This document shows, one piece after another, positions 1 to 64,000 of a DNA stretch of 64,000 nucleotides (within the stretch, counting starts at the first letter, position 1; each line of letters opens with the position of its first letter). The translations under genes were made by a program, and so were the position numbers. The stretch comes from Paenibacillus sp. FSL K6-3182 (lineage in GTDB: Bacteria > Bacillota > Bacilli > Paenibacillales > Paenibacillaceae). The notes under the pieces are model-generated. The model saw only the letters and a program-made list of their open reading frames with translations, searched no databases and was not told the DNA's origin. The stretch covers positions 5,903,001 to 5,967,000 of the forward strand of contig NZ_CP150265.1 of NCBI RefSeq assembly GCF_037976325.1, given 5' to 3'.

Positions 1-1
1 T

Positions 2-1396
2 ATGGACGGGCTGGAATTCGGAAGAAGAGCAAAGCAAATCGATAAGAACGTAAAAATCATATTTTTGAGCGGACATAACGAGTTTCAGTATATTAAGGCA
101 GCGCTGAACATTGAGGCGACTGGCTACTTGTTAAAACCGATAGATATGGAGGAGCTGATCGCGTTAATTGAGAAGGTTAAGAAAAAGTGCGAGGAGGAAC
201 AGTTATCAGATCAGGGCGGAGAATGGCTGCGTGAAAAATGGATGACCCGTATTATACGCGAGCCAAATGAAGAGAAGCGAAAGGATTGGATTCGGAAATG
301 GGAGCTTAGCTCATCTGATTTCAGTGCAAGCAGGGAGTTTACAGCCTTTTATGCAACGATAGATGCGCCGGCAGACTATCCGATTTCGGCGCAGCCAGCA
401 AGCGAAGCCTCTCCCGATAGAGTGGAGCTATTGCGGACTATTGCCCGGCAGTACCTCGATTCCTTTATTGTTGTTGAAAGCGAGCCACATGCTTTATTCG
501 TTCTCTTTCAATGGCGAAATGAGCAGAGAGCCGCAATAGCTACAATGGGTTTCTGGGAAAAGTTCCGAGAGGAGCTCTCCCTCTCCTTCGGCGCACAAAT
601 TACGATAGGATTGTCCGCGCCGCATACCGGGTTTCATCTTATTTGGGATGCCTACTTGCAGGCGCGAGCTTGCAATGAGGAGAAGTTTTTCAAGCTCGGC
701 GGAGCCGTCATAACGCCGGATGATTTATTGCCTACCAAACAAACGGATGATGATGGCGAGCAGCTTGCAGCTCGGCTTGCTTCCGCCTTGCAGTCAGGAG
801 ACGCCAAGCAGGTAACCATGCAGTTAGAAGCGCTCTTCTCAACGATTCGCGTAGAACGTATCCATCGAAATTTTACTATTCGAGCCATTATTAGGCTAAT
901 GGCTGCATTAGAGCAGCATTTCTCCATGCTGCTTGCAGGCTCGCTCAAGGACTTGCTGCTTGTGGACCATTGGAAGGAAATCTCGTCGATGAGCTCATCC
1001 TCACAGATTCAAGCTTATGTCATGCACTTCTGTGAAGAAATAAGAAAGGCTTTAAGCGAAAGAGATGTTGACCGCAATCAAGCCGTAGCCGACCAAATCG
1101 TTAAGCTTATTAGTGAACGGTATCATTTGCCGCTTACGGTCGAGGAGATTGCCAAGGAGGTCTACTTATCACCCAACTATATTCGAAGCATTTTTAAAGA
1201 AAAAATGGGTGAGACGATTCTTGATTATATAACGAAGGTTCGTATGAACCGGGCAGCTGACTTGTTAAAGGACAAATCCCTTAAGGTGCGTGAGGTCGCT
1301 CACAGCGTCGGGTATGAGAACGTCTCTTATTTTTGCTCCATCTTCCATAGGCACAAAGGCAGTACACCTAATGAGTTTCGGAAAATGTATCTATAG
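2..1396 (+). CDS. Response regulator, YesN type (receiver + AraC-family HTH), 5' partial
   Basis: The reading frame is open to the left window edge, so the true start and the phospho-acceptor aspartate, expected a few residues before the MDGLEF motif, lie outside the window. The visible receiver remnant has the conserved switch Ser (FLSGH) and the LLKP lysine near residue 45. A linker of about 300 residues follows, and residues about 360-464 form an AraC/XylS double helix-turn-helix (LTVEEIAKEVYLSPNYIRSIFKE, then VREVAHSVGYENVSYFCSIF). This is the YesN architecture, usually controlling carbohydrate uptake and degradation genes. The cognate kinase starts 16 nt downstream. The neighbouring glycosidase at 3266-6298 is a plausible but unproven target. 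Confidence 0.93.
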   Translation: MDGLEFGRRAKQIDKNVKIIFLSGHNEFQYIKAALNIEATGYLLKPIDMEELIALIEKVKKKCEEEQLSDQGGEWLREKWMTRIIREPNEEKRKDWIRKWELSSSDFSASREFTAFYATIDAPADYPISAQPASEASPDRVELLRTIARQYLDSFIVVESEPHALFVLFQWRNEQRAAIATMGFWEKFREELSLSFGAQITIGLSAPHTGFHLIWDAYLQARACNEEKFFKLGGAVITPDDLLPTKQTDDDGEQLAARLASALQSGDAKQVTMQLEALFSTIRVERIHRNFTIRAIIRLMAALEQHFSMLLAGSLKDLLLVDHWKEISSMSSSSQIQAYVMHFCEEIRKALSERDVDRNQAVADQIVKLISERYHLPLTVEEIAKEVYLSPNYIRSIFKEKMGETILDYITKVRMNRAADLLKDKSLKVREVAHSVGYENVSYFCSIFHRHKGSTPNEFRKMYL

Positions 1397-1412
1397 GCTG
1401 GAGTGAGAGCGC

Positions 1413-3170
1413 ATGAAAAAGGTAACAGGCTGGCTGACGAGGCCTTTTAACAATTTGCGGCTAAGAGAAAAGCTGTTTGTCATGTTTTTACTCGGGGCCA
1501 TTATTCCTTTAGTGTTTTTTGTTCTATATTCTTATCAGACGATTAAGAGCGAGCTTTCTGACCAAATGTACACGAACTCCGTTGCGTCTGTTGCTCAAAT
1601 CAATTCAAATTTAGAAAATAAGCTGGATACGTACACAAAGCTTTCAGCAAATCTTTATTTAAACAATTCGCTGCGCGCTTACTTAACGAATAACTATACA
1701 GAGGAGCCCTCTCTGTTTGTTGATGCCTATCAATACATTAATAACACCTTTTCGAATATGCTGACTACAAATCCAGATATTCATTCCATGTCTATTTATA
1801 TTAATAACGATTCGCTACCAGCTGACGGCATTTACATTAAACGAATGGATGATGCGTTCAAACGGTCGACTACGTACCGCTCATTGCTTAACAGCTACGG
1901 AAATGTTCGGTTTGTAGCAACGCCCCCTGTTGTTGACCAGCCTTCCATGTTTACGCTGACACGCATGCTTAATATTAGCAATCTAGACAATGCCTATGGA
2001 ATTTTGACCATCAACATTTTGGAATCGGATATTTTCCGTTTGATGGAGAAAGAGACTTCAGAGAAAACGATATTAATCGTCAATGATAGCGGCCTTATTA
2101 TGTCCGCTAAGGACAAAAACATGTTAAATCGTCCGCTTAATCAATTTGTGAAGGAGAAATTTCCGAGCGCCAGAGAAGGAAGATTCGACAGCAGCTTTAA
2201 TGGAGAAAAAATGCTAGTCGTCTATAATACGACCAAATTCGGTTGGAAAAGCATCTCGCTGGTCCCTTACAGCAGCTTCCTTACCAAAGCAAATAAAACA
2301 GCTAAGCGGATTTTAATTTTTGCATTAATCAGCTTTGGGCTTATGACGCTGTTCATCTACGCCACAGCCAGACAATTTACGAAACGCGTCGATTATTTAG
2401 TCGGCATGATCCGGCGTATCGAAAGAGAGGAGTTCGATCTCTTCGACATAAGGCCGCTTGGACGCGATGAAATTGGCCAAATCGGAAATGTGCTGCGGAA
2501 GATGGCGCAGCGGCTCAGCAATTTAATTTCCGACGTATACAAGAAAGAAATCGATAAGCGAGAAGCCGAGATGAATGTGCTGCAAGCGCAAATTAATCCG
2601 CATTTTTTGTACAATACACTCGCCTCCATATCGTCGCTTGCCATTCGAAATTCAGATCAGCGAATGAACAAAATGGTTACAGATCTAGCAAAGTTTTACC
2701 GGATCTCGCTCAACAAAGGGAAAAACAAACTTTCAATCCATGAAGAAATTCAGCTTACCCGCTACTACGTTGCCATCCAGCAGGTGAGATTCGGCGAACT
2801 CATTCGCGTGCATTATCAAATCGAGGAATCCGTACTGCCCTGCCCAATCGTAAAGCTAACGCTGCAGCCATTCGTTGAAAACGCGATGAACCATGCCATT
2901 TGGGACGACACGCTCGGAATTAACATTATGATAAAGGCTTATCGCGACGGCCATGATATCATTCTCAAAGTTATCGATGACGGCATGGGCATGCATATGC
3001 GCGGCCATAGCGGAGAAGAGCTGCCGGTTAGCAGCGACAACTTGTCTGGTTATGGCATTCGCAACGTCGACAATCGAATTAAACTTTTGTACGGCGAATC
3101 CTATGGCGTCTCTATTTACAGCAGGCTTGGAATTGGCACAACGGTAACGATAAGAATTCCTGGACGTTAA
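1413..3170 (+). CDS. Sensor histidine kinase, YesM type
   Basis: A 585-residue membrane kinase of the LytS/YesM class. It has an N-terminal membrane segment at about residues 21-42, an extracytoplasmic dCache-like sensor region (about 45-295), a second membrane segment (about 300-318), a HAMP linker, and a His_kinase domain with the signature INPHFLYNT, whose phospho-accepting His is residue 397. The ATP-binding region shows FVENAMNHAI and the glycine box DDGMGM. A GGAGTGAG ribosome-binding site precedes the ATG, and the gene lies 16 nt after the response regulator, so the two form an operon. It would sense an extracellular carbohydrate or envelope signal; the ligand cannot be read from sequence. 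Confidence 0.95.
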   Translation: MKKVTGWLTRPFNNLRLREKLFVMFLLGAIIPLVFFVLYSYQTIKSELSDQMYTNSVASVAQINSNLENKLDTYTKLSANLYLNNSLRAYLTNNYTEEPSLFVDAYQYINNTFSNMLTTNPDIHSMSIYINNDSLPADGIYIKRMDDAFKRSTTYRSLLNSYGNVRFVATPPVVDQPSMFTLTRMLNISNLDNAYGILTINILESDIFRLMEKETSEKTILIVNDSGLIMSAKDKNMLNRPLNQFVKEKFPSAREGRFDSSFNGEKMLVVYNTTKFGWKSISLVPYSSFLTKANKTAKRILIFALISFGLMTLFIYATARQFTKRVDYLVGMIRRIEREEFDLFDIRPLGRDEIGQIGNVLRKMAQRLSNLISDVYKKEIDKREAEMNVLQAQINPHFLYNTLASISSLAIRNSDQRMNKMVTDLAKFYRISLNKGKNKLSIHEEIQLTRYYVAIQQVRFGELIRVHYQIEESVLPCPIVKLTLQPFVENAMNHAIWDDTLGINIMIKAYRDGHDIILKVIDDGMGMHMRGHSGEELPVSSDNLSGYGIRNVDNRIKLLYGESYGVSIYSRLGIGTTVTIRIPGR

Positions 3171-3184
3171 CATGCTAGACAATA

Positions 3185-3220
3185 AAAAATCCCTCAAGCA
3201 CTATTGCTTGAGGGATTTTT
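3185..3220. terminator. Bidirectional intrinsic terminator
   Basis: A perfect stem with arms 3185-3200 and 3205-3220 and loop CTAT. A-rich and T-rich flanks make it usable in both directions. It separates the kinase gene from the convergent glycosidase gene. Confidence 0.9.
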
Positions 3221-3265
3221 CGGTTTCACAGCCATAGCTGCTTAGTCATGATTCTTGCTTCTGGT

Positions 3266-6200
3266 TTATTTTACGGTGATTTTGTAAAGCTTCGATTGCG
3301 CGCCATTCAAGTCCACTCTAAGTTTACCTGCTGCCTGACTGGATGCATTCGTCCATAGGTCCGTAATTTTTACTTTGGAGGACGATGGAATGCCAACACG
3401 CGCAAAATCTACCGTTTTCGACACTGGGGCATTCGTGTAGTTAAATACAGCAAGATAGTAATCCTTCCCTTCTTGCATGATGAATGTATCCGCAGCCCCT
3501 GTACCTGTGTTGCCCTCGACAGGCTTGAACGCCTGACCTTTAAGTGCAACCTCATTCACTTGCTTGTTAGTGAGCAGCTTCTTCATCAATTCTTGTGCTG
3601 CCGGATTGCTGACATCGTCTGAGCTTAGAAATACAGTACCGGAAATTGCCGCTGAATTGACCCGAGACTGTGCAGCATCAAACGAACCGCCCTTCACAAG
3701 CGTCATATAATCTGGATCGGTATACGGATAGATCGTTCCGTTCTGCCACCAGCCATAGGTAAGATTGTTTAGCTGATATTCCGTACGGCTCAGTGAGCCG
3801 TCAATATCACATGAGATCCGTCTAGCGTGGGCGTATTGACTCGGAAATAAAGGAGCAATAGAGGCGCTGATGAACATTTTTCCGTCAAGCACCTTATTGA
3901 TATGAGCCATGCCTTGATTGTAAGCCTGAATGCCTGTTTGGACATTAGGGTCATAATGTTTGCCCTCGAAGGAGCCATGGCTTAAGAAATCGATTTTAAT
4001 ATACTCATATCCGTAATCAAGAAACCGTTTGAAATAATATTCGATCCGCTGCTTAGAGCCGGGATGAGTCGGATCGATCGCGTAGGCGCCGTCTACTTTC
4101 GGCAGCGGGCTTCCGCTTTGATCCCGCAAAATAATATCTCCATACGTGTATTTCCCGTCTGTACCCTCTACGACCTGACTCATGTTATCGCCCCAATAAA
4201 CAAAAGGGCCATAATAAATGCCGGCTTTTTGCCCGTTTTTGTTAATAACCTTAACTGCTTGCTTCAGCTGCTCCTCGGACAGATTATCCCAATAGGAGTC
4301 CAAATTAATATAAACATTGCCTTTGTTCGAGAAGGAATTTTTCTGCAAATTTTTCTTGAAGAAATCAGACACAGCGACTACTTTATCGTAGCTTAAATCA
4401 CTTTCGTATGCGCCCCAGCTGTTCCAGCCCACAGGCACACCCTTTGGCACACCGTGCTTAAATGCAAGCGGCGGAGCAACTGCAGCGTTCGCTTGACCGA
4501 AGCTCTCAAGGCCCTGGCGGTAGTCGGAATAGTAACCAACGAGAATTTGCGGTGAAGTAATCGTCGTTCCCGTTACCTTTCCATGTGGAATCGTATCATG
4601 CGTCGAGGTAGGGGAAGAGAAACCGCCGTATACCTTGAGCTTGTTTAAACGATTATCAGAACCGCTCCAATAGATTCCTGTTTTCCATTTATCATGTGTG
4701 ACTGAACCAATAACCAATCCATTTCGGCTAGTATTATCATAAATAGCTGTCAATTCTGAGCTGACATAATTATTGTTGTTCAGACTTGTATTTATCGTCC
4801 GCGCTTGATATCTAGACCACGCGTCATTATCGAACGGAGCCACCAGCACCTTATTATCCGAGTAGCTTCCAAAATCAATTCCACCCTTGGCATTAAGTAC
4901 AAGAGGAGCCATATCATTTGTGCTGAGTGTGTCTTTCCCCGTAACTTGTTGACTAATTAGAAAATAAGGCAAACGCTCATAAATTTGATAAATTTGCTTC
5001 ATCGTTGGCAGACCGGACTCACGATTCTCAATCGTTAACCGAATGCCTTTGCCATGACCGTCATTTATTTTTTCAACTTTTTTCATGGAGAACAAATGCT
5101 CAGCGTAGTTTTTGCTGTCGAGCTGCTTGTCCAATTGGATACTGCTGTACAACCCTTTGGCGATCGTCTTATTGTTCCATTCGAACGCTGAAAGTCCAGA
5201 CTCCGTGTTATAAATGATTTTGTAGACGCCGTTTGTTAAAGTGACGCCTGACTTATGCTGCTCCACTTTAATCGAGCCAAATTTACTGGAATCGATTTGC
5301 TTGCCAATATTGCCGATCCCATCCACATCACCCGGATTTTCGCCTGGTGCCTGCGAGCTGATGATTTCGATTTTATCAATATCCGGCGACCATCCGCCAT
5401 TATCGTCAAATAAAATAGTATTGCTGCCCGCTTGCAGCTGTACCTCAATACTGAACACGCCAACCGTATCCCAGTTCGCAGTCGCAGGCGGGGAATAGGT
5501 CTCTTTCTCGCTATTGTTCACACGAATGGAAAATGACCGAGGATCGCCGGAAATATAGCTCACCTTCAAGGTATAGATCCCCTCTGCTGGAGCAGCAACC
5601 TTCTGGAAAAGCAGCGTTGAGCCGCCCCAAATGTCGCCGACCTTTTTTCCACCGGAGCATTCCGTCTCCGCTTTGCAGGAGCGTACGGCAGAATTGCCGG
5701 TTAGCTTATTGTCCTGCCCTTCCGCTTCATACACTTGTCCGCTTCCAGCAGGCGGCTCATTCGGATCTGTACCCGGACCTGCATTCAGCAATTTCAGCTC
5801 GATCTTGTCAATATCCGGCGCGTATCCGCCTTCATCATCGAAACGAATGACGTTCTCGCCTTGACGGAGCTCCAGCTGGATCTCGTAAGTCCCTCGCGTG
5901 CTCCAATCTGCCGTTTTCGGCAAATCATAATGATCGGTTCCGCCGCCGTTCACACTGACGGCTAACGATCTCGGATCGCCCGATATGTAATGCACCGTCA
6001 TCGTATAGATCCCTTTAGTATCCACATTCACTGCGTTGAATTGCAAAGCAGAGCCGCCCCACAGACTGCCTACCAGCTTATTGCCTGAGCAGCCAACCGC
6101 AAGCTCACAGTCCTTAACCTCTGCTTTACCGCTAAGCTGATTAACGGCTGCCTCAGCCTCATAGGATTGGCTGTTTACAGCAGCACCCGGCGTCTGAGCC

Positions 6201-6298
6201 TCAGCAACTATCGTATTCGCACCGACCGCCGTTTGGAATAACACAAGCAATGCAAAAATAATGGACCAACCTTTCTTGAATTTAAAACTACTCAACAT
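3266..6298 (-). CDS. Secreted GH-D clan (GH27/GH36-like) alpha-galactosidase with two CBM35-like modules
   Basis: A 1010-residue extracellular glycosidase. The N-terminus has a signal peptide (KKGW, a hydrophobic stretch, then AEA near residue 34). Two tandem CBM35/CBM6-like modules follow at about 44-175 and 186-315; each has YEAE, a Cys pair, WGGS, YISGDPRS and the DIDKIE end strand. The catalytic part (about 340-920) has the (beta/alpha)8 features of clan GH-D: GWNSWGAY, the NLDSYW strand, and YIKIDF with Asp770 as likely nucleophile. RISCDID holds a likely acid/base (Asp831 or Asp833). A beta-sandwich ends the protein. GAGGAGG lies just before the ATG, and a cre-like palindrome sits upstream. 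Exact substrate (alpha-galactoside or alpha-N-acetylgalactosaminide) is unknown. Confidence 0.85.
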   Translation of the reverse strand: MLSSFKFKKGWSIIFALLVLFQTAVGANTIVAEAQTPGAAVNSQSYEAEAAVNQLSGKAEVKDCELAVGCSGNKLVGSLWGGSALQFNAVNVDTKGIYTMTVHYISGDPRSLAVSVNGGGTDHYDLPKTADWSTRGTYEIQLELRQGENVIRFDDEGGYAPDIDKIELKLLNAGPGTDPNEPPAGSGQVYEAEGQDNKLTGNSAVRSCKAETECSGGKKVGDIWGGSTLLFQKVAAPAEGIYTLKVSYISGDPRSFSIRVNNSEKETYSPPATANWDTVGVFSIEVQLQAGSNTILFDDNGGWSPDIDKIEIISSQAPGENPGDVDGIGNIGKQIDSSKFGSIKVEQHKSGVTLTNGVYKIIYNTESGLSAFEWNNKTIAKGLYSSIQLDKQLDSKNYAEHLFSMKKVEKINDGHGKGIRLTIENRESGLPTMKQIYQIYERLPYFLISQQVTGKDTLSTNDMAPLVLNAKGGIDFGSYSDNKVLVAPFDNDAWSRYQARTINTSLNNNNYVSSELTAIYDNTSRNGLVIGSVTHDKWKTGIYWSGSDNRLNKLKVYGGFSSPTSTHDTIPHGKVTGTTITSPQILVGYYSDYRQGLESFGQANAAVAPPLAFKHGVPKGVPVGWNSWGAYESDLSYDKVVAVSDFFKKNLQKNSFSNKGNVYINLDSYWDNLSEEQLKQAVKVINKNGQKAGIYYGPFVYWGDNMSQVVEGTDGKYTYGDIILRDQSGSPLPKVDGAYAIDPTHPGSKQRIEYYFKRFLDYGYEYIKIDFLSHGSFEGKHYDPNVQTGIQAYNQGMAHINKVLDGKMFISASIAPLFPSQYAHARRISCDIDGSLSRTEYQLNNLTYGWWQNGTIYPYTDPDYMTLVKGGSFDAAQSRVNSAAISGTVFLSSDDVSNPAAQELMKKLLTNKQVNEVALKGQAFKPVEGNTGTGAADTFIMQEGKDYYLAVFNYTNAPVSKTVDFARVGIPSSSKVKITDLWTNASSQAAGKLRVDLNGAQSKLYKITVK

Positions 6299-6323
6299 TA
6301 TTTCCTCCTCTTACTCGTTTAAT

Positions 6324-6337
6324 ATAAAGCGCTTTCT
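6324..6337 (-). promoter_or_regulatory. cre-like palindrome upstream of the glycosidase
   Basis: The palindrome AAAGCGCTTT at 6326-6335, 28 nt upstream of the start codon, resembles the core of a CcpA catabolite-response element. Such control would fit a secreted glycosidase. The outer bases match the consensus poorly, so this is a weak call. Confidence 0.35.
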
Positions 6338-6438
6338 TTTTAAGTTTAAGGGTGAATCTCATGTTGAACTATCCAAGAATATTATGATTCGTACTGCAAA
6401 CCCACTGACTTTAGAAAAATATAATATCGGATATTTAC

Positions 6439-6498
6439 GATTGCAAAAAAATATCCCAAAAGCAGAATACACTGCTCCTGAGACATTTTTTTGCAATC
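6439..6498 (-). terminator. Long nested hairpin, possible terminator of the nfeD-SPFH operon
   Basis: Arms 6439-6452 and 6485-6498 are perfect 14-bp inverted repeats starting GATTGCAAAA. In the minus-strand RNA the pairing extends to 17 bp through one G-U pair. Inside is a second 5-bp stem, AGCAG/CTGCT (6461-6465 and 6472-6476). It lies just after the stop codon of the SPFH gene. The U-run is inside the right arm rather than after it, so it is not a textbook terminator. Confidence 0.5.
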
Positions 6499-6505
6499 AC
6501 TATAT

Positions 6506-7432
6506 TTATTTGCTCGCTTTAAGCATTTCCCCAATGGCCCCAATGCTGCCAAGTGTATCGATTGCCCGTGTTGGAATGAACACTTTATTCGCAGCTCCCT
6601 GAGCGATATCGGATAATGCCTCGAGTGAGCGGTACGTCAGTACATTCTCATCTAGTCCTGCAGAGCGTATAAGCTCAATTCGATTTTTCTCAGCTTCAGC
6701 GATGGATTGAATGGCCTTCGCTTCACCAAGCGCTTCCAGCTCCTGCGCATGGCGTTGACCCTCCGCTTGACGGATTCTAGCTTCCTTATCGCCTTCAGCC
6801 TTCAATATTTTACTTTGCTTGTCGCCCTCTGCCCGCAAGATCATATCCTGCTTCGCCGCCTCAGCATCAAGCACCATTGCTCGTTTGCTTCGCTCCGCCT
6901 TCATTTGCTTATCCATTGCATCTTGGATGTCCGCTGGCGGCTGAATATCAATAACCTCTACGCGCTCGATGCGCACGCCCCACTTCTCTGTCGCTTCATC
7001 AAGGGCGATTCGAATGTCGGTCGATATTTTCTCACGGCCTGATAATGTTTCATCAAGCTCCATTTTACCAATAATTTGCCTCATTGTAGCTGTGCTTATA
7101 TTTCGCACCCCGTATACATAATCAGATATGCCATATGTAGCCTGTTCTGGGCCGGTCACTTGATAAAAAATAATCGTATCGATTTTGACTTGTACGTTAT
7201 CCTTCGTTATGACCGTTTGCGGCGGAACGTTCGCCTGCTGAATACGCAAATCATGATACGTTCGTACATGATCAATAATCGGAATTAGAATATTAACCCC
7301 CGGCGTAAGCAGCCGATTAAACTTCCCTAGACGCTCGACAACGCCTATCCTTTGCTGCGGTACGATTTTGATCGATAATGATACAAAAACGACAACGATA
7401 ACCAATAAAATAATCGCAATAATATAACCCAT
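6506..7432 (-). CDS. SPFH/Band 7 membrane protein (slipin / QmcA-like)
   Basis: A 308-residue prohibitin-homology protein. A single N-terminal membrane segment (about residues 2-19) precedes the Band 7 domain (PQQRIGVVERLGKFNRLLTPGVNILIP start, about 20-190). An Ala/Glu-rich coiled coil with repeated AEGDK units (about 170-250) drives oligomerisation. The family forms ring or cage assemblies linked to membrane microdomains and protease control. It starts 6 nt after the NfeD stop codon, and its ribosome-binding site (GGGGAGG) overlaps the NfeD end, so the two are co-expressed. NfeD/SPFH pairing is a conserved operon type. Confidence 0.93.
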   Translation of the reverse strand: MGYIIAIILLVIVVVFVSLSIKIVPQQRIGVVERLGKFNRLLTPGVNILIPIIDHVRTYHDLRIQQANVPPQTVITKDNVQVKIDTIIFYQVTGPEQATYGISDYVYGVRNISTATMRQIIGKMELDETLSGREKISTDIRIALDEATEKWGVRIERVEVIDIQPPADIQDAMDKQMKAERSKRAMVLDAEAAKQDMILRAEGDKQSKILKAEGDKEARIRQAEGQRHAQELEALGEAKAIQSIAEAEKNRIELIRSAGLDENVLTYRSLEALSDIAQGAANKVFIPTRAIDTLGSIGAIGEMLKASK

Positions 7433-7438
7433 ATCTAG

Positions 7439-7867
7439 TTAGCCTCCCCATTTCTCAACTTGAAGCACTGCACTTCCGCGACTGACAACCCTAACTGTAT
7501 CACCCTTCAATAACCGTTCATTCGATGCTGCACTCCACGTTTCATTTCCCACCTTGACGATACCGGGTACATCTGCCGCAATATCCTCAAGCACAATTCC
7601 TTGTTTGCCGACGAGCTCGTCCACGGCATCCTTAAAACCTTTTGAGGAATGGAAACGACGAGTAATTGGACCTGTGAAGATAGTCAAGATAAGGACAATG
7701 ATACACCCAGCCACCAGCTCCACGACAAATGAGCCCGGCCAAAACCAATCAATGACGGCAGCGACTATAGCACCAATCGCAAGCCAAAGCAAATAAAATG
7801 TAAGCGTCAGCATTTCCACGACGATCAGTATGCCAGCGAGAATAAGCCATATCACCCACAATTCCAT
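7439..7867 (-). CDS. NfeD-family membrane protein (short form)
   Basis: A 142-residue protein with two or three hydrophobic segments in residues 5-70 (the first starts LWVIWLILAGILIVVEML) and a C-terminal OB-fold-like domain (about 85-140: GKQGIVLEDI, then GDTVRVVSRGSAVLQVE). This is the short NfeD form without the ClpP-like protease part. The family partners SPFH proteins; the downstream gene is one. A GGGGAGGTGAAAGG ribosome-binding region directly precedes the ATG. It is first gene of a two-gene minus-strand operon, divergent from the permease gene. Confidence 0.92.
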   Translation of the reverse strand: MELWVIWLILAGILIVVEMLTLTFYLLWLAIGAIVAAVIDWFWPGSFVVELVAGCIIVLILTIFTGPITRRFHSSKGFKDAVDELVGKQGIVLEDIAADVPGIVKVGNETWSAASNERLLKGDTVRVVSRGSAVLQVEKWGG

Positions 7868-7929
7868 CCTTTCACCTCCCCTTCTTCATTAATGTATTCG
7901 TATATGACCAGCGTATGATAAGAAAACAC

Positions 7930-7958
7930 TTGTCAAACCCCGCTTCACTATGTAGAAT
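7930..7958 (+). promoter_or_regulatory. SigA-type promoter of the uracil permease gene
   Basis: TTGTCA at 7930-7935 and TAGAAT at 7953-7958 are separated by 17 bp. The predicted leader is only about 45 nt, too short for a PyrR-type attenuator. Confidence 0.65.
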
Positions 7959-8008
7959 CAACAAGGGTCAAAAATAGACAACCTATTAAATTGAAGGAGC
8001 TTATTCTC

Positions 8009-9310
8009 ATGAAAAAAGCAATTGGGGTTCATGAAAGACCGCCTGCCCTGCAAAGCGCACTGCTAAGCTTGCAGCATTTATTTGCTATGTTCGGCTCTAC
8101 CGTGCTCGTACCGAATATTCTCGGTGTTGATCCGGCAATTTGTTTGCTTATGAACGGAATCGGAACACTTCTTTATCTCTGGATATGCAACAATAAGATT
8201 CCAGCATATCTCGGATCCAGCTTTGCATTTCTCGCTCCAGCAGGCGCCGTAATCGGCGATCAAGTGGGCGGAGGCAGCTATGCAGCCGCATTAGGCGGAT
8301 TTATTATTTCAGGCGTTATCTTTACGATTGTCGCTCTCATCATTCAAGCAGCAGGCACCGGCTGGATCAATGTTGTATTTCCTCCAGCAGCGATGGGGGC
8401 AATCGTCGCGATTATAGGTTTAGAGCTCATTCCAGTTGCTGCTCGGATGGCAGGCTGGATTATTCCGACTGATGCCGATCCTGCCGTCGTATGGAGCCCG
8501 GATCCAAAGATCGTAATCCTATCTACCGTCACCCTTGCCGTAACGGTGCTAGGTTCCGTCTTATTCCGCGGATTCATGCGCATTATTCCGATTCTGATCG
8601 GTATTACTACAGGTTATGTACTCGCTCATTTCATGGGCTTCACTGATTTCAGCAAACTCGCTGAGAATAGCTTTGTTCAATTGCCGCATTTCACATTCCC
8701 TGAGTTCCACTGGTCGGCGATTATTGCGATTGCACCTGCGTCGCTTGTCGTCATTGCCGAGCATATTGGGCATTTGGTTGTTACAGGCAATATCGTAGAC
8801 AAAGACCTATCGAAGGACCCAGGTCTGCACCGCTCTATGCTGGGCAACGGTATTTCCACCATTCTATCAGGTTTTGTAGGCTCTACGCCGAACACGACCT
8901 ATGGCGAAAATATTGGTGTGCTAGCGATCACAAAGGTTTACTCCACCTTTGTCATTGGCGGCGCGGCTGTCATTGCGATCGTCCTTTCCTTCTCTGGTAA
9001 ATTCTCTGCACTTATTTCCGGAATTCCAACGCCAGTTATGGGCGGTGTATCCTTGCTGCTGTTCGGTGTTATTGCTGCTTCCGGCTTCCGGATGCTCGTT
9101 GAGTCCAAAGTGGATTACAGCAAACCGACCAACCTGTTTTTGACAACCGTCGTTCTTGTGACTGGACTTAGCGGCGTAAAGCTTACAATCGGAGACTTCT
9201 CGCTTACTGGGATGGCGCTTGCAACTGTAGTAGCTATTATACTTAGTCTATTGTTCAAAGTATTTGACGTACTTAAGCTATCCAACGACCACGAATCATC
9301 AGGTCACTAA
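8009..9310 (+). CDS. uraA: NCS2-family uracil permease (UraA/PyrP-like)
   Basis: A 433-residue polytopic membrane protein with about 14 hydrophobic segments, typical of nucleobase:cation symporters of the NCS2 family. It opens with LLSLQHLFAMFGSTVLVPNILG, the characteristic uracil/xanthine permease start. It has the PAYLGSSFAFL motif and the substrate-site region LVVIAEHIGHL, whose Glu is conserved; the VGSTPNTTYGENIGVL motif follows. I prefer the ATG at 8009 over a TTG 18 nt upstream because AAGGAG at 7994-7999 is 9 nt before it. It is monocistronic, with its own promoter and terminator. Uracil is the most likely substrate from the motif set; xanthine is less likely. Confidence 0.9.
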   Translation: MKKAIGVHERPPALQSALLSLQHLFAMFGSTVLVPNILGVDPAICLLMNGIGTLLYLWICNNKIPAYLGSSFAFLAPAGAVIGDQVGGGSYAAALGGFIISGVIFTIVALIIQAAGTGWINVVFPPAAMGAIVAIIGLELIPVAARMAGWIIPTDADPAVVWSPDPKIVILSTVTLAVTVLGSVLFRGFMRIIPILIGITTGYVLAHFMGFTDFSKLAENSFVQLPHFTFPEFHWSAIIAIAPASLVVIAEHIGHLVVTGNIVDKDLSKDPGLHRSMLGNGISTILSGFVGSTPNTTYGENIGVLAITKVYSTFVIGGAAVIAIVLSFSGKFSALISGIPTPVMGGVSLLLFGVIAASGFRMLVESKVDYSKPTNLFLTTVVLVTGLSGVKLTIGDFSLTGMALATVVAIILSLLFKVFDVLKLSNDHESSGH

Positions 9311-9321
9311 ACACGAAAGAC

Positions 9322-9346
9322 GGGGCCTCCTAAGAGGCTCCTTTTT
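9322..9346 (+). terminator. Intrinsic terminator after the uracil permease gene
   Basis: An 8-bp stem (GGGGCCTC / GAGGCTCC with one G-U) with loop CTAA, followed by five T residues. Confidence 0.9.
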
Positions 9347-9383
9347 ATTTATGGCTCTATTATTTTTCAAAAATTTATTTCTG

Positions 9384-9854
9384 CTAGAAACTCATTTCCA
9401 CCAAAAATCCCCCAAGCTGCTCTTCGGATATCACTCTAATGCCGTTTCTTCTAAGCAGGGCGGTCGTAACCCCATTTCCAGTCCTCTTATTGCCTTTAAA
9501 CTCTCCATTATAAATCATGGCGCTGCCGCAAGAAGGGCTGTATTCCTTAAGTACAATCACTTCCGCATTTACTTCCTTCGCTTTTTTGAGCGTAATGTGT
9601 GCACCTTCCACATACATCGCCGTTACGTCCCTGCCCGATTTCTCTACTACTCTAGCTGTACCGTTCAACACATCATCGCCGTCGCCGCCAACAATTTCGG
9701 CTGACTCTCTTGGAGTAGAGAAACCGCCCAGCAATTCAGGACATACAGCAACGGCTTTCTTTTGCTGCACCAATTGTTGAATGATTTCATTTACACTATG
9801 CGTAGCATTATATCTTACCTCATATCCAGCTAAACAAGAGCTTACTAGGATCAT
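9384..9854 (-). CDS. DUF523 family protein
   Basis: A 156-residue cytosolic protein of the DUF523 family. It starts MILVSSCLAG and carries the family cysteines in SSCLAG, AVCPELLGGF and SPSCGS, plus the PR(E)SAEI and GDG motifs. The clustered cysteines suggest metal or Fe-S binding, but no biochemical role is established. I chose the ATG at 9854 over one 36 nt upstream because GAGGTG lies 6 nt before it and the family starts here. It is a single minus-strand gene converging on the permease. Confidence 0.88.
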   Translation of the reverse strand: MILVSSCLAGYEVRYNATHSVNEIIQQLVQQKKAVAVCPELLGGFSTPRESAEIVGGDGDDVLNGTARVVEKSGRDVTAMYVEGAHITLKKAKEVNAEVIVLKEYSPSCGSAMIYNGEFKGNKRTGNGVTTALLRRNGIRVISEEQLGGFLVEMSF

Positions 9855-10212
9855 AAACTGCACCTCTTTAAGAAAAATCATGATGTTCATTCATCTATTA
9901 CTTTTATTGTACCATAGAAGCTGAGCAAGCTAATCTTAAGGAATCGTTACGATCCGCAAAAAAGTGCCTGCTTGCTTCCTTAATAGCATCAAGGTACATT
10001 TAACTTCTCTAGCAGATGTAAAACAAGCGCATAAACAATGTGAGGGAAAACGAGGGCGAGGCAGAATATTGCTAGAGTTATTGACTATAAAATAAAATGA
10101 CCAAAGAGCCCTAGGAGACATCCTTAGGCTCTCTTTTTTTTGGTGCGCCTAAATCCTTTGAAGCAAACCGCTGCCGCTCTACATAACATAGGAGAAAAGG
10201 AGTGAGTCCCCC
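9855..10212. other. Gene-free interval with an orphan terminator
   Basis: No convincing coding frame is seen over about 350 nt. It contains an 8-bp inverted repeat (CTCTAGCA at 10007-10014 with its complement at 10070-10077) and the plus-strand terminator at 10105-10140. No plus-strand gene lies between the permease terminator and this one. A small RNA ending at 10140 is possible, but no promoter is clear enough to call. Confidence 0.5.
10105..10140 (+). terminator. Orphan intrinsic terminator
   Basis: Arms AGAGCCCTAGGA and TCCTTAGGCTCT pair with two internal mismatches around loop GACA, then a run of T residues (10133-10140). It sits about 70 nt upstream of the L,D-transpeptidase start, so it terminates an unknown short RNA or acts as a leader attenuator. 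Confidence 0.6.
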
Positions 10213-10551
10213 ATGCCCGACTACCGTATTATCATCGATCTTTCCGATCGTCAGCTCTATCTGCTGGACGGCGACGTCGTCACTCAAGCTTTTCCCGTTG
10301 GCATCGGCAAAATGGTAACTCAAACGCCTACAGGTGAATTTACGATTATTAATAAGCAGCCCAATCCCGGCGGACCGTTCGGCGCCTTTTGGATGGGGCT
10401 CTCGAAGCCGCATTATGGCATCCATGGCACAAACGATCCTTCTTCCATCGGACATATCGTCTCACACGGCTGCATCCGAATGTTTAACGATGATGTACTC
10501 GCCTTGTCCAAAATAGTGCCTATTGGCACGCGTGTTACCATTCGCCCTTAG
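10213..10551 (+). CDS. Minimal L,D-transpeptidase (YkuD domain)
   Basis: A 112-residue protein that is almost entirely one YkuD catalytic domain. It has the signature [10 protein letters not shown] (His71) and SHGCIRM, with His85 and nucleophile Cys87. The family makes 3-3 peptidoglycan cross-links or attaches peptides by an active-site Cys. Unusually small: there is no signal peptide, membrane anchor or LysM module, so how it reaches the wall is unclear; related YkuD proteins of spore formers are found in spores. An AAAGGAGTGAG ribosome-binding site precedes the ATG by a normal distance. Confidence 0.92.
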
Positions 10552-10565
10552 CCTAGCAGCCAGCT

Positions 10566-11537
10566 TTAGCTTTCAGCTTCATCTTGCTTCATCGCTTCGT
10601 ACTCCGTGAACGGGTCTGCAATATCGATGTAATGCGCCTCCGTGTCACTAGCTCCCACAAAGAGCTCCGCACGGTTGTTAGCCTTGCGGACCAGTCCACC
10701 GCTGAAGATTACATCAACTAAATTCGGGCGTTTAGCCGGGCCCTCAGGGAAGTCGCTTCTTGTTGCTATGATTTTGACCGGTGACTTCTCTCTCGTCCAA
10801 GGATTGAGAACAAATGACATCGCATGATAATGTAGATTGGACTCCTCATCCGTATAAGAGATGTGGCCTAATACGCCGAGATACCCATTTTTGAGCAAAT
10901 GAATTTCATTTGCCCCTCCCCATTCATCCTTTAGAAATTGATCACGAAACAATGGAGCGTTAATAATAGCTGTTTCGGACAACTCCTCAAAGGAATCAAT
11001 AATGCTGAAGCCGATTACAGCTCTCGTGCCTTCAATCCCAAATGGTCTCGAAAAAATACCGATCTTCCCATCAGATAATTGTGTTAAGCGAATATCCTTC
11101 ATGTTCCAAGGGCCTGTTGCAGCATGTACAAGCTCATGCAATTTTTCTCCTCGGTAAAGCACGGTTTTCCAGCCTATGATCGACCTCGATGTTTCAGAGT
11201 CAAAATAAAGATGGACACCGCCGAAGATCCATTCGCCGTTAATTTTCGTAATAAAGGGATCCTGCAGCTGAAACTTAGGCAAATCCAGCTTCGGAGTCCA
11301 GATTCCATCTTTGCATGTAAAAAAGATAATCTCGGATTCCTCCGAATGGCGATCTTCCACACGGCCGGCAATATAAAGCTCCCCCTCATTCAAGAATGGA
11401 GCAGTAATATTGTAAACATCGCGGTCCCCAACGCCAGCAAAATAAAGCTTCGTGCCTTGTTTTTGAGCAGGCTCATATTCTAGCAGCAGCTCTTTGCATG
11501 TTTTCGTTATCCATTCGAGCTTCATCATGGGGTTCAT
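10566..11537 (-). CDS. DUF1861 protein, GH130-like five-bladed propeller
   Basis: A 323-residue protein matching DUF1861, predicted to fold as a five-bladed beta-propeller related to GH130 mannoside phosphorylases. Visible family patterns are FAGVGDRDVYNITAPF, IAGRVEDR, LQDPFITKINGEWIFGGV, RPFGIEGTRAVIGF and the end segment LFVGASDTEAHYIDIADPF. It is last in a four-gene operon (gap 17 nt) after a mannose-1-phosphate guanylyltransferase and a glycosyltransferase, which fits cleavage or phosphorolysis of a mannose-containing glycan. Activity has not been shown from sequence. No signal peptide, so cytosolic. Confidence 0.75.
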   Translation of the reverse strand: MNPMMKLEWITKTCKELLLEYEPAQKQGTKLYFAGVGDRDVYNITAPFLNEGELYIAGRVEDRHSEESEIIFFTCKDGIWTPKLDLPKFQLQDPFITKINGEWIFGGVHLYFDSETSRSIIGWKTVLYRGEKLHELVHAATGPWNMKDIRLTQLSDGKIGIFSRPFGIEGTRAVIGFSIIDSFEELSETAIINAPLFRDQFLKDEWGGANEIHLLKNGYLGVLGHISYTDEESNLHYHAMSFVLNPWTREKSPVKIIATRSDFPEGPAKRPNLVDVIFSGGLVRKANNRAELFVGASDTEAHYIDIADPFTEYEAMKQDEAES

Positions 11538-11554
11538 TTGAATGTGAGCCTTTC

Positions 11555-12634
11555 TTAGGCGTATTCGTGCATTCCCTTATCCTTCAAAATTCTAACGATT
11601 TCCTTTACCTCTTGCGCCTTGTCTTTGGCACATATCAGCAGCGCATCCTTGGTATCCGCAATAATCAGACCATCAATTCCAATTGTAGTGATGAGCCGGT
11701 CATCACCGTAGATGATGGAGTTCTGTGTGTCGATGCCTACGTAGTTCGCTTTGACAATGTTTCCATGCTCATCTGGAGGAAATATCGCGCCGAGCGCATC
11801 CCAGCTTCCAATATCATTCCATCCAAAATCGCCTTCAATAACGACAACCTCGTCACTGCGTTCTAAAATACCATAGTCGATTGAAATGTTTTGCAGCAAA
11901 GGATAAATCTCATTAATCATTTCTTCTTCGCGCTCCGTCCCCATATACGCAATTAAAGGGAGCATTGTTTTAAAGAGTCTTGGAAGAAACCTTTTGAAAT
12001 TATCAATGATGCAAGAGGTTTTCCAAATAAACATACCGCTGTTCCACAAGTAATGACCGGATTGAAGATAGGATTGTGCTTTTGCGAAATTAGGTTTTTC
12101 GACAAATTCGGCTGCCTCATAAACATGACAAGGCTCCTTAATGAAAGAGTCTTTCTTGCAAGAAATATAGCCATAGCCAGTTGAAGGAAAGGTAGGCTTG
12201 ATGCCAATCGTAACAATCTTGTTTGTCTCCATAGCCACGATGCAAGCATCATTCAATGTTTTCTTAAAGTTATCCGATTCGGTAATATGATGATCGGATG
12301 GAAATACGACCATAAGAGAATCACCATGGTTTTTCTCAATAAATAAAGCCGCAAGGAGTATGCTCGCTGCCGTATTTTTGGCAACCGGCTCTACCAGAAT
12401 GTTAACGTGCTGAACACTCTTATGCATGATCCTCTCGAGCAGCACCGCTTGGGTGCGATTCGTTACTACGATCGTGTTTTCCATCGGAATAACGCCGTTA
12501 AAGCGTTCAATCGTATCATTGAGCATAATGTCGGTGCCGCTTATATTGATTAGCTGCTTCGGCAGCTCCTGCCGGGATAAAGGCCAGAAACGTGTTCCGC
12601 CTCCGCCTGCGAGAATCGTAGCAAATTTATTCAT
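11555..12634 (-). CDS. Mannose-1-phosphate guanylyltransferase
   Basis: A 359-residue nucleotidyltransferase making GDP-mannose from mannose-1-phosphate and GTP. The N-terminal signature GGGGTRFWPLSRQELPKQ is that of GMP-type enzymes, and VFPSDHHI, GYGYI, FVEKP and WNSGMFIW are family motifs. Only the catalytic and short C-terminal part is present; there is no cupin-type mannose-6-phosphate isomerase domain, unlike the paralogue at 52094-53476. It overlaps the upstream gene by 8 nt (translational coupling). Confidence 0.92.
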   Translation of the reverse strand: MNKFATILAGGGGTRFWPLSRQELPKQLINISGTDIMLNDTIERFNGVIPMENTIVVTNRTQAVLLERIMHKSVQHVNILVEPVAKNTAASILLAALFIEKNHGDSLMVVFPSDHHITESDNFKKTLNDACIVAMETNKIVTIGIKPTFPSTGYGYISCKKDSFIKEPCHVYEAAEFVEKPNFAKAQSYLQSGHYLWNSGMFIWKTSCIIDNFKRFLPRLFKTMLPLIAYMGTEREEEMINEIYPLLQNISIDYGILERSDEVVVIEGDFGWNDIGSWDALGAIFPPDEHGNIVKANYVGIDTQNSIIYGDDRLITTIGIDGLIIADTKDALLICAKDKAQEVKEIVRILKDKGMHEYA

Positions 12635-13724
12635 TGTGCATCACCTCATGAGCCATGCAGTATGAAACAATGTTCTCCGAGCCTTGATTTAAATTCAGGC
12701 CGCTTGCATGTATGCCATCATAACAGCCGCCGGTCTCTGCATCTATTAACGATTCTTTACGGGAGTTCCGCCCATGAAACCATTCATAACATAAGGAAGC
12801 TTGCTCGCGATAGGCTTCCTTCCCTAACGTCTTGTATGCCTCTAAGCAGGCTAACAGCATCTCGCAAGCTTCTATCGGCTGCTCGTCATATAACGCTGCT
12901 TCTCCGCCTCTATCAAGCCAGCCATGACTGCCCACGGGTTTGAAATAACCTTCTTTTGCAAAAGTTATTGAGGCTAGAAAGTCCAAGCTTTCTTTAGCGG
13001 TTTGTCTGAATGCTTCTTTATGCGAAAAATGTGATGCTTTGAAAAGCGCCCAAGGCAGCATCGCATTGCCGTAAGCAATACGATCCTCAAACCACGGCCA
13101 GCCCTCTCCTTTATTGCTTTGATACTGCGTATGCAGCCTCATCGCTAATTCCTCAATTATCGAAACGATTTGAGCCTCTGGAAGAAAGGCTGGGTCATCG
13201 CTTTCCATATTCGGATATGGGAACTTATAACGGAGCGCGTTCTCCGTCTGCATCATGGAAGTTAAGCCGATAATTGCATAAGCCATCGCTCTTGGCGATC
13301 TCAAGCTCCGCACATGCGGCAGCGCCTGATTGATCATATATTTACATGTATTTTGCACATTATGCGGGACGGATGGCTCCGAAAGTGTAAATCCGAGCGC
13401 CCACAAACAGCGCCCCAAACAATCCTCCGAGCCTGTTTTTTCTATGAACAAACGGTTGTAGTCCATAAAGTTTCGAAAGCTGCCGTCTTCATTTTGAGCA
13501 TGATGAATAAAGGCCAAATACGTATTTATAAGGTTCAAGGAATCCTTGTCTCTAATGCGCTTATTGAGCATAACTGCCGCAATCAAAGCCCTTGCATTAT
13601 CATCGGAGGTATAACCTTTGGAACGGTCTGGAATGCCGAATTTAGTATGCTGGAAGATGCCTGTATCATCTGTTAATGAGCGTAAATAATTCATGGATAA
13701 CGGCTTGATCATACTTACTCCCAT
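12627..13724 (-). CDS. Glycosidase-like (alpha/alpha) toroid protein of a mannose-glycan operon
   Basis: A 365-residue protein with repeated helical pairs of the (alpha/alpha)6-barrel type, such as GYTSDDNARALIAAVML, AQNEDGSFRNFMDYNR, EDCLGRCLWALGF and QPIEACEMLLACLEAY. The same kind of domain occurs fused to or next to GT4 glycosyltransferases in other genomes. Acidic and aromatic residues in the inter-helix loops suggest sugar binding or hydrolysis, but I cannot assign a reaction. Its start codon overlaps the stop of the GT4 gene (TAATG) and its end overlaps the next gene. The start could be either ATG; the first is kept. Confidence 0.65.
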   Translation of the reverse strand: MGVSMIKPLSMNYLRSLTDDTGIFQHTKFGIPDRSKGYTSDDNARALIAAVMLNKRIRDKDSLNLINTYLAFIHHAQNEDGSFRNFMDYNRLFIEKTGSEDCLGRCLWALGFTLSEPSVPHNVQNTCKYMINQALPHVRSLRSPRAMAYAIIGLTSMMQTENALRYKFPYPNMESDDPAFLPEAQIVSIIEELAMRLHTQYQSNKGEGWPWFEDRIAYGNAMLPWALFKASHFSHKEAFRQTAKESLDFLASITFAKEGYFKPVGSHGWLDRGGEAALYDEQPIEACEMLLACLEAYKTLGKEAYREQASLCYEWFHGRNSRKESLIDAETGGCYDGIHASGLNLNQGSENIVSYCMAHEVMHNE

Positions 13725-14905
13725 TAAACCGCACTCCCTTTTAACACATAATGACGTGCCATCGTTTCACGGAAAAGTACCGCGTAAGATTTGGCGACTT
13801 CATTCCACATCATTGTACTGCCTAAAGCGAGCGTCTTGCTCTCCATCTCCGCTTTTAGATCCGGATCGTCCAATATCGTTACAATATGGTTTTCTAATGA
13901 TGCGGAATTGTGGAAATCTGCGAGCAATCCTCTTCCGTCAGCCAGCATCTCAACAGCGTAGCGATATGGAGTCGAAATAATCACCCTGCCGTAACCAATT
14001 CCGAATGCTAGCGTTCCACTTACAGCTTGATCCTTGCCAAGATAAGGCGTCATATAAATATCCGACAATACAAGAGATTGAACAACCTCCTCCTGCGTCA
14101 GATGCTTATCAACAAACGTAACATGATGCTGAAGGCCAAGCTTCTCTACTAGGTCTGTCAGCTTCTTTCTGTACACTTCTCCAACCTCTTGTTTCACAAC
14201 AGGATGCGTTTTGCCTAAAATCATATAAAGTGCTTCCGGATGCCTCTTCACTACGCCGCTCATGGCCTCTATGGCATATTCAATTCCTTTGCCTGGGCTT
14301 AAAAAACCGAATGTTGAAATGATTTGCCGATTCGTATACCCTAACCTTTCTTTAAGCTCATTTCTAGATTCGGTCGCAACGACCGGAACTCCATGATGGA
14401 ACATCTCTATCTTTTCAAGCGCTATGCCGTAAACCTCATGCAAATCCTGTATTTTGTTATGGGCCATCGTAATGACCTTATAGCTTAGCTCCGCCAGCTG
14501 CTTCATAATTAAACGCTGCTTCTCGCTCGGTTCAGACAATACGGTATGAAAAATAACGATAAACGGAATTTTGAGCTTCGCTGCCAAATCCAAAACATAT
14601 TCTCCGCTTTCCCCGCCGTAAATACCGAACTCATGCTGAATGACTAATATATCGATATTAGATTGATTTAGATCAATTGCTATTTTGCTATAATCTGCAC
14701 GATTGTGCTGTCCAATCTGAGCCATCACTTGATTACCGTACGCATAGGACTTATTGTTGTTAACGGCAATCATGCGTGGTGCATTAAAATCTTGAATTTG
14801 TTCGATCTCATTCATCAGATCCTGAGAAAAAGTAGCTAATCCGCATTCTCTAGGCAAGCTCGTTCCCAAAAATGCTATATTCCGCTTGATTAAAACCTTT
14901 TTCAA
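13724..14905 (-). CDS. GT4-family glycosyltransferase (probable GDP-mannose-dependent)
   Basis: A 393-residue GT-B fold enzyme. The N-terminal part has RECGLATFSQDLMNEI and IQHEFGIYGGESGEYVL, and the donor-binding C-terminal half has TFGFLSPGKGIEYAIEAM, DIYMTPYLGKDQAVSGTLAFGIGYG and the usual acidic position before it. Retaining GT4 enzymes often use GDP-mannose, and a GDP-mannose synthase is two genes downstream, so mannosyl transfer is an inference. The TTG start at 14905 follows GGGAGAG with 6 nt spacing. First gene of the operon, with an intrinsic terminator in its leader. Confidence 0.85.
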   Translation of the reverse strand: MKKVLIKRNIAFLGTSLPRECGLATFSQDLMNEIEQIQDFNAPRMIAVNNNKSYAYGNQVMAQIGQHNRADYSKIAIDLNQSNIDILVIQHEFGIYGGESGEYVLDLAAKLKIPFIVIFHTVLSEPSEKQRLIMKQLAELSYKVITMAHNKIQDLHEVYGIALEKIEMFHHGVPVVATESRNELKERLGYTNRQIISTFGFLSPGKGIEYAIEAMSGVVKRHPEALYMILGKTHPVVKQEVGEVYRKKLTDLVEKLGLQHHVTFVDKHLTQEEVVQSLVLSDIYMTPYLGKDQAVSGTLAFGIGYGRVIISTPYRYAVEMLADGRGLLADFHNSASLENHIVTILDDPDLKAEMESKTLALGSTMMWNEVAKSYAVLFRETMARHYVLKGSAV

Positions 14906-14947
14906 TGAAATCTCTCCCTTATTTTAAAAATATTTACAAATGAAAAT

Positions 14948-14977
14948 AAAAAAAAGAAATAAAGATGTCTTTATTTC
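14948..14977 (-). terminator. Leader terminator (attenuator candidate) of the GT4 operon
   Basis: On the minus strand: GAAATAAAG, loop ACAT, CTTTATTTC, then eight more T residues. The 9-bp stem is perfect. It ends about 40 nt before the GT4 start codon, so transcription from the divergent region must pass it. Confidence 0.75.
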
Positions 14978-15090
14978 CGAGATTAAACGATATGCTTTTG
15001 GTTTTTAGCTATCCCAGTGTTACCACTTAACAGCTTTCAGTTGCTGCCTTTTCTTGCAATTCCGCTCCTATCTGCTGTTTAAACCTTAAC

Positions 15091-15187
15091 ACGACCATAT
15101 TTTCTTGTCAATCGAACGGGATTTGTGCTGATTTGACAAGTAGAGAACTTGTGATAAAATTAACATATGACAAGAAAATATGGTCGT
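15091..15187. repeat. 97-bp segment bounded by a perfect 20-bp inverted repeat
   Basis: Arms 15091-15110 and 15168-15187 are exact inverted copies; read outward, each starts TGACAAGAAAATATGG. The segment carries the L25 promoter, and a second inverted repeat, ACAAGT-AGAGA-ACTTGT (15136-15152), overlaps the -35 box and spacer. TGACAAG thus occurs three times. It may be a set of operators or the ends of a small element; no target-site duplication is seen. Confidence 0.85.
15133..15160 (+). promoter_or_regulatory. SigA-type promoter for L25
   Basis: A consensus TTGACA at 15133-15138 and TAAAAT at 15155-15160, spacer 16 bp. Predicted start is near 15167, at the first base of the right arm of the inverted repeat, giving a leader of about 105 nt. 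Confidence 0.75.
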
Positions 15188-15194
15188 TAGCGGG

Positions 15195-15229
15195 CTGATT
15201 AGACATTCTATTGCTAATCAGTCTTTTTT
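15195..15229 (+). terminator. Leader terminator (attenuator candidate) upstream of L25
   Basis: CTGATTAG (15195-15202) pairs perfectly with CTAATCAG (15214-15221) and is followed by TCTTTTTT. It lies between the promoter and the L25 start. CTAATC of the right arm could alternatively pair with GATTAG next to the ribosome-binding site, a possible switch. Confidence 0.65.
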
Positions 15230-15271
15230 ATTGTCGGTTTGACAGTACCCCATTCGATTAGGAGGCAACAA

Positions 15272-15847
15272 ATGATGAGCAATACTATCCAGTTAAACGA
15301 ACGGGTCGATTTAAGCAAATCTAAGATTAATCTATTAAGAAAGCAAGGACAGGTACCAGCTATTGTATACGGCAAGGATGTCGGCAGCATTTCTGTTATC
15401 GTCGCTGAGAAAGAAATATTATCAGTCATAAAGCACAACCCGCGCGCCATTTTAAATGCAGCTATTCCGGAAAAAGGGAATAAGCCAGTATTAATTCAAA
15501 ATATACAAAGAGATCCGCTAAGCAATAAAATTGTTCACGTTGATTTCTATCAATTGAATATGAATGTGAGTTTAGATTCGAAAGTAACGATTCATTTCTC
15601 CGGAGAACCAGCAGGTGTCAAAGAAGGCGGAATGCTTCAAGTTGAGATGTACGAAGTAGAGGTTCGCTGCATGCCAGACAATCTGCTCAGCGCATTCGAG
15701 GTAGATATTAGCGGCCTTAAAATAGGAGATCATTTACTAGTGTCTGACCTCTCCTTCCATGAAGGCATCGAGGTTTTGTCCGATCCTGGTGCGATGTTAG
15801 TTAAAATCTCGCAAGCACAAGCCGAAGAAACAGTCGCTTCCGCATAA
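15272..15847 (+). CDS. rplY: Ribosomal protein bL25 / general stress protein Ctc
   Basis: A 191-residue two-domain bL25 of the TL5/Ctc type, which binds 5S rRNA in the large ribosomal subunit. The N-terminal 5S-binding domain (about 1-90) has the family pattern LRKQGQVPAIVYGK and HNPRAILN; the C-terminal beta domain (about 95-185) has VHVDFYQLNMN, GVKEGGMLQVEMYEVEVRCMPDNL and LKIGDHLLVSDL. AGGAGG at 15260-15265 supports the ATG at 15272 (or the next codon at 15275). It has its own promoter and a leader terminator, and stands alone instead of next to prs or pth as in some Bacillus. Confidence 0.95.
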   Translation: MMSNTIQLNERVDLSKSKINLLRKQGQVPAIVYGKDVGSISVIVAEKEILSVIKHNPRAILNAAIPEKGNKPVLIQNIQRDPLSNKIVHVDFYQLNMNVSLDSKVTIHFSGEPAGVKEGGMLQVEMYEVEVRCMPDNLLSAFEVDISGLKIGDHLLVSDLSFHEGIEVLSDPGAMLVKISQAQAEETVASA

Positions 15848-15863
15848 TTATCATATAAATAGT

Positions 15864-15905
15864 AAAGGGAACCCTATACAATATGTACAGGGTTCCCTTT
15901 TATTT
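15864..15905. terminator. Bidirectional intrinsic terminator
   Basis: AAAGGGAACCCT (15864-15875) pairs perfectly with AGGGTTCCCTTT (15889-15900), with T-rich flanks. It separates convergent L25 and the HTH gene. Confidence 0.85.
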
Positions 15906-16139
15906 ATCCGGATCTATATCTTTATCATCATGAACGACTACAATAAACTGTCCAGGACTTACATCAAAATATTTGCATAACCTCCATAGCAGATCCCGCG
16001 GATATTGAACCATCTCATCCTTATACATCTTCCGAACAGAATCAAAATGATAATCAATATCTTTGGCAAGCTGCCTTATCGATAGGTTTGGATCTTTAGC
16101 TCTCATGATTTCTTTTAAATTACTATGAACCCCCGGCAT
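15900..16139 (-). CDS. Small XRE/Cro-C1-type HTH protein
   Basis: A 79-residue DNA-binding protein that is essentially one lambda-repressor-like helix-turn-helix (LKEIMRAKDPNLSIRQLAKDIDYHFDSVRKMYKDEMVQYPRDLLWRLCKYFDVSPGQFIVV, the HTH_26 pattern). The acidic tail DDKDIDPDK ends it. No effector domain is present. It sits alone between L25 and the tRNA cluster; a GGGGGTG ribosome-binding site precedes the ATG. Its target is unknown; the inverted repeats upstream of L25 are one candidate to test. Confidence 0.85.
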   Translation of the reverse strand: MPGVHSNLKEIMRAKDPNLSIRQLAKDIDYHFDSVRKMYKDEMVQYPRDLLWRLCKYFDVSPGQFIVVVHDDKDIDPDK

Positions 16140-16261
16140 TTGTACACCCCCACTTCGATAAATATATAACGGTCAGAATATATAATCAACTATTCCAACC
16201 TCTAGTATTCCCACTTTTTAAATATGACGATAAGTAGAGCTTTTTTTTTGTTAGAACACAC

Positions 16262-16289
16262 AAAAAAACGGCTCTATCTCTAGAGCCGT
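16262..16289 (-). terminator. Intrinsic terminator of the first tRNA cluster
   Basis: A perfect 9-bp stem (ACGGCTCTA / TAGAGCCGT, loop of 4) followed on the minus strand by seven T residues, just after tRNA-Leu. Confidence 0.92.
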
Positions 16290-16304
16290 ACGATTTATAT
16301 ACTT

Positions 16305-16389
16305 TGGTGCGGTAGACAGGATTTGAACCTGCACGTCCATTGGACACTACCCCCTCAAGATAGCGTGTCTGCCGTTCCACCACTACCGC
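16305..16389 (-). tRNA. tRNA-Leu (anticodon GAG), copy 1
   Basis: 85 nt including an encoded CCA. The acceptor arms GCGGTAG and CTACCGC pair; the anticodon stem CTATC/GGTAG holds the loop TTGAGGG, giving GAG. A class II variable arm is present, as expected for Leu. It differs from copy 2 by one base in the variable arm. Confidence 0.96.
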
Positions 16390-16438
16390 ACATTGTAAAT
16401 TGTACGATCCTTCACTCACATCTTCTTACTCTAGAAAA

Positions 16439-16514
16439 TGGTGAGCCATGAAGGACTCGAACCTTCGACACCCTGATTAAAAGTCAGGTGCTCTACCAAC
16501 TGAGCTAATGGCTC
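16439..16514 (-). tRNA. tRNA-Lys (anticodon TTT), copy 1
   Basis: 76 nt including CCA. The acceptor starts GAGCCAT, the anticodon stem CCTGA/TCAGG has loop CTTTTAA, and the T-loop is GGTTCGAGTCC. Same sequence as copy 2 as far as I can see. Confidence 0.96.
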
Positions 16515-16563
16515 TCGTGTGATTGCAACGAGCTCCATAGAGCTGGTACACTTTGAGGATTAA

Positions 16564-16638
16564 TGGTGACCCGTAGGGGACTCGAACCCCTGTTACCTCC
16601 GTGAAAGGGAGGTGTCTTAACCACTTGACCAACGGGCC
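16564..16638 (-). tRNA. tRNA-Glu (anticodon TTC), copy 1
   Basis: 75 nt including CCA. The acceptor starts GGCCCGT, the anticodon stem CCTCC/GGAGG has loop CTTTCAC, and the T-arm is GGGGTTCGAGTCCCC. First gene of the short cluster. Confidence 0.96.
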
Positions 16639-16681
16639 GTCTGGAACTAAGAGAACAAATATGCTTGAGACAACAAAAATG

Positions 16682-16710
16682 ATTATATCAGCTTATCATC
16701 AGAAGTTCAA
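16682..16710 (-). promoter_or_regulatory. Promoter of the first tRNA cluster (Glu-Lys-Leu)
   Basis: On the minus strand TTGAAC (16705-16710) and a perfect TATAAT (16682-16687) are 17 bp apart, about 43 nt upstream of tRNA-Glu. It shows this copy is independently transcribed. Confidence 0.8.
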
Positions 16711-16748
16711 GCATTTTTTCTCAAGTTTTTTAAAATATAATTTTAGCC

Positions 16749-17066
16749 TTACGATTCAATCGTTTCAGCCTTAAATACATTGTCTAACTTGTCTTCAGGC
16801 GTAAGTCTTTTCTTAAGCGGCACCTTAACGTCTCTTCCCAATTCTTTGAAGAAGGTTTCAACGTCACATTCGATTTTGTCCACAAATACGGACAATTTGC
16901 CTCTTTCGATAATCGCTTCATTGCCTTCTGCAGGTACAGTTACTTCGATTGAGTATTTTTTCATTAAGGTATTGCTGTACCGTGCGAAAATCTCAAGCAA
17001 TTCCTCGTTGTTAAATTTGCTAATCGCTGCTTGTCCCTTGTTCGTAAAGTTTAAGTTTATTTTCAT
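16749..17066 (-). CDS. Hypothetical protein between the two tRNA clusters
   Basis: A 105-residue soluble protein I do not recognise. It is Lys/Glu-rich with a beta-strand-like start (MKINLNFTNKG), a helical middle (NEELLEIFARYSNTLMKKY) and a basic stretch (VKVPLKKRLTPEDK); no signal peptide, membrane segment or cysteine pair is seen apart from one Cys. A TGAGGAGCTG ribosome-binding site lies at proper distance before the ATG, and codon use looks like that of neighbours, which supports a real gene. It sits exactly between two near-identical tRNA triplets, so it may have been carried along with the duplication. Confidence 0.7.
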   Translation of the reverse strand: MKINLNFTNKGQAAISKFNNEELLEIFARYSNTLMKKYSIEVTVPAEGNEAIIERGKLSVFVDKIECDVETFFKELGRDVKVPLKKRLTPEDKLDNVFKAETIES

Positions 17067-17127
17067 GTTTACAGCTCCTCATCTCTAATGATGCATCTGT
17101 TTTCACGGCTCGAGCAACTTATAACGA

Positions 17128-17172
17128 AAAAACCACTCTCTAGTCAGATTTATGATCTGAATATAAAGTGGC
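17128..17172 (-). terminator. Probable terminator after tRNA-Leu copy 2
   Basis: On the minus strand CCACT and AGTGG enclose an inner CAGAT/ATCTG hairpin, and the outer arm runs into six T residues. Confidence 0.6.
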
Positions 17173-17246
17173 ATCATCTATCAGAAAAGTGCATGCAAAA
17201 TGACACCTTCTAAGTTCACCTATATACATCGGCAAAGAGTAAGTTA

Positions 17247-17331
17247 TGGTGCGGTAGACAGGATTTGAACCTGCACGTCCATGGGACACTACCCCCTCAA
17301 GATAGCGTGTCTGCCGTTCCACCACTACCGC
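17247..17331 (-). tRNA. tRNA-Leu (anticodon GAG), copy 2
   Basis: 85 nt including CCA; same acceptor, anticodon loop TTGAGGG and class II variable arm as copy 1, with a single difference in the variable arm (CATGGGAC instead of CATTGGAC on the plus strand). Confidence 0.96.
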
Positions 17332-17380
17332 ACATTTATAAGTCGAACGTTCATCGCTCTCATCTTCTTAATCAAGAAAA

Positions 17381-17456
17381 TGGTGAGCCATGAAGGACTC
17401 GAACCTTCGACACCCTGATTAAAAGTCAGGTGCTCTACCAACTGAGCTAATGGCTC
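17381..17456 (-). tRNA. tRNA-Lys (anticodon TTT), copy 2
   Basis: 76 nt including CCA, anticodon loop CTTTTAA. Flanking spacers are diverged versions of those around copy 1. Confidence 0.96.
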
Positions 17457-17512
17457 TCGCTGTAATTGTAAACGAGCTCCGAAGAGCTAGTACATTTTTT
17501 TGTGTGAATAAT

Positions 17513-17587
17513 TGGTGACCCGTAGGGGACTCGAACCCCTGTTACCTCCGTGAAAGGGAGGTGTCTTAACCACTTGACCAACGGGCC
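17513..17587 (-). tRNA. tRNA-Glu (anticodon TTC), copy 2
   Basis: 75 nt including CCA, anticodon loop CTTTCAC. It follows an apparent terminator (17640-17664) on the minus strand, so it is expressed by readthrough or from a promoter I could not identify. Confidence 0.96.
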
Positions 17588-17639
17588 ATACAGAACACTT
17601 CAAATGAGATTTCCACGATGCTGCAACCACTGTGGCAAA

Positions 17640-17664
17640 TAAAAAAGACCGGATGAACGGTCTT
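17640..17664 (-). terminator. Intrinsic terminator inside the tRNA array
   Basis: On the minus strand AAGACCG, loop TTCATC, CGGTCTT, then a T-run. It lies between tRNA-Ser and tRNA-Glu copy 2 and would split the array into two units. Confidence 0.75.
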
Positions 17665-17692
17665 CCCGTTGCAAACACTTGTGAGAAAAATG

Positions 17693-17783
17693 TGGCGGAG
17701 AGAGAGGGATTCGAACCCTCGCACCACTTACGCAGTCTAACCCCTTAGCAGAGGGTCCCCTTGAGCCACTTGGGTATCTCTCC
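17693..17783 (-). tRNA. tRNA-Ser (anticodon GCT)
   Basis: 91 nt including CCA. The acceptor arms GGAGAGA/TCTCTCC pair, the anticodon stem ACCCT/GGGGT holds loop CTGCTAA, and a long class II variable arm is present. Confidence 0.95.
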
Positions 17784-17788
17784 AAATC

Positions 17789-17864
17789 TGGCTCCCCGAA
17801 CAGGACTCGAACCTGTGACAACTCGATTAACAGTCGAGTGCTCTACCAACTGAGCTATCAGGGA
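17789..17864 (-). tRNA. tRNA-Asn (anticodon GTT)
   Basis: 76 nt including CCA. The acceptor starts TCCCTGA, the anticodon stem CTCGA/TCGAG has loop CTGTTAA. First tRNA of the array, only 5 nt before tRNA-Ser. Confidence 0.96.
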
Positions 17865-17885
17865 AAAGTAAAAGTGACAAGTAAT

Positions 17886-17914
17886 AATATATCATGTACT
17901 ACTTTGATTGTCAA
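17886..17914 (-). promoter_or_regulatory. Promoter of the tRNA-Asn/Ser unit
   Basis: Consensus TTGACA (complement at 17909-17914) and TATATT (complement at 17886-17891), spacer 17 bp. It overlaps the 3' end of the SprT-like gene. Confidence 0.8.
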
Positions 17915-18371
17915 TCACTTTTAACACTAATTTTCCGCGACATTTTCCACAAGCGTATTTAGCCGGATCAATCTTCCTTTTGCGCAGATACTCCATCCCG
18001 CATTTGGTACAAATAAGCTTGTACCGAAATGGCTGCTGCTTACGCTGCGCGCGTTCAGGCAAGGACTGACAATAGCGTGAGCCGCCTACCTGAGCCAGCA
18101 GCTGTTTGAATTCAATATCGCGATGCTGGTACCCCCGCTTCAATATATGCAAGTGATAATGGCAAAGCTCATGCTTAATAATTTTCTCGGTTTCTTCATG
18201 CCCGAAAGCCGAAAGCTGATGAGGACTGATCTCAATATTATGGGACCTTGTGAAGTAGCGTCCTCCTGTTGCTTTAAGTCGGCTGTTGAATGTAGCTTGA
18301 TGTAAAAACGGACGATTAAAAAAGGTTATCGAAATATGCTCAACCCATTGCTGAAGCGCCTCATTATTCAT
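17892..18371 (-). CDS. SprT-like zinc metalloprotease-fold protein
   Basis: A 159-residue SprT-family protein. The zinc-binding HExxH motif is HELCH (residues 67-71), followed by HYH..H. A C-terminal zinc ribbon has CTKCG and CGKC pairs (about 120-145). SprT-like domains resemble the SPRTN protease that degrades DNA-crosslinked proteins; the bacillar relative (YdcK) has no settled role. Position near cmpA and tex matches the B. subtilis ydcI-ydcK neighbourhood. Its last codons overlap the tRNA promoter. Confidence 0.92.
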   Translation of the reverse strand: MNNEALQQWVEHISITFFNRPFLHQATFNSRLKATGGRYFTRSHNIEISPHQLSAFGHEETEKIIKHELCHYHLHILKRGYQHRDIEFKQLLAQVGGSRYCQSLPERAQRKQQPFRYKLICTKCGMEYLRKRKIDPAKYACGKCRGKLVLKVIDNQSST

Positions 18372-18502
18372 TCATTATTCTCCCCCAACTACTTGAATTT
18401 TAAAGCTGGCATAGGCTACACTGTCAAGTAGGAATTATTAAATGTGCAGAAAATTTACAGTATATCTACGGTAACAAACTAAAGGGGAGATCAATAATTA
18501 TT

Positions 18503-18865
18503 ATGGCAACTATGCGCTACGTCCTATTGAAACAAAATGACATCATCTTTTTCGTGGAAATGCCTGAATCGCACGCTTATCAGCTAAGCGCGCTTAACCT
18601 CCGGCTTCATAAAGAAATTGACAAGCTAACGGCAGAGCATGTTCCAGTATTGCCTTATGCTGTAGCTGAGTGCAACGATGTTGAGCTTCACGACAATTCC
18701 ATTAATATCGTCTCGGGCCTGGATTACATCAACAGCCTTGAGAAGGATTTTGCCGGCGTTCAAGAGAAGTCCTATCCGCTTATTTCGCTTTTAACAGAAA
18801 TTCGCGCTCTGCAAGCTCAGCTTGAACAGTGGTACGAAGAGTATGAAGAAGAACAGAGTATATAG
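18503..18865 (+). CDS. Conserved hypothetical protein
   Basis: A 120-residue soluble protein of unknown function. It starts MATMRYVLLKQNDIIFFVEMPE, has an alternating beta/alpha look in residues 1-70, and ends in a strongly acidic helix (LQAQLEQWYEEYEEEQSI). No known catalytic motif or signal peptide is visible. A GGGGAG ribosome-binding site lies 13 nt before the ATG; an in-frame ATG three codons later is also possible. It lies directly upstream of cmpA in the same direction, and its transcript would run into the cmpA hairpin. Confidence 0.75.
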   Translation: MATMRYVLLKQNDIIFFVEMPESHAYQLSALNLRLHKEIDKLTAEHVPVLPYAVAECNDVELHDNSINIVSGLDYINSLEKDFAGVQEKSYPLISLLTEIRALQAQLEQWYEEYEEEQSI

Positions 18866-18888
18866 GTAGGACCTGCACGGACACACGC

Positions 18889-18933
18889 CCTTCCCCATAT
18901 TGTAGTATTACAACAAGTTAGGCCTGGGGAAGG
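18889..18933 (+). promoter_or_regulatory. Hairpin sequestering the cmpA ribosome-binding site
   Basis: CCTTCCCCA (18889-18897) pairs perfectly with TGGGGAAGG (18925-18933), which contains most of the cmpA AAGGAG. An inner TTGTA-GTAT-TACAA hairpin lies within. There is no T-run, so it is not a terminator. Confidence 0.6.
18896..18904 (+). promoter_or_regulatory. Possible mother-cell sigma (SigE/SigK-like) -10 element for cmpA
   Basis: CATATTGTA fits the SigK -10 pattern CATANNNTA and partly the SigE one. A transcript starting about 7 nt downstream would lack the left arm of the hairpin. The -35 is not clear. Confidence 0.35.
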
Positions 18934-18945
18934 AGAACGATAGGT

Positions 18946-19098
18946 ATGCCACAGTGGCTGTGCAATCAAATGATGCGTGCATTTCAAAAGAAAGACCGCA
19001 GACAAATTAAGCTGCTTAATGACTGCTGGTATTTTTACCGCAACAAACAAGGTTCAAAGGAAGAAGGCACCGGAACCGAATTCACCGAATTTCAGTAA
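18946..19098 (+). CDS. cmpA: Cortex morphogenetic protein CmpA
   Basis: A 50-residue sporulation protein. The first 37 residues match CmpA: MPQWLCNQMMRAFQ, then RRQIKLLNDCWYFYRNKQ, the conserved core. In B. subtilis CmpA (about 37 aa) acts as an adaptor directing ClpXP to degrade SpoIVA when coat and cortex assembly fails. Here a 13-residue tail beginning KEEGTG extends it. AAGGAG (18930-18935) is 10 nt before the ATG but is paired in a hairpin. It sits between a hypothetical gene and a bidirectional terminator, near SprT-like and tex genes as in Bacillus. Confidence 0.9.
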   Translation: MPQWLCNQMMRAFQKKDRRQIKLLNDCWYFYRNKQGSKEEGTGTEFTEFQ

Positions 19099-19225
19099 TG
19101 AATCTCTGCCCAACCACATAACCGTATACGGCTGTTGCCATACTTTGAAGGGATTAGCTCGTTTAAACGGTGAATTAAAGCAGAATGCAATGGCGAACTC
19201 CTAATTACTTATCGTTAGAATAACA

Positions 19226-19262
19226 AAAGCGACCCCCACTATCTGAGGGTCGCTTTTTTGTT
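19226..19262. terminator. Bidirectional intrinsic terminator
   Basis: GCGACCC/GGGTCGC stem flanked by A- and T-runs that extend the pairing, between cmpA (plus) and the nitroreductase gene (minus). Confidence 0.9.
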
Positions 19263-19282
19263 ATTGTTTGGTTATCGATAAA

Positions 19283-19954
19283 TTAAAATTTGTTGAAAAA
19301 TGTAACATCATCAACCGATAGACGAGTTGTTTCACGGCCTTCTACTGCTGCTTTGCCAATTGGAAGCATCAATGTCGGCAAATAACGATCCGAAATATTA
19401 AACAGTTCCATCACTTGATCACGGTTATATCCGCCCATAGGAACGGAATCATACCCTTTAGCACGAGCTGTCAGCATAAGCTGCATCGCCACTAGGCCTG
19501 TGTCAAATACAACGATTTCTTTCAAGCGCTCTGCTGGCAAAGCTGAGTACATTTTCGTAGAATTCGCAATAAAGTTGTTGCCCACTTCTTCAGTCATGAA
19601 ACCTGCTTCAATCGCAGATCCATAAATTTTTTCGGACAACGTGTACATTTCCAAATCAGCTAGAACAATAACAATCGCTGATGCAGCAGCTACCTGCTTT
19701 TGGTTAAATGCGATGGGAAGCAGCTTTTGCTTCAGTTCAGGATCAGTTACAACGAGAAAACGCCAAGGCTGCATATTCGATGAAGATGGCGCTTTGATCG
19801 CAGTTGCAAGAATGTCTCTGATTTCTTCCTCAGAAATTACTGCACTGCTGTCGTATTCACGTACAGAACGACGGCTATTTAAAACATCAAAGAAAGTTGC
19901 ATTCAATTGTTCATTCGTTTGAGTTTCTTGTGAATTGCTTTGAGTTGTTGTCAT
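19283..19954 (-). CDS. Nitroreductase-family NAD(P)H:FMN oxidoreductase
   Basis: A 223-residue flavoprotein. Family motifs include RRSVREYDSSAVISEEEI with the FMN-phosphate-binding Arg pair, the SSSNMQPWRFLVV segment, and GLVAMQLMLTARAKGYDSVPMGGY. It likely reduces quinones, nitro compounds or other electrophiles with NAD(P)H. A Gln/Asn/Thr-rich N-terminal tail of about 18 residues precedes the domain. The promoter upstream has a palindrome inside its spacer, and an Rrf2 regulator gene lies just upstream in the same direction, so redox- or electrophile-dependent repression is likely. Confidence 0.92.
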   Translation of the reverse strand: MTTTQSNSQETQTNEQLNATFFDVLNSRRSVREYDSSAVISEEEIRDILATAIKAPSSSNMQPWRFLVVTDPELKQKLLPIAFNQKQVAAASAIVIVLADLEMYTLSEKIYGSAIEAGFMTEEVGNNFIANSTKMYSALPAERLKEIVVFDTGLVAMQLMLTARAKGYDSVPMGGYNRDQVMELFNISDRYLPTLMLPIGKAAVEGRETTRLSVDDVTFFNKF

Positions 19955-20015
19955 ATGGTTCCCTCCAAAGGAAAATTTTTATCTGTGCAAGATTCTACTC
20001 AGTTAATCTCGCGAA

Positions 20016-20079
20016 TATACTGTGCTTCGCAGGGCACAGTTAATGAAAGATGAACTGTATCATTTATATACACAGTATA
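20016..20079 (-). promoter_or_regulatory. Promoter and operator sites for the nitroreductase gene
   Basis: The palindrome TATAC-ACA-GTATA (20067-20079) sits inside the spacer of a promoter with TTGACA (complement 20085-20090) and TATAAA (complement 20063-20068), 16 bp apart. A further inverted half-site TATACTGTG occurs at 20016-20024, beside another inverted repeat ACTGTGC/GCACAGT (20019-20025, 20034-20040), in the predicted 5' UTR. Confidence 0.65.
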
Positions 20080-20132
20080 GGTCGTGTCAATACTTTTGTC
20101 AATCGACTAACTTTAGTAAATTTAATTACTTT

Positions 20133-20579
20133 TTAAGAAGAATTAGGCAATGTTTTTTGAGCAAGCTGCGCAATTGTAAACTGCTGCAGTGTTTCGATCG
20201 TATTCTGTTCAATCTCATTTGCAATATCCATGAATGCTGATTTCATATTCAATCCAGCATCATGCAGGCTGATTGTATCCAGCATGCCGCTGCAGAGAGG
20301 TTCTCCTACTTTGAGAGCAATGTACACCTCAGCGAGCGATATCGCCTCTGGAGGGCGTTTCAGCCTATAACCTCCATCACGGCCTTCTCTTGTTTCAATT
20401 AATTGCCCAGCAGCCAGCTTAGCCAGCACTTTCCGCAATTGTGTTGCTTCCGAGTTCAAGCAGCCGGCAATAGCCGCACTAGGATAACATTCTGATTTGT
20501 GCGATAAAATAACGAGTGCCTGCAAAGCGAGTCCAAACCATTTTGAATGGGTCGATCCGCTTGCCTTTTCTGTCTTCAT
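20133..20579 (-). CDS. Rrf2-family transcriptional regulator
   Basis: A 148-residue winged-helix regulator. The Rrf2 pattern is clear: FGLALQALVILS, SAAIAGCLNSEATQLRKVLAKLAAGQLIETREGRDGGYRLKRPPEAISLAEVYIAL. The GRDGGYRL wing is diagnostic. The three-cysteine Fe-S ligand set of IscR/NsrR is absent; only two separated Cys are seen, so it resembles YwnA/CymR types sensing by thiol or partner protein. I prefer the ATG at 20579 (ribosome-binding site 10 nt away) over 20585 or 20624. It precedes the nitroreductase gene and is probably its repressor. Confidence 0.9.
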   Translation of the reverse strand: MKTEKASGSTHSKWFGLALQALVILSHKSECYPSAAIAGCLNSEATQLRKVLAKLAAGQLIETREGRDGGYRLKRPPEAISLAEVYIALKVGEPLCSGMLDTISLHDAGLNMKSAFMDIANEIEQNTIETLQQFTIAQLAQKTLPNSS

Positions 20580-20634
20580 CGTCATCTCACTCCTTTTGTA
20601 GGGTAGTAGGCGATGCCCATGCACTTGTTAAATT

Positions 20635-20670
20635 ATAAAGGGCTTGCCTCCAAACAGGCAAGCCCTTTAT
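20635..20670 (-). terminator. Intrinsic terminator after tex
   Basis: A perfect 15-bp stem (20635-20649 with 20656-20670, loop CCAAAC) centred on GGGCTTGCCT, with A/T ends, just after the tex stop codon. Confidence 0.9.
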
Positions 20671-20682
20671 ATATGGAAACCG

Positions 20683-22941
20683 TTAGTTAGGCTTGCGCAT
20701 CGTCAAGCTTACTCGGCCTTTTTTCGAATCGACACTAAGCACCCATACCGTAACCGTATCACCAACAGATACAACATCCATCGGACGTTTAACGAATTTA
20801 TCGCTGAGCTGCGAAATATGAACGAGCCCATCATTTTTGATGCCGATATCGACAAACGCACCAAAATCGATGACATTGCGCACAGTCCCGTGAAGTTCCA
20901 TTCCTGGTGCCAGATCCTCGATATTGAGTACATCAGTATGGAAAATCGGGGGAGGAAGCTCTTCACGCGGGTCGCGACCCGGACGAAGTAAGCTATCCAT
21001 GATGTCCCGCAAAGTAGGTACGCCCACGCCAAGCGTTGGCGCGATACGATCTGCGTCTAGCTCCGCAAGCTTCGTTCTTAGCTCCTCAGAGCCTAACTGT
21101 TTAAGGCTAAGGCCCATCTCACTAAACAGCTTGTCTACAACCTCATAAGATTCCGGATGAATCGGCGTGCTGTCTAGAGGATTGACTGGTTCGGCAATTC
21201 TCAAGAAACCAATACATTGCTCATATGATTTTGCGCCAAGACGCGGTACCTTCTGCAGCTGGTTTCGTTTAATGAAGCGTCCGTTTTCGTCACGGTATTT
21301 CACGATATTTTTAGCGATGGTAGCATTAATGCCCGCCACGTAGGATAACAAGGATGCTGATGCGGTGTTCACATCGACGCCAACATGGTTAACCGCTGAT
21401 TCAACTACACCGCCAAGCGTCTCATCGAGGCGCTTCTGACTAACGTCATGCTGATATTGTCCAACTCCGATTGCTTTAGGCTCGATTTTAACGAGCTCTG
21501 CAAGCGGGTCTTGCAATCTGCGGGCAATCGACACTGCGCTGCGCTCTGCGACGTCTAGCGCGGGAAACTCCTCCTGAGCGAGCTTAGAGGCCGAATAAAC
21601 GCTTGCCCCTGCTTCATTGACAATTATGTACTTAAGCTCAGCGCCGCCCGCTCCGGCCGCCTTGCGCTTGCCTATTAAGTCGGCAATAAATTGCTCCGTC
21701 TCACGTGAGGCTGTTCCGTTGCCTATAACGATCAATTCTACTTTGTATTTATCAATTAAACCATTGATGAGCTTCTCAGCCTCAGCCACTTTGTTGTTCG
21801 GAGGAGTTGGATAAGATACCGCAACCTCCAGCAATTTGCCAATATCATCAATGACTGCTAGTTTGCACCCGGTACGGAAAGCCGGATCAACTCCGAGCAC
21901 GATATTTCCGCGAACGGGCGGTTGAAGCAGCAGATTGCGCAAGTTTTCAGAGAAAATGGAAATAGCATGCTCCTCTGCCTTTTCTGTCAGCTCGCCACGA
22001 ACCTCACGCTCAATGGATGGGGAGATAAGACGCTTATACGAGTCTTCAATGACCGATACTAGCACCTCGCGTACAGACTGCGCAGTTCCGTTTCTAAGCA
22101 GCTTTCTCTGGATATGCTCATGAATGCGTTCCGTAGGAACATCAAAGGCAACACGCAGCACATCCTCGCGTTCAGCACGATTAATCGCAAGAACACGATG
22201 TGGAGGAAGCTTTCGAACCGGCTCCTGATAGCTGTAATACATCTCGTATACCGTTTCCTCAGCAGCATTTTTTGCTTCTGTCTTGATTAGCGCTTGATCA
22301 AATGTAAATTTGCGAACCCAAGCACGAATAGATGCATCATCGGCAATATTTTCGGCAATGATGTCCGAAGCTCCATTTAAAGCATCCTGAGCAGTCGGTA
22401 CACCTTTTTCCTCGTTCACATAACGAGCAGCTTCAACAAGCGGATCACCGCTGCGCGGCTGTGACCACAGCCATTCTGATAGCGGCTCCAGTCCTCTTTC
22501 CTTCGCGACGCTCGCACGAGTCTTCCGCTTTTGCCGATATGGCCGGTATAGATCTTCTATCTCTTGCAGCTTCACCGATTGGGTAATCGAAGCGCGCAGC
22601 TCTTCAGTCAGTTTGCCTTGCTCATCAATTAGACGAATAACCTCGCGTTTGCGCTCTTCCAGGTTCCGCATATATTGCAGCTTCTCTTCGATTGCTCTTA
22701 GATCATTTTCATCTAGCTCACCTGTCATCTCTTTGCGATAACGCGCGATAAATGGAATGGTGTTGCCCTCATCAAGCAAGCCTACTGCAGATTTCACTTT
22801 TGTTACCGGGATCGATAACTGTGCAGCTATTCCAGTAATGATTCGCTGACTTTCGGCAGCTTTCTGTTCCACTGTCAATTTCGATTTTCCCGCATTTTCT
22901 TCTACATCATCTGTAAAATGCTGTACCTTTGTATCCGCCAA
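20683..22941 (-). CDS. tex: Tex-family RNA-binding protein (S1 domain)
   Basis: A 752-residue cytosolic nucleic-acid-binding protein of the Tex/YdcI family. In order: N-terminal Tex helical region with IPFIARYRKEMTGELDE, a YqgF/RNase H-like domain (VLGVDPAFRTGCKLAVID, about 335-460), helix-hairpin-helix part (VVESAVNHVGVDVNTASASLLSYVAGI), and C-terminal S1 domain (about 665-740, GTVRNVIDFGAFVDIG with VHISQLSDKFV). An unusual 25-residue leader precedes the family start. The role is in RNA metabolism and transcription-coupled processes; details differ between species. Confidence 0.95.
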   Translation of the reverse strand: MADTKVQHFTDDVEENAGKSKLTVEQKAAESQRIITGIAAQLSIPVTKVKSAVGLLDEGNTIPFIARYRKEMTGELDENDLRAIEEKLQYMRNLEERKREVIRLIDEQGKLTEELRASITQSVKLQEIEDLYRPYRQKRKTRASVAKERGLEPLSEWLWSQPRSGDPLVEAARYVNEEKGVPTAQDALNGASDIIAENIADDASIRAWVRKFTFDQALIKTEAKNAAEETVYEMYYSYQEPVRKLPPHRVLAINRAEREDVLRVAFDVPTERIHEHIQRKLLRNGTAQSVREVLVSVIEDSYKRLISPSIEREVRGELTEKAEEHAISIFSENLRNLLLQPPVRGNIVLGVDPAFRTGCKLAVIDDIGKLLEVAVSYPTPPNNKVAEAEKLINGLIDKYKVELIVIGNGTASRETEQFIADLIGKRKAAGAGGAELKYIIVNEAGASVYSASKLAQEEFPALDVAERSAVSIARRLQDPLAELVKIEPKAIGVGQYQHDVSQKRLDETLGGVVESAVNHVGVDVNTASASLLSYVAGINATIAKNIVKYRDENGRFIKRNQLQKVPRLGAKSYEQCIGFLRIAEPVNPLDSTPIHPESYEVVDKLFSEMGLSLKQLGSEELRTKLAELDADRIAPTLGVGVPTLRDIMDSLLRPGRDPREELPPPIFHTDVLNIEDLAPGMELHGTVRNVIDFGAFVDIGIKNDGLVHISQLSDKFVKRPMDVVSVGDTVTVWVLSVDSKKGRVSLTMRKPN

Positions 22942-22964
22942 ACGTCATGCCCCTTCCTCATGCT

Positions 22965-23630
22965 TCATGCACCCGTATATGGGTTGTTCGCCATTTCAAA
23001 ACCAATCGTCGTACGTCCGCCATGTCCTGGATATACAATGACTTCTGGGTTTAGTTTGTACAGCTTCAAGCGAATGGAGTCATATAAATCACGTTCACGT
23101 CCACCTGGCAGGTCCGTTCGGCCAACTGACATTTTGAATAGCACATCGCCTGAGAACAGATGGTTGCCGTGCAGGAAGCTTACGCTGCCGGGAGAATGCC
23201 CCGGTGTATGCATGACTCGGAAAGATAATCCAAGCAGCGATAAGGTTTGACCTTCCGCGAGCGCATATTCAGCGAGATCCGTTGAGAGCGGAGGCGTTAC
23301 ATCCTGCCATCTCATTGAACCATTTTTACGCGGATCCGTTAGCCAGTCTGCCTCCAAGTCATGTATGTACACAGGACAGTCAGCGAGCTTTCGCACTTCA
23401 TCCACTCCGCCCATATGATCGAAATGAGCGTGAGTCAATAGAATTGCCTCCACCTTCACACCTTTAAGGCGCTCAATCAGCTTGCGCGGATTCATTCCTG
23501 GATCAATCACGATGCCGCGTTCCTGCGCCTCTTCACCATTTACTGTTGCAGGCTCCTTCACCGTAATGAGATAAGCATTCGTTTGCAGGGGACCTAATGT
23601 AAATGTTTCAATCTTCATATTCTCACTCAT
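22965..23630 (-). CDS. MBL-fold hydrolase (glyoxalase II-like, YqgX type)
   Basis: A 221-residue metallo-beta-lactamase-fold protein. Zinc ligands are visible in THAHFDHMGG, in HTPGHSPGS and in LFSGDVLF, and a final PGHGG. The FKMSVGRTDLPGG loop is typical of the small glyoxalase II-like group. A hydroxyacylglutathione or bacillithiol-thioester substrate is a family-based guess. It is 6 nt downstream of the thioredoxin-like gene and 23 nt upstream of tex, so these three probably share a transcript. Confidence 0.9.
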   Translation of the reverse strand: MSENMKIETFTLGPLQTNAYLITVKEPATVNGEEAQERGIVIDPGMNPRKLIERLKGVKVEAILLTHAHFDHMGGVDEVRKLADCPVYIHDLEADWLTDPRKNGSMRWQDVTPPLSTDLAEYALAEGQTLSLLGLSFRVMHTPGHSPGSVSFLHGNHLFSGDVLFKMSVGRTDLPGGRERDLYDSIRLKLYKLNPEVIVYPGHGGRTTIGFEMANNPYTGA

Positions 23631-23636
23631 ATTCGT

Positions 23637-24203
23637 TTAAAATGACTCCAACAAAGTGCGGAGCTCTTTCACAATAACGGATTGATATTCAGTTCCTTCT
23701 CCATAACGACGGCCAATTTCCTGTCTTGTAATCGCCAGCTTCTCTTGATAGTCGGCTGCTTCACGGTCAGGATTTTCTTTTTTGAACGCGAGCATAGCTT
23801 CCTGAACATGAGTAGGACGCGGTCCCCACTTACCTAGCACTGCTCCGCCTGTATCCGCAACAATAACGACAGGTACAGAACGGCCGCCAAGTGTCAAAAA
23901 TTGATCCATCGTGTCGAGATGCTCTTCCATAATGAGCACGTCAATCGGAACGCCGCTGTTCTCAAGCGCTTTGAATACAACAGGAATATTGCGTACAACA
24001 TCGCCACACCAATCAGCCATCAAGATCAATACACGTAGATCATCACGATTGTTAAGCGAATCAAAATATTCCTTATCGCTCTCGTCGGTCCAAACGAACT
24101 TTTCCGACCAATCCAAAAACTGCTCTTTATTTTTGGTCATGCCGTCAATAAATTGTTGCGGGCTAATCCCTTTGCCCAGTTTATCTGCAATGCTTTTGCT
24201 CAT
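23637..24203 (-). CDS. Thioredoxin-family protein with single active-site Cys
   Basis: A 188-residue thioredoxin-fold protein (Thioredoxin_9 type). The redox region reads LILMADWCGDVVRNIPV: one Cys where CxxC would give two, so disulfide exchange as in thioredoxin is unlikely without a partner thiol. The cis-Pro loop is RSVPVVIV. The C-terminal third is helical. Bacillar relatives are described only as thioredoxin family. Same strand as the MBL hydrolase, gap 6 nt. Confidence 0.85.
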   Translation of the reverse strand: MSKSIADKLGKGISPQQFIDGMTKNKEQFLDWSEKFVWTDESDKEYFDSLNNRDDLRVLILMADWCGDVVRNIPVVFKALENSGVPIDVLIMEEHLDTMDQFLTLGGRSVPVVIVADTGGAVLGKWGPRPTHVQEAMLAFKKENPDREAADYQEKLAITRQEIGRRYGEGTEYQSVIVKELRTLLESF

Positions 24204-24268
24204 ATGAATCCCTCTTTCGTCTATTTAATGGTTGCTCATCAGAAAAAAATGCAAGGTTGACTGTTCTA

Positions 24269-24877
24269 TTATACCGATTTGCGGCGTGAGCGTACAAATT
24301 TGAAAAGGACATAAATAATAAGGAGTGCAATTGCGATAAGAATAGCAGGCTGTACATAAGGCGCAGCTTTCTCATCGATTTTATCCCAGTTCTCACCAAG
24401 TGATTTGCCTAGATAAATAAACAATATAGACCATGGCAGAGATGCAAGTGCAGTCAGCAATGTAAATAATCCAAAATTCATTCTTGCCATACCGGCTGGA
24501 ATTGAAATAACCTGTCTCATTACTGGGACAAAACGTGCAGTGAACACGATGCCTACGCCATACTTGTTAAACCAATTTTCAGAAATATCTACATGTTTTT
24601 GTTTGATCTTTATATATTTACCGTATTTCTCGACGATTGGCCGTCCGCCATATCTGCCAATCCAATATAAAATCCAGTTTTGTCCAATTGCACCTAACGT
24701 ACCGAACAACACTGCCCCCCAGAAGGAAATATCCCCTTTGTATACGAGATAACCTCCAAAGCCGAGCACAATTTCACTTGGTATAACTTCAATCAATAGT
24801 CCGATCAAAATACCAAAGTACCCTAGACTCTCTACCCATTGCAATACATTGTCCAATACTTCATGAATAAAATCCAT
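24269..24877 (-). CDS. DedA-family membrane protein (VTT domain)
   Basis: A polytopic protein of about 202 residues with the DedA signature: ESLGYFGILIGLLIEVIPSEIVLGFGGYLV, then GTLGAIGQNWILYWIGRYGG, FTARFVPVMRQVISIPAGMARM and a final membrane segment. DedA proteins act as lipid scramblases or flippases, including for undecaprenyl phosphate and phosphatidylethanolamine, and depend on the proton motive force. I start at the ATG at 24877 because relatives begin there; the frame is open 27 nt further to 24904. The ribosome-binding site is weak for either. Confidence 0.88.
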   Translation of the reverse strand: MDFIHEVLDNVLQWVESLGYFGILIGLLIEVIPSEIVLGFGGYLVYKGDISFWGAVLFGTLGAIGQNWILYWIGRYGGRPIVEKYGKYIKIKQKHVDISENWFNKYGVGIVFTARFVPVMRQVISIPAGMARMNFGLFTLLTALASLPWSILFIYLGKSLGENWDKIDEKAAPYVQPAILIAIALLIIYVLFKFVRSRRKSV

Positions 24878-25044
24878 TCCTGTTCTCAATCCGCCTTCCT
24901 GCATAAAATATGGCTTTCGCTTGCTTTTGCTGCGCTGAAGCTATTCTAACATACGATACAGACAACCTTCCACTTTTGTCATGTGCTGACAAGCCCCTGC
25001 ATAGACTAGCCTTAAATGATACGAATGGATGAGGTGAGCGTTTC

Positions 25045-25491
25045 ATGTCAAAGGTCTTTATTGTAAGTAAACGACAAATTCAACTGTTTATTGTAGTTGC
25101 AGTCCTTATCGTATTCACCGGCGTTTACTTAAGCTGGGACAGATCAAAAGAGGTAGATGGCCAGCCGTCAGAGCCGCGAATTTTCCAGATTGTTACGGTT
25201 GAATACAAGTCACAAACTGCTGACGGCAAAGAGCATGAAATGTATCGCTGGGATCCGGGTCAAATTGTTGTCCAAAAGGATGAACTAACTGAGCTGCATA
25301 TTAGTGGTGTAAGTGGGGCAAGCCATCCCTTTGTCATTGAAGGCCTTGACATAAAGGGTGAAGTACTAAAAGGCAAAACGACGGTTGTACGATTCACTGC
25401 CAAAAAAGAGGGGACTTATCCTATTTTATGCTTGACCCATACTGATATGCGCCACGGCGGACCAATGGTTGGTTATATCACAGTAGATTAG
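25045..25491 (+). CDS. Membrane-anchored cupredoxin-domain protein
   Basis: A 148-residue protein with an N-terminal signal anchor (about 10-30) and a C-terminal cupredoxin domain (about 60-148). Likely type 1 copper ligands are His in SHPFVIEG and Cys, His and Met in LCLTHTDMRHGGPMVG. The fold and ligand spacing resemble the cupredoxin_1 group seen near nitrous-oxide reductase or oxidase genes, but no such gene is nearby. A GATGAGGTGAGCG ribosome-binding site precedes the ATG. Likely an extracytoplasmic electron carrier or copper-binding protein. Confidence 0.85.
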   Translation: MSKVFIVSKRQIQLFIVVAVLIVFTGVYLSWDRSKEVDGQPSEPRIFQIVTVEYKSQTADGKEHEMYRWDPGQIVVQKDELTELHISGVSGASHPFVIEGLDIKGEVLKGKTTVVRFTAKKEGTYPILCLTHTDMRHGGPMVGYITVD

Positions 25492-25566
25492 CAGGCAAAC
25501 AGCTGTAACGAGTGACCTCCTTCTCCCCGGGCGCATACATATGGGGTAGAGAGGAGTCGGTCTATA

Positions 25567-25878
25567 ATGAAAGCTAACGCGCCAAAACATACAGCCGGCT
25601 TACCGACTGCGCGTAAAATCCGCAGAGCCTGCAGCAACGAGCTATACCGCACCGTGAAGCGTTTGAAAGTTTGGGTGTCCAAAGAGAAAATGGAGCAAGC
25701 AGAAAAACTTTATTTTAAAAAGGTTATTGTCAACCTGATCTGGGTTCACGAAAATAAAGACAATCGGAAGATCCAATGCGACTGGTGGGAAGAGAATGTC
25801 AGCGCTGAAATTGCCGAGTTATGGGAAGTCGATCGCAATCAGCTTTGTATCGCGTTTAGAGAAGCTTTTGGCGGTTAA
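25567..25878 (+). CDS. Conserved hypothetical protein (Paenibacillaceae type)
   Basis: A 103-residue basic, soluble protein. It opens with Gly/Pro/Thr-rich residues (APKHTAGLPTARKIRRACSNELYRTVKRLKVWV) and continues with helical EKLYFKKVIVNLIWVHENKDN and WWEENVSAEIAELWEV. Similar proteins occur in Paenibacillus, sometimes with the unsupported name dehydrogenase; no nucleotide-binding motif is visible. AGAGGAGTCGG gives a good ribosome-binding site before the ATG. It is followed by a strong bidirectional terminator. Confidence 0.75.
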   Translation: MKANAPKHTAGLPTARKIRRACSNELYRTVKRLKVWVSKEKMEQAEKLYFKKVIVNLIWVHENKDNRKIQCDWWEENVSAEIAELWEVDRNQLCIAFREAFGG

Positions 25879-25896
25879 GATGGTTATTGGATAAAC

Positions 25897-25939
25897 AAAA
25901 AAGAGGCTTTCCCATATATTATTGGGATTGCCTCTTTTT
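25897..25939. terminator. Bidirectional intrinsic terminator
   Basis: AAAAGAGGC / GCCTCTTTT outer stem with inner TCCCA/TGGGA, A- and T-runs on both sides, between convergent genes. Confidence 0.9.
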
Positions 25940-25972
25940 CTGTGCAGCTGCTTGTTGCTTAGCTTGTAACCA

Positions 25973-26155
25973 TTAACCTTCTTCCTTCAATCGGTCACAG
26001 GATACCGTCTTTGTGTTCACAGGATTGTTGCCGACCATAACGGTTGCCATCCCATTCGCCTCGTCGACATTTTCAATCCAGACCGAATCCTCATCCAGAT
26101 GAACTTTAACTGTCTGTTCTGATTCGTATATTTGCTTCGCGCGTGCTACGTCCAT
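25973..26155 (-). CDS. sspH: Small acid-soluble spore protein, H type
   Basis: A 60-residue SspH-family protein. The family start MDVARAKQIYESEQTVKVHL and central VWIENVDEANGMATV are clear. H-type SASPs are made in the forespore, usually under SigG, as minor spore-core proteins. An AAGGAGGGG ribosome-binding site is close upstream. It is 41 nt after the 60-residue gene on the same strand. Confidence 0.92.
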   Translation of the reverse strand: MDVARAKQIYESEQTVKVHLDEDSVWIENVDEANGMATVMVGNNPVNTKTVSCDRLKEEG

Positions 26156-26196
26156 ACTGCTTACCCCTCCTTTTTTATAAATTCTTTGAACAATTG

Positions 26197-26379
26197 TTAT
26201 CTGGATTCACGTTCCATCGTATCTGTTGTTGACTCGTCAATAAGGCCGTTTTGCAGCGTTACATTGCCGCCGCCCAATCCTTCATTAACCATCCTGTCGA
26301 TATCCATAAAATAATCCTCTCGACCCTCATGCTTCGGATCTGCCGCCTCTTGTTTTTGCTCGTCGTTTGTATCAGTCAT
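26197..26379 (-). CDS. Small acidic hypothetical protein
   Basis: A 60-residue acidic, hydrophilic protein I do not recognise. It has a central segment MDIDRMVNEGLGGGNV and a Thr/Glu/Asp-rich tail. GGGAGG lies 8 nt before the ATG at 26379; the frame is open further upstream but without a ribosome-binding site, so this start is preferred. The position next to sspH suggests a spore-related role, but nothing in the sequence proves it. Confidence 0.7.
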   Translation of the reverse strand: MTDTNDEQKQEAADPKHEGREDYFMDIDRMVNEGLGGGNVTLQNGLIDESTTDTMERESR

Positions 26380-26509
26380 AGTTATACCCTCCCATTTGTT
26401 TTGGCGAATACGTATACCGTGTAGGCCTGATTTCGCATTCGCGGCGGTAATAACAAGGTTTATCCACCTTCGAAAAATATGCCCGAAAACGCAGTCAAGC
26501 ATGCATCGT

Positions 26510-27934
26510 TCACAGCAGCGGCGATAACATGCGCAGTAATGCTTCTGCTGCCTTTTGTCGATTCGGGCGATTCATAAAGGTCTTTTTGTCCAATTCTCGG
26601 CTATGCTTCAAATCCTCCATAAAATCCGTTTCCAGCTTCTTAATCGTCCCCTCGTCAAATAGCACCGCGTTCAGCTCAAAATTACTTAGCAAGCTGCGCA
26701 TATCTACATTTGCTGTTCCAACAGTGGCCAGCATGTGATCTACAATCATCACCTTCGAGTGAATAAAGCCTTTCTCATAACGATAAACCTTCACTCCCGC
26801 TTCCAGCATCTCTTGCATATAGGATAGTGTGGCAAGCAACACGAGCTTGGAGTCCGCAATGCCCGGTATAATCAATCTCACATCTACCCCGCTGAGTGCA
26901 GCCGTTCTGAGGCCCATAAGCAGGCTGGAATCTGGTATAAAATAGGGTGTCGTTATATATATTCTCGTCAAAGCCGATGTTATCGCAGCAAACATGACCT
27001 CGTCGATCTTATGAGCATGCTGTCCTGGTTTACTTGAGACCATCAGCACCCTTTCATTTCCTAGGCAATGATGCTGCGTCATATACGCTTTACCATCCAG
27101 CTCTTCTTTTGCCGCGAAAGCCCAGTCGTTCATGAACAGCTCCTGCAGGTAATAAACGGAGTCCCCTTTTAAACGCAAATGGGTATCCCGCCAGAAGCCC
27201 AGCTTCGGGTTCTTTCCTAAGTATTCATCACCGATATTGATACCACCGATAAATCCTACGGCCCCATCTACTACAACGATTTTGCGATGATTGCGATAAT
27301 TTAATTTTCTGTCAAAAAAGGCGATACGCGGCGGTAAAAAGCAGCTTGTCCGAACTCCTGCAAGGTGAAGCTCTTCGATATACTTATCACTTAAATGCAG
27401 GCTTCCTATCCCATCATATACGACTCGGACCTGGACTCCTTCCCTCGCCTTACTCGTTAACACCTGCAAAAAACGTTGGCCAATTTCATCATCTCTAATC
27501 GTGTAATAATCCATATGTATATGATGGGTCGCTCGCCTCAGCTCTCTCAATATCTCCTCGTATGTGTCATCACCGTTATTCAGAACGAATGCTTCATTAT
27601 TACGGGTAATCGGAAACGGAGCTAAGCCAGTAAGCATGGCAAACAGTTTCTTTTGTGTCTCAACCTGCTCATTTTCCACATCCGCTGCCTCTGTAACCTG
27701 CTGGGATAATTGATTCGCATAGCGTATAGTCTCCTGCTTAAATCGTTCCAAACGCCTGCGCCTGACAAAGCCTTTCCCAAGCACGATATAGGCTATAAAA
27801 CCTATGAACGGGAACATAAATGTAATGAGAAGCCATGCAGTCAACTGTACTTGACGACGATGCTCCATCACAAAAACCGCAGCGAGCTGAATAATATATA
27901 CGATTAATATTGCCGACAGCCAAATGAACCCCAT
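26510..27934 (-). CDS. cls: Cardiolipin synthase (phospholipase D superfamily)
   Basis: A 474-residue membrane enzyme joining two phosphatidylglycerols to cardiolipin and glycerol. Two N-terminal membrane segments (about 2-22 and 32-55) are followed by two PLD motifs: NHRKIVVVDG (about residue 215) and FIHSKVMIVD (about 390), each with downstream GGxN/GTAN. Length and layout match Bacillus ClsA types. A CGAGGTG ribosome-binding site precedes the ATG. Confidence 0.95.
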   Translation of the reverse strand: MGFIWLSAILIVYIIQLAAVFVMEHRRQVQLTAWLLITFMFPFIGFIAYIVLGKGFVRRRRLERFKQETIRYANQLSQQVTEAADVENEQVETQKKLFAMLTGLAPFPITRNNEAFVLNNGDDTYEEILRELRRATHHIHMDYYTIRDDEIGQRFLQVLTSKAREGVQVRVVYDGIGSLHLSDKYIEELHLAGVRTSCFLPPRIAFFDRKLNYRNHRKIVVVDGAVGFIGGINIGDEYLGKNPKLGFWRDTHLRLKGDSVYYLQELFMNDWAFAAKEELDGKAYMTQHHCLGNERVLMVSSKPGQHAHKIDEVMFAAITSALTRIYITTPYFIPDSSLLMGLRTAALSGVDVRLIIPGIADSKLVLLATLSYMQEMLEAGVKVYRYEKGFIHSKVMIVDHMLATVGTANVDMRSLLSNFELNAVLFDEGTIKKLETDFMEDLKHSRELDKKTFMNRPNRQKAAEALLRMLSPLL

Positions 27935-28038
27935 AGTTAAAATAACACCTCGTTTTCTCCTTACCGTGCAGAATCTTACAAGTCCCTCTAGTTTGAACGC
28001 ATCCTTACATACCTATTCTTATAAAATTTTATAACATG

Positions 28039-28077
28039 AAAAAAAGCCCGCCGATTATTGCTAATCGGACGAGCTTT
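28039..28077 (-). terminator. Intrinsic terminator of the glycan operon
   Basis: On the minus strand an outer AAAGC/GCTTT stem and inner CCGATTA/TAATCGG stem are followed by a T-run. It ends the rml-GT operon after the last GT2 gene. Confidence 0.85.
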
Positions 28078-28130
28078 AGAATTTGAAGTATTGCAGATTA
28101 ATGTTTAGTTCTGATGATTGGATGATTGGA

Positions 28131-29102
28131 TTATTGCTTCATTGTCACGCCAGCATTATTATTTTCGATATGAGTAAGGATAAGGCGATGCATGCTAAGC
28201 CTTCTAGTTACAAACTGCGGCAAAAGGCGATAATTCATGCCCAGCTTATAGCCGATCAGCTTAGCTGCGGATTCAGCGATCAGCTTGGGAATCAAATACC
28301 ATTTGCGGGTTCGATTGAGCTCATTCAGCTGCAGCTTAACGAGCTTTGAGCCTGCCTTGCCAACCGAGCTGTAAGGCGTGATCCATGTATTGCATCGCAT
28401 AGAAATTCCATTATCGAAGTAACGCTTGAATTGCTGCTTTATCGAATAGTCATGCGAATGGAACACTAGAGCCTCTGCGCAGTAAGCAACCTTATAGCCA
28501 GTCAAAATGCATTTGGCAGCCATAAACAAGTCCTCATTAAAGATGACAGGCTCCTGAAACCGTCCCATCGTCTCAAACGTCTCACGCCAAATCGCTGAGC
28601 ATACGTTGGAGCAAAAAAATGTTTTAATGCCAAGCTCCTTAATATCCTCATATGCTTTCAATTGCGACTGTGCCGGATAGTTATGTTCCCTTGCCAGTCG
28701 TTCCAGCACATTAGCTTCTGGTCTCGGCAGTTGCCTTGCATAGGCATACGCGACATTATTTCCAGATAAAAGTGGTCGAGTCAGCTCTTCAATGAGCTTA
28801 TCGTTGCAAGGGAGAGCATCTTGCGTCATAAATAGCAAAATATCGCCGCGCGCTTGCATCGCTGCAACGTTGCGCGTACCACCGTGATCGAAGTCTCGGC
28901 GTTCAACGCGCATCACTTGGGCACCAGCCTTGAGCGCTCGCTCCTGCGTCCCATCGTCCGAGCAGGAATCCATGATGATGATTTCATATGGAGGAAGCGA
29001 CTGTTGCTTCAATCGCTCTAATAGCTCTTCCAGCTCTGGTCCTGCATTTAATGTAGGAATAATAATCGATACTCGGCATGCTGAATCGCTGTTAGTAAGC
29101 AT
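28131..29102 (-). CDS. GT2 glycosyltransferase (rhamnosyltransferase-like)
   Basis: A 323-residue GT-A fold enzyme. Motifs are VSIIIPTLNAGPELEELLERLKQQ, the nucleotide-binding MDSCSDDGTQE, the metal site FMTQDALP, and NEDLFMAAK near the catalytic base position. Similarity is to rhamnosyltransferases of the WbbL/RfbF kind, consistent with the upstream dTDP-rhamnose genes. It overlaps the sugar-phosphate transferase gene by 11 nt and ends the operon. Confidence 0.88.
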   Translation of the reverse strand: MLTNSDSACRVSIIIPTLNAGPELEELLERLKQQSLPPYEIIIMDSCSDDGTQERALKAGAQVMRVERRDFDHGGTRNVAAMQARGDILLFMTQDALPCNDKLIEELTRPLLSGNNVAYAYARQLPRPEANVLERLAREHNYPAQSQLKAYEDIKELGIKTFFCSNVCSAIWRETFETMGRFQEPVIFNEDLFMAAKCILTGYKVAYCAEALVFHSHDYSIKQQFKRYFDNGISMRCNTWITPYSSVGKAGSKLVKLQLNELNRTRKWYLIPKLIAESAAKLIGYKLGMNYRLLPQFVTRRLSMHRLILTHIENNNAGVTMKQ

Positions 29103-30498
29103 TTTTGTTAATCAAGCCCTTCAGTACCGTTTTGAAAATAATTTTGATATCAAAGAAAAAAGTCCAGTTTTCAATATAAAAAATATCAAACATAATACGG
29201 TCTTGTATGGAAGTGTCGCCTCTTAAGCCATTGGTTTGTGCCCAGCCTGTTATCCCAGGTCTAATCTGATGCTTAACCATATATTTTGGAATTTCCTCTT
29301 TGAACTGATTCACAAAATAAGGACGTTCTGGCCGCGGGCCAACTACGCTCATATGACCAAGCAGGACGTTAAAGAACTGCGGCAGCTCATCCAGACTCGT
29401 GCGACGAAGGAAGCTGCCAAACTTGGTGCGCCTTGGATCGTTCTCTACCGTCCACTGTGTATCTGATACTTTATCCGTCGATACACGCATCGAGCGGAAT
29501 TTAAACATATGGAACGTTTTGCGATCGAGCCCCATCCGCTCCTGCTTAAACAATACGGGTCCAGGCGATGTCAGCTTAAGCCCTATGATAGCGAACAACA
29601 TGATTGGAGACGTTATAACAATCGCTACTAATGAGAAGGCGATATCAAACCAGCGCTTTAATATCCGATTGCTCAGCTCATCGAGCGGAATATCCCTTAC
29701 ATTAATAAGCGGGATGCCCGCAAAATTATCAAAAAATGGCCTAGCCGGCAGTAGATCAAAGAAATCAGGAATGATTAGCGTCTTCACGCCTGTTCGTTCA
29801 CACATTTCAATAATTTCCGCATACTTCGCATGCGCTTCAAGCGGCAGTGCAATGATGACTTCATCAATAGGCATCATATCCAGCTTTTGCTTCAAAGCAT
29901 CAAGCCTTCCGATAATCGGCTTCATATACTGATGCTCAGGCGCATGCTCATCTTGATAATCATCCAAAAAGCCGACTACCTCATAACCAAGATCCGGGTG
30001 CTGCTGCAGATTCGTATAGAAACTGCGTCCCACGGAACCCGCCCCAACGATAAGTACAAAACGTTTATTAAAGCCTTTGCGACGAAATGAAGCGAGGATC
30101 GATTTGACCCAGTATCGGTATGACGCAATGGCGATAAAATTCATGAAAAAGAAAATGGCTAGAAATTCACGAGAGATATGTACTTCACGGGTAAAGAAGA
30201 ACAAGCTAAGTAAACCTAAAAAGCTAATCGTTTGAATCTGTAAAATACGAAGCACTTCGTAGGAATAGTTTTTGCGTCGTTTGGGCGAATAAAACTGAAA
30301 GTAAAAACCGATCAGCACTGCTGAAAAGGAATAAATCGTTCCCCATAGTAAATAAGTAGAGAACGCTACCGAGTTAAAGCTTGGCAGCAAACCACTATAA
30401 AATTTAAGCCAATACGCGGCCATAAAGACGACCAATGTGCAGGATAAATCCGCCAGCATATATAATTGCGTCAAAAACCGTTGGTTTTGCCTTAGCAT
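29092..30498 (-). CDS. Initiating polyprenyl-phosphate sugar-1-phosphate transferase (WcaJ/WsaP-like)
   Basis: A 468-residue membrane enzyme that starts glycan synthesis by moving a hexose-1-phosphate onto undecaprenyl phosphate. About four membrane segments (residues 12-115), a CoA-binding-3/Rossmann-like part (VLIVGAGSVGRSFYTNL), another membrane helix (about 285-305) and a bacterial sugar transferase domain (KQERMGLDRKTFHMFKFRSM, LRRTSLDELPQFFNVLLGHMSVVGPRP) are visible. In slg clusters the homologue WsaP/WsfP starts the S-layer glycan with Gal-1-P; the sugar here is unknown. Confidence 0.93.
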   Translation of the reverse strand: MLRQNQRFLTQLYMLADLSCTLVVFMAAYWLKFYSGLLPSFNSVAFSTYLLWGTIYSFSAVLIGFYFQFYSPKRRKNYSYEVLRILQIQTISFLGLLSLFFFTREVHISREFLAIFFFMNFIAIASYRYWVKSILASFRRKGFNKRFVLIVGAGSVGRSFYTNLQQHPDLGYEVVGFLDDYQDEHAPEHQYMKPIIGRLDALKQKLDMMPIDEVIIALPLEAHAKYAEIIEMCERTGVKTLIIPDFFDLLPARPFFDNFAGIPLINVRDIPLDELSNRILKRWFDIAFSLVAIVITSPIMLFAIIGLKLTSPGPVLFKQERMGLDRKTFHMFKFRSMRVSTDKVSDTQWTVENDPRRTKFGSFLRRTSLDELPQFFNVLLGHMSVVGPRPERPYFVNQFKEEIPKYMVKHQIRPGITGWAQTNGLRGDTSIQDRIMFDIFYIENWTFFFDIKIIFKTVLKGLINKNAY

Positions 30499-30598
30499 TC
30501 GCCGTGTTCACCCGCATTCTCTTAAATTTCGACTCTATCTGCATTGTACCAAAAATAGGATAGGAGGAGAACCCCATATTTTCCCATTTAAAATTAAT

Positions 30599-31537
30599 TT
30601 AATGTTTAGTGTGCCGTTTATGAACTGCCTTTTCCTGAATCCATTTACGTTTTTGAAGCATGTTCGGAAGCGATTTGAAAATAGTTGACCAACAGCGTAA
30701 CAATCCTGGCTCACGTAAAATGATATAACCAAGCTTCACCGCTTCCGTTGCTAGGATCAACGGCCCTATTAATAGAGAGTGCCAACCGATAGGTTCATTT
30801 TTTATAAGGGTGAAAAAACGGTTCTGATAGGAATGCTGACGTACAAACAGCGGAACGCTGCTCCTGCTTCCCTTTTTCCAGCCTCGATGGTGTACTGCGT
30901 TTGCTTCAGGTATGTAATATGAGGTCCAGCCCAGCTTCTGCGCTCGCCATGCTACATCTACGTCTTCCTTATAGGCAAAAAAGCGTTCATCAAAAAATTC
31001 ACCATCAAATTCGATATCACGAATCATAGCCTTTCGATATACCGCTGCTGCACCAGATACGCCAAATACGGCTCTTTTTGTACTCCAGTCCGCTGCTTGG
31101 TCGCCTGCGGCTAGATCATATGCATTTCGAGTTCGTTTCATTCCAAGTCCTGCACTATCCATTACTTCAATATTAGACGCAAAAACAAGCCGTCCGGTTG
31201 CACTTCCAACCTCCGGCTTTTGTTCCATAAAACCAATAATTTCTTGTAAATAATTCGGGTCTAGCGTAACATCCGGATTCAACACAAGAACATAATCGGA
31301 GGATGTCTCACGTATAGCCTGGTTTTGGCCGCCGGCAAACCCATTATTGATCGTGTTCGCTATGAAATGGACATGCTCTGCAAAAGGTTTCACTTGATCA
31401 GCCGTTCCATCAGTTGACGCATTGTCGATGACGACAATGCGTTCAACAGGGAAGCTTTGTTTTAAAACAGCTTGCAAGCAGTTCTGAATGTCTTTCGCAC
31501 TGTTATAAGTTACTATACAAACGCTTACTGTTGGCAT
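30599..31537 (-). CDS. GT2 glycosyltransferase (WbbL-like rhamnosyltransferase)
   Basis: A GT2 enzyme of about 312 residues: TVSVCIVTYNSAKDIQNCL, IDNASTDGTAD, the LNPDVTL metal-binding DxD-like site and FAYKEDVDVAWRAQKLGW. It is very like WbbL-type dTDP-Rha transferases. I prefer the ATG at 31537 (conserved start); a GTG at 31549 would overlap the rmlD stop. It belongs to the rml operon. Confidence 0.88.
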   Translation of the reverse strand: MPTVSVCIVTYNSAKDIQNCLQAVLKQSFPVERIVVIDNASTDGTADQVKPFAEHVHFIANTINNGFAGGQNQAIRETSSDYVLVLNPDVTLDPNYLQEIIGFMEQKPEVGSATGRLVFASNIEVMDSAGLGMKRTRNAYDLAAGDQAADWSTKRAVFGVSGAAAVYRKAMIRDIEFDGEFFDERFFAYKEDVDVAWRAQKLGWTSYYIPEANAVHHRGWKKGSRSSVPLFVRQHSYQNRFFTLIKNEPIGWHSLLIGPLILATEAVKLGYIILREPGLLRCWSTIFKSLPNMLQKRKWIQEKAVHKRHTKH

Positions 31538-31545
31538 TACATATA

Positions 31546-32394
31546 TCACTCACTGTCTTTAAGATAGTGGTTAAGCGCTTCTCTCCACGGCCGCAGCATA
31601 TTAAGGCCATTACTGCGGATAGCAGTATGATCCATAACTGAATATGCGGGTCTCGGTGCTGGTCGCGGAAAATCTGCTGTCGTACAAGGCTCAACAAGAA
31701 TAGTTGTGCCGCTGTCTTCAAATATAGCATTTGCGAACTCAAACCAAGAGCAAACTCCGCTATTGGATGCATGATAAATACCATAATAATCAGTTTGCAC
31801 TAGCTCTAGCAAAAAAGCTGCAAGATCATAGGTGTAGGTAGGCGAACCGATTTGATCTGCAACTACTTTGAGCATATCACGCTCACCAGCCATTTTCAGC
31901 ATCGTCTTCACAAAGTTATTGCCATACTTCCCGTACACCCATGAGGTCCGAACAATATAGAAGCGATCATGTAGTGTCTGTACTGCTTGTTCGCCAGCAT
32001 ATTTCGATTTACCATATACCGTTTGAGGATTAATCTGATCATATTCATTGTAAGGAAGAGTGCTGCTCCCATCAAAAACATAATCGGTGCTTATATAACA
32101 AAGCTTTGCACCGATCTCACGAGCAGCTACCGCAACATTACGTGTTGCAGCTGCATTCACACGAAAAGCCTCGTCCGGCTCGGACTCGGCTTTATCTACA
32201 GCAGTATAGGCGGCGCAGTGTATGACAACATCAGGACGATGCAGTGCAAATAAATTCCGGCAGGCTGGGAGACTCGTAATATCAAGCTCACTACGGCTTA
32301 ATCCAATAATTTCAGCTGTATCCGTCGTCCATTGCGACAATTCTCGGCCTAGCTGCCCATTCGCACCAGTAACTACGATTTTTAAAGTAGCCAT
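31546..32394 (-). CDS. rmlD: dTDP-4-dehydrorhamnose reductase RmlD
   Basis: A 282-residue SDR enzyme, the last step to dTDP-L-rhamnose. The nucleotide-binding motif GANGQLGRELSQW, the YISTDYVFDG strand and the YxxxK catalytic pair in VYGKSKYAGE are clear. The start is the ATG at 32394, one base after the rmlB stop; the frame is open 132 nt upstream inside rmlB but without support. The short spacing means coupled translation. Confidence 0.95.
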   Translation of the reverse strand: MATLKIVVTGANGQLGRELSQWTTDTAEIIGLSRSELDITSLPACRNLFALHRPDVVIHCAAYTAVDKAESEPDEAFRVNAAATRNVAVAAREIGAKLCYISTDYVFDGSSTLPYNEYDQINPQTVYGKSKYAGEQAVQTLHDRFYIVRTSWVYGKYGNNFVKTMLKMAGERDMLKVVADQIGSPTYTYDLAAFLLELVQTDYYGIYHASNSGVCSWFEFANAIFEDSGTTILVEPCTTADFPRPAPRPAYSVMDHTAIRSNGLNMLRPWREALNHYLKDSE

Positions 32395-32395
32395 A

Positions 32396-33418
32396 TTATT
32401 CTTTCGCCTCCAGGCGATCTTTGTACTGGGTGTCATAATATTGTTGATAAGAGCCTGATGCAACCTGCTCCATCCACTCTGTATTGCTGAGGTACCATCG
32501 AATCGTTTCCTTGATTCCGTCCTCATAGTTAAATTTCGGCTGCCAGCCTAATTCATTACGAATCTTGTCAGCATCAATTGCATATCTGCGATCATGGCCA
32601 AGACGATCCTTCACGTAGGAGATCAGCGACTCAGGCTTGCCAAGCTCTTCAAGAATCGTGCGAACAACCTGCAGATTGTTCCGCTCGTTACGTCCACCAA
32701 CGTTGTATACTTCACCATTAACACCTTTATGCAGTACAAGATCTATTGCGCTGCAGTGATCCTCAACATAAAGCCAATCACGGACATTAAGGCCATCCCC
32801 GTATACAGGAAGCGGCTTATCTTGAAGCGCATTCTGAATCATCAATGGAATAAGCTTCTCTGGAAACTGGTATGGACCATAGTTATTAGAGCAGCGTGTT
32901 ATGTTGACGTTTAGTCCGAACGTTTCATGATAAGCTCTAACAAGGAGATCCGCCCCGGCCTTGCTCGCCGAATATGGACTGTTTGGCGCAATCGGCGTAT
33001 CTTCCGTGAAAAGCCCCGTCTCACCCAGCGTTCCGTACACTTCATCCGTAGAAACTTGAACGAATTTAGTTACGTTATATTGCTTTGTAAGATCAAGAAG
33101 CGTCTGAGTACCAAGAATGTTTGTCTGTACGAAAATCTCTGGATGCAAAATGCTGCGATCTACATGAGATTCTGCTGCAAAGTTAATAACAGCGTCGATG
33201 CCTTGTTGGAATAACGGCTCCAATTCTGAACGTTTAGCAATATCTGCTTTCACGAATGAATAGTTTGAATGCAGCTCAATCGATCGCAGGTTTTCAAGAT
33301 TGCCTGCATATGTGAGTGCATCAACATTAATGATTTCGTAATTTGGATAGTTTTTAATCATATACAATACAAAATTGCTGCCTATAAAGCCGGCACCGCC
33401 GGTAACTAGTAATTTCAT
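32396..33418 (-). CDS. rmlB: dTDP-glucose 4,6-dehydratase RmlB
   Basis: A 340-residue extended SDR. MKLLVTGGAGFIGSNFVLYM binds NAD; VSTDEVYG and YSASKAGAD hold the catalytic Thr-Asp-Glu and Tyr/Lys; RCSNNYGPYQFPEKLIP is the substrate loop. It converts dTDP-glucose to the 4-keto-6-deoxy sugar. Part of rmlACBD order on the minus strand. Confidence 0.96.
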   Translation of the reverse strand: MKLLVTGGAGFIGSNFVLYMIKNYPNYEIINVDALTYAGNLENLRSIELHSNYSFVKADIAKRSELEPLFQQGIDAVINFAAESHVDRSILHPEIFVQTNILGTQTLLDLTKQYNVTKFVQVSTDEVYGTLGETGLFTEDTPIAPNSPYSASKAGADLLVRAYHETFGLNVNITRCSNNYGPYQFPEKLIPLMIQNALQDKPLPVYGDGLNVRDWLYVEDHCSAIDLVLHKGVNGEVYNVGGRNERNNLQVVRTILEELGKPESLISYVKDRLGHDRRYAIDADKIRNELGWQPKFNYEDGIKETIRWYLSNTEWMEQVASGSYQQYYDTQYKDRLEAKE

Positions 33419-33427
33419 GAGTCTAAC

Positions 33428-33991
33428 TCACCCTTCATATACAAAGTTGATTTCCGCATCGGCAAGCACCGGATGCTTGCCATCCTTATCCGATAAAATC
33501 GGAGTAGAAGTCGGCCAATCGATTGCTAGTGCCGGATCGTTCCAGGCGATGCCACGGTCGTGTTCGGGGGAATATAGGGCATCAACTTTGTATTGAACTT
33601 CACAATTGTGAGTTAGAGTGCAAAAACCATGAGCGAATCCTTGTGGAACCAAAAGTTGAAGTTTATTGTCTGCAGATAATTCAAAGCCTTGCCATTGTCC
33701 AAAAGTAGGTGAGCCCTGTCTTATATCGATGACAACATCATAGATCCTACCCGCAGAAACTCTTACAAGCTTTGTTTGTGCCTTTGATCCAAGCTGATAA
33801 TGCATACCTCTTAGAACATGCAATTCTACTGAAAGGGAATGATTATCTTGTATAAAGTCATAATTAAGCCCAAGCTCAGCAAATGTTTTAGCATTATAGC
33901 TCTCCATAAAGAAGCCACGATGATCACCAAACACTGCGGGTTCTAGCAATTTCACTCCAGGAAGATCAGTCTCTCTTACTATCAATATCAA
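33428..33991 (-). CDS. rmlC: dTDP-4-dehydrorhamnose 3,5-epimerase RmlC
   Basis: A 187-residue cupin. FGDHRGFFMESYNAKTF, DNHSLSVELHVLRGMHYQ with the catalytic His, and VPQGFAHGFCTLT are family motifs; the catalytic Tyr follows in VDALYSPEHDRGIAWNDP. It sits 9 nt before rmlB. Confidence 0.95.
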   Translation of the reverse strand: MILIVRETDLPGVKLLEPAVFGDHRGFFMESYNAKTFAELGLNYDFIQDNHSLSVELHVLRGMHYQLGSKAQTKLVRVSAGRIYDVVIDIRQGSPTFGQWQGFELSADNKLQLLVPQGFAHGFCTLTHNCEVQYKVDALYSPEHDRGIAWNDPALAIDWPTSTPILSDKDGKHPVLADAEINFVYEG

Positions 33992-34001
33992 TCACCGCCT
34001 A

Positions 34002-34745
34002 TTACAATTTGAATCTTCCAAATTCGTCACCGTAAATGAGGTCCTTTGAAAGTTCATTCGCTTTGCTATATGATACATGAGTCCCTGCGTCCGTCCACCA
34101 GTTACTTAATACATCATATGACAGCTCATTGGAAGTGATATAGGCATTGTTAACATCAGTAATCTCTAATTCTCCCCGGTTCGACGGCTTTAAGGAACGA
34201 ATAATATCAAATACACGGCTATCGTACATATATATTCCGGTTACAGCATAATTACTTTTAGGGTTCTTGGGTTTCTCCTCAATCGATACAATCTTTTCTC
34301 CTGCAAGCTCCGGCACACCATACCGCTGTGGATCTGGCACCTCTTGAATGAGAATTTTTGCTCCGGACTGCTGATCTTCAAAACCTTCAACAAATGATAC
34401 GATTGAATTACTAAAAACATTATCGCCAAGAATGACAACCATTCGTTCGTTGTTGACGAATCGTTCTGCCATACCTAACGCCTGAGCTATCCCACCTGCT
34501 TCATCCTGAACCTTATATGTAAAAGAAAGCCCAAACTCTTTACCACTCCCTAAAAGGTTCACAACATCACCCATATGTTCTTTCCCTGTTACTATAAGTA
34601 TGTCTTCAATAGCTGCTTCTTTCAACTTAGCTATTGCGTGGAAGATCATAGGGTAACGTCCAACTGGAAGTAAGTGCTTGTTTGTTACTTTCGTCAAGGG
34701 AAATAGGCGTGAACCAGTTCCACCTGCTAGAATGATTCCTTTCAT
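34002..34745 (-). CDS. rmlA: Glucose-1-phosphate thymidylyltransferase RmlA (short form)
   Basis: A 247-residue nucleotidyltransferase: GIILAGGTGSRLFPLTKVTNKHLLPVG, ILGDNVF, IEEKPKNPKSNYAVTGIYMYD and WTDAGTH are the standard motifs. It is about 40 residues shorter than the enteric enzyme, lacking the C-terminal allosteric part, as is common in Bacillota surface-glycan clusters. First gene of the rml operon. Confidence 0.93.
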   Translation of the reverse strand: MKGIILAGGTGSRLFPLTKVTNKHLLPVGRYPMIFHAIAKLKEAAIEDILIVTGKEHMGDVVNLLGSGKEFGLSFTYKVQDEAGGIAQALGMAERFVNNERMVVILGDNVFSNSIVSFVEGFEDQQSGAKILIQEVPDPQRYGVPELAGEKIVSIEEKPKNPKSNYAVTGIYMYDSRVFDIIRSLKPSNRGELEITDVNNAYITSNELSYDVLSNWWTDAGTHVSYSKANELSKDLIYGDEFGRFKL

Positions 34746-34908
34746 TTATAAACCCTCCTTTCTGTTATCCGTACTCGTCAATCCAAATATTATTAGTAAA
34801 AATTACATGTTACTCTGAAAAGACATCGAATGGTATATGAGTAAATAGACTTTGTTACTACTAACTAATCGAGACTTTATTAATAATCAGTCTTTAGTAG
34901 TTAATTTA

Positions 34909-35946
34909 TTATTGCTTGCGTTTAATTCCACCAAACATCCATGTAAACGGTATTTTTGAAAATAATATCGCTAAAAATAGAGTCAGAACAATTGTTGCTA
35001 TATATAGAATCGTCATTCCTTTAAGTCCATCAAGTACTATTAGAAGATCTGGATATTCAATTGAAATTATATCTTTATGAAGAAGCACTATTGGGTGCAT
35101 TAAATATAAAAGAAATGAATATTTACAAACATATGCCACAATACTTTTAAATCGAGAATTTAATTCATAAGTCTGAATTCCTATTCCTATTAGTAAGAAG
35201 AAAGAAACAATGGAATAGAATGCCTTTAAATACAAATCGTTGAATTGAGCTAGTAGTGCCACATTGTTTTGTTGATAAAAAAACATAAACACAATTAGCC
35301 ATACCAACATAACAAATATTTCTTTTCTATATATAATGCTACGTATTAAATTATATCTTTGATATGTAATCATACCTAAAACTAAATATACTAACCAGTT
35401 AAGAGGTTGATAGAAACCAAATATCCCTAACTTATTGAATATCAACGTAGAATAAATGTTGCTAAGAAAAAAAAGGACAATGGAGGACAAAAAGGTAATT
35501 AACGGATTCTTTATGACAACAAGTTTAATTAGTGGAAATAATAAGTATAGAAAAATCAATATTACCAAGAAGTATACATGGTATATGGTATTACCATATA
35601 TTAAACCATTTAGTAATCTGTAAAAAGATTCCCCGAGACTTTCAACAGTAGGATGATAGAATTTATATATAAGGAAATAAAACACACTCCAAAATACATA
35701 GGGTAATACAATTTTAGGTAACCTCTTCTTTTGAAAAATTAAGTAATTAGTTTGTTTTCCTGATTCAGATGCCATTAAGCCAAATCCCGATAACATTATA
35801 AAAATAGGAACTGCAAATGACATTGAACTATTCCAAACTGCTGCTATAGATTCAGATGTCACATATCCTGCCGATACATGTATACCAATGACACTCAAAG
35901 TAACTATAAATCTAACTAGATCAATTTCATTTATTCGTACTCCCAA
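34909..35946 (-). CDS. Acyltransferase-3-family membrane protein
   Basis: A 345-residue protein with about ten membrane helices and the acyltransferase_3 start NEIDLVRFIVTLSVIGIHVSAGYVTSE, whose His is the catalytic candidate, then the FAVPIFIMLSGFGL loop. Such proteins O-acetylate surface sugars. It is more AT-rich than rmlA and marks the left end of the AT-rich stretch. It is transcribed alone or from a promoter in the 400-nt gap upstream. Confidence 0.88.
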   Translation of the reverse strand: MGVRINEIDLVRFIVTLSVIGIHVSAGYVTSESIAAVWNSSMSFAVPIFIMLSGFGLMASESGKQTNYLIFQKKRLPKIVLPYVFWSVFYFLIYKFYHPTVESLGESFYRLLNGLIYGNTIYHVYFLVILIFLYLLFPLIKLVVIKNPLITFLSSIVLFFLSNIYSTLIFNKLGIFGFYQPLNWLVYLVLGMITYQRYNLIRSIIYRKEIFVMLVWLIVFMFFYQQNNVALLAQFNDLYLKAFYSIVSFFLLIGIGIQTYELNSRFKSIVAYVCKYSFLLYLMHPIVLLHKDIISIEYPDLLIVLDGLKGMTILYIATIVLTLFLAILFSKIPFTWMFGGIKRKQ

Positions 35947-36348
35947 GCAGTCCCTCTCCTATCAATTTGTATTGAACCTGAAATTCAAAATAAATCCTCA
36001 AACAAAAGGAATAGGGCCTCGCATCATTAATAGAATGATGTTTGCAAATACAACATCATCCTAATAAAGGAGCACCTTTAGATGAATACTAATCTACCCC
36101 CAAATCTGATGTAAGAAACGACTGCTATTTTGCATTTCTAAAGCTTACTACTGTATACTTTCGAAATTCAGCTTGAAGATTGCATTTAAGATAATGATAA
36201 CAGCTAGAGTATTATTATAGTAAACCAACTACAAAAAATATTTTAAATACAAGCATTTTCAATAAAGCCAACTTAGAATAGTATAGATCATGTATGCTTT
36301 CATTTTTCGTGATAGTTTAACAACGAATACAAAGTCCTCTAAATAGCG
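35947..36348. other. AT-rich gene-free gap with possible insertion-sequence remnant
   Basis: No real gene. At 36033-36060 two nested inverted repeats surround ATGATGTT / AACATCAT, and AAAGGAG lies before a ten-codon frame (ATG at 36082, ending TAA). This looks like the left end of a degenerate mobile element with only the start of its transposase, but I cannot identify it. The rest shows no clear promoter or terminator. Confidence 0.35.
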
Positions 36349-37344
36349 TTAAAAACTCCTAATGATAGACCTTAACTTTATTAAAATAAAACTAAATATA
36401 GGAAATTGCAAATAGAATATCCACCATAAATTCCTACTTAATCCTTGGCTAGGAAAATGAAGTTTAGTATATAACATACTTAAGGAGCAATTAAAATACT
36501 TTATTTTTCCTGACAATCTATAAATTTTTGATAGCTGTTCAGAACTTACTTTAAATTCATTATTGCTAATATGTTTGGCGTATGATAATAATTGCGTTTC
36601 CTTTTCAATTAGAAATGCACTTCTAAGTTGAAGAAAATCGTTATATTTTTTTGATTCATATAATTTATTTTTATTAACGATACCAATATAATTATTTTGA
36701 TGTTGACGGTACATTAGTAAAGATTCATCAATAAAATCAATTCCATCTGACGTGGATGCCGCTAAAGCTAACCACGAATCATGCATTTCCACGTGATTTG
36801 GGAATGGTAGAACTAAGTTTTTTAACTCTCTCCTTGCTATAATTGTACAACCAGTCACAATATTTAGACTCAATAACAATCTCCATTGTTCCCCTTTTAT
36901 TGGTTTAATCTTCTTTCTTCTCCAATACGAATCTGCTTGAGTTACTAACTGAGAATTCACGATTTCTAGATCAGAATACATTAATAATACTTCGTTATTT
37001 GAAATTGCTGTTAAAGATTTTTCAATTTTATTAGGATACCAAACATCATCTTGATCGCATAACATAAAATGTTTAGAATTTGAAAGACCTATTAACTTTT
37101 CAAAGTTTTTGATAACTCCAATATTAGAACTATTAGTTTGATATATTATTCTACTGTCTAATTTTGAATAATGTTGAATGATCTCTAAAGTATTATCATT
37201 AGAACAATCATCTGAAATAATTAATTTAAAACTTTTATATGTTTGATTCAATATTGATTCTATTTGTTCAGCTATATATTTTTCACCATTATAAGTAGCC
37301 ATTAGTACATCAACATTATTCTCATCCACTTTACACAACTTCAT
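36349..37344 (-). CDS. GT2 glycosyltransferase
   Basis: A 331-residue GT-A enzyme with VDVLMATYNGEKYIAEQIESIL, ISDDCSNDNTLEII and the DQDDVWYPNKI metal motif of the rhamnosyltransferase-like GT2 group. A hydrophobic C-terminus (about 300-325) may associate with membrane. AGGAGGG precedes the ATG. Codon use is strongly AT-biased. It is the last gene of the minus-strand glycosyltransferase run. Confidence 0.88.
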   Translation of the reverse strand: MKLCKVDENNVDVLMATYNGEKYIAEQIESILNQTYKSFKLIISDDCSNDNTLEIIQHYSKLDSRIIYQTNSSNIGVIKNFEKLIGLSNSKHFMLCDQDDVWYPNKIEKSLTAISNNEVLLMYSDLEIVNSQLVTQADSYWRRKKIKPIKGEQWRLLLSLNIVTGCTIIARRELKNLVLPFPNHVEMHDSWLALAASTSDGIDFIDESLLMYRQHQNNYIGIVNKNKLYESKKYNDFLQLRSAFLIEKETQLLSYAKHISNNEFKVSSEQLSKIYRLSGKIKYFNCSLSMLYTKLHFPSQGLSRNLWWIFYLQFPIFSFILIKLRSIIRSF

Positions 37345-37396
37345 TGTCCCTCCTTACTTTTAAGGATTTTCATGAGGTAATGAGGTAATTTAATAA

Positions 37397-38704
37397 TTAA
37401 TCCCACTTTAATCGTGCTTTAAAATGTTTTGACAAAGAAGATATGAAATCTTTGTAATGTTTAACAGATATATATATCATATATGAACCAAGCAAGATGA
37501 AGATCGGCATGATAAAAAAACCATATCTATCATTAACGATAAATACATTTGAAACTGCTATATACATGATTATCATTAAAGAAAGACAGAACACACTTCC
37601 TCTTTTTCTAAAGATAACGGTTGCGAATATTGCAGAGATGATTGTCATGTAGTGATATAAATATATTGGTTTAACAAAGAATGAATTGTTATTCATATAT
37701 AATGAGATAGCTGATGGCCTTTGGAACAAATATATCGTTTTACCGAATACATACCAACTTATCCACAATGCTGGATGACTACGGAATCCTTCTTCTATGC
37801 GCAAATGTGCCGCTTCTTTTTGAGAAATTCCCATTTCATTTGCTTTGTTCATCATTTCACCATAATCCTCTAATTCGAATGGGTTAGTACCCGCAAATAA
37901 AGGATTTTCTTGACTTGAAAATAGAATAAACTCATTAAGTACTATCAAATTTCTCACTACCCAGGGTGCAATAATTAATATGGGCCCAATCAACCAAAGA
38001 ATAGCTATTCTCAAACTGTTTTTAACACTATTATTATATACAATAATACCTATACCAATTAATACAAGTGGAGCAGGACTTGGTCTAAACATAAGCAATA
38101 TTGAGAAGATTATTCCAAACAGAATGTGATATTTAGCATTATTTTTCTTAATTGCTAAAACAAACAAGAGTAACGATAAACAAAACAAAAAAATAGCAGG
38201 AATTTCCGTTAACAATGCTCTAAAATAATGATACTGGGGGAAATATAACATGTATCCAAATCCAGAAAGAAATCCTACCCATATTTTCCCGAAAATATTA
38301 AAACCGATGTAAAACATTAATACTGAAGTTGCAATACTAAGTAACATATTCGCTATTTTTGCAAATAATAAATGATCACCTCCTGTTAAGTCAGCGATTC
38401 CAAATATGATTGCAAGATAAACTGGTTGACCAGGAGTTACATACGCATTCGGTGCTGTAGAAGCAAAACCAAGAAACCCTTTAGATAGAAGTTGTTCCGC
38501 TGTTATTGAGTAATAAACAGCATCAAAAGAACCATACTTAAGAACTTTATCACCATATACTTCAGTTAAAGAAGCATCATATACTTCAGGATTATTAAAA
38601 CTTTGTCCAGGATTATGATATAAAAAATACATATGAAGATAGCATGATAAAAAAATCATAATCACAAAAACATATTTCACCTTACTCATAGAGTTTTGCC
38701 TCAT
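37397..38704 (-). CDS. Polytopic membrane protein, GT39/ArnT-like
   Basis: A 435-residue protein with about eleven membrane helices. The first long loop after helix 1 carries NPEVYDASLTEVYGD...YYSITAEQLL and TPGQPVYLAIIFG, the pattern of GT-C glycosyltransferases of the GT39/ArnT type that use polyprenyl-phosphate sugars outside the membrane. It could add a side-chain sugar to the exported glycan. Assignment rests on topology and loop pattern only. Confidence 0.65.
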   Translation of the reverse strand: MRQNSMSKVKYVFVIMIFLSCYLHMYFLYHNPGQSFNNPEVYDASLTEVYGDKVLKYGSFDAVYYSITAEQLLSKGFLGFASTAPNAYVTPGQPVYLAIIFGIADLTGGDHLLFAKIANMLLSIATSVLMFYIGFNIFGKIWVGFLSGFGYMLYFPQYHYFRALLTEIPAIFLFCLSLLLFVLAIKKNNAKYHILFGIIFSILLMFRPSPAPLVLIGIGIIVYNNSVKNSLRIAILWLIGPILIIAPWVVRNLIVLNEFILFSSQENPLFAGTNPFELEDYGEMMNKANEMGISQKEAAHLRIEEGFRSHPALWISWYVFGKTIYLFQRPSAISLYMNNNSFFVKPIYLYHYMTIISAIFATVIFRKRGSVFCLSLMIIMYIAVSNVFIVNDRYGFFIMPIFILLGSYMIYISVKHYKDFISSLSKHFKARLKWD

Positions 38705-38755
38705 CTCTTAAATCCCCTTCAGAACTAGCTGTTTAATCACAAAAATATTTTTGTA

Positions 38756-39850
38756 TTATATGCTATCAAATATTCCCTTTATTATTTGCGATCTTTTTTC
38801 CCAAGTGTTCATCTCAAGAAATCTTCTTATTTCGATTCTCTTTTTTTCATCAATTATTTGACTTTCGATATTATTAATAATTCCAAATAATTCTTCGTCT
38901 GTTGAATATAAATGTATAAAGTTTTCAAATTGATTCATTTCATCATACTTAATACTGATAACTGGTTTATAAAAACTTAAATATTCATATATTTTAACTG
39001 GATTAACGGATAAAATTAAATCATTTAAAATAAATGGCATAATAAAAGCATCTGCTTTTTTAGCATACTCAGGTAATAAATGATGTTCAACAGGTCCAAT
39101 AACCACTAACCTCTCATGTGTAGGTATATTGAGTTCTATGGGACCAACTAATGTAATTATTATATTCGCAAATCTATCCAATAATCTCATTATTAAATTA
39201 ATATCTACCCATCGAGCAACGGTACCGATATACATAATATTTAAAAAGGAATGATCATGGGTATCTGGCAAATTCATTATGTTTTGATTAATAAATATGT
39301 TTGAGATTCCATTATTGATAACTATTGGTTCACTACGTAAATATTGCCCGTATGAATTAATTAATACTTGTTTCAAGAAATTCGATGAAACAAGAACAAC
39401 ACTAGATTTCATAATAAGATCGATTTCGTATTTTATATTTACATGATAATTTTCCTTATTAATATCAAAAGCCATAAAGTTATCCATACAATCATATATA
39501 ACTATTTTATTATCAAGAAATCCATCTGGTATTAATTGCATTATCACTGGCGATGTAATCCATATATAGTTATACTCTTTTATTCCACTAAAACTTCTGC
39601 TATTAATACTTTTTTCTAAAAATCTTATTCCGTTCGACCTTGATGAATAAGGTAATTTATATAATTCATTAACTGTATATTCATTATAACCTTTACGTTC
39701 ATTATTAATTTTGTTTTTGTGGAATACTCTGTTCACATAATATAAATCAACAGAATAATGCTTTGTCATCTCTTCAAACAAAAAATGAGGTCTTTGCTTT
39801 ATCCAATTCCAATGAACATGCATTAGATACAACATTTTAGGAGGATTCAA
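38756..39850 (-). CDS. GT4-like glycosyltransferase (TuaH-like)
   Basis: A 364-residue GT-B protein. MLYLMHVHWNWIKQRPHFLFEEM is the typical start of TuaH/WbbX-type enzymes, and VNPVKIYEYLSFYKPVISIK is the donor-site motif. The TTG start follows AAGGGG. It shares this donor-site motif with the C-terminal half of the 817-residue fusion at 40884-43337, suggesting a paralogue. Confidence 0.8.
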   Translation of the reverse strand: MNPPKMLYLMHVHWNWIKQRPHFLFEEMTKHYSVDLYYVNRVFHKNKINNERKGYNEYTVNELYKLPYSSRSNGIRFLEKSINSRSFSGIKEYNYIWITSPVIMQLIPDGFLDNKIVIYDCMDNFMAFDINKENYHVNIKYEIDLIMKSSVVLVSSNFLKQVLINSYGQYLRSEPIVINNGISNIFINQNIMNLPDTHDHSFLNIMYIGTVARWVDINLIMRLLDRFANIIITLVGPIELNIPTHERLVVIGPVEHHLLPEYAKKADAFIMPFILNDLILSVNPVKIYEYLSFYKPVISIKYDEMNQFENFIHLYSTDEELFGIINNIESQIIDEKKRIEIRRFLEMNTWEKRSQIIKGIFDSI

Positions 39851-39861
39851 AAATATACCCC

Positions 39862-40884
39862 TTATGAAATTATTTTTTTGAATTCAATCATAAATTCGTC
39901 TTGAAGCATTAACGAATACTTTTCTACTATTCCACTACTAACTTCATAGTTTTCAATGATATTAAATAATTTCCCAACAGTTTTCTCTTTACTATTTCTG
40001 TCAAATAGAAATTCATCATTATGTTTTACTAAATTACTATGAGCAACGTTATTAAATAATAAAACTGGTATTTCAAACGCCATAGCTTCTGCTACAGAAA
40101 GACCAAAACTTTCATGTAATGAAGCTGACATAAATACTCCTCTTTGACTTTTTACAAATTTCAATAAATCCCAAACCTTATCGAAGTTTAAAGGAGGTAA
40201 ATATATTGTTCTATCTTGTATGCCATATTTCATTAATAGTGTTTCTAGATCAATCTCATGTTCAATCACATTGCCTGCTAGTATAAGTATTAGTTGATCA
40301 CCATGAATTTCATTATATTGCACAAATATTTTTAATATATCTTCAACATTTTTCAATCTATCAATTCTCCCTACATAAAGTATAGGTGTCTTCATGTATA
40401 TTTTAGAATGTTGCGTACTATTACTTTGTGTATAGACGTTATTTGAGAGAACTCTAACCTTTGATTTCAAATCTAAATTCACTTCAGAAATAATACTTTG
40501 TTTAAAGTGTTCTGAAGGTACCAGTATACCTCTAATATTGGATGGAAGAGTTTTTAAATATGTTCTGTTTTTCTCATAAGATGTATGACATTCAATAAAA
40601 GTTTTACTTGCATCAACTATGTCTAATATTTCAGGCGTATCAATAGAAAATATAACGTCATAATCTTGGTTAATAACCTCTACTACATTAACTATAGAGT
40701 CCAGTCCATTGTTTGTTATGTATTCTCGAAACTTCTCTTTCCCACCACTATCATGAAAAAAAAACACATCATATTGAATATTCAAATCAGCTTCCTGTAT
40801 TGCATGTGCCCTATTTAGAAGTACTCTTTCCACTCCACCCATAGTTGCCCATTTATAAACACTTAGAACTCGCTTTATACCCAT
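39862..40884 (-). CDS. GT4-family glycosyltransferase
   Basis: A 340-residue GT-B enzyme. RVLSVYKWATMGGVERVLLNRA is the acceptor-side start, ILYVGRIDRLKNVEDILKIF and MSASLHESFGLSVAEAMAFEIPVLL (E-x7-E) form the donor-binding half. Its ATG overlaps the stop of the upstream fusion gene by one base, so it is translationally coupled. Confidence 0.9.
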   Translation of the reverse strand: MGIKRVLSVYKWATMGGVERVLLNRAHAIQEADLNIQYDVFFFHDSGGKEKFREYITNNGLDSIVNVVEVINQDYDVIFSIDTPEILDIVDASKTFIECHTSYEKNRTYLKTLPSNIRGILVPSEHFKQSIISEVNLDLKSKVRVLSNNVYTQSNSTQHSKIYMKTPILYVGRIDRLKNVEDILKIFVQYNEIHGDQLILILAGNVIEHEIDLETLLMKYGIQDRTIYLPPLNFDKVWDLLKFVKSQRGVFMSASLHESFGLSVAEAMAFEIPVLLFNNVAHSNLVKHNDEFLFDRNSKEKTVGKLFNIIENYEVSSGIVEKYSLMLQDEFMIEFKKIIS

Positions 40885-43337
40885 TATTTATATAACCTCG
40901 CATATATATTATCCTTTGTGGATGCTAATAGTTCATTAAAACGCTCATCCCATGTAGATTCTATCAAAAATTCTGAGAGTTGATTATAATCATAATCTTC
41001 ACCAGTACTTAATTCATACATTTCATTAATTAAATATCTGAATTTAAGAACATCATTTTCTGACACTTTAACTAATGGTATAGAATTTAAGTGACTAATG
41101 CCGGTTACGACAGTCGGCAAACCAAAATAAAGATATTCATAAATTTTTATTGGGTCAACTGCCTGTGATAAAGGACTGTTAATGAACGGGATAATCCCTA
41201 CATGCCAATACTTCACGTAATTTTCTAATTCATTAGGTTTTATTTTTCCATAGTATTTCACATTCGAAAATGTCTTTAACTTCAAAATAGTCTCTTCGCT
41301 AGCACCATACCCTATAAGATGTAGGAATACACTTTTATCCTCTAATAAATTAAATATCAAATTCCAATCGAACCATGATTCAGTCAAATGGCCAAAATAC
41401 CCTACATGCATTATGCTGTGCTTGTTCTTTTTCTTATTTACGATATTAGATTTTCCAATGAGATTTTCATAATAGCCATTACCAATACAGATTATGTCTT
41501 TACGTAAATAACTAAACTTTTCTACCAGAGGTTGTGATACTGCTACTACTTTGTCAGCTTGTAACAACATACTTTCCTCGGCAATTTTGTTATACCAAGG
41601 CGCTTGCCCAACTAATGCAAACTGCTCCCATTCGTCCATAATGTCATATACTATGCTAAAACCATTCATTCTAAGATCTTTAATAATATGAACATAATTA
41701 TTTGAGGGAATATTTAAAAAAGCATACTTTTCTTTAATTACTTTGACTTCATTAAGATCAGCTAAGGAATCCATAAACGAATACATAGGAATTGTAAAAA
41801 CATGAGGATAAACCTCATCATATGATTGATCAACTACCTCGTCACGTTCCCATTGCCAAACTATAAACAAGGTTGCAATTTTATTACTTGATAAATATTT
41901 AGCTAAATTAATAGTTCTTTGGTTATAAAGCTCATCAAATGGAAACGCAGATGGAATGATTGCTATCCCACGAATATCATTTTTTTCCTCACTAATAACC
42001 AATTGTTTGTAAACTTCAAGTAAACGTATCCTATCATCAGGGTTAATCTGTTGTTCATTGAGCTGTTTTTTCATTTTGTGTTTTACAAGTTGAAAATAGG
42101 ATTTCATTCCATTGTTTTTTATTATTTTTAAAGATTTAAATATATGTTTTATGATTGGTGTCTTATCTCTAAAAGAATAGTATTTTCTGGAAATTTTCCA
42201 AAAATCAGATCGATATAAATTATTTAGATCCATTGACAAGTTATAATTCTCACTTTTTAGCCATTCTTCTTGTCTCTTAAAATATTCATTTTCTTCAATT
42301 AGACTCTTTCGTTCCTGAAGCAACTCTCTTGCCTTATTATTCAGGTCAACACACTCAATTTGGGCATCATTAAACAGACCAAGATTGTGTGTTAATTGGT
42401 TGGAAAGAGTTACCTTCTCTTGTTTTAGTTCTTCTATCAATAATTGTTGTTGTTCTAGCAAGCTAATTAAACGATTTGTCTCATCCTTTTCAGTTATCAT
42501 TTTTTCGATTATTTGATTGTTTTGATTTATTATTCCTATCAAATCGTTGTTATGTTTTTCTGAATTTCCAATTCTAATTTCTTGTTGCTCATTTCTTTTT
42601 TTCAACTCTTTAATCATTAATTCTTTTTGTTTATTCAATTCTTTTATCTCATCATAATCTTCAGAAAGACCACCAATAAGTTGGCTCATCTTAACTTGAT
42701 AACTCGGTTCAAAATCACATCGCTTGTATATTAATAAAATTTGTTTACCTAACCAAAAAATATTATCTTTTTTTGAACAATCATATTCATATGAATAAAC
42801 CAACTCAAAATTTCCACGTTTCAATTCAAAATCGGAGTATTCAAATGTATAAAAGTGTTCATCAAATCTATCTCGTTCTTGAAATGGTAATAATAAAATC
42901 ACATATTGTTTCGAACATTTAAGTAAATAGTCTAACATTTCAAATGGATCATAGAAGTGTTCCAATGTATTTGAACTAAATACAACATCATACTCTTCAG
43001 TGATATCTTTAATATCCTTAGCGAAAAATTTATTATTTGGAAACTGTTCAATGGCTTTTTTTATTGCTTCTTTAGAAAAATCCAATCCAACAAAATTGCT
43101 TTTTTGGTATTTTTTTGAAAATAAATCAACACCATCTCCCTCAGCACATCCAATGTCTGCTAAAGTAATTCCACTATTTAATTGTACATGCATCCAGTCC
43201 GGAATTAATTGCAATGCTATATTATAAAAATATAGTGTCTGTAATTTACCTGCATTTTCTTCCCAATTATGAATAAACCTATTATCCCAATAGTCCACAC
43301 TATTAATATTAGAGCCTGTAAATTTCATTTCCATCAC
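40884..43337 (-). CDS. Methyltransferase / coiled-coil / glycosyltransferase fusion (WsaE- or WbdD-like)
   Basis: An 817-residue three-part protein. Residues about 10-195 are a class I SAM-dependent methyltransferase (motif I DIGCAEGDG at 61-69, then SSNTLEHFYDPFEMLDYLL). About 220-375 is a long coiled coil (ELNKQKELMIKELKKRNEQQ onward). About 430-815 is a GT4-like GT-B domain with VDPIKIYEYLYFGLPTVV near the end. The plan recalls WsaE of Geobacillus (methyltransferase plus rhamnosyltransferases) and WbdD of E. coli O9a (methyl cap plus coiled-coil ruler). It lies directly before the Wzt gene. Likely role: glycan extension and methyl capping that sets chain length. Confidence 0.82.
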   Translation of the reverse strand: MMEMKFTGSNINSVDYWDNRFIHNWEENAGKLQTLYFYNIALQLIPDWMHVQLNSGITLADIGCAEGDGVDLFSKKYQKSNFVGLDFSKEAIKKAIEQFPNNKFFAKDIKDITEEYDVVFSSNTLEHFYDPFEMLDYLLKCSKQYVILLLPFQERDRFDEHFYTFEYSDFELKRGNFELVYSYEYDCSKKDNIFWLGKQILLIYKRCDFEPSYQVKMSQLIGGLSEDYDEIKELNKQKELMIKELKKRNEQQEIRIGNSEKHNNDLIGIINQNNQIIEKMITEKDETNRLISLLEQQQLLIEELKQEKVTLSNQLTHNLGLFNDAQIECVDLNNKARELLQERKSLIEENEYFKRQEEWLKSENYNLSMDLNNLYRSDFWKISRKYYSFRDKTPIIKHIFKSLKIIKNNGMKSYFQLVKHKMKKQLNEQQINPDDRIRLLEVYKQLVISEEKNDIRGIAIIPSAFPFDELYNQRTINLAKYLSSNKIATLFIVWQWERDEVVDQSYDEVYPHVFTIPMYSFMDSLADLNEVKVIKEKYAFLNIPSNNYVHIIKDLRMNGFSIVYDIMDEWEQFALVGQAPWYNKIAEESMLLQADKVVAVSQPLVEKFSYLRKDIICIGNGYYENLIGKSNIVNKKKNKHSIMHVGYFGHLTESWFDWNLIFNLLEDKSVFLHLIGYGASEETILKLKTFSNVKYYGKIKPNELENYVKYWHVGIIPFINSPLSQAVDPIKIYEYLYFGLPTVVTGISHLNSIPLVKVSENDVLKFRYLINEMYELSTGEDYDYNQLSEFLIESTWDERFNELLASTKDNIYARLYK

Positions 43338-43340
43338 TCT

Positions 43341-44594
43341 CTACTTTCGCAATTGTTTCCTAACTGGAGTATGTATTATACCAAATAACTGTTTATCTGA
43401 AATTGATTTAATATAAGCAGCGCCCTCGATATAATCAAAATATTGCGGTTGTATATGACTTCTATCCTCAATTGCAACTACTAGTACAAAATCACCATTA
43501 ACAAAAAAATTCACAAATTCAAAAGTGATTTCACCATTCACATCTACTTCAGAAATTGATATTTCATCATCATCTTTAGTTGTAAATACAAGTAGATCCA
43601 ATCCCATTGTATTTTTTATGGAAAGAGCAACACTCACATTCGTGAGATCCGCTATATCTGGCAATTTAAACTTGACTTTTATCCGGATAGTTTCACCATG
43701 TTTAATTACACTCGTTTCTCGACCTTTTTCGTTAATAACCTGTACTGATTTTAATAGATTAGGTTGGCTTCCCCATCTATTGATGATTTGTTCAAATATA
43801 TTAGCTTCTGCTTCTGCTTCTTCTATTTTCAGATTTTCTATTTGTAGTTTATTTACAGGTTCACTTTCATCTTCTGTATTCATAAATTCCATGTACTCTG
43901 CTGTTACACTAAGAGTATCACCAAAAGCAATTAATTTGCCTTGATGCAGCCAAATTGTTCTGTCACAAAACTTTCTAATGCTGGATACATCATGTCCTAC
44001 AAAGAGAATCGTAACTCCCTGATTTTTCAGCTCTTCAAACTTTTTAAAACATTTTGTTTGAAACTTCATATCTCCCACAGCTAATGCTTCATCTACAATT
44101 AGAATATCTGGATTTACATTTATCGCTACTGCAAATGCCAACCTGGCAAACATCCCACTTGAATACGTTTTTACTGGTTGATAAATAAATTCACCTATTT
44201 CAGCAAACTCTAATATTTTGGGAAGTATGTTGTCTATCTCTTTTCTTGATTTCCCTTGGAGTGTACCATTAAGATAAATATTCTCCATTCCACTATATTC
44301 AACATTAAAACCGGCACCTAATTCTAAAATCGCCGAAATTTTACCATTTACAACTACATTACCGCTTGTATGATTGAGAACTCCTGTTAAAATTTTTAAT
44401 AGAGTAGATTTCCCCGAACCATTCTTACCTACTATCCCTATTGTTTCTCCCTCTTTAATTTCAAAACCAACATCTTTCAACGCATGAAATTCTTTGTGTA
44501 ATTGTTTGATATTTCCAAAAACAACTTCTTTTAGACGATGTGTTGGTGAATCATATATTTTGTATATCTTTGATAGATTCTGAACTGTAATCAT
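43341..44594 (-). CDS. wzt: ABC exporter ATPase Wzt with C-terminal extension
   Basis: A 417-residue ATPase energising glycan export. Walker A GKNGSGKST, signature YSSGMFARLAFA and Walker B DILIVDEA are clear in the first 240 residues. The remaining roughly 150 residues form a beta-rich domain (about 275-417) like the Wzt C-terminal domain that in E. coli O9a binds the capped glycan end. It lies 3 nt after the fusion gene on the map, transcribed before it. AAAGGAGC precedes the start. Confidence 0.92.
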   Translation of the reverse strand: MITVQNLSKIYKIYDSPTHRLKEVVFGNIKQLHKEFHALKDVGFEIKEGETIGIVGKNGSGKSTLLKILTGVLNHTSGNVVVNGKISAILELGAGFNVEYSGMENIYLNGTLQGKSRKEIDNILPKILEFAEIGEFIYQPVKTYSSGMFARLAFAVAINVNPDILIVDEALAVGDMKFQTKCFKKFEELKNQGVTILFVGHDVSSIRKFCDRTIWLHQGKLIAFGDTLSVTAEYMEFMNTEDESEPVNKLQIENLKIEEAEAEANIFEQIINRWGSQPNLLKSVQVINEKGRETSVIKHGETIRIKVKFKLPDIADLTNVSVALSIKNTMGLDLLVFTTKDDDEISISEVDVNGEITFEFVNFFVNGDFVLVVAIEDRSHIQPQYFDYIEGAAYIKSISDKQLFGIIHTPVRKQLRK

Positions 44595-44606
44595 ATATTA
44601 GCTCCT

Positions 44607-45404
44607 TTAAAGTACGTCTGAAAAATGTGGGGTTAATTTTTTAAATAACCTTGCACCGACCAGCAATAATATTATTGTAATCAACCAGTAATAAGGAGTA
44701 ATTTTATAATGCTCCCAAAACCATACTTTATTAATAAAGGAATCGCGATATCCTTGAACAATATAAAAAATAGGATTTAATTTAAATATCAGATCGTATT
44801 TTGAAGGAACCATTGAATATGACCAGAATATTGGTGTTAACCAAAATCCAAATTGTAATATAATCGCAATCACTTGACCAACATCTTTTAAAAAAACATT
44901 TAATGCTGAGGATAGCCAGGTTAGACCGATAACTAGTAGAAATAGGGCACCGGTGTAATAGACTACTTGTAAAAGATATAAATCCACTCCAACACCATAA
45001 AAAATAAACACTAACAAAGTAATACTTAAAAAAACGATATGTATAAAAAATGCAGATACCACTTTAACAACTGGAAGCAAATGTACTTTAAACACAATTT
45101 TTTTGACTAAGAAACTATTCTGCTCTATTGCAGATGTAGCAGACGAAACACTCTCCGAAAAGAAAAACCATGGAACTATACCAGCTAATAACCATAATAT
45201 AAAAGGAAATTCACCTATTGGGAAAGATCTAAAACCTATCTGAAAAACAAACCAGTAAGTTATAATTAATAATAAAGGATGAGCGAAAGCCCAAAAGGCT
45301 CCAAGAGTTGAACCCAGATAACGTGAAGAAATGTCTTTTTTTGATAATTCGAATACAGTTCTTCTGTCTTTGTAAATATCTTTAAAGTACCTTAAAAAAG
45401 TCAT
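44607..45404 (-). CDS. wzm: ABC-2 type glycan exporter permease Wzm
   Basis: A 265-residue permease with six membrane helices. The family start is YFKDIYKDRRTVFELSKKDISSRYLGSTLGAFWAFAHPLL; GFWLTPIFWSYSMVPSKYDLIFKLNPIFYIVQGYRD is the conserved C-terminal pattern. With Wzt it flips a completed polyprenyl-linked glycan across the membrane. It starts the minus-strand operon running to 36349. Confidence 0.93.
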   Translation of the reverse strand: MTFLRYFKDIYKDRRTVFELSKKDISSRYLGSTLGAFWAFAHPLLLIITYWFVFQIGFRSFPIGEFPFILWLLAGIVPWFFFSESVSSATSAIEQNSFLVKKIVFKVHLLPVVKVVSAFFIHIVFLSITLLVFIFYGVGVDLYLLQVVYYTGALFLLVIGLTWLSSALNVFLKDVGQVIAIILQFGFWLTPIFWSYSMVPSKYDLIFKLNPIFYIVQGYRDSFINKVWFWEHYKITPYYWLITIILLLVGARLFKKLTPHFSDVL

Positions 45405-45848
45405 ATTATATCCCCTTTTTAAAAACTCATTTGAATTATTCTCAACATGATAAAAATAGTTAATGAATTAATTTATTGTTTTATATTATTAATAAAATAT
45501 TTTCACATGTTTATAAGGAATTTCTTATATTTATAAAAATCTTCTTTTCACACTTCTAAAATAATCATCGTTTAAACTAAATGTACTATTCAAAAAAAAC
45601 TCCGAATCCACCCCTGCTATCTTACCAAAATTCCTCCCACATTAACACCTTATTCTACCTTTACACCGAATAAATTGTAGAATTTTTCCGATTTCCTCTC
45701 TATTTCGACAAAACCTCATATTCTACAAATTTGTAAACTACATACAAATCACATCTCCTAATATAGTAATCTACTCCCCCATTTGTTAAAATACAAATAA
45801 AGCTAATTGTTTCATATCTACATAACGATGGATGAGGAGTACATACGA
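45405..45848. promoter_or_regulatory. AT-rich divergent intergenic region
   Basis: 444 nt between wzm (minus) and the ligase-like gene (plus). I see no gene. ATTCTAC occurs three times (45652-45658, inverted at 45677-45683, and 45720-45726) and a palindrome ACAAATTTGT overlaps the last. The promoters are not clear enough to place. Confidence 0.4.
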
Positions 45849-48110
45849 ATGAGTGCACGAAACAAATCAAAAAGGAATACGAACACTTTAAATGCTGATT
45901 TTGCGCTTTTGAGGTGGATTGGGGCTATTGGAATCGCTCTATTTCTAGTCATCTTCCCCTATGAGAGAGCATTGTTTAACGGTTACGAATTAAGCTTTGA
46001 AGGCCCAATTTATGTAGCACTCATCTTCGCTTACGTGATGCTTGCCTTTACTGCATTTTATGTGTATCGCAACTCACAGATGAACAGTTATCGTGGAATT
46101 TTGTCGATTGCCGTCATGCTGCTTCCATTCATTTATTGGTTGTCATCATTACAGGCGGTTTCAACCTATTATGCGAAGTTTATGACTCTCGTATTTTTCC
46201 TACTTGCTGCTTTATTCATAGGCGCTCTGTATTTTGCAGAAAATAAGCTAACCCGCAAAACAATTGAATACGCGGTTATGCTCTCTTCTTATTTAATCGT
46301 TCTATTTGGTTTACTCAACCTTTTTGGTCAACTCTATTATAAGGATGCGCTATGGCTTGCACATGATGGCTACCGCCTTTCGTCGGTATTCCAATACTCA
46401 AACTCATACGCCGGCTTCCTAGTCGCTTTATTTCTAGTTAGTTTGTATTATGCAGTTCACTGCGTGCGTCCATCTGCAAGAATCATTCATGCTGCCATGC
46501 TTGTACCGATTTGGATTTCATTCATGCTCACTTATTCACGCGGTGCAATTGTTATTATTCCAGTTATGCTGCTTATTGTGCTGCCTTTCTTACGCTTAAC
46601 GAAGCAAATTACATACATCGTGTTTATGGGCGTATCTGTAGTGGTTTCCATGGCTGTCCTTGGAAAACTAACAACGATTGCTGATAAAATAGCTACACTA
46701 GTTCAACCTACTGAAACGAAAGCGCCAAGTACAATTTCCTTGTTCAGCTCACTGCCTATGCAGGGCTGGGGATTACTTCTGCTCGGCCTGCTCATTGTTA
46801 CTGGCCTTATTATGCTTTATCATGCCAAAGCTGCTGATTTCCTAGAAACGAAGCTTGCCAAGCTTTCTTCGTACAAATGGTCTTTTGCGGCTGTGCCTGT
46901 CATTACAATCGTACTTACTGCTGTAGCAGCGGTCAGCCTTCTTGGCAGCAGCGCTATTCGCGGCTTGCTTCCTGACAAAATTGCTGCACGCTTTGAAAAT
47001 ATTAACCTCCAACAGCACAGCGTTTTGGAACGTTTAACCTTTTACAAAGACGGTCTTCGTGTAGCTGAGGATTACCCGCTGCTTGGAGGCGGTGGCGGCG
47101 CTTGGCAAGCCATGTTTGAGCAATATCAGAATAACCCTTATTGGAGCAGACAAGCACATAGCTTCTTTGTACAAGTTCTTGTGGAGAGCGGTTGGCTTGG
47201 TCTACTAGCAGTCGTCGGACTGCTCGCGTTTGTATATTTTTTATACATCCGATCCTTTATTCGTTATCCCGAGCTTAGAGGCAGCCATTTTGTCTTTTTC
47301 ATTTTTTCTTTGGCGCTGCTAGTCCACAGTGTGATCGATTTTGATATGAGCTATATTTATATTATCTCTCTCGTCTTTATTTCTCTCGGTTGTATGCTTG
47401 CTCCATATAGCCACAAGCTAATAATCGAACGTATGAATGGCAAGCTTAATAAATCTTGGCCAAAAATCGCATATCCAGCGGTTATGGCGTTATTGTCTAT
47501 ATTCCTTCTTGTCATTGCCATCCGAGAAACAAACGCAACTAGTAACTATAATAAAGCTATCGATTTGGCAGTTGGGCAGCAAACTTCTTTAGAACAACTT
47601 CTGCCTATACTTGATCGTGCCATTAAGTCTTCACCAACACAGCCTTATTATAAGCTAACGAAAGCTGACTGGCTGGAGCAGGCTTATAAGCAAACGAACA
47701 CCGCTACATTCCTTGACCAAGCTCTTAGTACGGTTAAGGAAGGCAGAAAATATGATCCTTATAATCGAAGCCTTCTAATGTCGGAATATCGTTTTCTGCA
47801 AGAAAAAGGACTTTTTGAAGAGTCGCTCGCAACGATTAATGAAGGTGTCAAAAAATTCCCTTGGGATATCAATCTATATGAAGCTGCGATAACCTCATAC
47901 GCTAAAGCAAATCAAACTGCACTTACAGAAAAGGATGAAGCTAAAGCAAAACAATATGCTCAGCAGGTTGTCGATCTCTCTAACGAAGTTAAAAGAAGAA
48001 TCGGTCAGCTAGCTTCACTTCCAGCCGAGCAGCAGCAAGGACGTACATTTGCAATGACACCAGGTATTGAGGAAGCAGTAGCCCAAATCGAGCTTGCTTC
48101 GGCACAATAA
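45849..48110 (+). CDS. O-antigen ligase / Wzy-like membrane protein with C-terminal TPR-like region
   Basis: A 753-residue protein with about twelve membrane helices (residues about 18-530) and a soluble helical tail (about 560-753) with tetratricopeptide-like pairs (LDQALSTVKEGRKYDP, FEESLATINEGVKKFPWD). The Wzy_C/ligase domain shows YSRGAIVIIP and QAHSFFVQVLVESGWLGLL. In slg clusters such proteins (WsaB/WsfB) transfer the glycan to the S-layer protein, so that role or wall ligation is probable. Start at 45849 has AGGAG 9 nt upstream; an ATG 42 nt earlier lacks one. Confidence 0.87.
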   Translation: MSARNKSKRNTNTLNADFALLRWIGAIGIALFLVIFPYERALFNGYELSFEGPIYVALIFAYVMLAFTAFYVYRNSQMNSYRGILSIAVMLLPFIYWLSSLQAVSTYYAKFMTLVFFLLAALFIGALYFAENKLTRKTIEYAVMLSSYLIVLFGLLNLFGQLYYKDALWLAHDGYRLSSVFQYSNSYAGFLVALFLVSLYYAVHCVRPSARIIHAAMLVPIWISFMLTYSRGAIVIIPVMLLIVLPFLRLTKQITYIVFMGVSVVVSMAVLGKLTTIADKIATLVQPTETKAPSTISLFSSLPMQGWGLLLLGLLIVTGLIMLYHAKAADFLETKLAKLSSYKWSFAAVPVITIVLTAVAAVSLLGSSAIRGLLPDKIAARFENINLQQHSVLERLTFYKDGLRVAEDYPLLGGGGGAWQAMFEQYQNNPYWSRQAHSFFVQVLVESGWLGLLAVVGLLAFVYFLYIRSFIRYPELRGSHFVFFIFSLALLVHSVIDFDMSYIYIISLVFISLGCMLAPYSHKLIIERMNGKLNKSWPKIAYPAVMALLSIFLLVIAIRETNATSNYNKAIDLAVGQQTSLEQLLPILDRAIKSSPTQPYYKLTKADWLEQAYKQTNTATFLDQALSTVKEGRKYDPYNRSLLMSEYRFLQEKGLFEESLATINEGVKKFPWDINLYEAAITSYAKANQTALTEKDEAKAKQYAQQVVDLSNEVKRRIGQLASLPAEQQQGRTFAMTPGIEEAVAQIELASAQ

Positions 48111-48134
48111 AGTGTTGTAATGATCTCGTATTAC

Positions 48135-48180
48135 AAAGACTGCCCGCTTGCACAATTCATGTGCGACGGGCAGTCTTTCT
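48135..48180 (+). terminator. Intrinsic terminator
   Basis: AAAGACTGCCCG / CGGGCAGTCTTT outer stem (48135-48146, 48167-48178) with inner GCAC/GTGC and T-rich end, after the ligase-like gene. Confidence 0.85.
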
Positions 48181-48181
48181 C

Positions 48182-48236
48182 GTTTCATACAAGTTTCACG
48201 CAAGTTTCTTGTATGTTTCACGCAAGTTTTATGGCA
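48182..48236. repeat. Five 11-bp direct repeats (consensus GTTTCACGCAA)
   Basis: Units start at 48182, 48193, 48204, 48215 and 48226, each opening GTTT; two are identical and two further degenerate units follow to about 48258. One turn of the helix per unit resembles tandem boxes of PhoP/OmpR-type response regulators. It lies upstream of the M23-bactofilin operon. Confidence 0.8.
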
Positions 48237-48317
48237 TGTTTTACTTCGTTTAAGAATAAATAGCAATAGAACGTTCTGATCGTTTATAGCCAATCTTAAA
48301 TAGAAAGGAGAAGTCTA

Positions 48318-49331
48318 TTGAAACGAGTCAAGAAGCCAAAATGGTCTTTTGTCGTGCTGCGCGGCGCTGACAAAACCGTTAAACAGTTTCACGTTTCAAA
48401 GCGATCGGTCTTTGCCGCTCCAACGGCGGTAGTAATAGCGGTTACGGGCTGTATTGCGGGGCTCCAAATAAAGTCGGCCTATGAAATGAACCAATTGGAA
48501 GAACAGATGTCACAACAAGACGAACTATTTGCCCAAACCGTTTCCGATAAAAACGAAGCTATTGTCTCGCTGCAGCAAGAAATAATCGGATTGTCAGAGC
48601 AAGCAAATGAAATGAAAGAGAAAATCGATGATCTGCAGCAGCTCGAACTAAAGCTGAAGCAATTTATCGCAAACTATGGCAGTAAACTTGAAACCTCTAC
48701 CTATGTGACGCCAATAGACAAAAGTGAGACAACTGTAAAAATTCTTTCCGATACTTCCTCAACAGGAAATCGGAGCTTTAACGATTCGAAGCAAAGCAAA
48801 CAGTTTGTTTTGCTCGCACAGGAAACAGGACTTCATCTCGCCGATTTGCAGCGGATGGTCGAGACGATGGAGGATTCATTAACGTTGACGCTGCAGCTCG
48901 CACAAGCGACGCGAGTCTCCGTTGATGCTTATCCTTCCGGCTGGCCGACACGCTCCAAAATGCTGACCTCTGGATTTGGTTATCGAAGAGATCCTTTTAC
49001 CGGACGAACGGCTTTCCACGCTGGACTAGACATCACTGGCAAGCTAGGAGATCCCATATTTAGCGCAGCAGACGGCACTGTATCGGACACTGGCTTCAAT
49101 AACTCACTGGGCAAGTATATTATCATTGATCATCTCGGAGGCCTGCAAAGCGCTTATATGCACTTAAAGGAAATCGAAGCGAAAGAAGGCGACACCGTCG
49201 TTCGAGGCGAAAAGATCGGTTTGCTCGGATCGAGCGGCAGAAGCACTGGCCCGCATTTGCATTTTCAAATTATGCAGAAAAACGAGCCTGTTAACCCTTT
49301 ACCATTTTTGTCATTAATAAAGGAGGATTAA
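48318..49331 (+). CDS. Membrane-anchored M23 (LytM-type) peptidase
   Basis: A 337-residue protein with an N-terminal membrane anchor (about 30-50), a coiled coil (about 58-120) and a C-terminal M23 domain (about 215-330). Zinc ligands are in HAGLDI and HLHF, and SSGRSTGPHLHFQI is the family end. It likely cuts peptidoglycan cross-bridges or acts as a regulator. The TTG start follows AGAAAGGAG. Its stop lies next to the bactofilin start (about 1 nt), so the two are coupled. Confidence 0.92.
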   Translation: MKRVKKPKWSFVVLRGADKTVKQFHVSKRSVFAAPTAVVIAVTGCIAGLQIKSAYEMNQLEEQMSQQDELFAQTVSDKNEAIVSLQQEIIGLSEQANEMKEKIDDLQQLELKLKQFIANYGSKLETSTYVTPIDKSETTVKILSDTSSTGNRSFNDSKQSKQFVLLAQETGLHLADLQRMVETMEDSLTLTLQLAQATRVSVDAYPSGWPTRSKMLTSGFGYRRDPFTGRTAFHAGLDITGKLGDPIFSAADGTVSDTGFNNSLGKYIIIDHLGGLQSAYMHLKEIEAKEGDTVVRGEKIGLLGSSGRSTGPHLHFQIMQKNEPVNPLPFLSLIKED

Positions 49332-49783
49332 TGTTTATGTTCAAGGACCATAAGCGGCTGGCAGCCACTGATACATTAATTGGCCAAGGCACGATAAGCG
49401 AGGGCCGGCTAATTTGTGAAGCAAGTCTTCGCATTGAAGGGGAGCACCGAGGCGATATCGAATGCAAAGCTGACGTCATCATTGGAGAATGTGGTCTTGC
49501 TCGCTCGAATATTACGGCGCGTGATATTACCATTGCAGGAAAGGTTTTCGGAGATATCGTCACCAAGGGGAGGCTGATCATTACTTCCTCCGGCACGTTA
49601 ACGGGGGCAATTACAACCCAAACACTGATCATTCAAGATGGCGGCAAGCTGAATGGTAACTGCTACATGGAGCAAGCAGCTGACAGCAAAAATCGTGTGC
49701 CAGTAGAATCCGATCCACCACACATCACCGGTAAAGAAACAGTAATTAAAGAATCCAAAGAGAAATCTCGACAAGCAGGATAA
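49331..49783 (+). CDS. Bactofilin (polymer-forming, DUF583)
   Basis: A 150-residue bactofilin. The right-handed beta-helix core (about 15-115) shows the turn-by-turn pattern DTLIGQGTISEGRLICEASLRIEGEHRGDIECKADVIIG, with a charged disordered tail. Bactofilins form filaments that position wall enzymes; pairing with an M23 peptidase is a known operon arrangement. It overlaps the peptidase stop codon. Confidence 0.93.
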   Translation: MFMFKDHKRLAATDTLIGQGTISEGRLICEASLRIEGEHRGDIECKADVIIGECGLARSNITARDITIAGKVFGDIVTKGRLIITSSGTLTGAITTQTLIIQDGGKLNGNCYMEQAADSKNRVPVESDPPHITGKETVIKESKEKSRQAG

Positions 49784-49789
49784 TACAGC

Positions 49790-49853
49790 AAAAAAGCCGT
49801 TCTACACGTGCATGTCTTCCGAAGAAGCAGCATGTATAGAAACGGCTTTTTTA
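49790..49853. terminator. Intrinsic terminator (bidirectional)
   Basis: AAAAAAGCCGTT and AACGGCTTTTTT flank a hairpin with a long inner stem (CTACAC-CATG... / CATGTATAG), between bactofilin and the convergent ABC permease gene. Confidence 0.8.
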
Positions 49854-49866
49854 ATTCATCTAAAGT

Positions 49867-50661
49867 CTAAGCTGCAACATCGCGTTTCTTAAAGGTATAC
49901 CATGTAATGGCGATGAAAAGAGCATAATAAACACCGAGCACCACAAGCGAAAAGCCTAAGGTCATGCCCTCTCTCATCGGATTTCCATCCAAGTATTGCG
50001 TTAGATTCAAATGAATAAACAATAGATAATCGATCCAATTGTAATCGAGCATCGCAATTAAACCAATAAAGCTGTTCACGCCTAGAAGAAGAAACAATGC
50101 CATACCAATTGCTAAACCGCTGCTGCGGAATACAGTAGAGAGCATGAACGCAAGCGTTACGTTAACAACAAGCGAAATTAACGTTAAGCCATAATACTTA
50201 AGCATATACGAAAATGGATTTGTTCCTTCATCTCCAACGAAGGTTGGCTTTATATCCGGCGACGCATTAATGCCGAAGCAAATCCAGTTCACGAATATCG
50301 TCGTAGCAAACAGTACAATAGCAAGCAAAAGAGCGAATATCATGATCGAAATATATTTAGACAACAATATTTTCGAGCGTGACCAAGGTCTGATAAGCAG
50401 AAGCTTGATGGTGCCACTCGTAAATTCCTCAGCAACGCCGCCAGCAGCGATTACTACGGTAAAGATCGTAACGAGCAGAAACAAAATGGAGGATTCCATA
50501 AAAGCAACATCCCACATCGAGGCATCTCTTCCACCAAATATTACCCATAAAATAGAAATAGCCAGTACTAACAAAATCAATATGCCGGTCATCACCCATG
50601 TGCGAGGACGACGGTAAATTTTCATGTTCTCATTTTGAATAAGCGGCAAAAAATTACCCAA
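49867..50661 (-). CDS. ABC-2 type transporter permease
   Basis: A 264-residue polytopic membrane protein with about six helices. It begins in the cytosol (NENMKIYRRPRTWVMTGILILLVLAI), has FTSGTIKLLLIRPWSRSKILLSKYISI, and ends with the KKRDVAA tail, all typical of bacitracin-like and multidrug ABC-2 permeases. It overlaps the ATPase gene by 8 nt and so forms a transporter with it. Substrate unknown. Confidence 0.9.
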   Translation of the reverse strand: MGNFLPLIQNENMKIYRRPRTWVMTGILILLVLAISILWVIFGGRDASMWDVAFMESSILFLLVTIFTVVIAAGGVAEEFTSGTIKLLLIRPWSRSKILLSKYISIMIFALLLAIVLFATTIFVNWICFGINASPDIKPTFVGDEGTNPFSYMLKYYGLTLISLVVNVTLAFMLSTVFRSSGLAIGMALFLLLGVNSFIGLIAMLDYNWIDYLLFIHLNLTQYLDGNPMREGMTLGFSLVVLGVYYALFIAITWYTFKKRDVAA

Positions 50662-51574
50662 TTCGTTCCCCTCCTGTCACTTCTAAAAATTGGTCTTCAA
50701 GTGTCTTAACCTGTACGCGAATGCCATAAACCTTGATTCCAGCATGAACGAGAGAAGCATTAATGGCAGCTGTGTTTTCCTTATCCGTTTCAACTGCTAT
50801 GGCATCTTTGCCTTCAAGCACCGCAGTAAAGCCAGATGTGAACAGCACATCCATCGCTGCCTGCTGACTGTCCACTTCAATAATAACACGGTTATGTACT
50901 TTAGCTGCATGCTCGCCCTTAATGGTTCGCACGTCTATGAGCTTGCCATTTTGAATGATCGCGACACGATCACACATAAGCTCCATTTCAGATAATAAGT
51001 GGCTCGATACAAATACAGCAATACCTTCTTCTTTGGAAAGCATGCGCAAATAGTCACGTAGCTCTCTTATCCCTGCCGGATCCAAGCCATTTGTAGGTTC
51101 ATCCAAAATAAGCAGCTGAGGTTTATGCAAAATAGCCTGTGCTACGCCAAGCCGCTGCCGCATGCCGAGCGAATAGGTTTTCACCTTATCCCGAATTCGC
51201 CCTTCAAGACCAACGAGCTTAACAACCTCATGAACACGATGCTCTGTAATGCCTGGAATCATTCGTGCATAATGAATTAAATTATCATAGCCGCTCAAGT
51301 ATTTGTACATTTCAGGATTCTCAACAATCGCTCCAACATGGCGAATTGCCTTTTCGTATTCCTTCGTAATGCTATGTCCTCCAATAGTGATTTCACCATC
51401 TGTGAGCGACATTAAGCCAACCATCATTCGAATCGTAGTGGTTTTACCCGAGCCGTTGGGACCAAGGAAACCAAATACTTCCCCAAGTGGGATATCAAGC
51501 GTTAAGCGATCAATAATCGTTCTGCCGCCGATTTTTTTGGTTACATTTTTTAATTTAACAATAGGCTGATCCAT
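50654..51574 (-). CDS. ABC transporter ATP-binding protein
   Basis: A 306-residue ATPase with Walker A GPNGSGKTTT, signature SLGMRQRLGVAQAI and Walker B LLILDEPTNGLDPAG. The C-terminal 80 residues are a short regulatory region. Together with the permease it is BcrA-like. Its operon is monodirectional, minus strand, and not part of the glycan genes by function. Confidence 0.93.
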   Translation of the reverse strand: MDQPIVKLKNVTKKIGGRTIIDRLTLDIPLGEVFGFLGPNGSGKTTTIRMMVGLMSLTDGEITIGGHSITKEYEKAIRHVGAIVENPEMYKYLSGYDNLIHYARMIPGITEHRVHEVVKLVGLEGRIRDKVKTYSLGMRQRLGVAQAILHKPQLLILDEPTNGLDPAGIRELRDYLRMLSKEEGIAVFVSSHLLSEMELMCDRVAIIQNGKLIDVRTIKGEHAAKVHNRVIIEVDSQQAAMDVLFTSGFTAVLEGKDAIAVETDKENTAAINASLVHAGIKVYGIRVQVKTLEDQFLEVTGGERIG

Positions 51575-51670
51575 ATTTGTGCTCCTCCTTCAAAAATCCA
51601 AATCCTATTCATTATAAACGATTAAGGAAACAATTGGTAGTTTACAAAAAAATACACCTCCACTCTACAG

Positions 51671-51958
51671 TTAAACTGTAGGGCAGAGGCTCTCATTATC
51701 ATTTGTGCGATAGGGCTGTATAACATGTTCGGCAACTTTCGCATCTGCACGAAGGAACATTTTATAGTCATAGTTACTGGTCTTACCCGGCGATCCTACT
51801 ATAGCATCCAGCCTATCCTGCTCCACGCTGCATGTTAAGCAATAACCCATTGGATGTACCACTCGGAAAAATCCTGTTCGAAACAAAATATCTGCTTCAG
51901 GACTTAAAAGCATCTCCCCGCAACTAACACAATAAAAACGGTCCTTTGAACATATCAT
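51671..51958 (-). CDS. Small CxxC zinc-ribbon-like hypothetical protein
   Basis: A protein of about 95 residues with two cysteine pairs (YCVSCGEML and YCLTCSVE) that look like a zinc-binding ribbon. Otherwise unrecognised. The ATG at 51958 follows GGGAG; an upstream ATG at 52021 has no ribosome-binding site, so the shorter form is preferred. It stands between an ABC transporter and a ManC gene, all minus strand. Confidence 0.55.
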   Translation of the reverse strand: MICSKDRFYCVSCGEMLLSPEADILFRTGFFRVVHPMGYCLTCSVEQDRLDAIVGSPGKTSNYDYKMFLRADAKVAEHVIQPYRTNDNESLCPTV

Positions 51959-52093
51959 TCGATAGATCGCTCCCTCTCTCTTTCGTAATGATTGTATCAA
52001 CCTCAACATTAAAAACGGCATTAAGCGTTAAATGGCAGAAGTTCTATCATAACGTCGATTTGCAATCCATCCCAAACATGCTTTAACAGCATA

Positions 52094-53476
52094 TTATACA
52101 CTATTTAATTGACTAGTGATTTCATCCCATGTCGTTCCAAGCCTTATAATGTCATCCTCATTAATCTGTTTGCCTGTTTGAACCTCAATTAGCTCAACGT
52201 CTGTAATTGCCCGTAGGCTGTGCCTCGTTCTCTCTGGAATCGATACGGTATCGCCTGGCTCAACGTGACGGTACAGATCATCCAGAATTAGCACTCCCTC
52301 TCCTGAGATAATGGTCCACGCTTCTCTTCGCTTAAAATGCATTTGATAGCTTATATTTTGGCCAGCTGCAACAAAAACCCGCTTTGTAACACAATGAGTT
52401 CCTGATGACAAGACAACGGAATCAACAATTTTGGAATGCCCCCACCTGCGCTCCTCATACTTTGGACGCTCATTCATGAGCTTAAGCTTCGCATCGAGCT
52501 CATTACTTGCATTTTTGCTAGTAACCAAAATGCCGTCGGGACTTGCCGCAACAATCACATTCGTAAGCCCAATAATGGAGATAGGAATGTCCAGTTCATT
52601 GATGAGCTGGGATTGCTCGCTGTCATCCGATATTTCGCCCATGCCTAGTCGTTCAAAGGCCAGCTCCTCGGATAATGTTTTCCATGTGCCAAGATCTTTC
52701 CACTCACCGTCGTAGCAAATAACTGAACGAGAGGTTTCTTTTTGCGATACTTCAATTTCGAAACTTGATTTAGGAATTTTCGTATACTGTTTATATAGTT
52801 CATCATAATGGATAGGCAGCCTGCGATTCATGAGCAAAGTAATCATATAATCAAGCTTGAAAGCGTAAATACCGCTATTCCATAACGCTCCGCCTTTTAT
52901 TAATTGATTAGCTTCAGCCTCATACGGTTTCTCTTTGAATGAATGTACTCTACGTTCATAGCTGTCATCCTCATTACTGTGCCGATTGGCTTCTGGAACG
53001 ATATATCCATATTGCTCTGACGGATAACTTGGCTTAGTCCCAACCATAAGCAGCTCAGATTTGCTTTCTCTGATCAGCTTTGGAAGTCCTCTTATACATG
53101 AGAAAAAATCACAGCTTACATAAGCATCAACTGGTATGACAATGACCGTTTCATTTAAAGATACGCCCGCGATTGAATACAAATAAGCAGCGGATAACGC
53201 TATCGCAGGAAACGTGTCACGCTGCTCAGGCTCAATGATAAGCGGTGCTTTTACACCAACCTGTCTTTGTAAAATCTCCACCTGCTCACGGCAAGTTGAA
53301 ATGCGAGTATGCTCCTGCAAATCCGACTCTTCCAGCTGGCGCCATATGCGCTGCAGCATTGATTCCATGCCGCCGTTTGGGCTCTCCAATACAGTTAAAT
53401 ATTGTTTTGCTCGACTACTATTCGACAAAGGCCATAATCTCTTTCCAGATCCGCCTGATAACAAAATAATTTTCAA
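52094..53476 (-). CDS. manC: Mannose-1-phosphate guanylyltransferase / mannose-6-phosphate isomerase-like (ManC)
   Basis: A 460-residue bifunctional-type enzyme. The N-terminal nucleotidyltransferase has LLSGGSGKRLWPLSNSSRAKQYL and FKEKPYEAEANQL; the C-terminal cupin domain (about 345-460) has the MPI pattern QNISYQMHFKRREAWTIISGEGVL and GDTVSIPERTRHSLRA. It makes GDP-mannose, probably for surface glycan, and is a second copy beside 11555-12634, which lacks the cupin. Confidence 0.92.
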   Translation of the reverse strand: MKIILLSGGSGKRLWPLSNSSRAKQYLTVLESPNGGMESMLQRIWRQLEESDLQEHTRISTCREQVEILQRQVGVKAPLIIEPEQRDTFPAIALSAAYLYSIAGVSLNETVIVIPVDAYVSCDFFSCIRGLPKLIRESKSELLMVGTKPSYPSEQYGYIVPEANRHSNEDDSYERRVHSFKEKPYEAEANQLIKGGALWNSGIYAFKLDYMITLLMNRRLPIHYDELYKQYTKIPKSSFEIEVSQKETSRSVICYDGEWKDLGTWKTLSEELAFERLGMGEISDDSEQSQLINELDIPISIIGLTNVIVAASPDGILVTSKNASNELDAKLKLMNERPKYEERRWGHSKIVDSVVLSSGTHCVTKRVFVAAGQNISYQMHFKRREAWTIISGEGVLILDDLYRHVEPGDTVSIPERTRHSLRAITDVELIEVQTGKQINEDDIIRLGTTWDEITSQLNSV

Positions 53477-53526
53477 AGCATGTCCCCCTTCTAAGTTGTT
53501 ATTGAATTCTACTTCCTATCAGATCG

Positions 53527-53967
53527 TTAACTACTGTAATACAGCCGTTTTGTATTCAATAATCTGCTGTATAAATAATGAATTTTTTTCTGCTGTGGCT
53601 GACTTTCTAATATTTCTTGGTTCATGACACCAATAATAAGAGAGCGAAGTGTATTCGAGCATTCAAATAACACGCCATGAGCGAATTGATTATCTTGTTT
53701 CAAATTCCAAACGATCCGACCGCGAATCATAATCTGTACATTCGAAATCGTCATTCGAAATTCAACAAGATAATTGGATTGAATCGGTAATTGCAAGCCG
53801 GATAAGAAGCATAAACCATTTTGGCTTAAATTAAGTAGAAGTACTGTAGTCGTAGATGGTGTCAACAATTGTCCATCTTTACTAATTAGCCGCAGCTCTG
53901 CCTTAACGCCTTCTGTGAAGCGTAGCCTAATGTGGTTGCGCGAGGCATCATTTGAATTCATCGCCAT
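53527..53967 (-). CDS. PilZ-domain protein
   Basis: A 146-residue protein with a PilZ-type c-di-GMP-binding region: RNHIRLRF supplies an RxxxR-type motif and LLNLSQNGLCF the (D/N)xSxxG motif, followed by a beta-barrel (about 40-115). The C-terminal tail has Tyr-rich residues. The start at 53967 (GGAGGA 7 nt upstream) is preferred over 54003. It could link c-di-GMP to surface polysaccharide or motility; the neighbouring ManC makes the first plausible. Confidence 0.75.
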   Translation of the reverse strand: MAMNSNDASRNHIRLRFTEGVKAELRLISKDGQLLTPSTTTVLLLNLSQNGLCFLSGLQLPIQSNYLVEFRMTISNVQIMIRGRIVWNLKQDNQFAHGVLFECSNTLRSLIIGVMNQEILESQPQQKKIHYLYSRLLNTKRLYYSS

Positions 53968-54352
53968 GCTTAATTCCTCCATCATACCTAATAGCAATAA
54001 CAATCCTTGTTACAGCTCAAATACTGGACTACATTTCTATTCATGCCTATTTATCTAGCAAGAAATCTATTTCAAGTACAGTGACGGCTGCGTCCCAAGC
54101 TCCCTCTCCGCTATCCATCTCTACTTTATCTCTTAACCTCTGACCAACTACATATAAATTACTAATAATGATAGATATATTAACATCATTATACCCGAGT
54201 CCGCGGATGGAATATGTCGGTTAATGGGCGCGGCTTTCTTCTAATTTGGTGGCATTTTGTCGAAAAACAAAAGGGACTGTCGTCTGAAGTAATGAAGCTA
54301 CTTCAGGGACAGTCCCTTTACTCGTATATACGATTTATAAAATAAGTCTGAA
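53968..54352. other. Gene-free interval upstream of the PilZ gene
   Basis: 385 nt with no gene I can support. It has a minus-strand TATAAT at about 54190-54195, which may be the -10 of a promoter for the PilZ gene, next to an inverted repeat TAATGAT / ATCATTA (about 54165-54190), and the gltB terminator. Confidence 0.4.
54263..54319 (-). terminator. Intrinsic terminator of gltB
   Basis: AAAGGGACTGTC / GACAGTCCCTTT (54270-54319) encloses a perfect CTGAAGTA/TACTTCAG inner stem; the minus-strand exit is TTTTGTTTTT. Likely ends the glutamate synthase gene. Confidence 0.85.
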
Positions 54353-57300
54353 TTACTTGCCGCCTGCGCGTGCAAGCTCTTTCTTGTTCGCTTCGAACGC
54401 TGCAAGAAGTGCTGCTTCGCCCACTAAGCCTGTATCTTCAACCTTGCGGATCTGTTCAAGCATACGCTTGTAGTCCTTAGGAATGACTTTAACGAATTTC
54501 GAAAGCGATGCTTCCCAATCATTCAATAGACGGGTACCAATCGCACTCTCTGTATACTTAACATGTGATTCAATCAAACCACGAAGTTCAGCAACATCTA
54601 CAGAGTCTTCTAGGCGCTCCAGCAATACCATCTCCAGATTGCAATGATTGTAGAAATCGCCTTTCTCATCGTAGATATACGCGACTCCGCCAGACATACC
54701 TGCCGCAAAGTTACGACCTGTGAGGCCAAGAATAACGACGCGTCCGCCTGTCATATACTCACAACCGTGATCGCCGACACCTTCTACAACTACATTTGCG
54801 CCGCTGTTCCGAACAGCGAAACGTTCGCCAGCTGCACCGCGGATATACGCTTGACCGCTAGTAGCACCATACAGCGCTGTGTTACCGATAATAACATTGT
54901 CCTCAGCCACAAAAGTTGCCTTTGGTGACGGTGCTACAATGATTTTACCGCCGGATAGCCCTTTTCCTACATAGTCATTCGAATCGCCTTCGATTGACAA
55001 CGTGATTCCTTTAGGCACGAATGCACCAAAGCTTTGGCCAGCCGTTCCGACAAAATGGTAAGAAATCGTATCTTCCGGCAAACCTGCTGCACCGTATTTA
55101 CGCGTAACTTCGCTGCCAAGAATCGTACCAACAACACGGTTCGTGTTCAAAATAGGGAATGTGCCGCGTACGCGCTCGCCATTCTCAATCGCAGCCTTTG
55201 CAAGTGGAACGAGCTGCTGCATATCAAGCGACAACTCAAGACCATGGTTTTGCTCTTGAACATTGTAGCGAACTGCATCCTGTGGTAGATCAGCTTCGTA
55301 CAGCAAGCCAGAGAGATCAATACCTTTTGCTTTGTAATGCTCAAGCAGCTGCTTCGTTTCCAAAATATCGACACGTCCAACCATTTCTTGAATGGTACGG
55401 AAACCGAGCTCTGCCATAATCTCACGCAGCTCTTCAGCAATGAAGCGCAGGTAGTTAACAACATGGCTAGGATCGCCCATAAATTTTTTGCGAAGCTCAG
55501 GATTTTGTGTTGCTACGCCTACTGGGCAAGTATCCAATTGGCATACACGCATCATGATGCAGCCTAGCACGATAAGCGGAGCCGTCGAGAAGCCATATTC
55601 TTCTGCTCCAAGCAATACAGCAATCGCAACGTCACGGCCATTCATCATTTTGCCATCTGTCTCAAGAACGACACGGTCACGCAATTTGTTTAGCATTAGC
55701 GTTTGATGTGTTTCTGCAAGACCAAGCTCCCACGGCAAACCTGCGTGACGAATTGAGCCCATTGGAGAAGCTCCAGTTCCGCCATCATAACCGCTGACCA
55801 TAATAACATCTGCGCGGCCCTTCGCAACGCCAGTCGCAATCGTACCAACGCCAACACCAGATACCAGCTTTACATTGATTCTTGCGCGTGGATTAGCATT
55901 TTTCAAGTCATGTACAAGCTCTGCCAAATCCTCAATAGAATAAATATCGTGATGCGGCGGCGGCGAGATCAGTCCTACGCCAGGCGTGGAACCACGAACC
56001 TCGGCTACCCAAGGATATACTTTAAGGCCAGGCAGTTGACCGCCTTCACCAGGCTTAGCGCCTTGAGCCATTTTAATTTGAATCTCATCTGCATTAACCA
56101 AGTAGTTGCTCGTTACGCCAAAACGTCCCGATGCTACTTGTTTAATCGCGCTGCGTCTGGAGTCGCCATTCGCATCTGGTATAAAGCGTGCTGGATCTTC
56201 TCCACCTTCGCCCGTATTCGATTTGCCGCCTAGGCGGTTCATCGCAATAGCCAGACTCTCATGGGCTTCTTTACTGATTGAACCAAATGACATCGCACCT
56301 GTTTTGAAGCGTTTTACGATGGATTCAAGCGATTCAACTTCCTCAAGCGGAACGGCTTGACGGCCTTCCTTAAACTTGAGCAAAGAACGAAGCGTAAGAT
56401 GTTTTTTGTCCTCGCCCTGTACAAGCGCAGAGAACTTTTTGTATAGCTTGTAGTCATTCGCACGAGAAGCCATTTGCAGCGTATGAATTGTTTGCGGTGT
56501 AAACAAATGGTCTTCGCCATCTTTACGCCACTGGTAATCACCGCCAGAGTCAAGCTCTTTCTCTCCGCCTTCTTGCTCAGCGAAAGCGCGGTTATGGTGT
56601 TTCAACGTCTCTTCGGCAATAACATCTAAACCGATGCCGCCGATACGGGACGGTGTCCATGTGAAGTACTCGTTAATCACATCTTCTTTCAAGCCGAGCG
56701 CTTCAAAAATTTGAGCGCCACGGTAGGATTGAATAGTCGAGATACCCATTTTGGACAATATTTTAATAACGCCTTTAGTGGCTGCTTTAATATAATTTTT
56801 CACTGCTTTATCATGCGATACGCCGCGAAGCAAACCTTGCTTAATCATGTCGTCAAGCGATTCAAATGCAAGATAAGGGTTAACTGCGCTTACGCCGTAA
56901 CCAAGCAGCAATGCATAGTGATGCACTTCACGTGGTTCGCCGGATTCCAGCAAAATAGCAACCTTTGTCCGTGTACCTTGGCGAATAAGATGATGATGCA
57001 GTGCCGCTACTGCCAGCAAAGCTGGAATTGCAGCATTTTCCTTGTCGACGCCACGATCGGATAGAATAAGCAAATTATGTCCCTTCGCAATAACACGATC
57101 AGCCGCTTCACACATTTGTGTAAGCGCAGCGCGCAAGCCCGTCTCACCTTCATTTGCAGGGAAGAAGATCGGGAGTGTAATGGAACGGAAGCCAGGACGG
57201 CGCACATGGCGCAGCTTGGCGAATTGCTCATTAGACAAAATAGGCGTATCCAATTTGATGTGTCGGCAGCTCTCTGGCTCCGGATTAAGCAGATTGCGTT

Positions 57301-58957
57301 CTGGGCCAATCGTAGTACCTGTCGCAGTAATAATCTCCTCACGAATCGCATCAATAGGCGGATTCGTAACTTGTGCAAACAACTGCTTGAAGTAATTGTA
57401 CAAACGCTGCGGACGCTCTGACAACACCGCCAGCGGTGCATCATAACCCATTGAAGCGATAGGCTCCATGCCGCTGCCAGCCATCGGCTCAAGCACTTTG
57501 CGAATGTCCTCAAATGTGTATCCGAACGCTTGCTGTCTCATTTGAACAGTAGCATGGTTTGGTTCTGGCAGCTCAGGAGCTTCCGGCAAATCTTCCAAAT
57601 CAACAAGATGCTCATTCAGCCATTCGCGATATGGATGCTCGGTCTCGATTTCCGCTTTCACTTCTTCATCAGAAATGATGCGGCCTTGCTCTGTATCTAC
57701 AAGCAGCATGCGTCCTGGACGCAAGCGGTCTTTGTACAATATATCCTCTGGCGGAATCTCCACGGTTCCAGCCTCGGAGCCGAGAATAATATGATCGTCC
57801 TTCGTTACGTAATAACGAGCTGGACGAAGACCATTGCGGTCAAGCACCGCACCGATTTTTACGCCGTCAGTAAAACCAAGCGCAGCTGGGCCATCCCATG
57901 GCTCCATCAATGTGCTGTGGTATTCATAAAATGCTTTGCGCTCGTCGCTCATGCTCTCATGATTGGACCAAGGCTCTGGCACCATCATCATTGCGGCATG
58001 TGCCATTGAACGACCGGACAAGAATAGGAACTCCAGCGTGTTGTCGAACATTGCTGTATCCGATCCATCTGGGTTAATAACAGGTTTGATTTTCTCGATA
58101 TCATCACCGAACAATTCAGAGGCAAACAAGGTTTGACGGGCATGCATCCAGTTCACATTGCCGCGAAGGGTATTAATTTCTCCGTTATGAATCATATAAT
58201 GGAAAGGATGAGCGCGTTCCCAGCTTGGGAATGTATTCGTACTAAAACGGGAATGTACAAGCGCCATTGCCGAAACAACGGATTCATCGTTCAGCTCGGT
58301 ATAGAACGAACGCACCTGCTCTGTCGTAAGCATTCCTTTATATACGATTTTTCTGGAGGATAGGCTAGAGAAGTAAAACATATTGCCGCCTTCTTTGCCG
58401 GCATAACGAATCGCAAGCTCAGCGCGCTTACGAATAACATATAATTTGCGTTCAAATGCCATATTGTCCTTCAGGCTGTCGTTCATGCCGATAAACAATT
58501 GACGAACATAAGGCTTAACAGCTAATGCGGATTCACCCAGTTTCTTATCATCCGTTGGAACCGTACGCCAACCGATAACCGATTGGTTCTCCTCTTGAAC
58601 GATCGTTTCCACTTCACGCTCAATTGCACGGCGAGCTTCTTCATCCTGCGGCATAAAAATCATACCTACGGCATAGTGTCCTTCGGCGGGAAGTACAATT
58701 TCTTGCTTCTTTAATTCAGCCGCAAAAAATGTATGAGGAATTTGAAGTAAAATACCTGCTCCATCTCCCGTATTCGGTTCGCTGCCTTGACCACCGCGAT
58801 GCTCCATATTCTCGAGCAGCATCAGCGCTTGGCGAATGACCTTGTGTGACTTGATTCCCTTGATGTTGGCCACAAAGCCCATGCCGCATGCGTCTTTCTC
58901 AAACTGCGGATCATAGAGCCCCTGCTTCGGCGGCAATCCCAAAATATGTTCTTTCAT
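54353..58957 (-). CDS. gltB: Glutamate synthase large subunit GltB
   Basis: A 1534-residue amidotransferase: glutamine + 2-oxoglutarate + NADPH gives two glutamates with GltD. After an 11-23-residue propeptide the N-terminal Ntn catalytic Cys is in DACGMGFV; then the glutamine amidotransferase, central, FMN-binding ([22 protein letters not shown], ...[22 protein letters not shown]) and GXGXG beta-helix C-terminal domains. The cluster Cys set [14 protein letters not shown] is present. The start at 58957 is chosen by the family start MKEHILG. No gltD lies next to it, and it is transcribed alone. Confidence 0.96.
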
Positions 58958-59376
58958 TGTGAGCAACCTTTCTATGAGAAGATTTTTGGGTAAGCGTGAA
59001 CGTGTTGAAATTAAGCACCGATGAATACGCATTACGCTTCATTTTTGGCTTGTTTTATCATAGAATGGTAGTCAGCGAGGCACACCGGCCTGCTCCTTGA
59101 CATTCCTAAGCTAAACGGAAACGTCTCTTATAGAGCGTTAACGTTTAATTGACCACACCCGGCCTTTACCGCGTCATAGCGATTATCTTGTTATTTTATC
59201 ATTAGGCCAAAGCGGAATCAATTTAATATTTTCATAATAGTTTGCACTATTTTACTACAAATTCAATTATCGAAGATGGTTTTGGAAGGCGTTAGCTTCG
59301 ATTATCTGCGGAGTATCATCATAGCATACCCTACAGTTTTTATTTCCTTTTATTTTAACAGAGGAGTGTGTACTTA
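58958..59376. other. Intergenic region between gltB and the GDSL gene
   Basis: 419 nt holding both upstream regions. A stem around AACG-CTC / GAG-CGTT is seen near 59120-59145 and several AT-rich motifs follow. I could not place a strong promoter, TnrA box or CodY box for gltB. Confidence 0.4.
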
Positions 59377-60723
59377 TTGTATAGCAAGTTTAGGAAAGCG
59401 GCGTTTCGCGCTGCATCGTCAGTATTGATCGCTATCGTGCTTGCAACCGGTATCTCTCCACTAAGTATAAGCACTGCCGGGAATAACGCTCCTGCTGCTC
59501 ATGCTGCCTCTGTAGTTGACAAAAAGAAAGATGATCACACTTACCGCATCGTCGCGGTTGGTGATTCATTAACTGCCGGCTACGAATATGGCTTTACCGA
59601 ACAATCCATTCCATATGGCTTCGTAGAGCATGTATACGAACAAGCTCTATTCCATGGACTTCGTGCAGAGTACATCAATTATGGGGTGCTAGGGCTCCAA
59701 ACATCAGGATTAAAGCGATGGATTGAAGCCGTTGTGAGCGGAGTCAGCGTAAAAAGCTCTGATATTCAGAGTGGACTGCCCGATCCACGCGCAGAGCGAA
59801 TATTTGCTGAAACATCGCTGCTCCGCTCTGCCTTAAGTGAAGCTGATCTAACCGTAATGACAATAGGCGGCAACGACTTGTATGCTGTTCTCGACAAGCT
59901 AAATAAGGGTGCCGATCGTGCCGAGACGACTGCTGTGCTGGACAAGGCTTTGGACAATTACGAGACGGAGCTTGAGCCTGCTCTAAGATTGCTGCTTTCT
60001 CAGCAGCCAAATGCCCAAATCATTATTGCAGATCAATATCTGCCAATACCTCCTCCATTAAAGGTAGGATCACTCATCTTTCCTCTTTACCCTGAGGCTG
60101 ACCGGTTGTTTCTGAAGGATAGCATCAAGCAGCTGCGGGAACGCTTAAATCAGATAATCGAACGGCTTGTAAAAGAAGGATTTAATGTTAAAATCGCAAA
60201 TGTCTCATCTTCCTTCATAGATAATGAGCTAAGCTATACTTCAATTGCAAAAGGGGACATACATCCTAGCAGGGCGGGTTATGCTGCAATGGGGAAATCC
60301 TTTTCGAAGGCCATTTGGGGAGATTATCGTACCATTAAGTCAAGAGCAAAGGATAGTGAGGCTGCTCTTGCTATTGTCGTTAATGGAAAAGAAATGATTA
60401 GCGCAAATAAACCAATGGTTGTTCAAAATCGCACTTTCGTACCGCTTCGGAGCATTGCAGATGCATTAGGCGCTGCCACCAAATGGAATGCCGCTGCTCA
60501 GACGGCAACTATAAAAGTTGCCGATCGAGCGGTGGATATAACGGTAGGACAATCCTCTTTCCGTGAAAACGGTACAGTTAAAGCACTGAATGCACCGCCT
60601 GCTTTTATCCATACCGTTGGCAAAGCAAGCACGTTATATGTTCCGCTTGCCGCATTATCAGAAGGATTGCAATTCCAAGTGATTTATCGCGATACTCTAA
60701 AAACCGTCTTGATTAATAAATAA
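59377..60723 (+). CDS. Secreted GDSL-type lipase/esterase with copper-amine-oxidase-N-like domain
   Basis: A 448-residue exported protein. A signal peptide (KFRKAAFRAASSVLIAIVLATG...AHAA, cut near residue 44) is followed by an SGNH/GDSL hydrolase (about 55-320): AVGDSLTAGYEYG with the nucleophile Ser, TIGGNDLY (block III), and DIHPSRAGYAAM (block V). The C-terminal 115 residues are a copper-amine-oxidase-N-like domain (TFVPLRSIADALGA...YVPLAALSEGLQFQV), common in Paenibacillus and likely a wall-binding or assembly module. TTG at 59377 has GAGGAG 10 nt before it. Confidence 0.9.
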   Translation: MYSKFRKAAFRAASSVLIAIVLATGISPLSISTAGNNAPAAHAASVVDKKKDDHTYRIVAVGDSLTAGYEYGFTEQSIPYGFVEHVYEQALFHGLRAEYINYGVLGLQTSGLKRWIEAVVSGVSVKSSDIQSGLPDPRAERIFAETSLLRSALSEADLTVMTIGGNDLYAVLDKLNKGADRAETTAVLDKALDNYETELEPALRLLLSQQPNAQIIIADQYLPIPPPLKVGSLIFPLYPEADRLFLKDSIKQLRERLNQIIERLVKEGFNVKIANVSSSFIDNELSYTSIAKGDIHPSRAGYAAMGKSFSKAIWGDYRTIKSRAKDSEAALAIVVNGKEMISANKPMVVQNRTFVPLRSIADALGAATKWNAAAQTATIKVADRAVDITVGQSSFRENGTVKALNAPPAFIHTVGKASTLYVPLAALSEGLQFQVIYRDTLKTVLINK

Positions 60724-60730
60724 TATAAAG

Positions 60731-61126
60731 CTATTTATATTCCTTTAAGAGCTGCTGCATTTGCTCCAAGCTTTTGGCCGCCCAGCGCTGCAGTCGATCC
60801 ATTGAAGCAATTTCGGCTTCTGCGGCAGCTCTTAAAGAATCGTTATACTCTGGAATAATGCCTGTATGCCGCTTTACGTCACGCAGCAAAACATTTGTTT
60901 TTTCTGTAAAGCTTAGTGCACGACGCTCATGAAACATAGGCACGTCTGGATTATAAGGATTATGCAGGTCTCCTTGCTCAGGATGCTTTAACACAGCTAA
61001 AACCTTGACGAGAGCACGAGGCCCGTTAATTTCAACAAGCTCACCTAGATAATGACCGGAGCGGATTTCAGCTCTAACGTTATCCCCTATTTTCAAACTA
61101 TCGTCAACCTGGTTATTTCGTTCCAT
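60731..61126 (-). CDS. kapB: Kinase-associated protein KapB
   Basis: A 131-residue KapB-family protein. The SH3-like N-terminal half (KIGDNVRAEIRSGHYLGELVEINGPRALVKVLAVLKHPEQGDLHNPY) and the FHERRALSFTEKTNVLL segment match the family; the C-terminal helix ends KSLEQMQQLLKEYK. In B. subtilis KapB is needed for KinB phosphorelay input to Spo0A and is described as a lipoprotein, but no lipobox is visible here. It converges on the GDSL gene (7 nt between stop codons). Confidence 0.88.
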   Translation of the reverse strand: MERNNQVDDSLKIGDNVRAEIRSGHYLGELVEINGPRALVKVLAVLKHPEQGDLHNPYNPDVPMFHERRALSFTEKTNVLLRDVKRHTGIIPEYNDSLRAAAEAEIASMDRLQRWAAKSLEQMQQLLKEYK

Positions 61127-61330
61127 ATCGAACCATCCTCACTTTATTATGTTATATTTGCTTGTAAAATATATGTAAATATAGTTGACTACTTAGTTAC
61201 ATATAATAATAATGTGTACATCTTCATTCTAGGATAATTTATCCACCACATTATTCGCAACCCTAGCGGATAAAACTTGTGTTAGTCGCACTTGCATCGT
61301 AATATGGAATTAGAAAAGTAGGTGGAATGA

Positions 61331-62446
61331 ATGCGTAAGAAAAGAGTGCTTCTGCTCTCTGAAGGCTTTGGCTCTGGTCATACCCAAGCTGCCTATGCGC
61401 TCGCTGTCGGACTCAAGCAATTAAGTCCGGGGATTCAGACCCGCGTCATCGAGTTAGGAAATTTCCTTAATCCGGTGCTTGGTCCGTGGATTATATCTGC
61501 ATATCGCAAAACGGTAAGCAAACAACCAAAGATGGTCGGTCTTATGTACCGCAGCAACTATAAGAAGTCGCTTAACCGCTTTACACAGCTTGCGCTTCAT
61601 CGTGTGTTTTATACCCAAACGTCACAGGTCATATCCCAGCTGAAGCCAGAACTAATCGTATGCACCCATCCTGTACCGAATGCTGTCGTTGCTCGGCTCA
61701 AACGTCTAGGACTAGACATACGGTTATATACGCTTATTACAGACTATGATGCACATGGGTCATGGGTAAACCAAGAAGTCAATAAATACCTCGTTTCAAG
61801 CGAGCTTGTGAAAGAGCGGCTCATGGAAAAAGGGGTTACAACAGACCGAATTGAAGTAACAGGAATCCCTGTTCACCCCAACTTCTGGCATACATACGAG
61901 AAAGAAGAGATTAGAGAGCAATTTGATTTAAAAAACATGCCGACCGTACTTATAATGGGCGGCGGTTGGGGAATTTTATACGAGGACAATGCCCTTGAAT
62001 ATATGACCAAATGGCGGGAAAGCACACAACTCATTTACTGCGTTGGCTCAAACGAGAAGATGAAGGAAAAAATGCTTGCCGATCCCCTTTTTCAGCATCC
62101 TAACATTCGTATACTTGGCTTCACTCGCGAGGTGAACAAGCTGATGGATGTCTCCGATCTTCTAATTACGAAGCCTGGCGGCATGACCTGCACAGAAGGA
62201 ATGAGCAAAGGAATTCCAATGCTGTTTTATGAGCCGATTCCTGGACAAGAAGAAGAGAACTGCGAATATTTTATCAATAACGGATTTGGAGAAATGCTCG
62301 ATTCGAACGATACTGTCGATAAGTGGTTCAAGCTTATCCATGAGCCCTACGCTTCAGGCCAGTTTAGAGACAGCCTGCTTACCAAACGCAATCAACAATA
62401 CGACCCCACGAGTTGTCCGAACGCCGTCCTGCGACTGATGCAGTGA
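61331..62446 (+). CDS. Processive diacylglycerol glucosyltransferase-like GT28 (UgtP/MGDG-synthase type)
   Basis: A 371-residue GT-B enzyme of the MGDG_synth/GT28 type. The N-terminal SEGFGSGHTQAAYALAVGL is the acceptor-side motif and the C-terminal half has IMGGGWGILYED, ISDLLITKPGGMTCTEGMSKGIPMLFYEPIPGQEEENC with the donor-binding Pro-Gly-Gly and Glu-Glu-Asn set. Family members make glucosyl-diacylglycerol lipids used as anchors for lipoteichoic acid. The gene ends in a terminator hairpin. Confidence 0.88.
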   Translation: MRKKRVLLLSEGFGSGHTQAAYALAVGLKQLSPGIQTRVIELGNFLNPVLGPWIISAYRKTVSKQPKMVGLMYRSNYKKSLNRFTQLALHRVFYTQTSQVISQLKPELIVCTHPVPNAVVARLKRLGLDIRLYTLITDYDAHGSWVNQEVNKYLVSSELVKERLMEKGVTTDRIEVTGIPVHPNFWHTYEKEEIREQFDLKNMPTVLIMGGGWGILYEDNALEYMTKWRESTQLIYCVGSNEKMKEKMLADPLFQHPNIRILGFTREVNKLMDVSDLLITKPGGMTCTEGMSKGIPMLFYEPIPGQEEENCEYFINNGFGEMLDSNDTVDKWFKLIHEPYASGQFRDSLLTKRNQQYDPTSCPNAVLRLMQ

Positions 62447-62459
62447 CGGTTTTCTTTTT
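62424..62459 (+). terminator. Intrinsic terminator overlapping the end of the GT28 gene
   Basis: CCGTC-CTGC and GCAG-GACGG pair with one bulge, then TTTTCTTTTT. It overlaps the last codons of the glycosyltransferase. Confidence 0.7.
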
Positions 62460-62529
62460 AAAATAAGAATGAAGCATAAATTGTATGCCCTTATCCAAAT
62501 AGTATAACTGATGAAGGGAGCTGTTTATA

Positions 62530-63945
62530 ATGAGTTCGAAGATGACAGACGGAAAAACGATTATTTTGAGGTTGGAAATTGATACGAATCTTGCGCAGTT
62601 TGGCCGAGCAGCTACAGCAATCGAACAAGCCAAAGGCGATATTATCGCCATAGACGTCATACATACAGACAAAAACAAAAGCTTGCGCGATTTAACTGTG
62701 AAAATATCGGAGCATGGCGCAGCAGAACGGCTTACGACAGCGCTGAAATCATTAGAAGGCATTCGGCTCGTTCATATATCCGACCGTACCTTCCTGCTTC
62801 ATCTTGGAGGTAAAATTTCAATTCAGCCGAAAACGCCGATCCAAAACCGCGATGACTTGTCCCGTGTCTATACACCGGATGTGGCTAGAGTATGCCAAGC
62901 AATCGCCGAAGAACCGTCCAAAGCTTATACGCTCACCATAAAAAGAAATATGGTTGCCGTCGTTTCCGACGGAAGCGCGGTGCTTGGCCTCGGCAATATC
63001 GGTCCGTATGCAGCTATGCCTGTCATGGAAGGCAAAGCGATGCTGTTCAAGCAATTTGCCGATGTCGATGCGTTCCCGATCTGCCTCGACACGCAGGATA
63101 CCGAAACCATCATTGCAACGATCAAAAACATTGCGCCTGCCTTTGGCGGCATTAATTTAGAGGATATTTCCTCCCCTCGCTGCTTTGAAATTGAACAAAG
63201 GTTAAAGCAGGAGCTTGATATTCCTGTCTTTCATGATGATCAGCATGGTACTGCGGTCGTATTATACGCAGGGCTGCTAAATGCGCTGAAGCTGACAAAT
63301 CGAAGCCTCCAAGAGGCTCGCATCGTTATTTGTGGAATCGGGGCAGCAGGAACCGCTTGTACAAAAATGCTGATCGCCGGAGGAGCAAAACATATTATCG
63401 GTGTGGACCGGGCTGGGATATTGTCCGCTGACTGTGTTTATGACAACCCTATGTGGCAGTGGTATGCTAATCATACTAATGAAGAGCGAATCACAGGCGG
63501 TTTAGCTGAGGCGCTAAGCGGCGCTGATGTTTTTATAGGCGTTTCGGCCGGCGGCATATTGACGCGAGAGCATATTACAACGATGGCAAAAGATCCAATC
63601 GTTTTCGCAATGGCGAATCCAGAGCCCGAAATACGCCCTGAACTAGCTGAGGATATCGTCGCTGTTTTTGCTACGGGGAGATCGGATTATCCTAATCAGA
63701 TTAACAATGTTCTCTGCTTTCCGGGAATTTTCCGTGGAGCGCTCGATAGCCGCGCTGCTACAATTAATGAAGAAATGAAGCTTGCGGCAGCAGAAGCTAT
63801 TGCCTCCGTTATAAGCGATGAAGAGCTGAGCCCAATGTATATAGTTCCTAGCGTCTTCAACACGAGAGTCGTTGAGGAAGTACGGCGACGCGTCATACAG
63901 GCTGCACAGCAAAGCGGTGTCTCTCGCCGTCAAATTCGGGAGTAG
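62530..63945 (+). CDS. NAD-dependent malic enzyme with N-terminal ACT domain
   Basis: A 471-residue oxidoreductase converting malate to pyruvate and CO2. An ACT regulatory domain (about 1-85: ILRLEIDTNLAQFGRAATAIEQAKGDIIAIDV) precedes the malic enzyme core with the Tyr-containing SRVYTPDVARVC, VVSDGSAVLGLGNIGPYAAMPVMEGKA, the metal-binding VFHDDQHGTAVV and the NAD Rossmann IVICGIGAAGTACTKML. The ACT domain suggests amino-acid control. A GGGAGCTG ribosome-binding site is close upstream. Confidence 0.94.
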   Translation: MSSKMTDGKTIILRLEIDTNLAQFGRAATAIEQAKGDIIAIDVIHTDKNKSLRDLTVKISEHGAAERLTTALKSLEGIRLVHISDRTFLLHLGGKISIQPKTPIQNRDDLSRVYTPDVARVCQAIAEEPSKAYTLTIKRNMVAVVSDGSAVLGLGNIGPYAAMPVMEGKAMLFKQFADVDAFPICLDTQDTETIIATIKNIAPAFGGINLEDISSPRCFEIEQRLKQELDIPVFHDDQHGTAVVLYAGLLNALKLTNRSLQEARIVICGIGAAGTACTKMLIAGGAKHIIGVDRAGILSADCVYDNPMWQWYANHTNEERITGGLAEALSGADVFIGVSAGGILTREHITTMAKDPIVFAMANPEPEIRPELAEDIVAVFATGRSDYPNQINNVLCFPGIFRGALDSRAATINEEMKLAAAEAIASVISDEELSPMYIVPSVFNTRVVEEVRRRVIQAAQQSGVSRRQIRE

Positions 63946-64000
63946 CTGCTGCCGCTCTATATTTTGTAGTAATTTCCGCTCGTTTACGGCCCCCGTAACG

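What the first reader, a model, noticed from the sequence alone, without database searches (positions are those of the whole stretch)
40884..44594. Methyltransferase, coiled coil and glycosyltransferase fused in one protein next to a Wzt with C-terminal domain: possible molecular ruler for glycan length
The 817-residue protein joins a SAM-methyltransferase (motif I DIGCAEGDG), a coiled coil of about 150 residues and a GT4-like domain. The adjacent Wzt has a beta-rich C-terminal extension. In E. coli O9a, WbdD caps the chain, its coiled coil sets length, and Wzt reads the cap; Geobacillus WsaE joins methyltransferase and rhamnosyltransferases for an S-layer glycan. Here the ruler, cap and polymerising GT appear to be combined in one chain, which would be a compact, possibly undescribed version of this logic.
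Basis: partly seen in the sequence, partly recalled or inferred. Interest (0 to 1): 0.72.

Follow-up and report, generated by a model that had tools for sequence, protein, structure and literature searches.

The report
Methyl-capping glycan-length ruler protein
A bacterial protein appears to join a chain-capping enzyme, a rigid spacer and a sugar-adding enzyme in one molecule, next to an exporter with a matching cap-reading domain; this is a Gram-positive variant of a known way to measure sugar chains, and related proteins occur as otherwise identical copies with spacers of different length, which makes the ruler idea directly testable.

Summary
ORF 40884-43337(-) encodes 817 residues: methyltransferase (8-206), long helices with 3.5-residue periodicity (224-376), a basic amphipathic segment and a GT-B glycosyltransferase (455-817). 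It follows wzm and wzt; Wzt ends in a Wzt_C cap-binding fold. Relatives run from Paenibacillus to Proteobacteria. Where Wzt is adjacent, its C-terminal domain tracks the methyltransferase head, not the glycosyltransferase (17 of 17 methyl-headed loci, 0 of 10 others; three further methyl-headed loci gave no adjacent Wzt). The spacer, between invariant residues, varies from 69 to 301 residues, often in heptad steps (18 of 43 independent differences; flanking tail 1 of 25). That signal comes from distant members; among those nearest the window it is not significant (3 of 13). Some relatives are identical apart from whole 14-residue units. Best reading: a capping enzyme held away from a membrane-bound glycosyltransferase by a ruler, Wzt reading the methyl cap, probably for a rhamnose-containing surface glycan. 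The logic is known from Klebsiella O12 and O7 and Geobacillus WsaE: a new variant, not a new kind. Methylation, cap, polymerase activity and length control are untested here.

The parts
40884..43337 (-). 817-aa methyltransferase - coiled coil - glycosyltransferase protein
42720..43316 (-). SAM-methyltransferase head, residues 8-206
   Evidence: Pfam; model; invariant motif
42210..42668 (-). coiled coil, residues 224-376, about 23 nm if continuous, break at 316-327
42057..42206 (-). post-coil helical segment with the SxxW motif, residues 378-427; residues 395-412 have the highest hydrophobic moment of any 18-residue window of the protein and net charge +5: candidate membrane anchor
40887..41975 (-). 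GT-B (GT4-like) glycosyltransferase domain, residues 455-817
43341..44594 (-). Wzt ATPase subunit with C-terminal domain
43365..43787 (-). Wzt C-terminal cap-binding-type domain, residues 270-410
44607..45404 (-). Wzm permease (ABC2_membrane)
45807..48110 (+). Wzy_C / O-antigen-ligase-like protein, divergent, WsaB-like in position
39862..40884 (-). GT4 glycosyltransferase, overlaps the 817-aa gene by one base
38756..39850 (-). GT4-like glycosyltransferase, Pfam match below cut-off (a 369-373-aa GT lies downstream in several related loci)
37397..38704 (-). PMT_2-type membrane glycosyltransferase
36349..37344 (-). GT2 glycosyltransferase
34909..35946 (-). Acyl_transf_3 membrane acyltransferase
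31546..34745 (-). rmlA-like (below its NCBIfam cut-off), rmlC, rmlB, rmlD: dTDP-L-rhamnose supply
28131..31549 (-). GT2-like (30599-31549, NCBIfam matches below cut-off), WcaJ-type initiating sugar-phosphate transferase, GT2

Best explanation
The protein is a chain terminator with a built-in ruler. The amphipathic segment after the coil holds the glycosyltransferase domain at the membrane, where it extends a lipid-linked (probably rhamnose-containing) glycan together with neighbouring GTs. The coil holds the methyltransferase about 20 nm away, so only chains long enough to reach it are O-methylated at the non-reducing end; methylation stops growth. The C-terminal domain of Wzt binds the methylated end and licenses export by Wzm/Wzt; the neighbouring ligase-like protein then attaches the glycan to its surface acceptor, possibly an SLH / S-layer protein. 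Shown here: domains, folds, gene order, covariation of head and Wzt domain, heptad-step length variation in the family. Inferred: membrane contact, methyl cap, polymerase role, ruler action, acceptor.
For: Fold and motifs. Of 82 loci looked at (76, the window, five), 70 scored; after removing two duplicates, 17 methyl-headed loci (window and frameshifted L025 included) have wzt directly before the protein, wzm detected before it in 16, and all 17 have the window's type of Wzt C-terminal domain; 10 loci with a related GT but another N-terminus and an adjacent Wzt have none. Proteobacterial methyl-headed Wzt is 35% identical to Gram-positive methyl-headed Wzt in the C-terminal domain but 17-18% to Wzt beside pyruvyl or GT4 heads, at 51-54% ATPase identity in all three comparisons. 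The methyl pocket of Aquifex Wzt (PMC9445017), mapped by my reading of the alignment, falls on S325, V372, A374 and E376, invariant in all 13, and 388, always Y or F; in the 4 non-methyl heads 372, 376 and 388 differ. Spacer length: 57 of 108 non-identical sequences in one class modulo 7 (61 of 116 with duplicates); 18 of 43 non-zero independent sister differences are multiples of 7 (p 1e-5), controls 1 of 25 and 0 of 18; pyruvyl-headed set 6 of 12.
Against: Among members at least 44% identical to the window the heptad test is not significant (3 of 13), and the window's coil has a predicted break and no tandem repeat. Remote relatives P0023 and P0036 join the methyltransferase to GTs with no coil visible. 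Three methyl-headed loci show no adjacent Wzt: L011 (neighbouring ATPase fragment of 130 aa, no C-terminal domain), L032, and L067 (contig begins just upstream). Monomer model only, pTM 0.55. The sliding heptad score failed. [quoted passage not shown] No glycan chemistry is known to me for this strain.
Confidence: 0.72

Rival explanations
1. Terminator without ruler: the methyltransferase caps and Wzt reads the cap, but the coil is only an oligomerisation or scaffold element and chain length is set by kinetics or enzyme ratio.
For: WsaE methylation is chain-length independent in vitro (PMC2943079); some relatives lack the coil; heptad-step length change is expected of any continuous coil, ruler or not (inference).
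Against: Coil length varies far more than the tail or GT (SD 46.6 against 5.4 and 3.4 residues), whereas coils in general vary less in length than other regions (PMC5082667); coils are reported to act as rulers in WbdD and WbbB (PMC11231755).
Confidence: 0.2
2. The methyltransferase decorates internal residues of the repeat rather than capping the end; fusion with a GT only couples modification to synthesis.
For: Domain annotation alone cannot tell terminal from internal methylation.
Against: The Wzt C-terminal domain covaries with the methyltransferase head and keeps a methyl-pocket-like residue set, which fits a terminal cap.
Confidence: 0.08

Closest known systems
Klebsiella pneumoniae O12 WbbB (Kdo terminator - coiled coil - two GTs)
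   Same: Terminator, ruler coil and polymerising GTs in one chain (PMC11231755, passages and Discussion part 1; WbbB paper itself not held); terminal residue read by Wzt is recalled
   Different: Kdo glycosyltransferase head, two GT modules, Gram-negative O antigen
Klebsiella pneumoniae O7 ORF6 (methyltransferase - kinase - CBM - coiled coil - two GT2)
   Same: N-terminal methyltransferase, central coil, C-terminal GTs, cluster with wzm, wzt and rml genes (PMC11231755)
   Different: Adds methyl-phosphate; has kinase and CBM domains; GTs are GT2. No kinase was detected here, and head and coil leave no room for one
E. coli O9a WbdD
   Same: Methyltransferase at the distal end of a coil of about 20 nm with a membrane-proximal amphipathic helix (PMC5082667, PMC11231755, passages); cap bound by the Wzt C-terminal domain (PMC9445017, passage)
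   Different: Has a kinase domain; polymerase WbdA is a separate protein
Geobacillus stearothermophilus WsaE
   Same: Methyltransferase plus rhamnosyltransferase, beside wzm/wzt in a Gram-positive slg cluster with rml genes and a WsaB ligase (PMC2943079, passages)
   Different: Two GT domains; no coil is mentioned in the passages read; sequence not compared here
Aquifex aeolicus WzmWzt (8dku, 7k2t)
   Different: Pocket polar residues differ (His350 to E376, Asn313 to T338, my reading), so the capped sugar or methyl position may differ

Membership tests
Coiled-coil chain terminators of ABC-transporter-dependent glycans | Terminating enzyme at one end of an extended coiled coil | tested here: met
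   Methyltransferase 8-206, helices 224-376 with 3.5 periodicity; terminating activity itself not testable
Coiled-coil chain terminators of ABC-transporter-dependent glycans | Polymerase modules fused or recruited at the membrane-proximal end | tested here: inconclusive
   A GT-B domain follows the coil and an amphipathic basic segment lies between; that it polymerises or binds membrane is inferred
[quoted passage not shown]
   Domain present and covarying with the head; binding not testable
Coiled-coil chain terminators of ABC-transporter-dependent glycans | Coil length sets glycan length | not testable with these tools
   Needs glycan sizing; only heptad-step length variation in the family was shown
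WbdD | Methyltransferase plus kinase in the head | tested here: not met
   No kinase family in Pfam or NCBIfam; coil starts at 224, directly after the methyltransferase
WsaE | Methyltransferase plus two rhamnosyltransferase domains | tested here: not met
   One GT domain only
Wzt with Wzt_C domain | ABC ATPase plus Wzt_C beta-sandwich | tested here: met
   PF00005 and PF14524 above cut-off; full-length match to Aquifex Wzt
S-layer glycosylation (slg) cluster | wzm, wzt, central GTs, rml genes, ligase | tested here: met
   organisation as described in PMC2943079
S-layer glycosylation (slg) cluster | Glycan attached to an S-layer protein | not testable with these tools
   The genome has many SLH matches (capped at 150); no listed row lies in the window

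The most novel reading that the evidence does not exclude
The window protein is one member of a cross-phylum set of modular, genetically tunable glycan rulers. The same GT module and post-coil motif carry interchangeable capping heads (methyltransferase, polysaccharide pyruvyltransferase, GT4); each head travels with its own Wzt cap-reading domain; and the coil grows and shrinks by whole heptad or 14-residue units, in some lineages by gain and loss of 42-bp tandem repeats, so that chain length is a heritable, repeat-number-controlled trait that can even ride on a conjugative plasmid.
Probability: 0.4. Interest if true: 0.82.

Novelty: new variant of a known kind. Interest (0 to 1): 0.62.

Why it matters
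The S-layer glycan review left open what sets chain length, because WsaE methylation did not depend on length in vitro and an extra factor was thought possible (PMC2943079). A coil between cap enzyme and GT is a concrete candidate. The family also supplies natural variants whose other residues are identical or nearly so but whose coil differs by 1, 2, 3 or more 14-residue units, the series needed to test ruler against kinetic models without engineering. Head and reader covariation offers a way to predict cap chemistry from Wzt sequence.

Tried and rejected
WbdD membership: rejected, no kinase. [quoted passage not shown] WbdD was not among the rows shown, which excludes nothing. The Wzt C-terminal domain alone gave one weak, unrelated PDB match by phmmer (E 0.025); the profile of the whole Wzt did align. 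Tandem repeats in the window's coil DNA: none. Heptad quantisation among the members nearest the window: not significant (3 of 13 pairs); those 35 members fall mainly in two classes modulo 7 (13 and 11), which I read, post hoc, as one register shift. GT4-headed set: 2 of 5, inconclusive. The pyruvyl-headed set was not wholly blind: five total lengths spaced by multiples of 14 had been seen. Period test on 65 representatives below 70% identity: period 14 stronger than 7 (Rayleigh p 0.0025 and 0.019), and period 15 as strong as 7 (0.019); at clustering below 50% (18 representatives) the class excess is no longer significant (p 0.06). The sliding heptad score failed. Rows dropped: of 157 proteins with both end domains, 41 lacked an anchor residue and were left out of the 116; 8 of the 116 are second copies of the same sequence. 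Near-identical pairs from metagenomes may include repeat-assembly errors; without pairs at or above 95% identity 14 of 38 remain (p 5e-4), and below 70% identity 8 of 26 (p 0.025). E. coli genomes searched with 1101 bases of L026 and phages searched with P0126: no match. Papers not held: the 2020 O-antigen review and the WbbB paper, so 'not in print' statements rest only on searches of open papers.

Full report

The coil. Hydrophobic residues in the middle repeat with period 3.5 (power 11.5, at most 1.1 at the five other periods tried; 0 of 100 shuffles); a cruder 28-residue heptad score did not exceed shuffles (same call). Best registers put 0.56-0.57 mean hydrophobicity on a/d against 0.20 elsewhere, in both helices. 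Residues 224-376 would span about 23 nm; WbdD holds its catalytic domains about 20 nm from the membrane (PMC5082667, passages). Directly after the coil, residues 395-412 have the highest hydrophobic moment of any 18-residue window in the protein, with net charge +5; WbdD proteins have an amphipathic membrane helix near that place (PMC11231755).

Family. The first protein search gave 374 hits among the 7998 candidates scored, 120 listed; named full-length relatives include Paenibacillus, Cohnella, Lysinibacillus, Aneurinibacillus, Allochromatium, Burkholderia and Nitrosomonas. In the window's taxonomic family 6 of 295 genomes, the window's own included, have it at E <= 1e-60. In the stretches from the five others, wzm / wzt with C-terminal domain / this protein recur in that order in five of five; a ligase-like gene is present in five of five, divergent next to wzm in three (L086, L087, L090) and elsewhere in two (L088, L089); rmlA is found in four (L089 ends at the contig edge, which also cuts the protein).

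Head and reader travel together. The same GT module is joined to other heads: polysaccharide pyruvyltransferase (L021, L024, L031, P0119) and GT4 (L022, L026, P0105). One search scored 70 of the 82 loci (76, the window, five). Eighteen rows had a methyltransferase head and an adjacent Wzt; without duplicates L087 and L088 these are 16 loci, the window included, and the frameshifted L025 makes 17; all 17 have the window's type of Wzt C-terminal domain, with wzt directly before the protein; wzm was detected before it in 16 (not in L012). Ten loci with another N-terminus and an adjacent Wzt: none has it; four of these are Wzt of 249-281 aa, three of them in loci labelled archaeal by their record titles and all too short for such an extension, so the fair comparison is 0 of 6. 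Fisher p 1e-7 for 17:0 against 0:10 ignores relatedness. Nine headless GTs (L013-L020, L023) have no adjacent Wzt. Methyl-headed loci without an adjacent Wzt: L011, L032, L067. In L083/L090 (one locus) the GT is replaced but head and reader persist. ATPase-domain identity of proteobacterial methyl-headed Wzt (6 sequences) to Gram-positive methyl-headed (7), GT4-headed (2) and pyruvyl-headed (2) Wzt is about equal (0.54, 0.53, 0.51), but C-terminal-domain identity is 0.35, 0.18, 0.17.

Cap pocket. In Aquifex Wzt the methyl group sits among Leu300, Thr346, Ala348 and Trp362, with Asn313 and His350 holding the sugar (PMC9445017, passages). A profile of 17 Wzt aligned to that chain over nearly its length; by my reading of that alignment the positions are S325, V372, A374, Y388, T338 and E376 of the window's Wzt. 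S, V, A and E are invariant in all 13 methyl-headed Wzt and 388 is Y or F; T338 is S in two. In the four non-methyl heads 372 is R/T/S/A, 376 A/A/A/G and 388 gap/R/K/R, while 325 and 374 are partly shared; the alignment of such different domains is uncertain.

Spacer length. Between invariant Q199 and W380 the distance in 116 sequences is 69, 76, 83, 90, 97, 104, 111, 118, 125, 132, 139, 146, 153, 160, 181 and other values up to 301; 61 of 116 fall in one class modulo 7 (16.6 expected), the window (181) among them; 57 of 108 without identical copies. Representatives below 70% identity: 28 of 65. On a tree of head plus GT, 58 independent sister pairs gave 43 non-zero differences, 18 multiples of 7 (p 1e-5). 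Controls on the same pairs: tail 1 of 25, GT 0 of 18; but most control differences are of 1-3 residues (of those of 4 or more: coil 18 of 39, tail 1 of 9, GT 0 of 5). A set with pyruvyl heads gave 6 of 12 (p 0.004) and GT4 heads 2 of 5; the search was made for this, though a few pyruvyl-headed lengths had been seen before. Split by identity to the window (44%): 3 of 13 near, 14 of 28 far, 1 of 2 mixed. The effect is therefore shown for the family, carried by the distant members, not for the window's neighbours alone.

Repeat-number variants. Across the 116 coils, mean identity at lag 14 is 0.28 against a 0.07 baseline (window 0.14). Several pairs are identical or nearly so outside one block of whole 14-residue units: P0070/P0073 711 of 711 plus 14; P0066/P0067 774 of 774 plus 28; P0127/P0128 922 of 922 plus 42; P0126/P0127 963 of 964 plus 28; P0072/P0080 686 of 725 plus 28; P0061/P0065 743 of 766 plus 98. 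A complete conjugative plasmid, pBYT5-5 of a Pseudomonas from wastewater or soil, carries ABC-transporter permease and ATPase genes followed by a pyruvyl-coil-GT gene of 1020 aa with a 42-bp array of 8.1 copies, identical to P0127 (964 of 964) and P0128 (922 of 922) but 56 and 98 residues longer. Arrays of 42 bp also lie in the coils of L011 (5.3 copies, 100% matches) and L033 (3.3 copies, 83%). None is found in the window.

Locus exchange. A genome labelled same species (G284) has no match to the protein at E <= 1e-60, keeps the ligase at 99% identity, and beside it has a different cassette: wzm, a Wzt of 424 aa whose C-terminal domain does not match the window's, a 479-aa protein with a C-terminal methyltransferase after a region that looks helical, and genes that look like GDP-sugar genes (the last two by eye). 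Writer and reader thus appear to be exchanged together at a fixed site.

What is known. [quoted passage not shown] WsaE caps with 2-O-methyl rhamnose and its methylation did not depend on chain length in vitro (PMC2943079, passages). PMC10629545 (passages) shows a pyruvyltransferase encoded by its own gene, WbbZ, capping Klebsiella O1. PMC13168486 (passages) proposes a methyltransferase-coil protein as ruler in E. coli O101. I saw no fused pyruvyl-coil-GT protein and no repeat-number variation of such coils in the searches listed under Tried and rejected. The S-layer review cites O-methyl groups with reference to a glycan of Aneurinibacillus thermoaerophilus GS4-97; that species has a relative of this protein (P0022), strain unknown.

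Verdict. As an architecture it is a variant of a published strategy, in a Gram-positive glycan cluster. The more unusual result lies in the relatives: modular heads matched to readers and repeat-number variants of the ruler.

Noticed in passing
L093:3507-6569 (NZ_CP097494.1), with P0126-P0128: Pyruvyltransferase - coiled coil - GT protein on a conjugative plasmid, part of a series identical or nearly so except for the number of 14-residue units.
   Followed up: partly
L092:8470-11977 (G284, same species): Same ligase site, different wzm / wzt / methyltransferase cassette: apparent exchange of the whole glycan locus within a species.
   Followed up: partly
P0023, P0036: Remote relatives join the methyltransferase to two GT domains through a proline-rich linker, with no coil visible.
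   Followed up: partly
L025:2924-9060: Paenibacillus MAG locus of this type whose genes read in broken pieces (wzm-wzt run together, methyltransferase and GT split), described only.
   Followed up: no
window 48318-49783: M23 peptidase gene followed at once by a bactofilin-like gene (bactofilin recalled from the sequence, not searched) beside the ligase gene.
   Followed up: no
window 34909-35946 and 37397-38704: Membrane acyltransferase and PMT_2-type membrane glycosyltransferase in the cluster suggest further modification of the glycan outside the cell.
   Followed up: no
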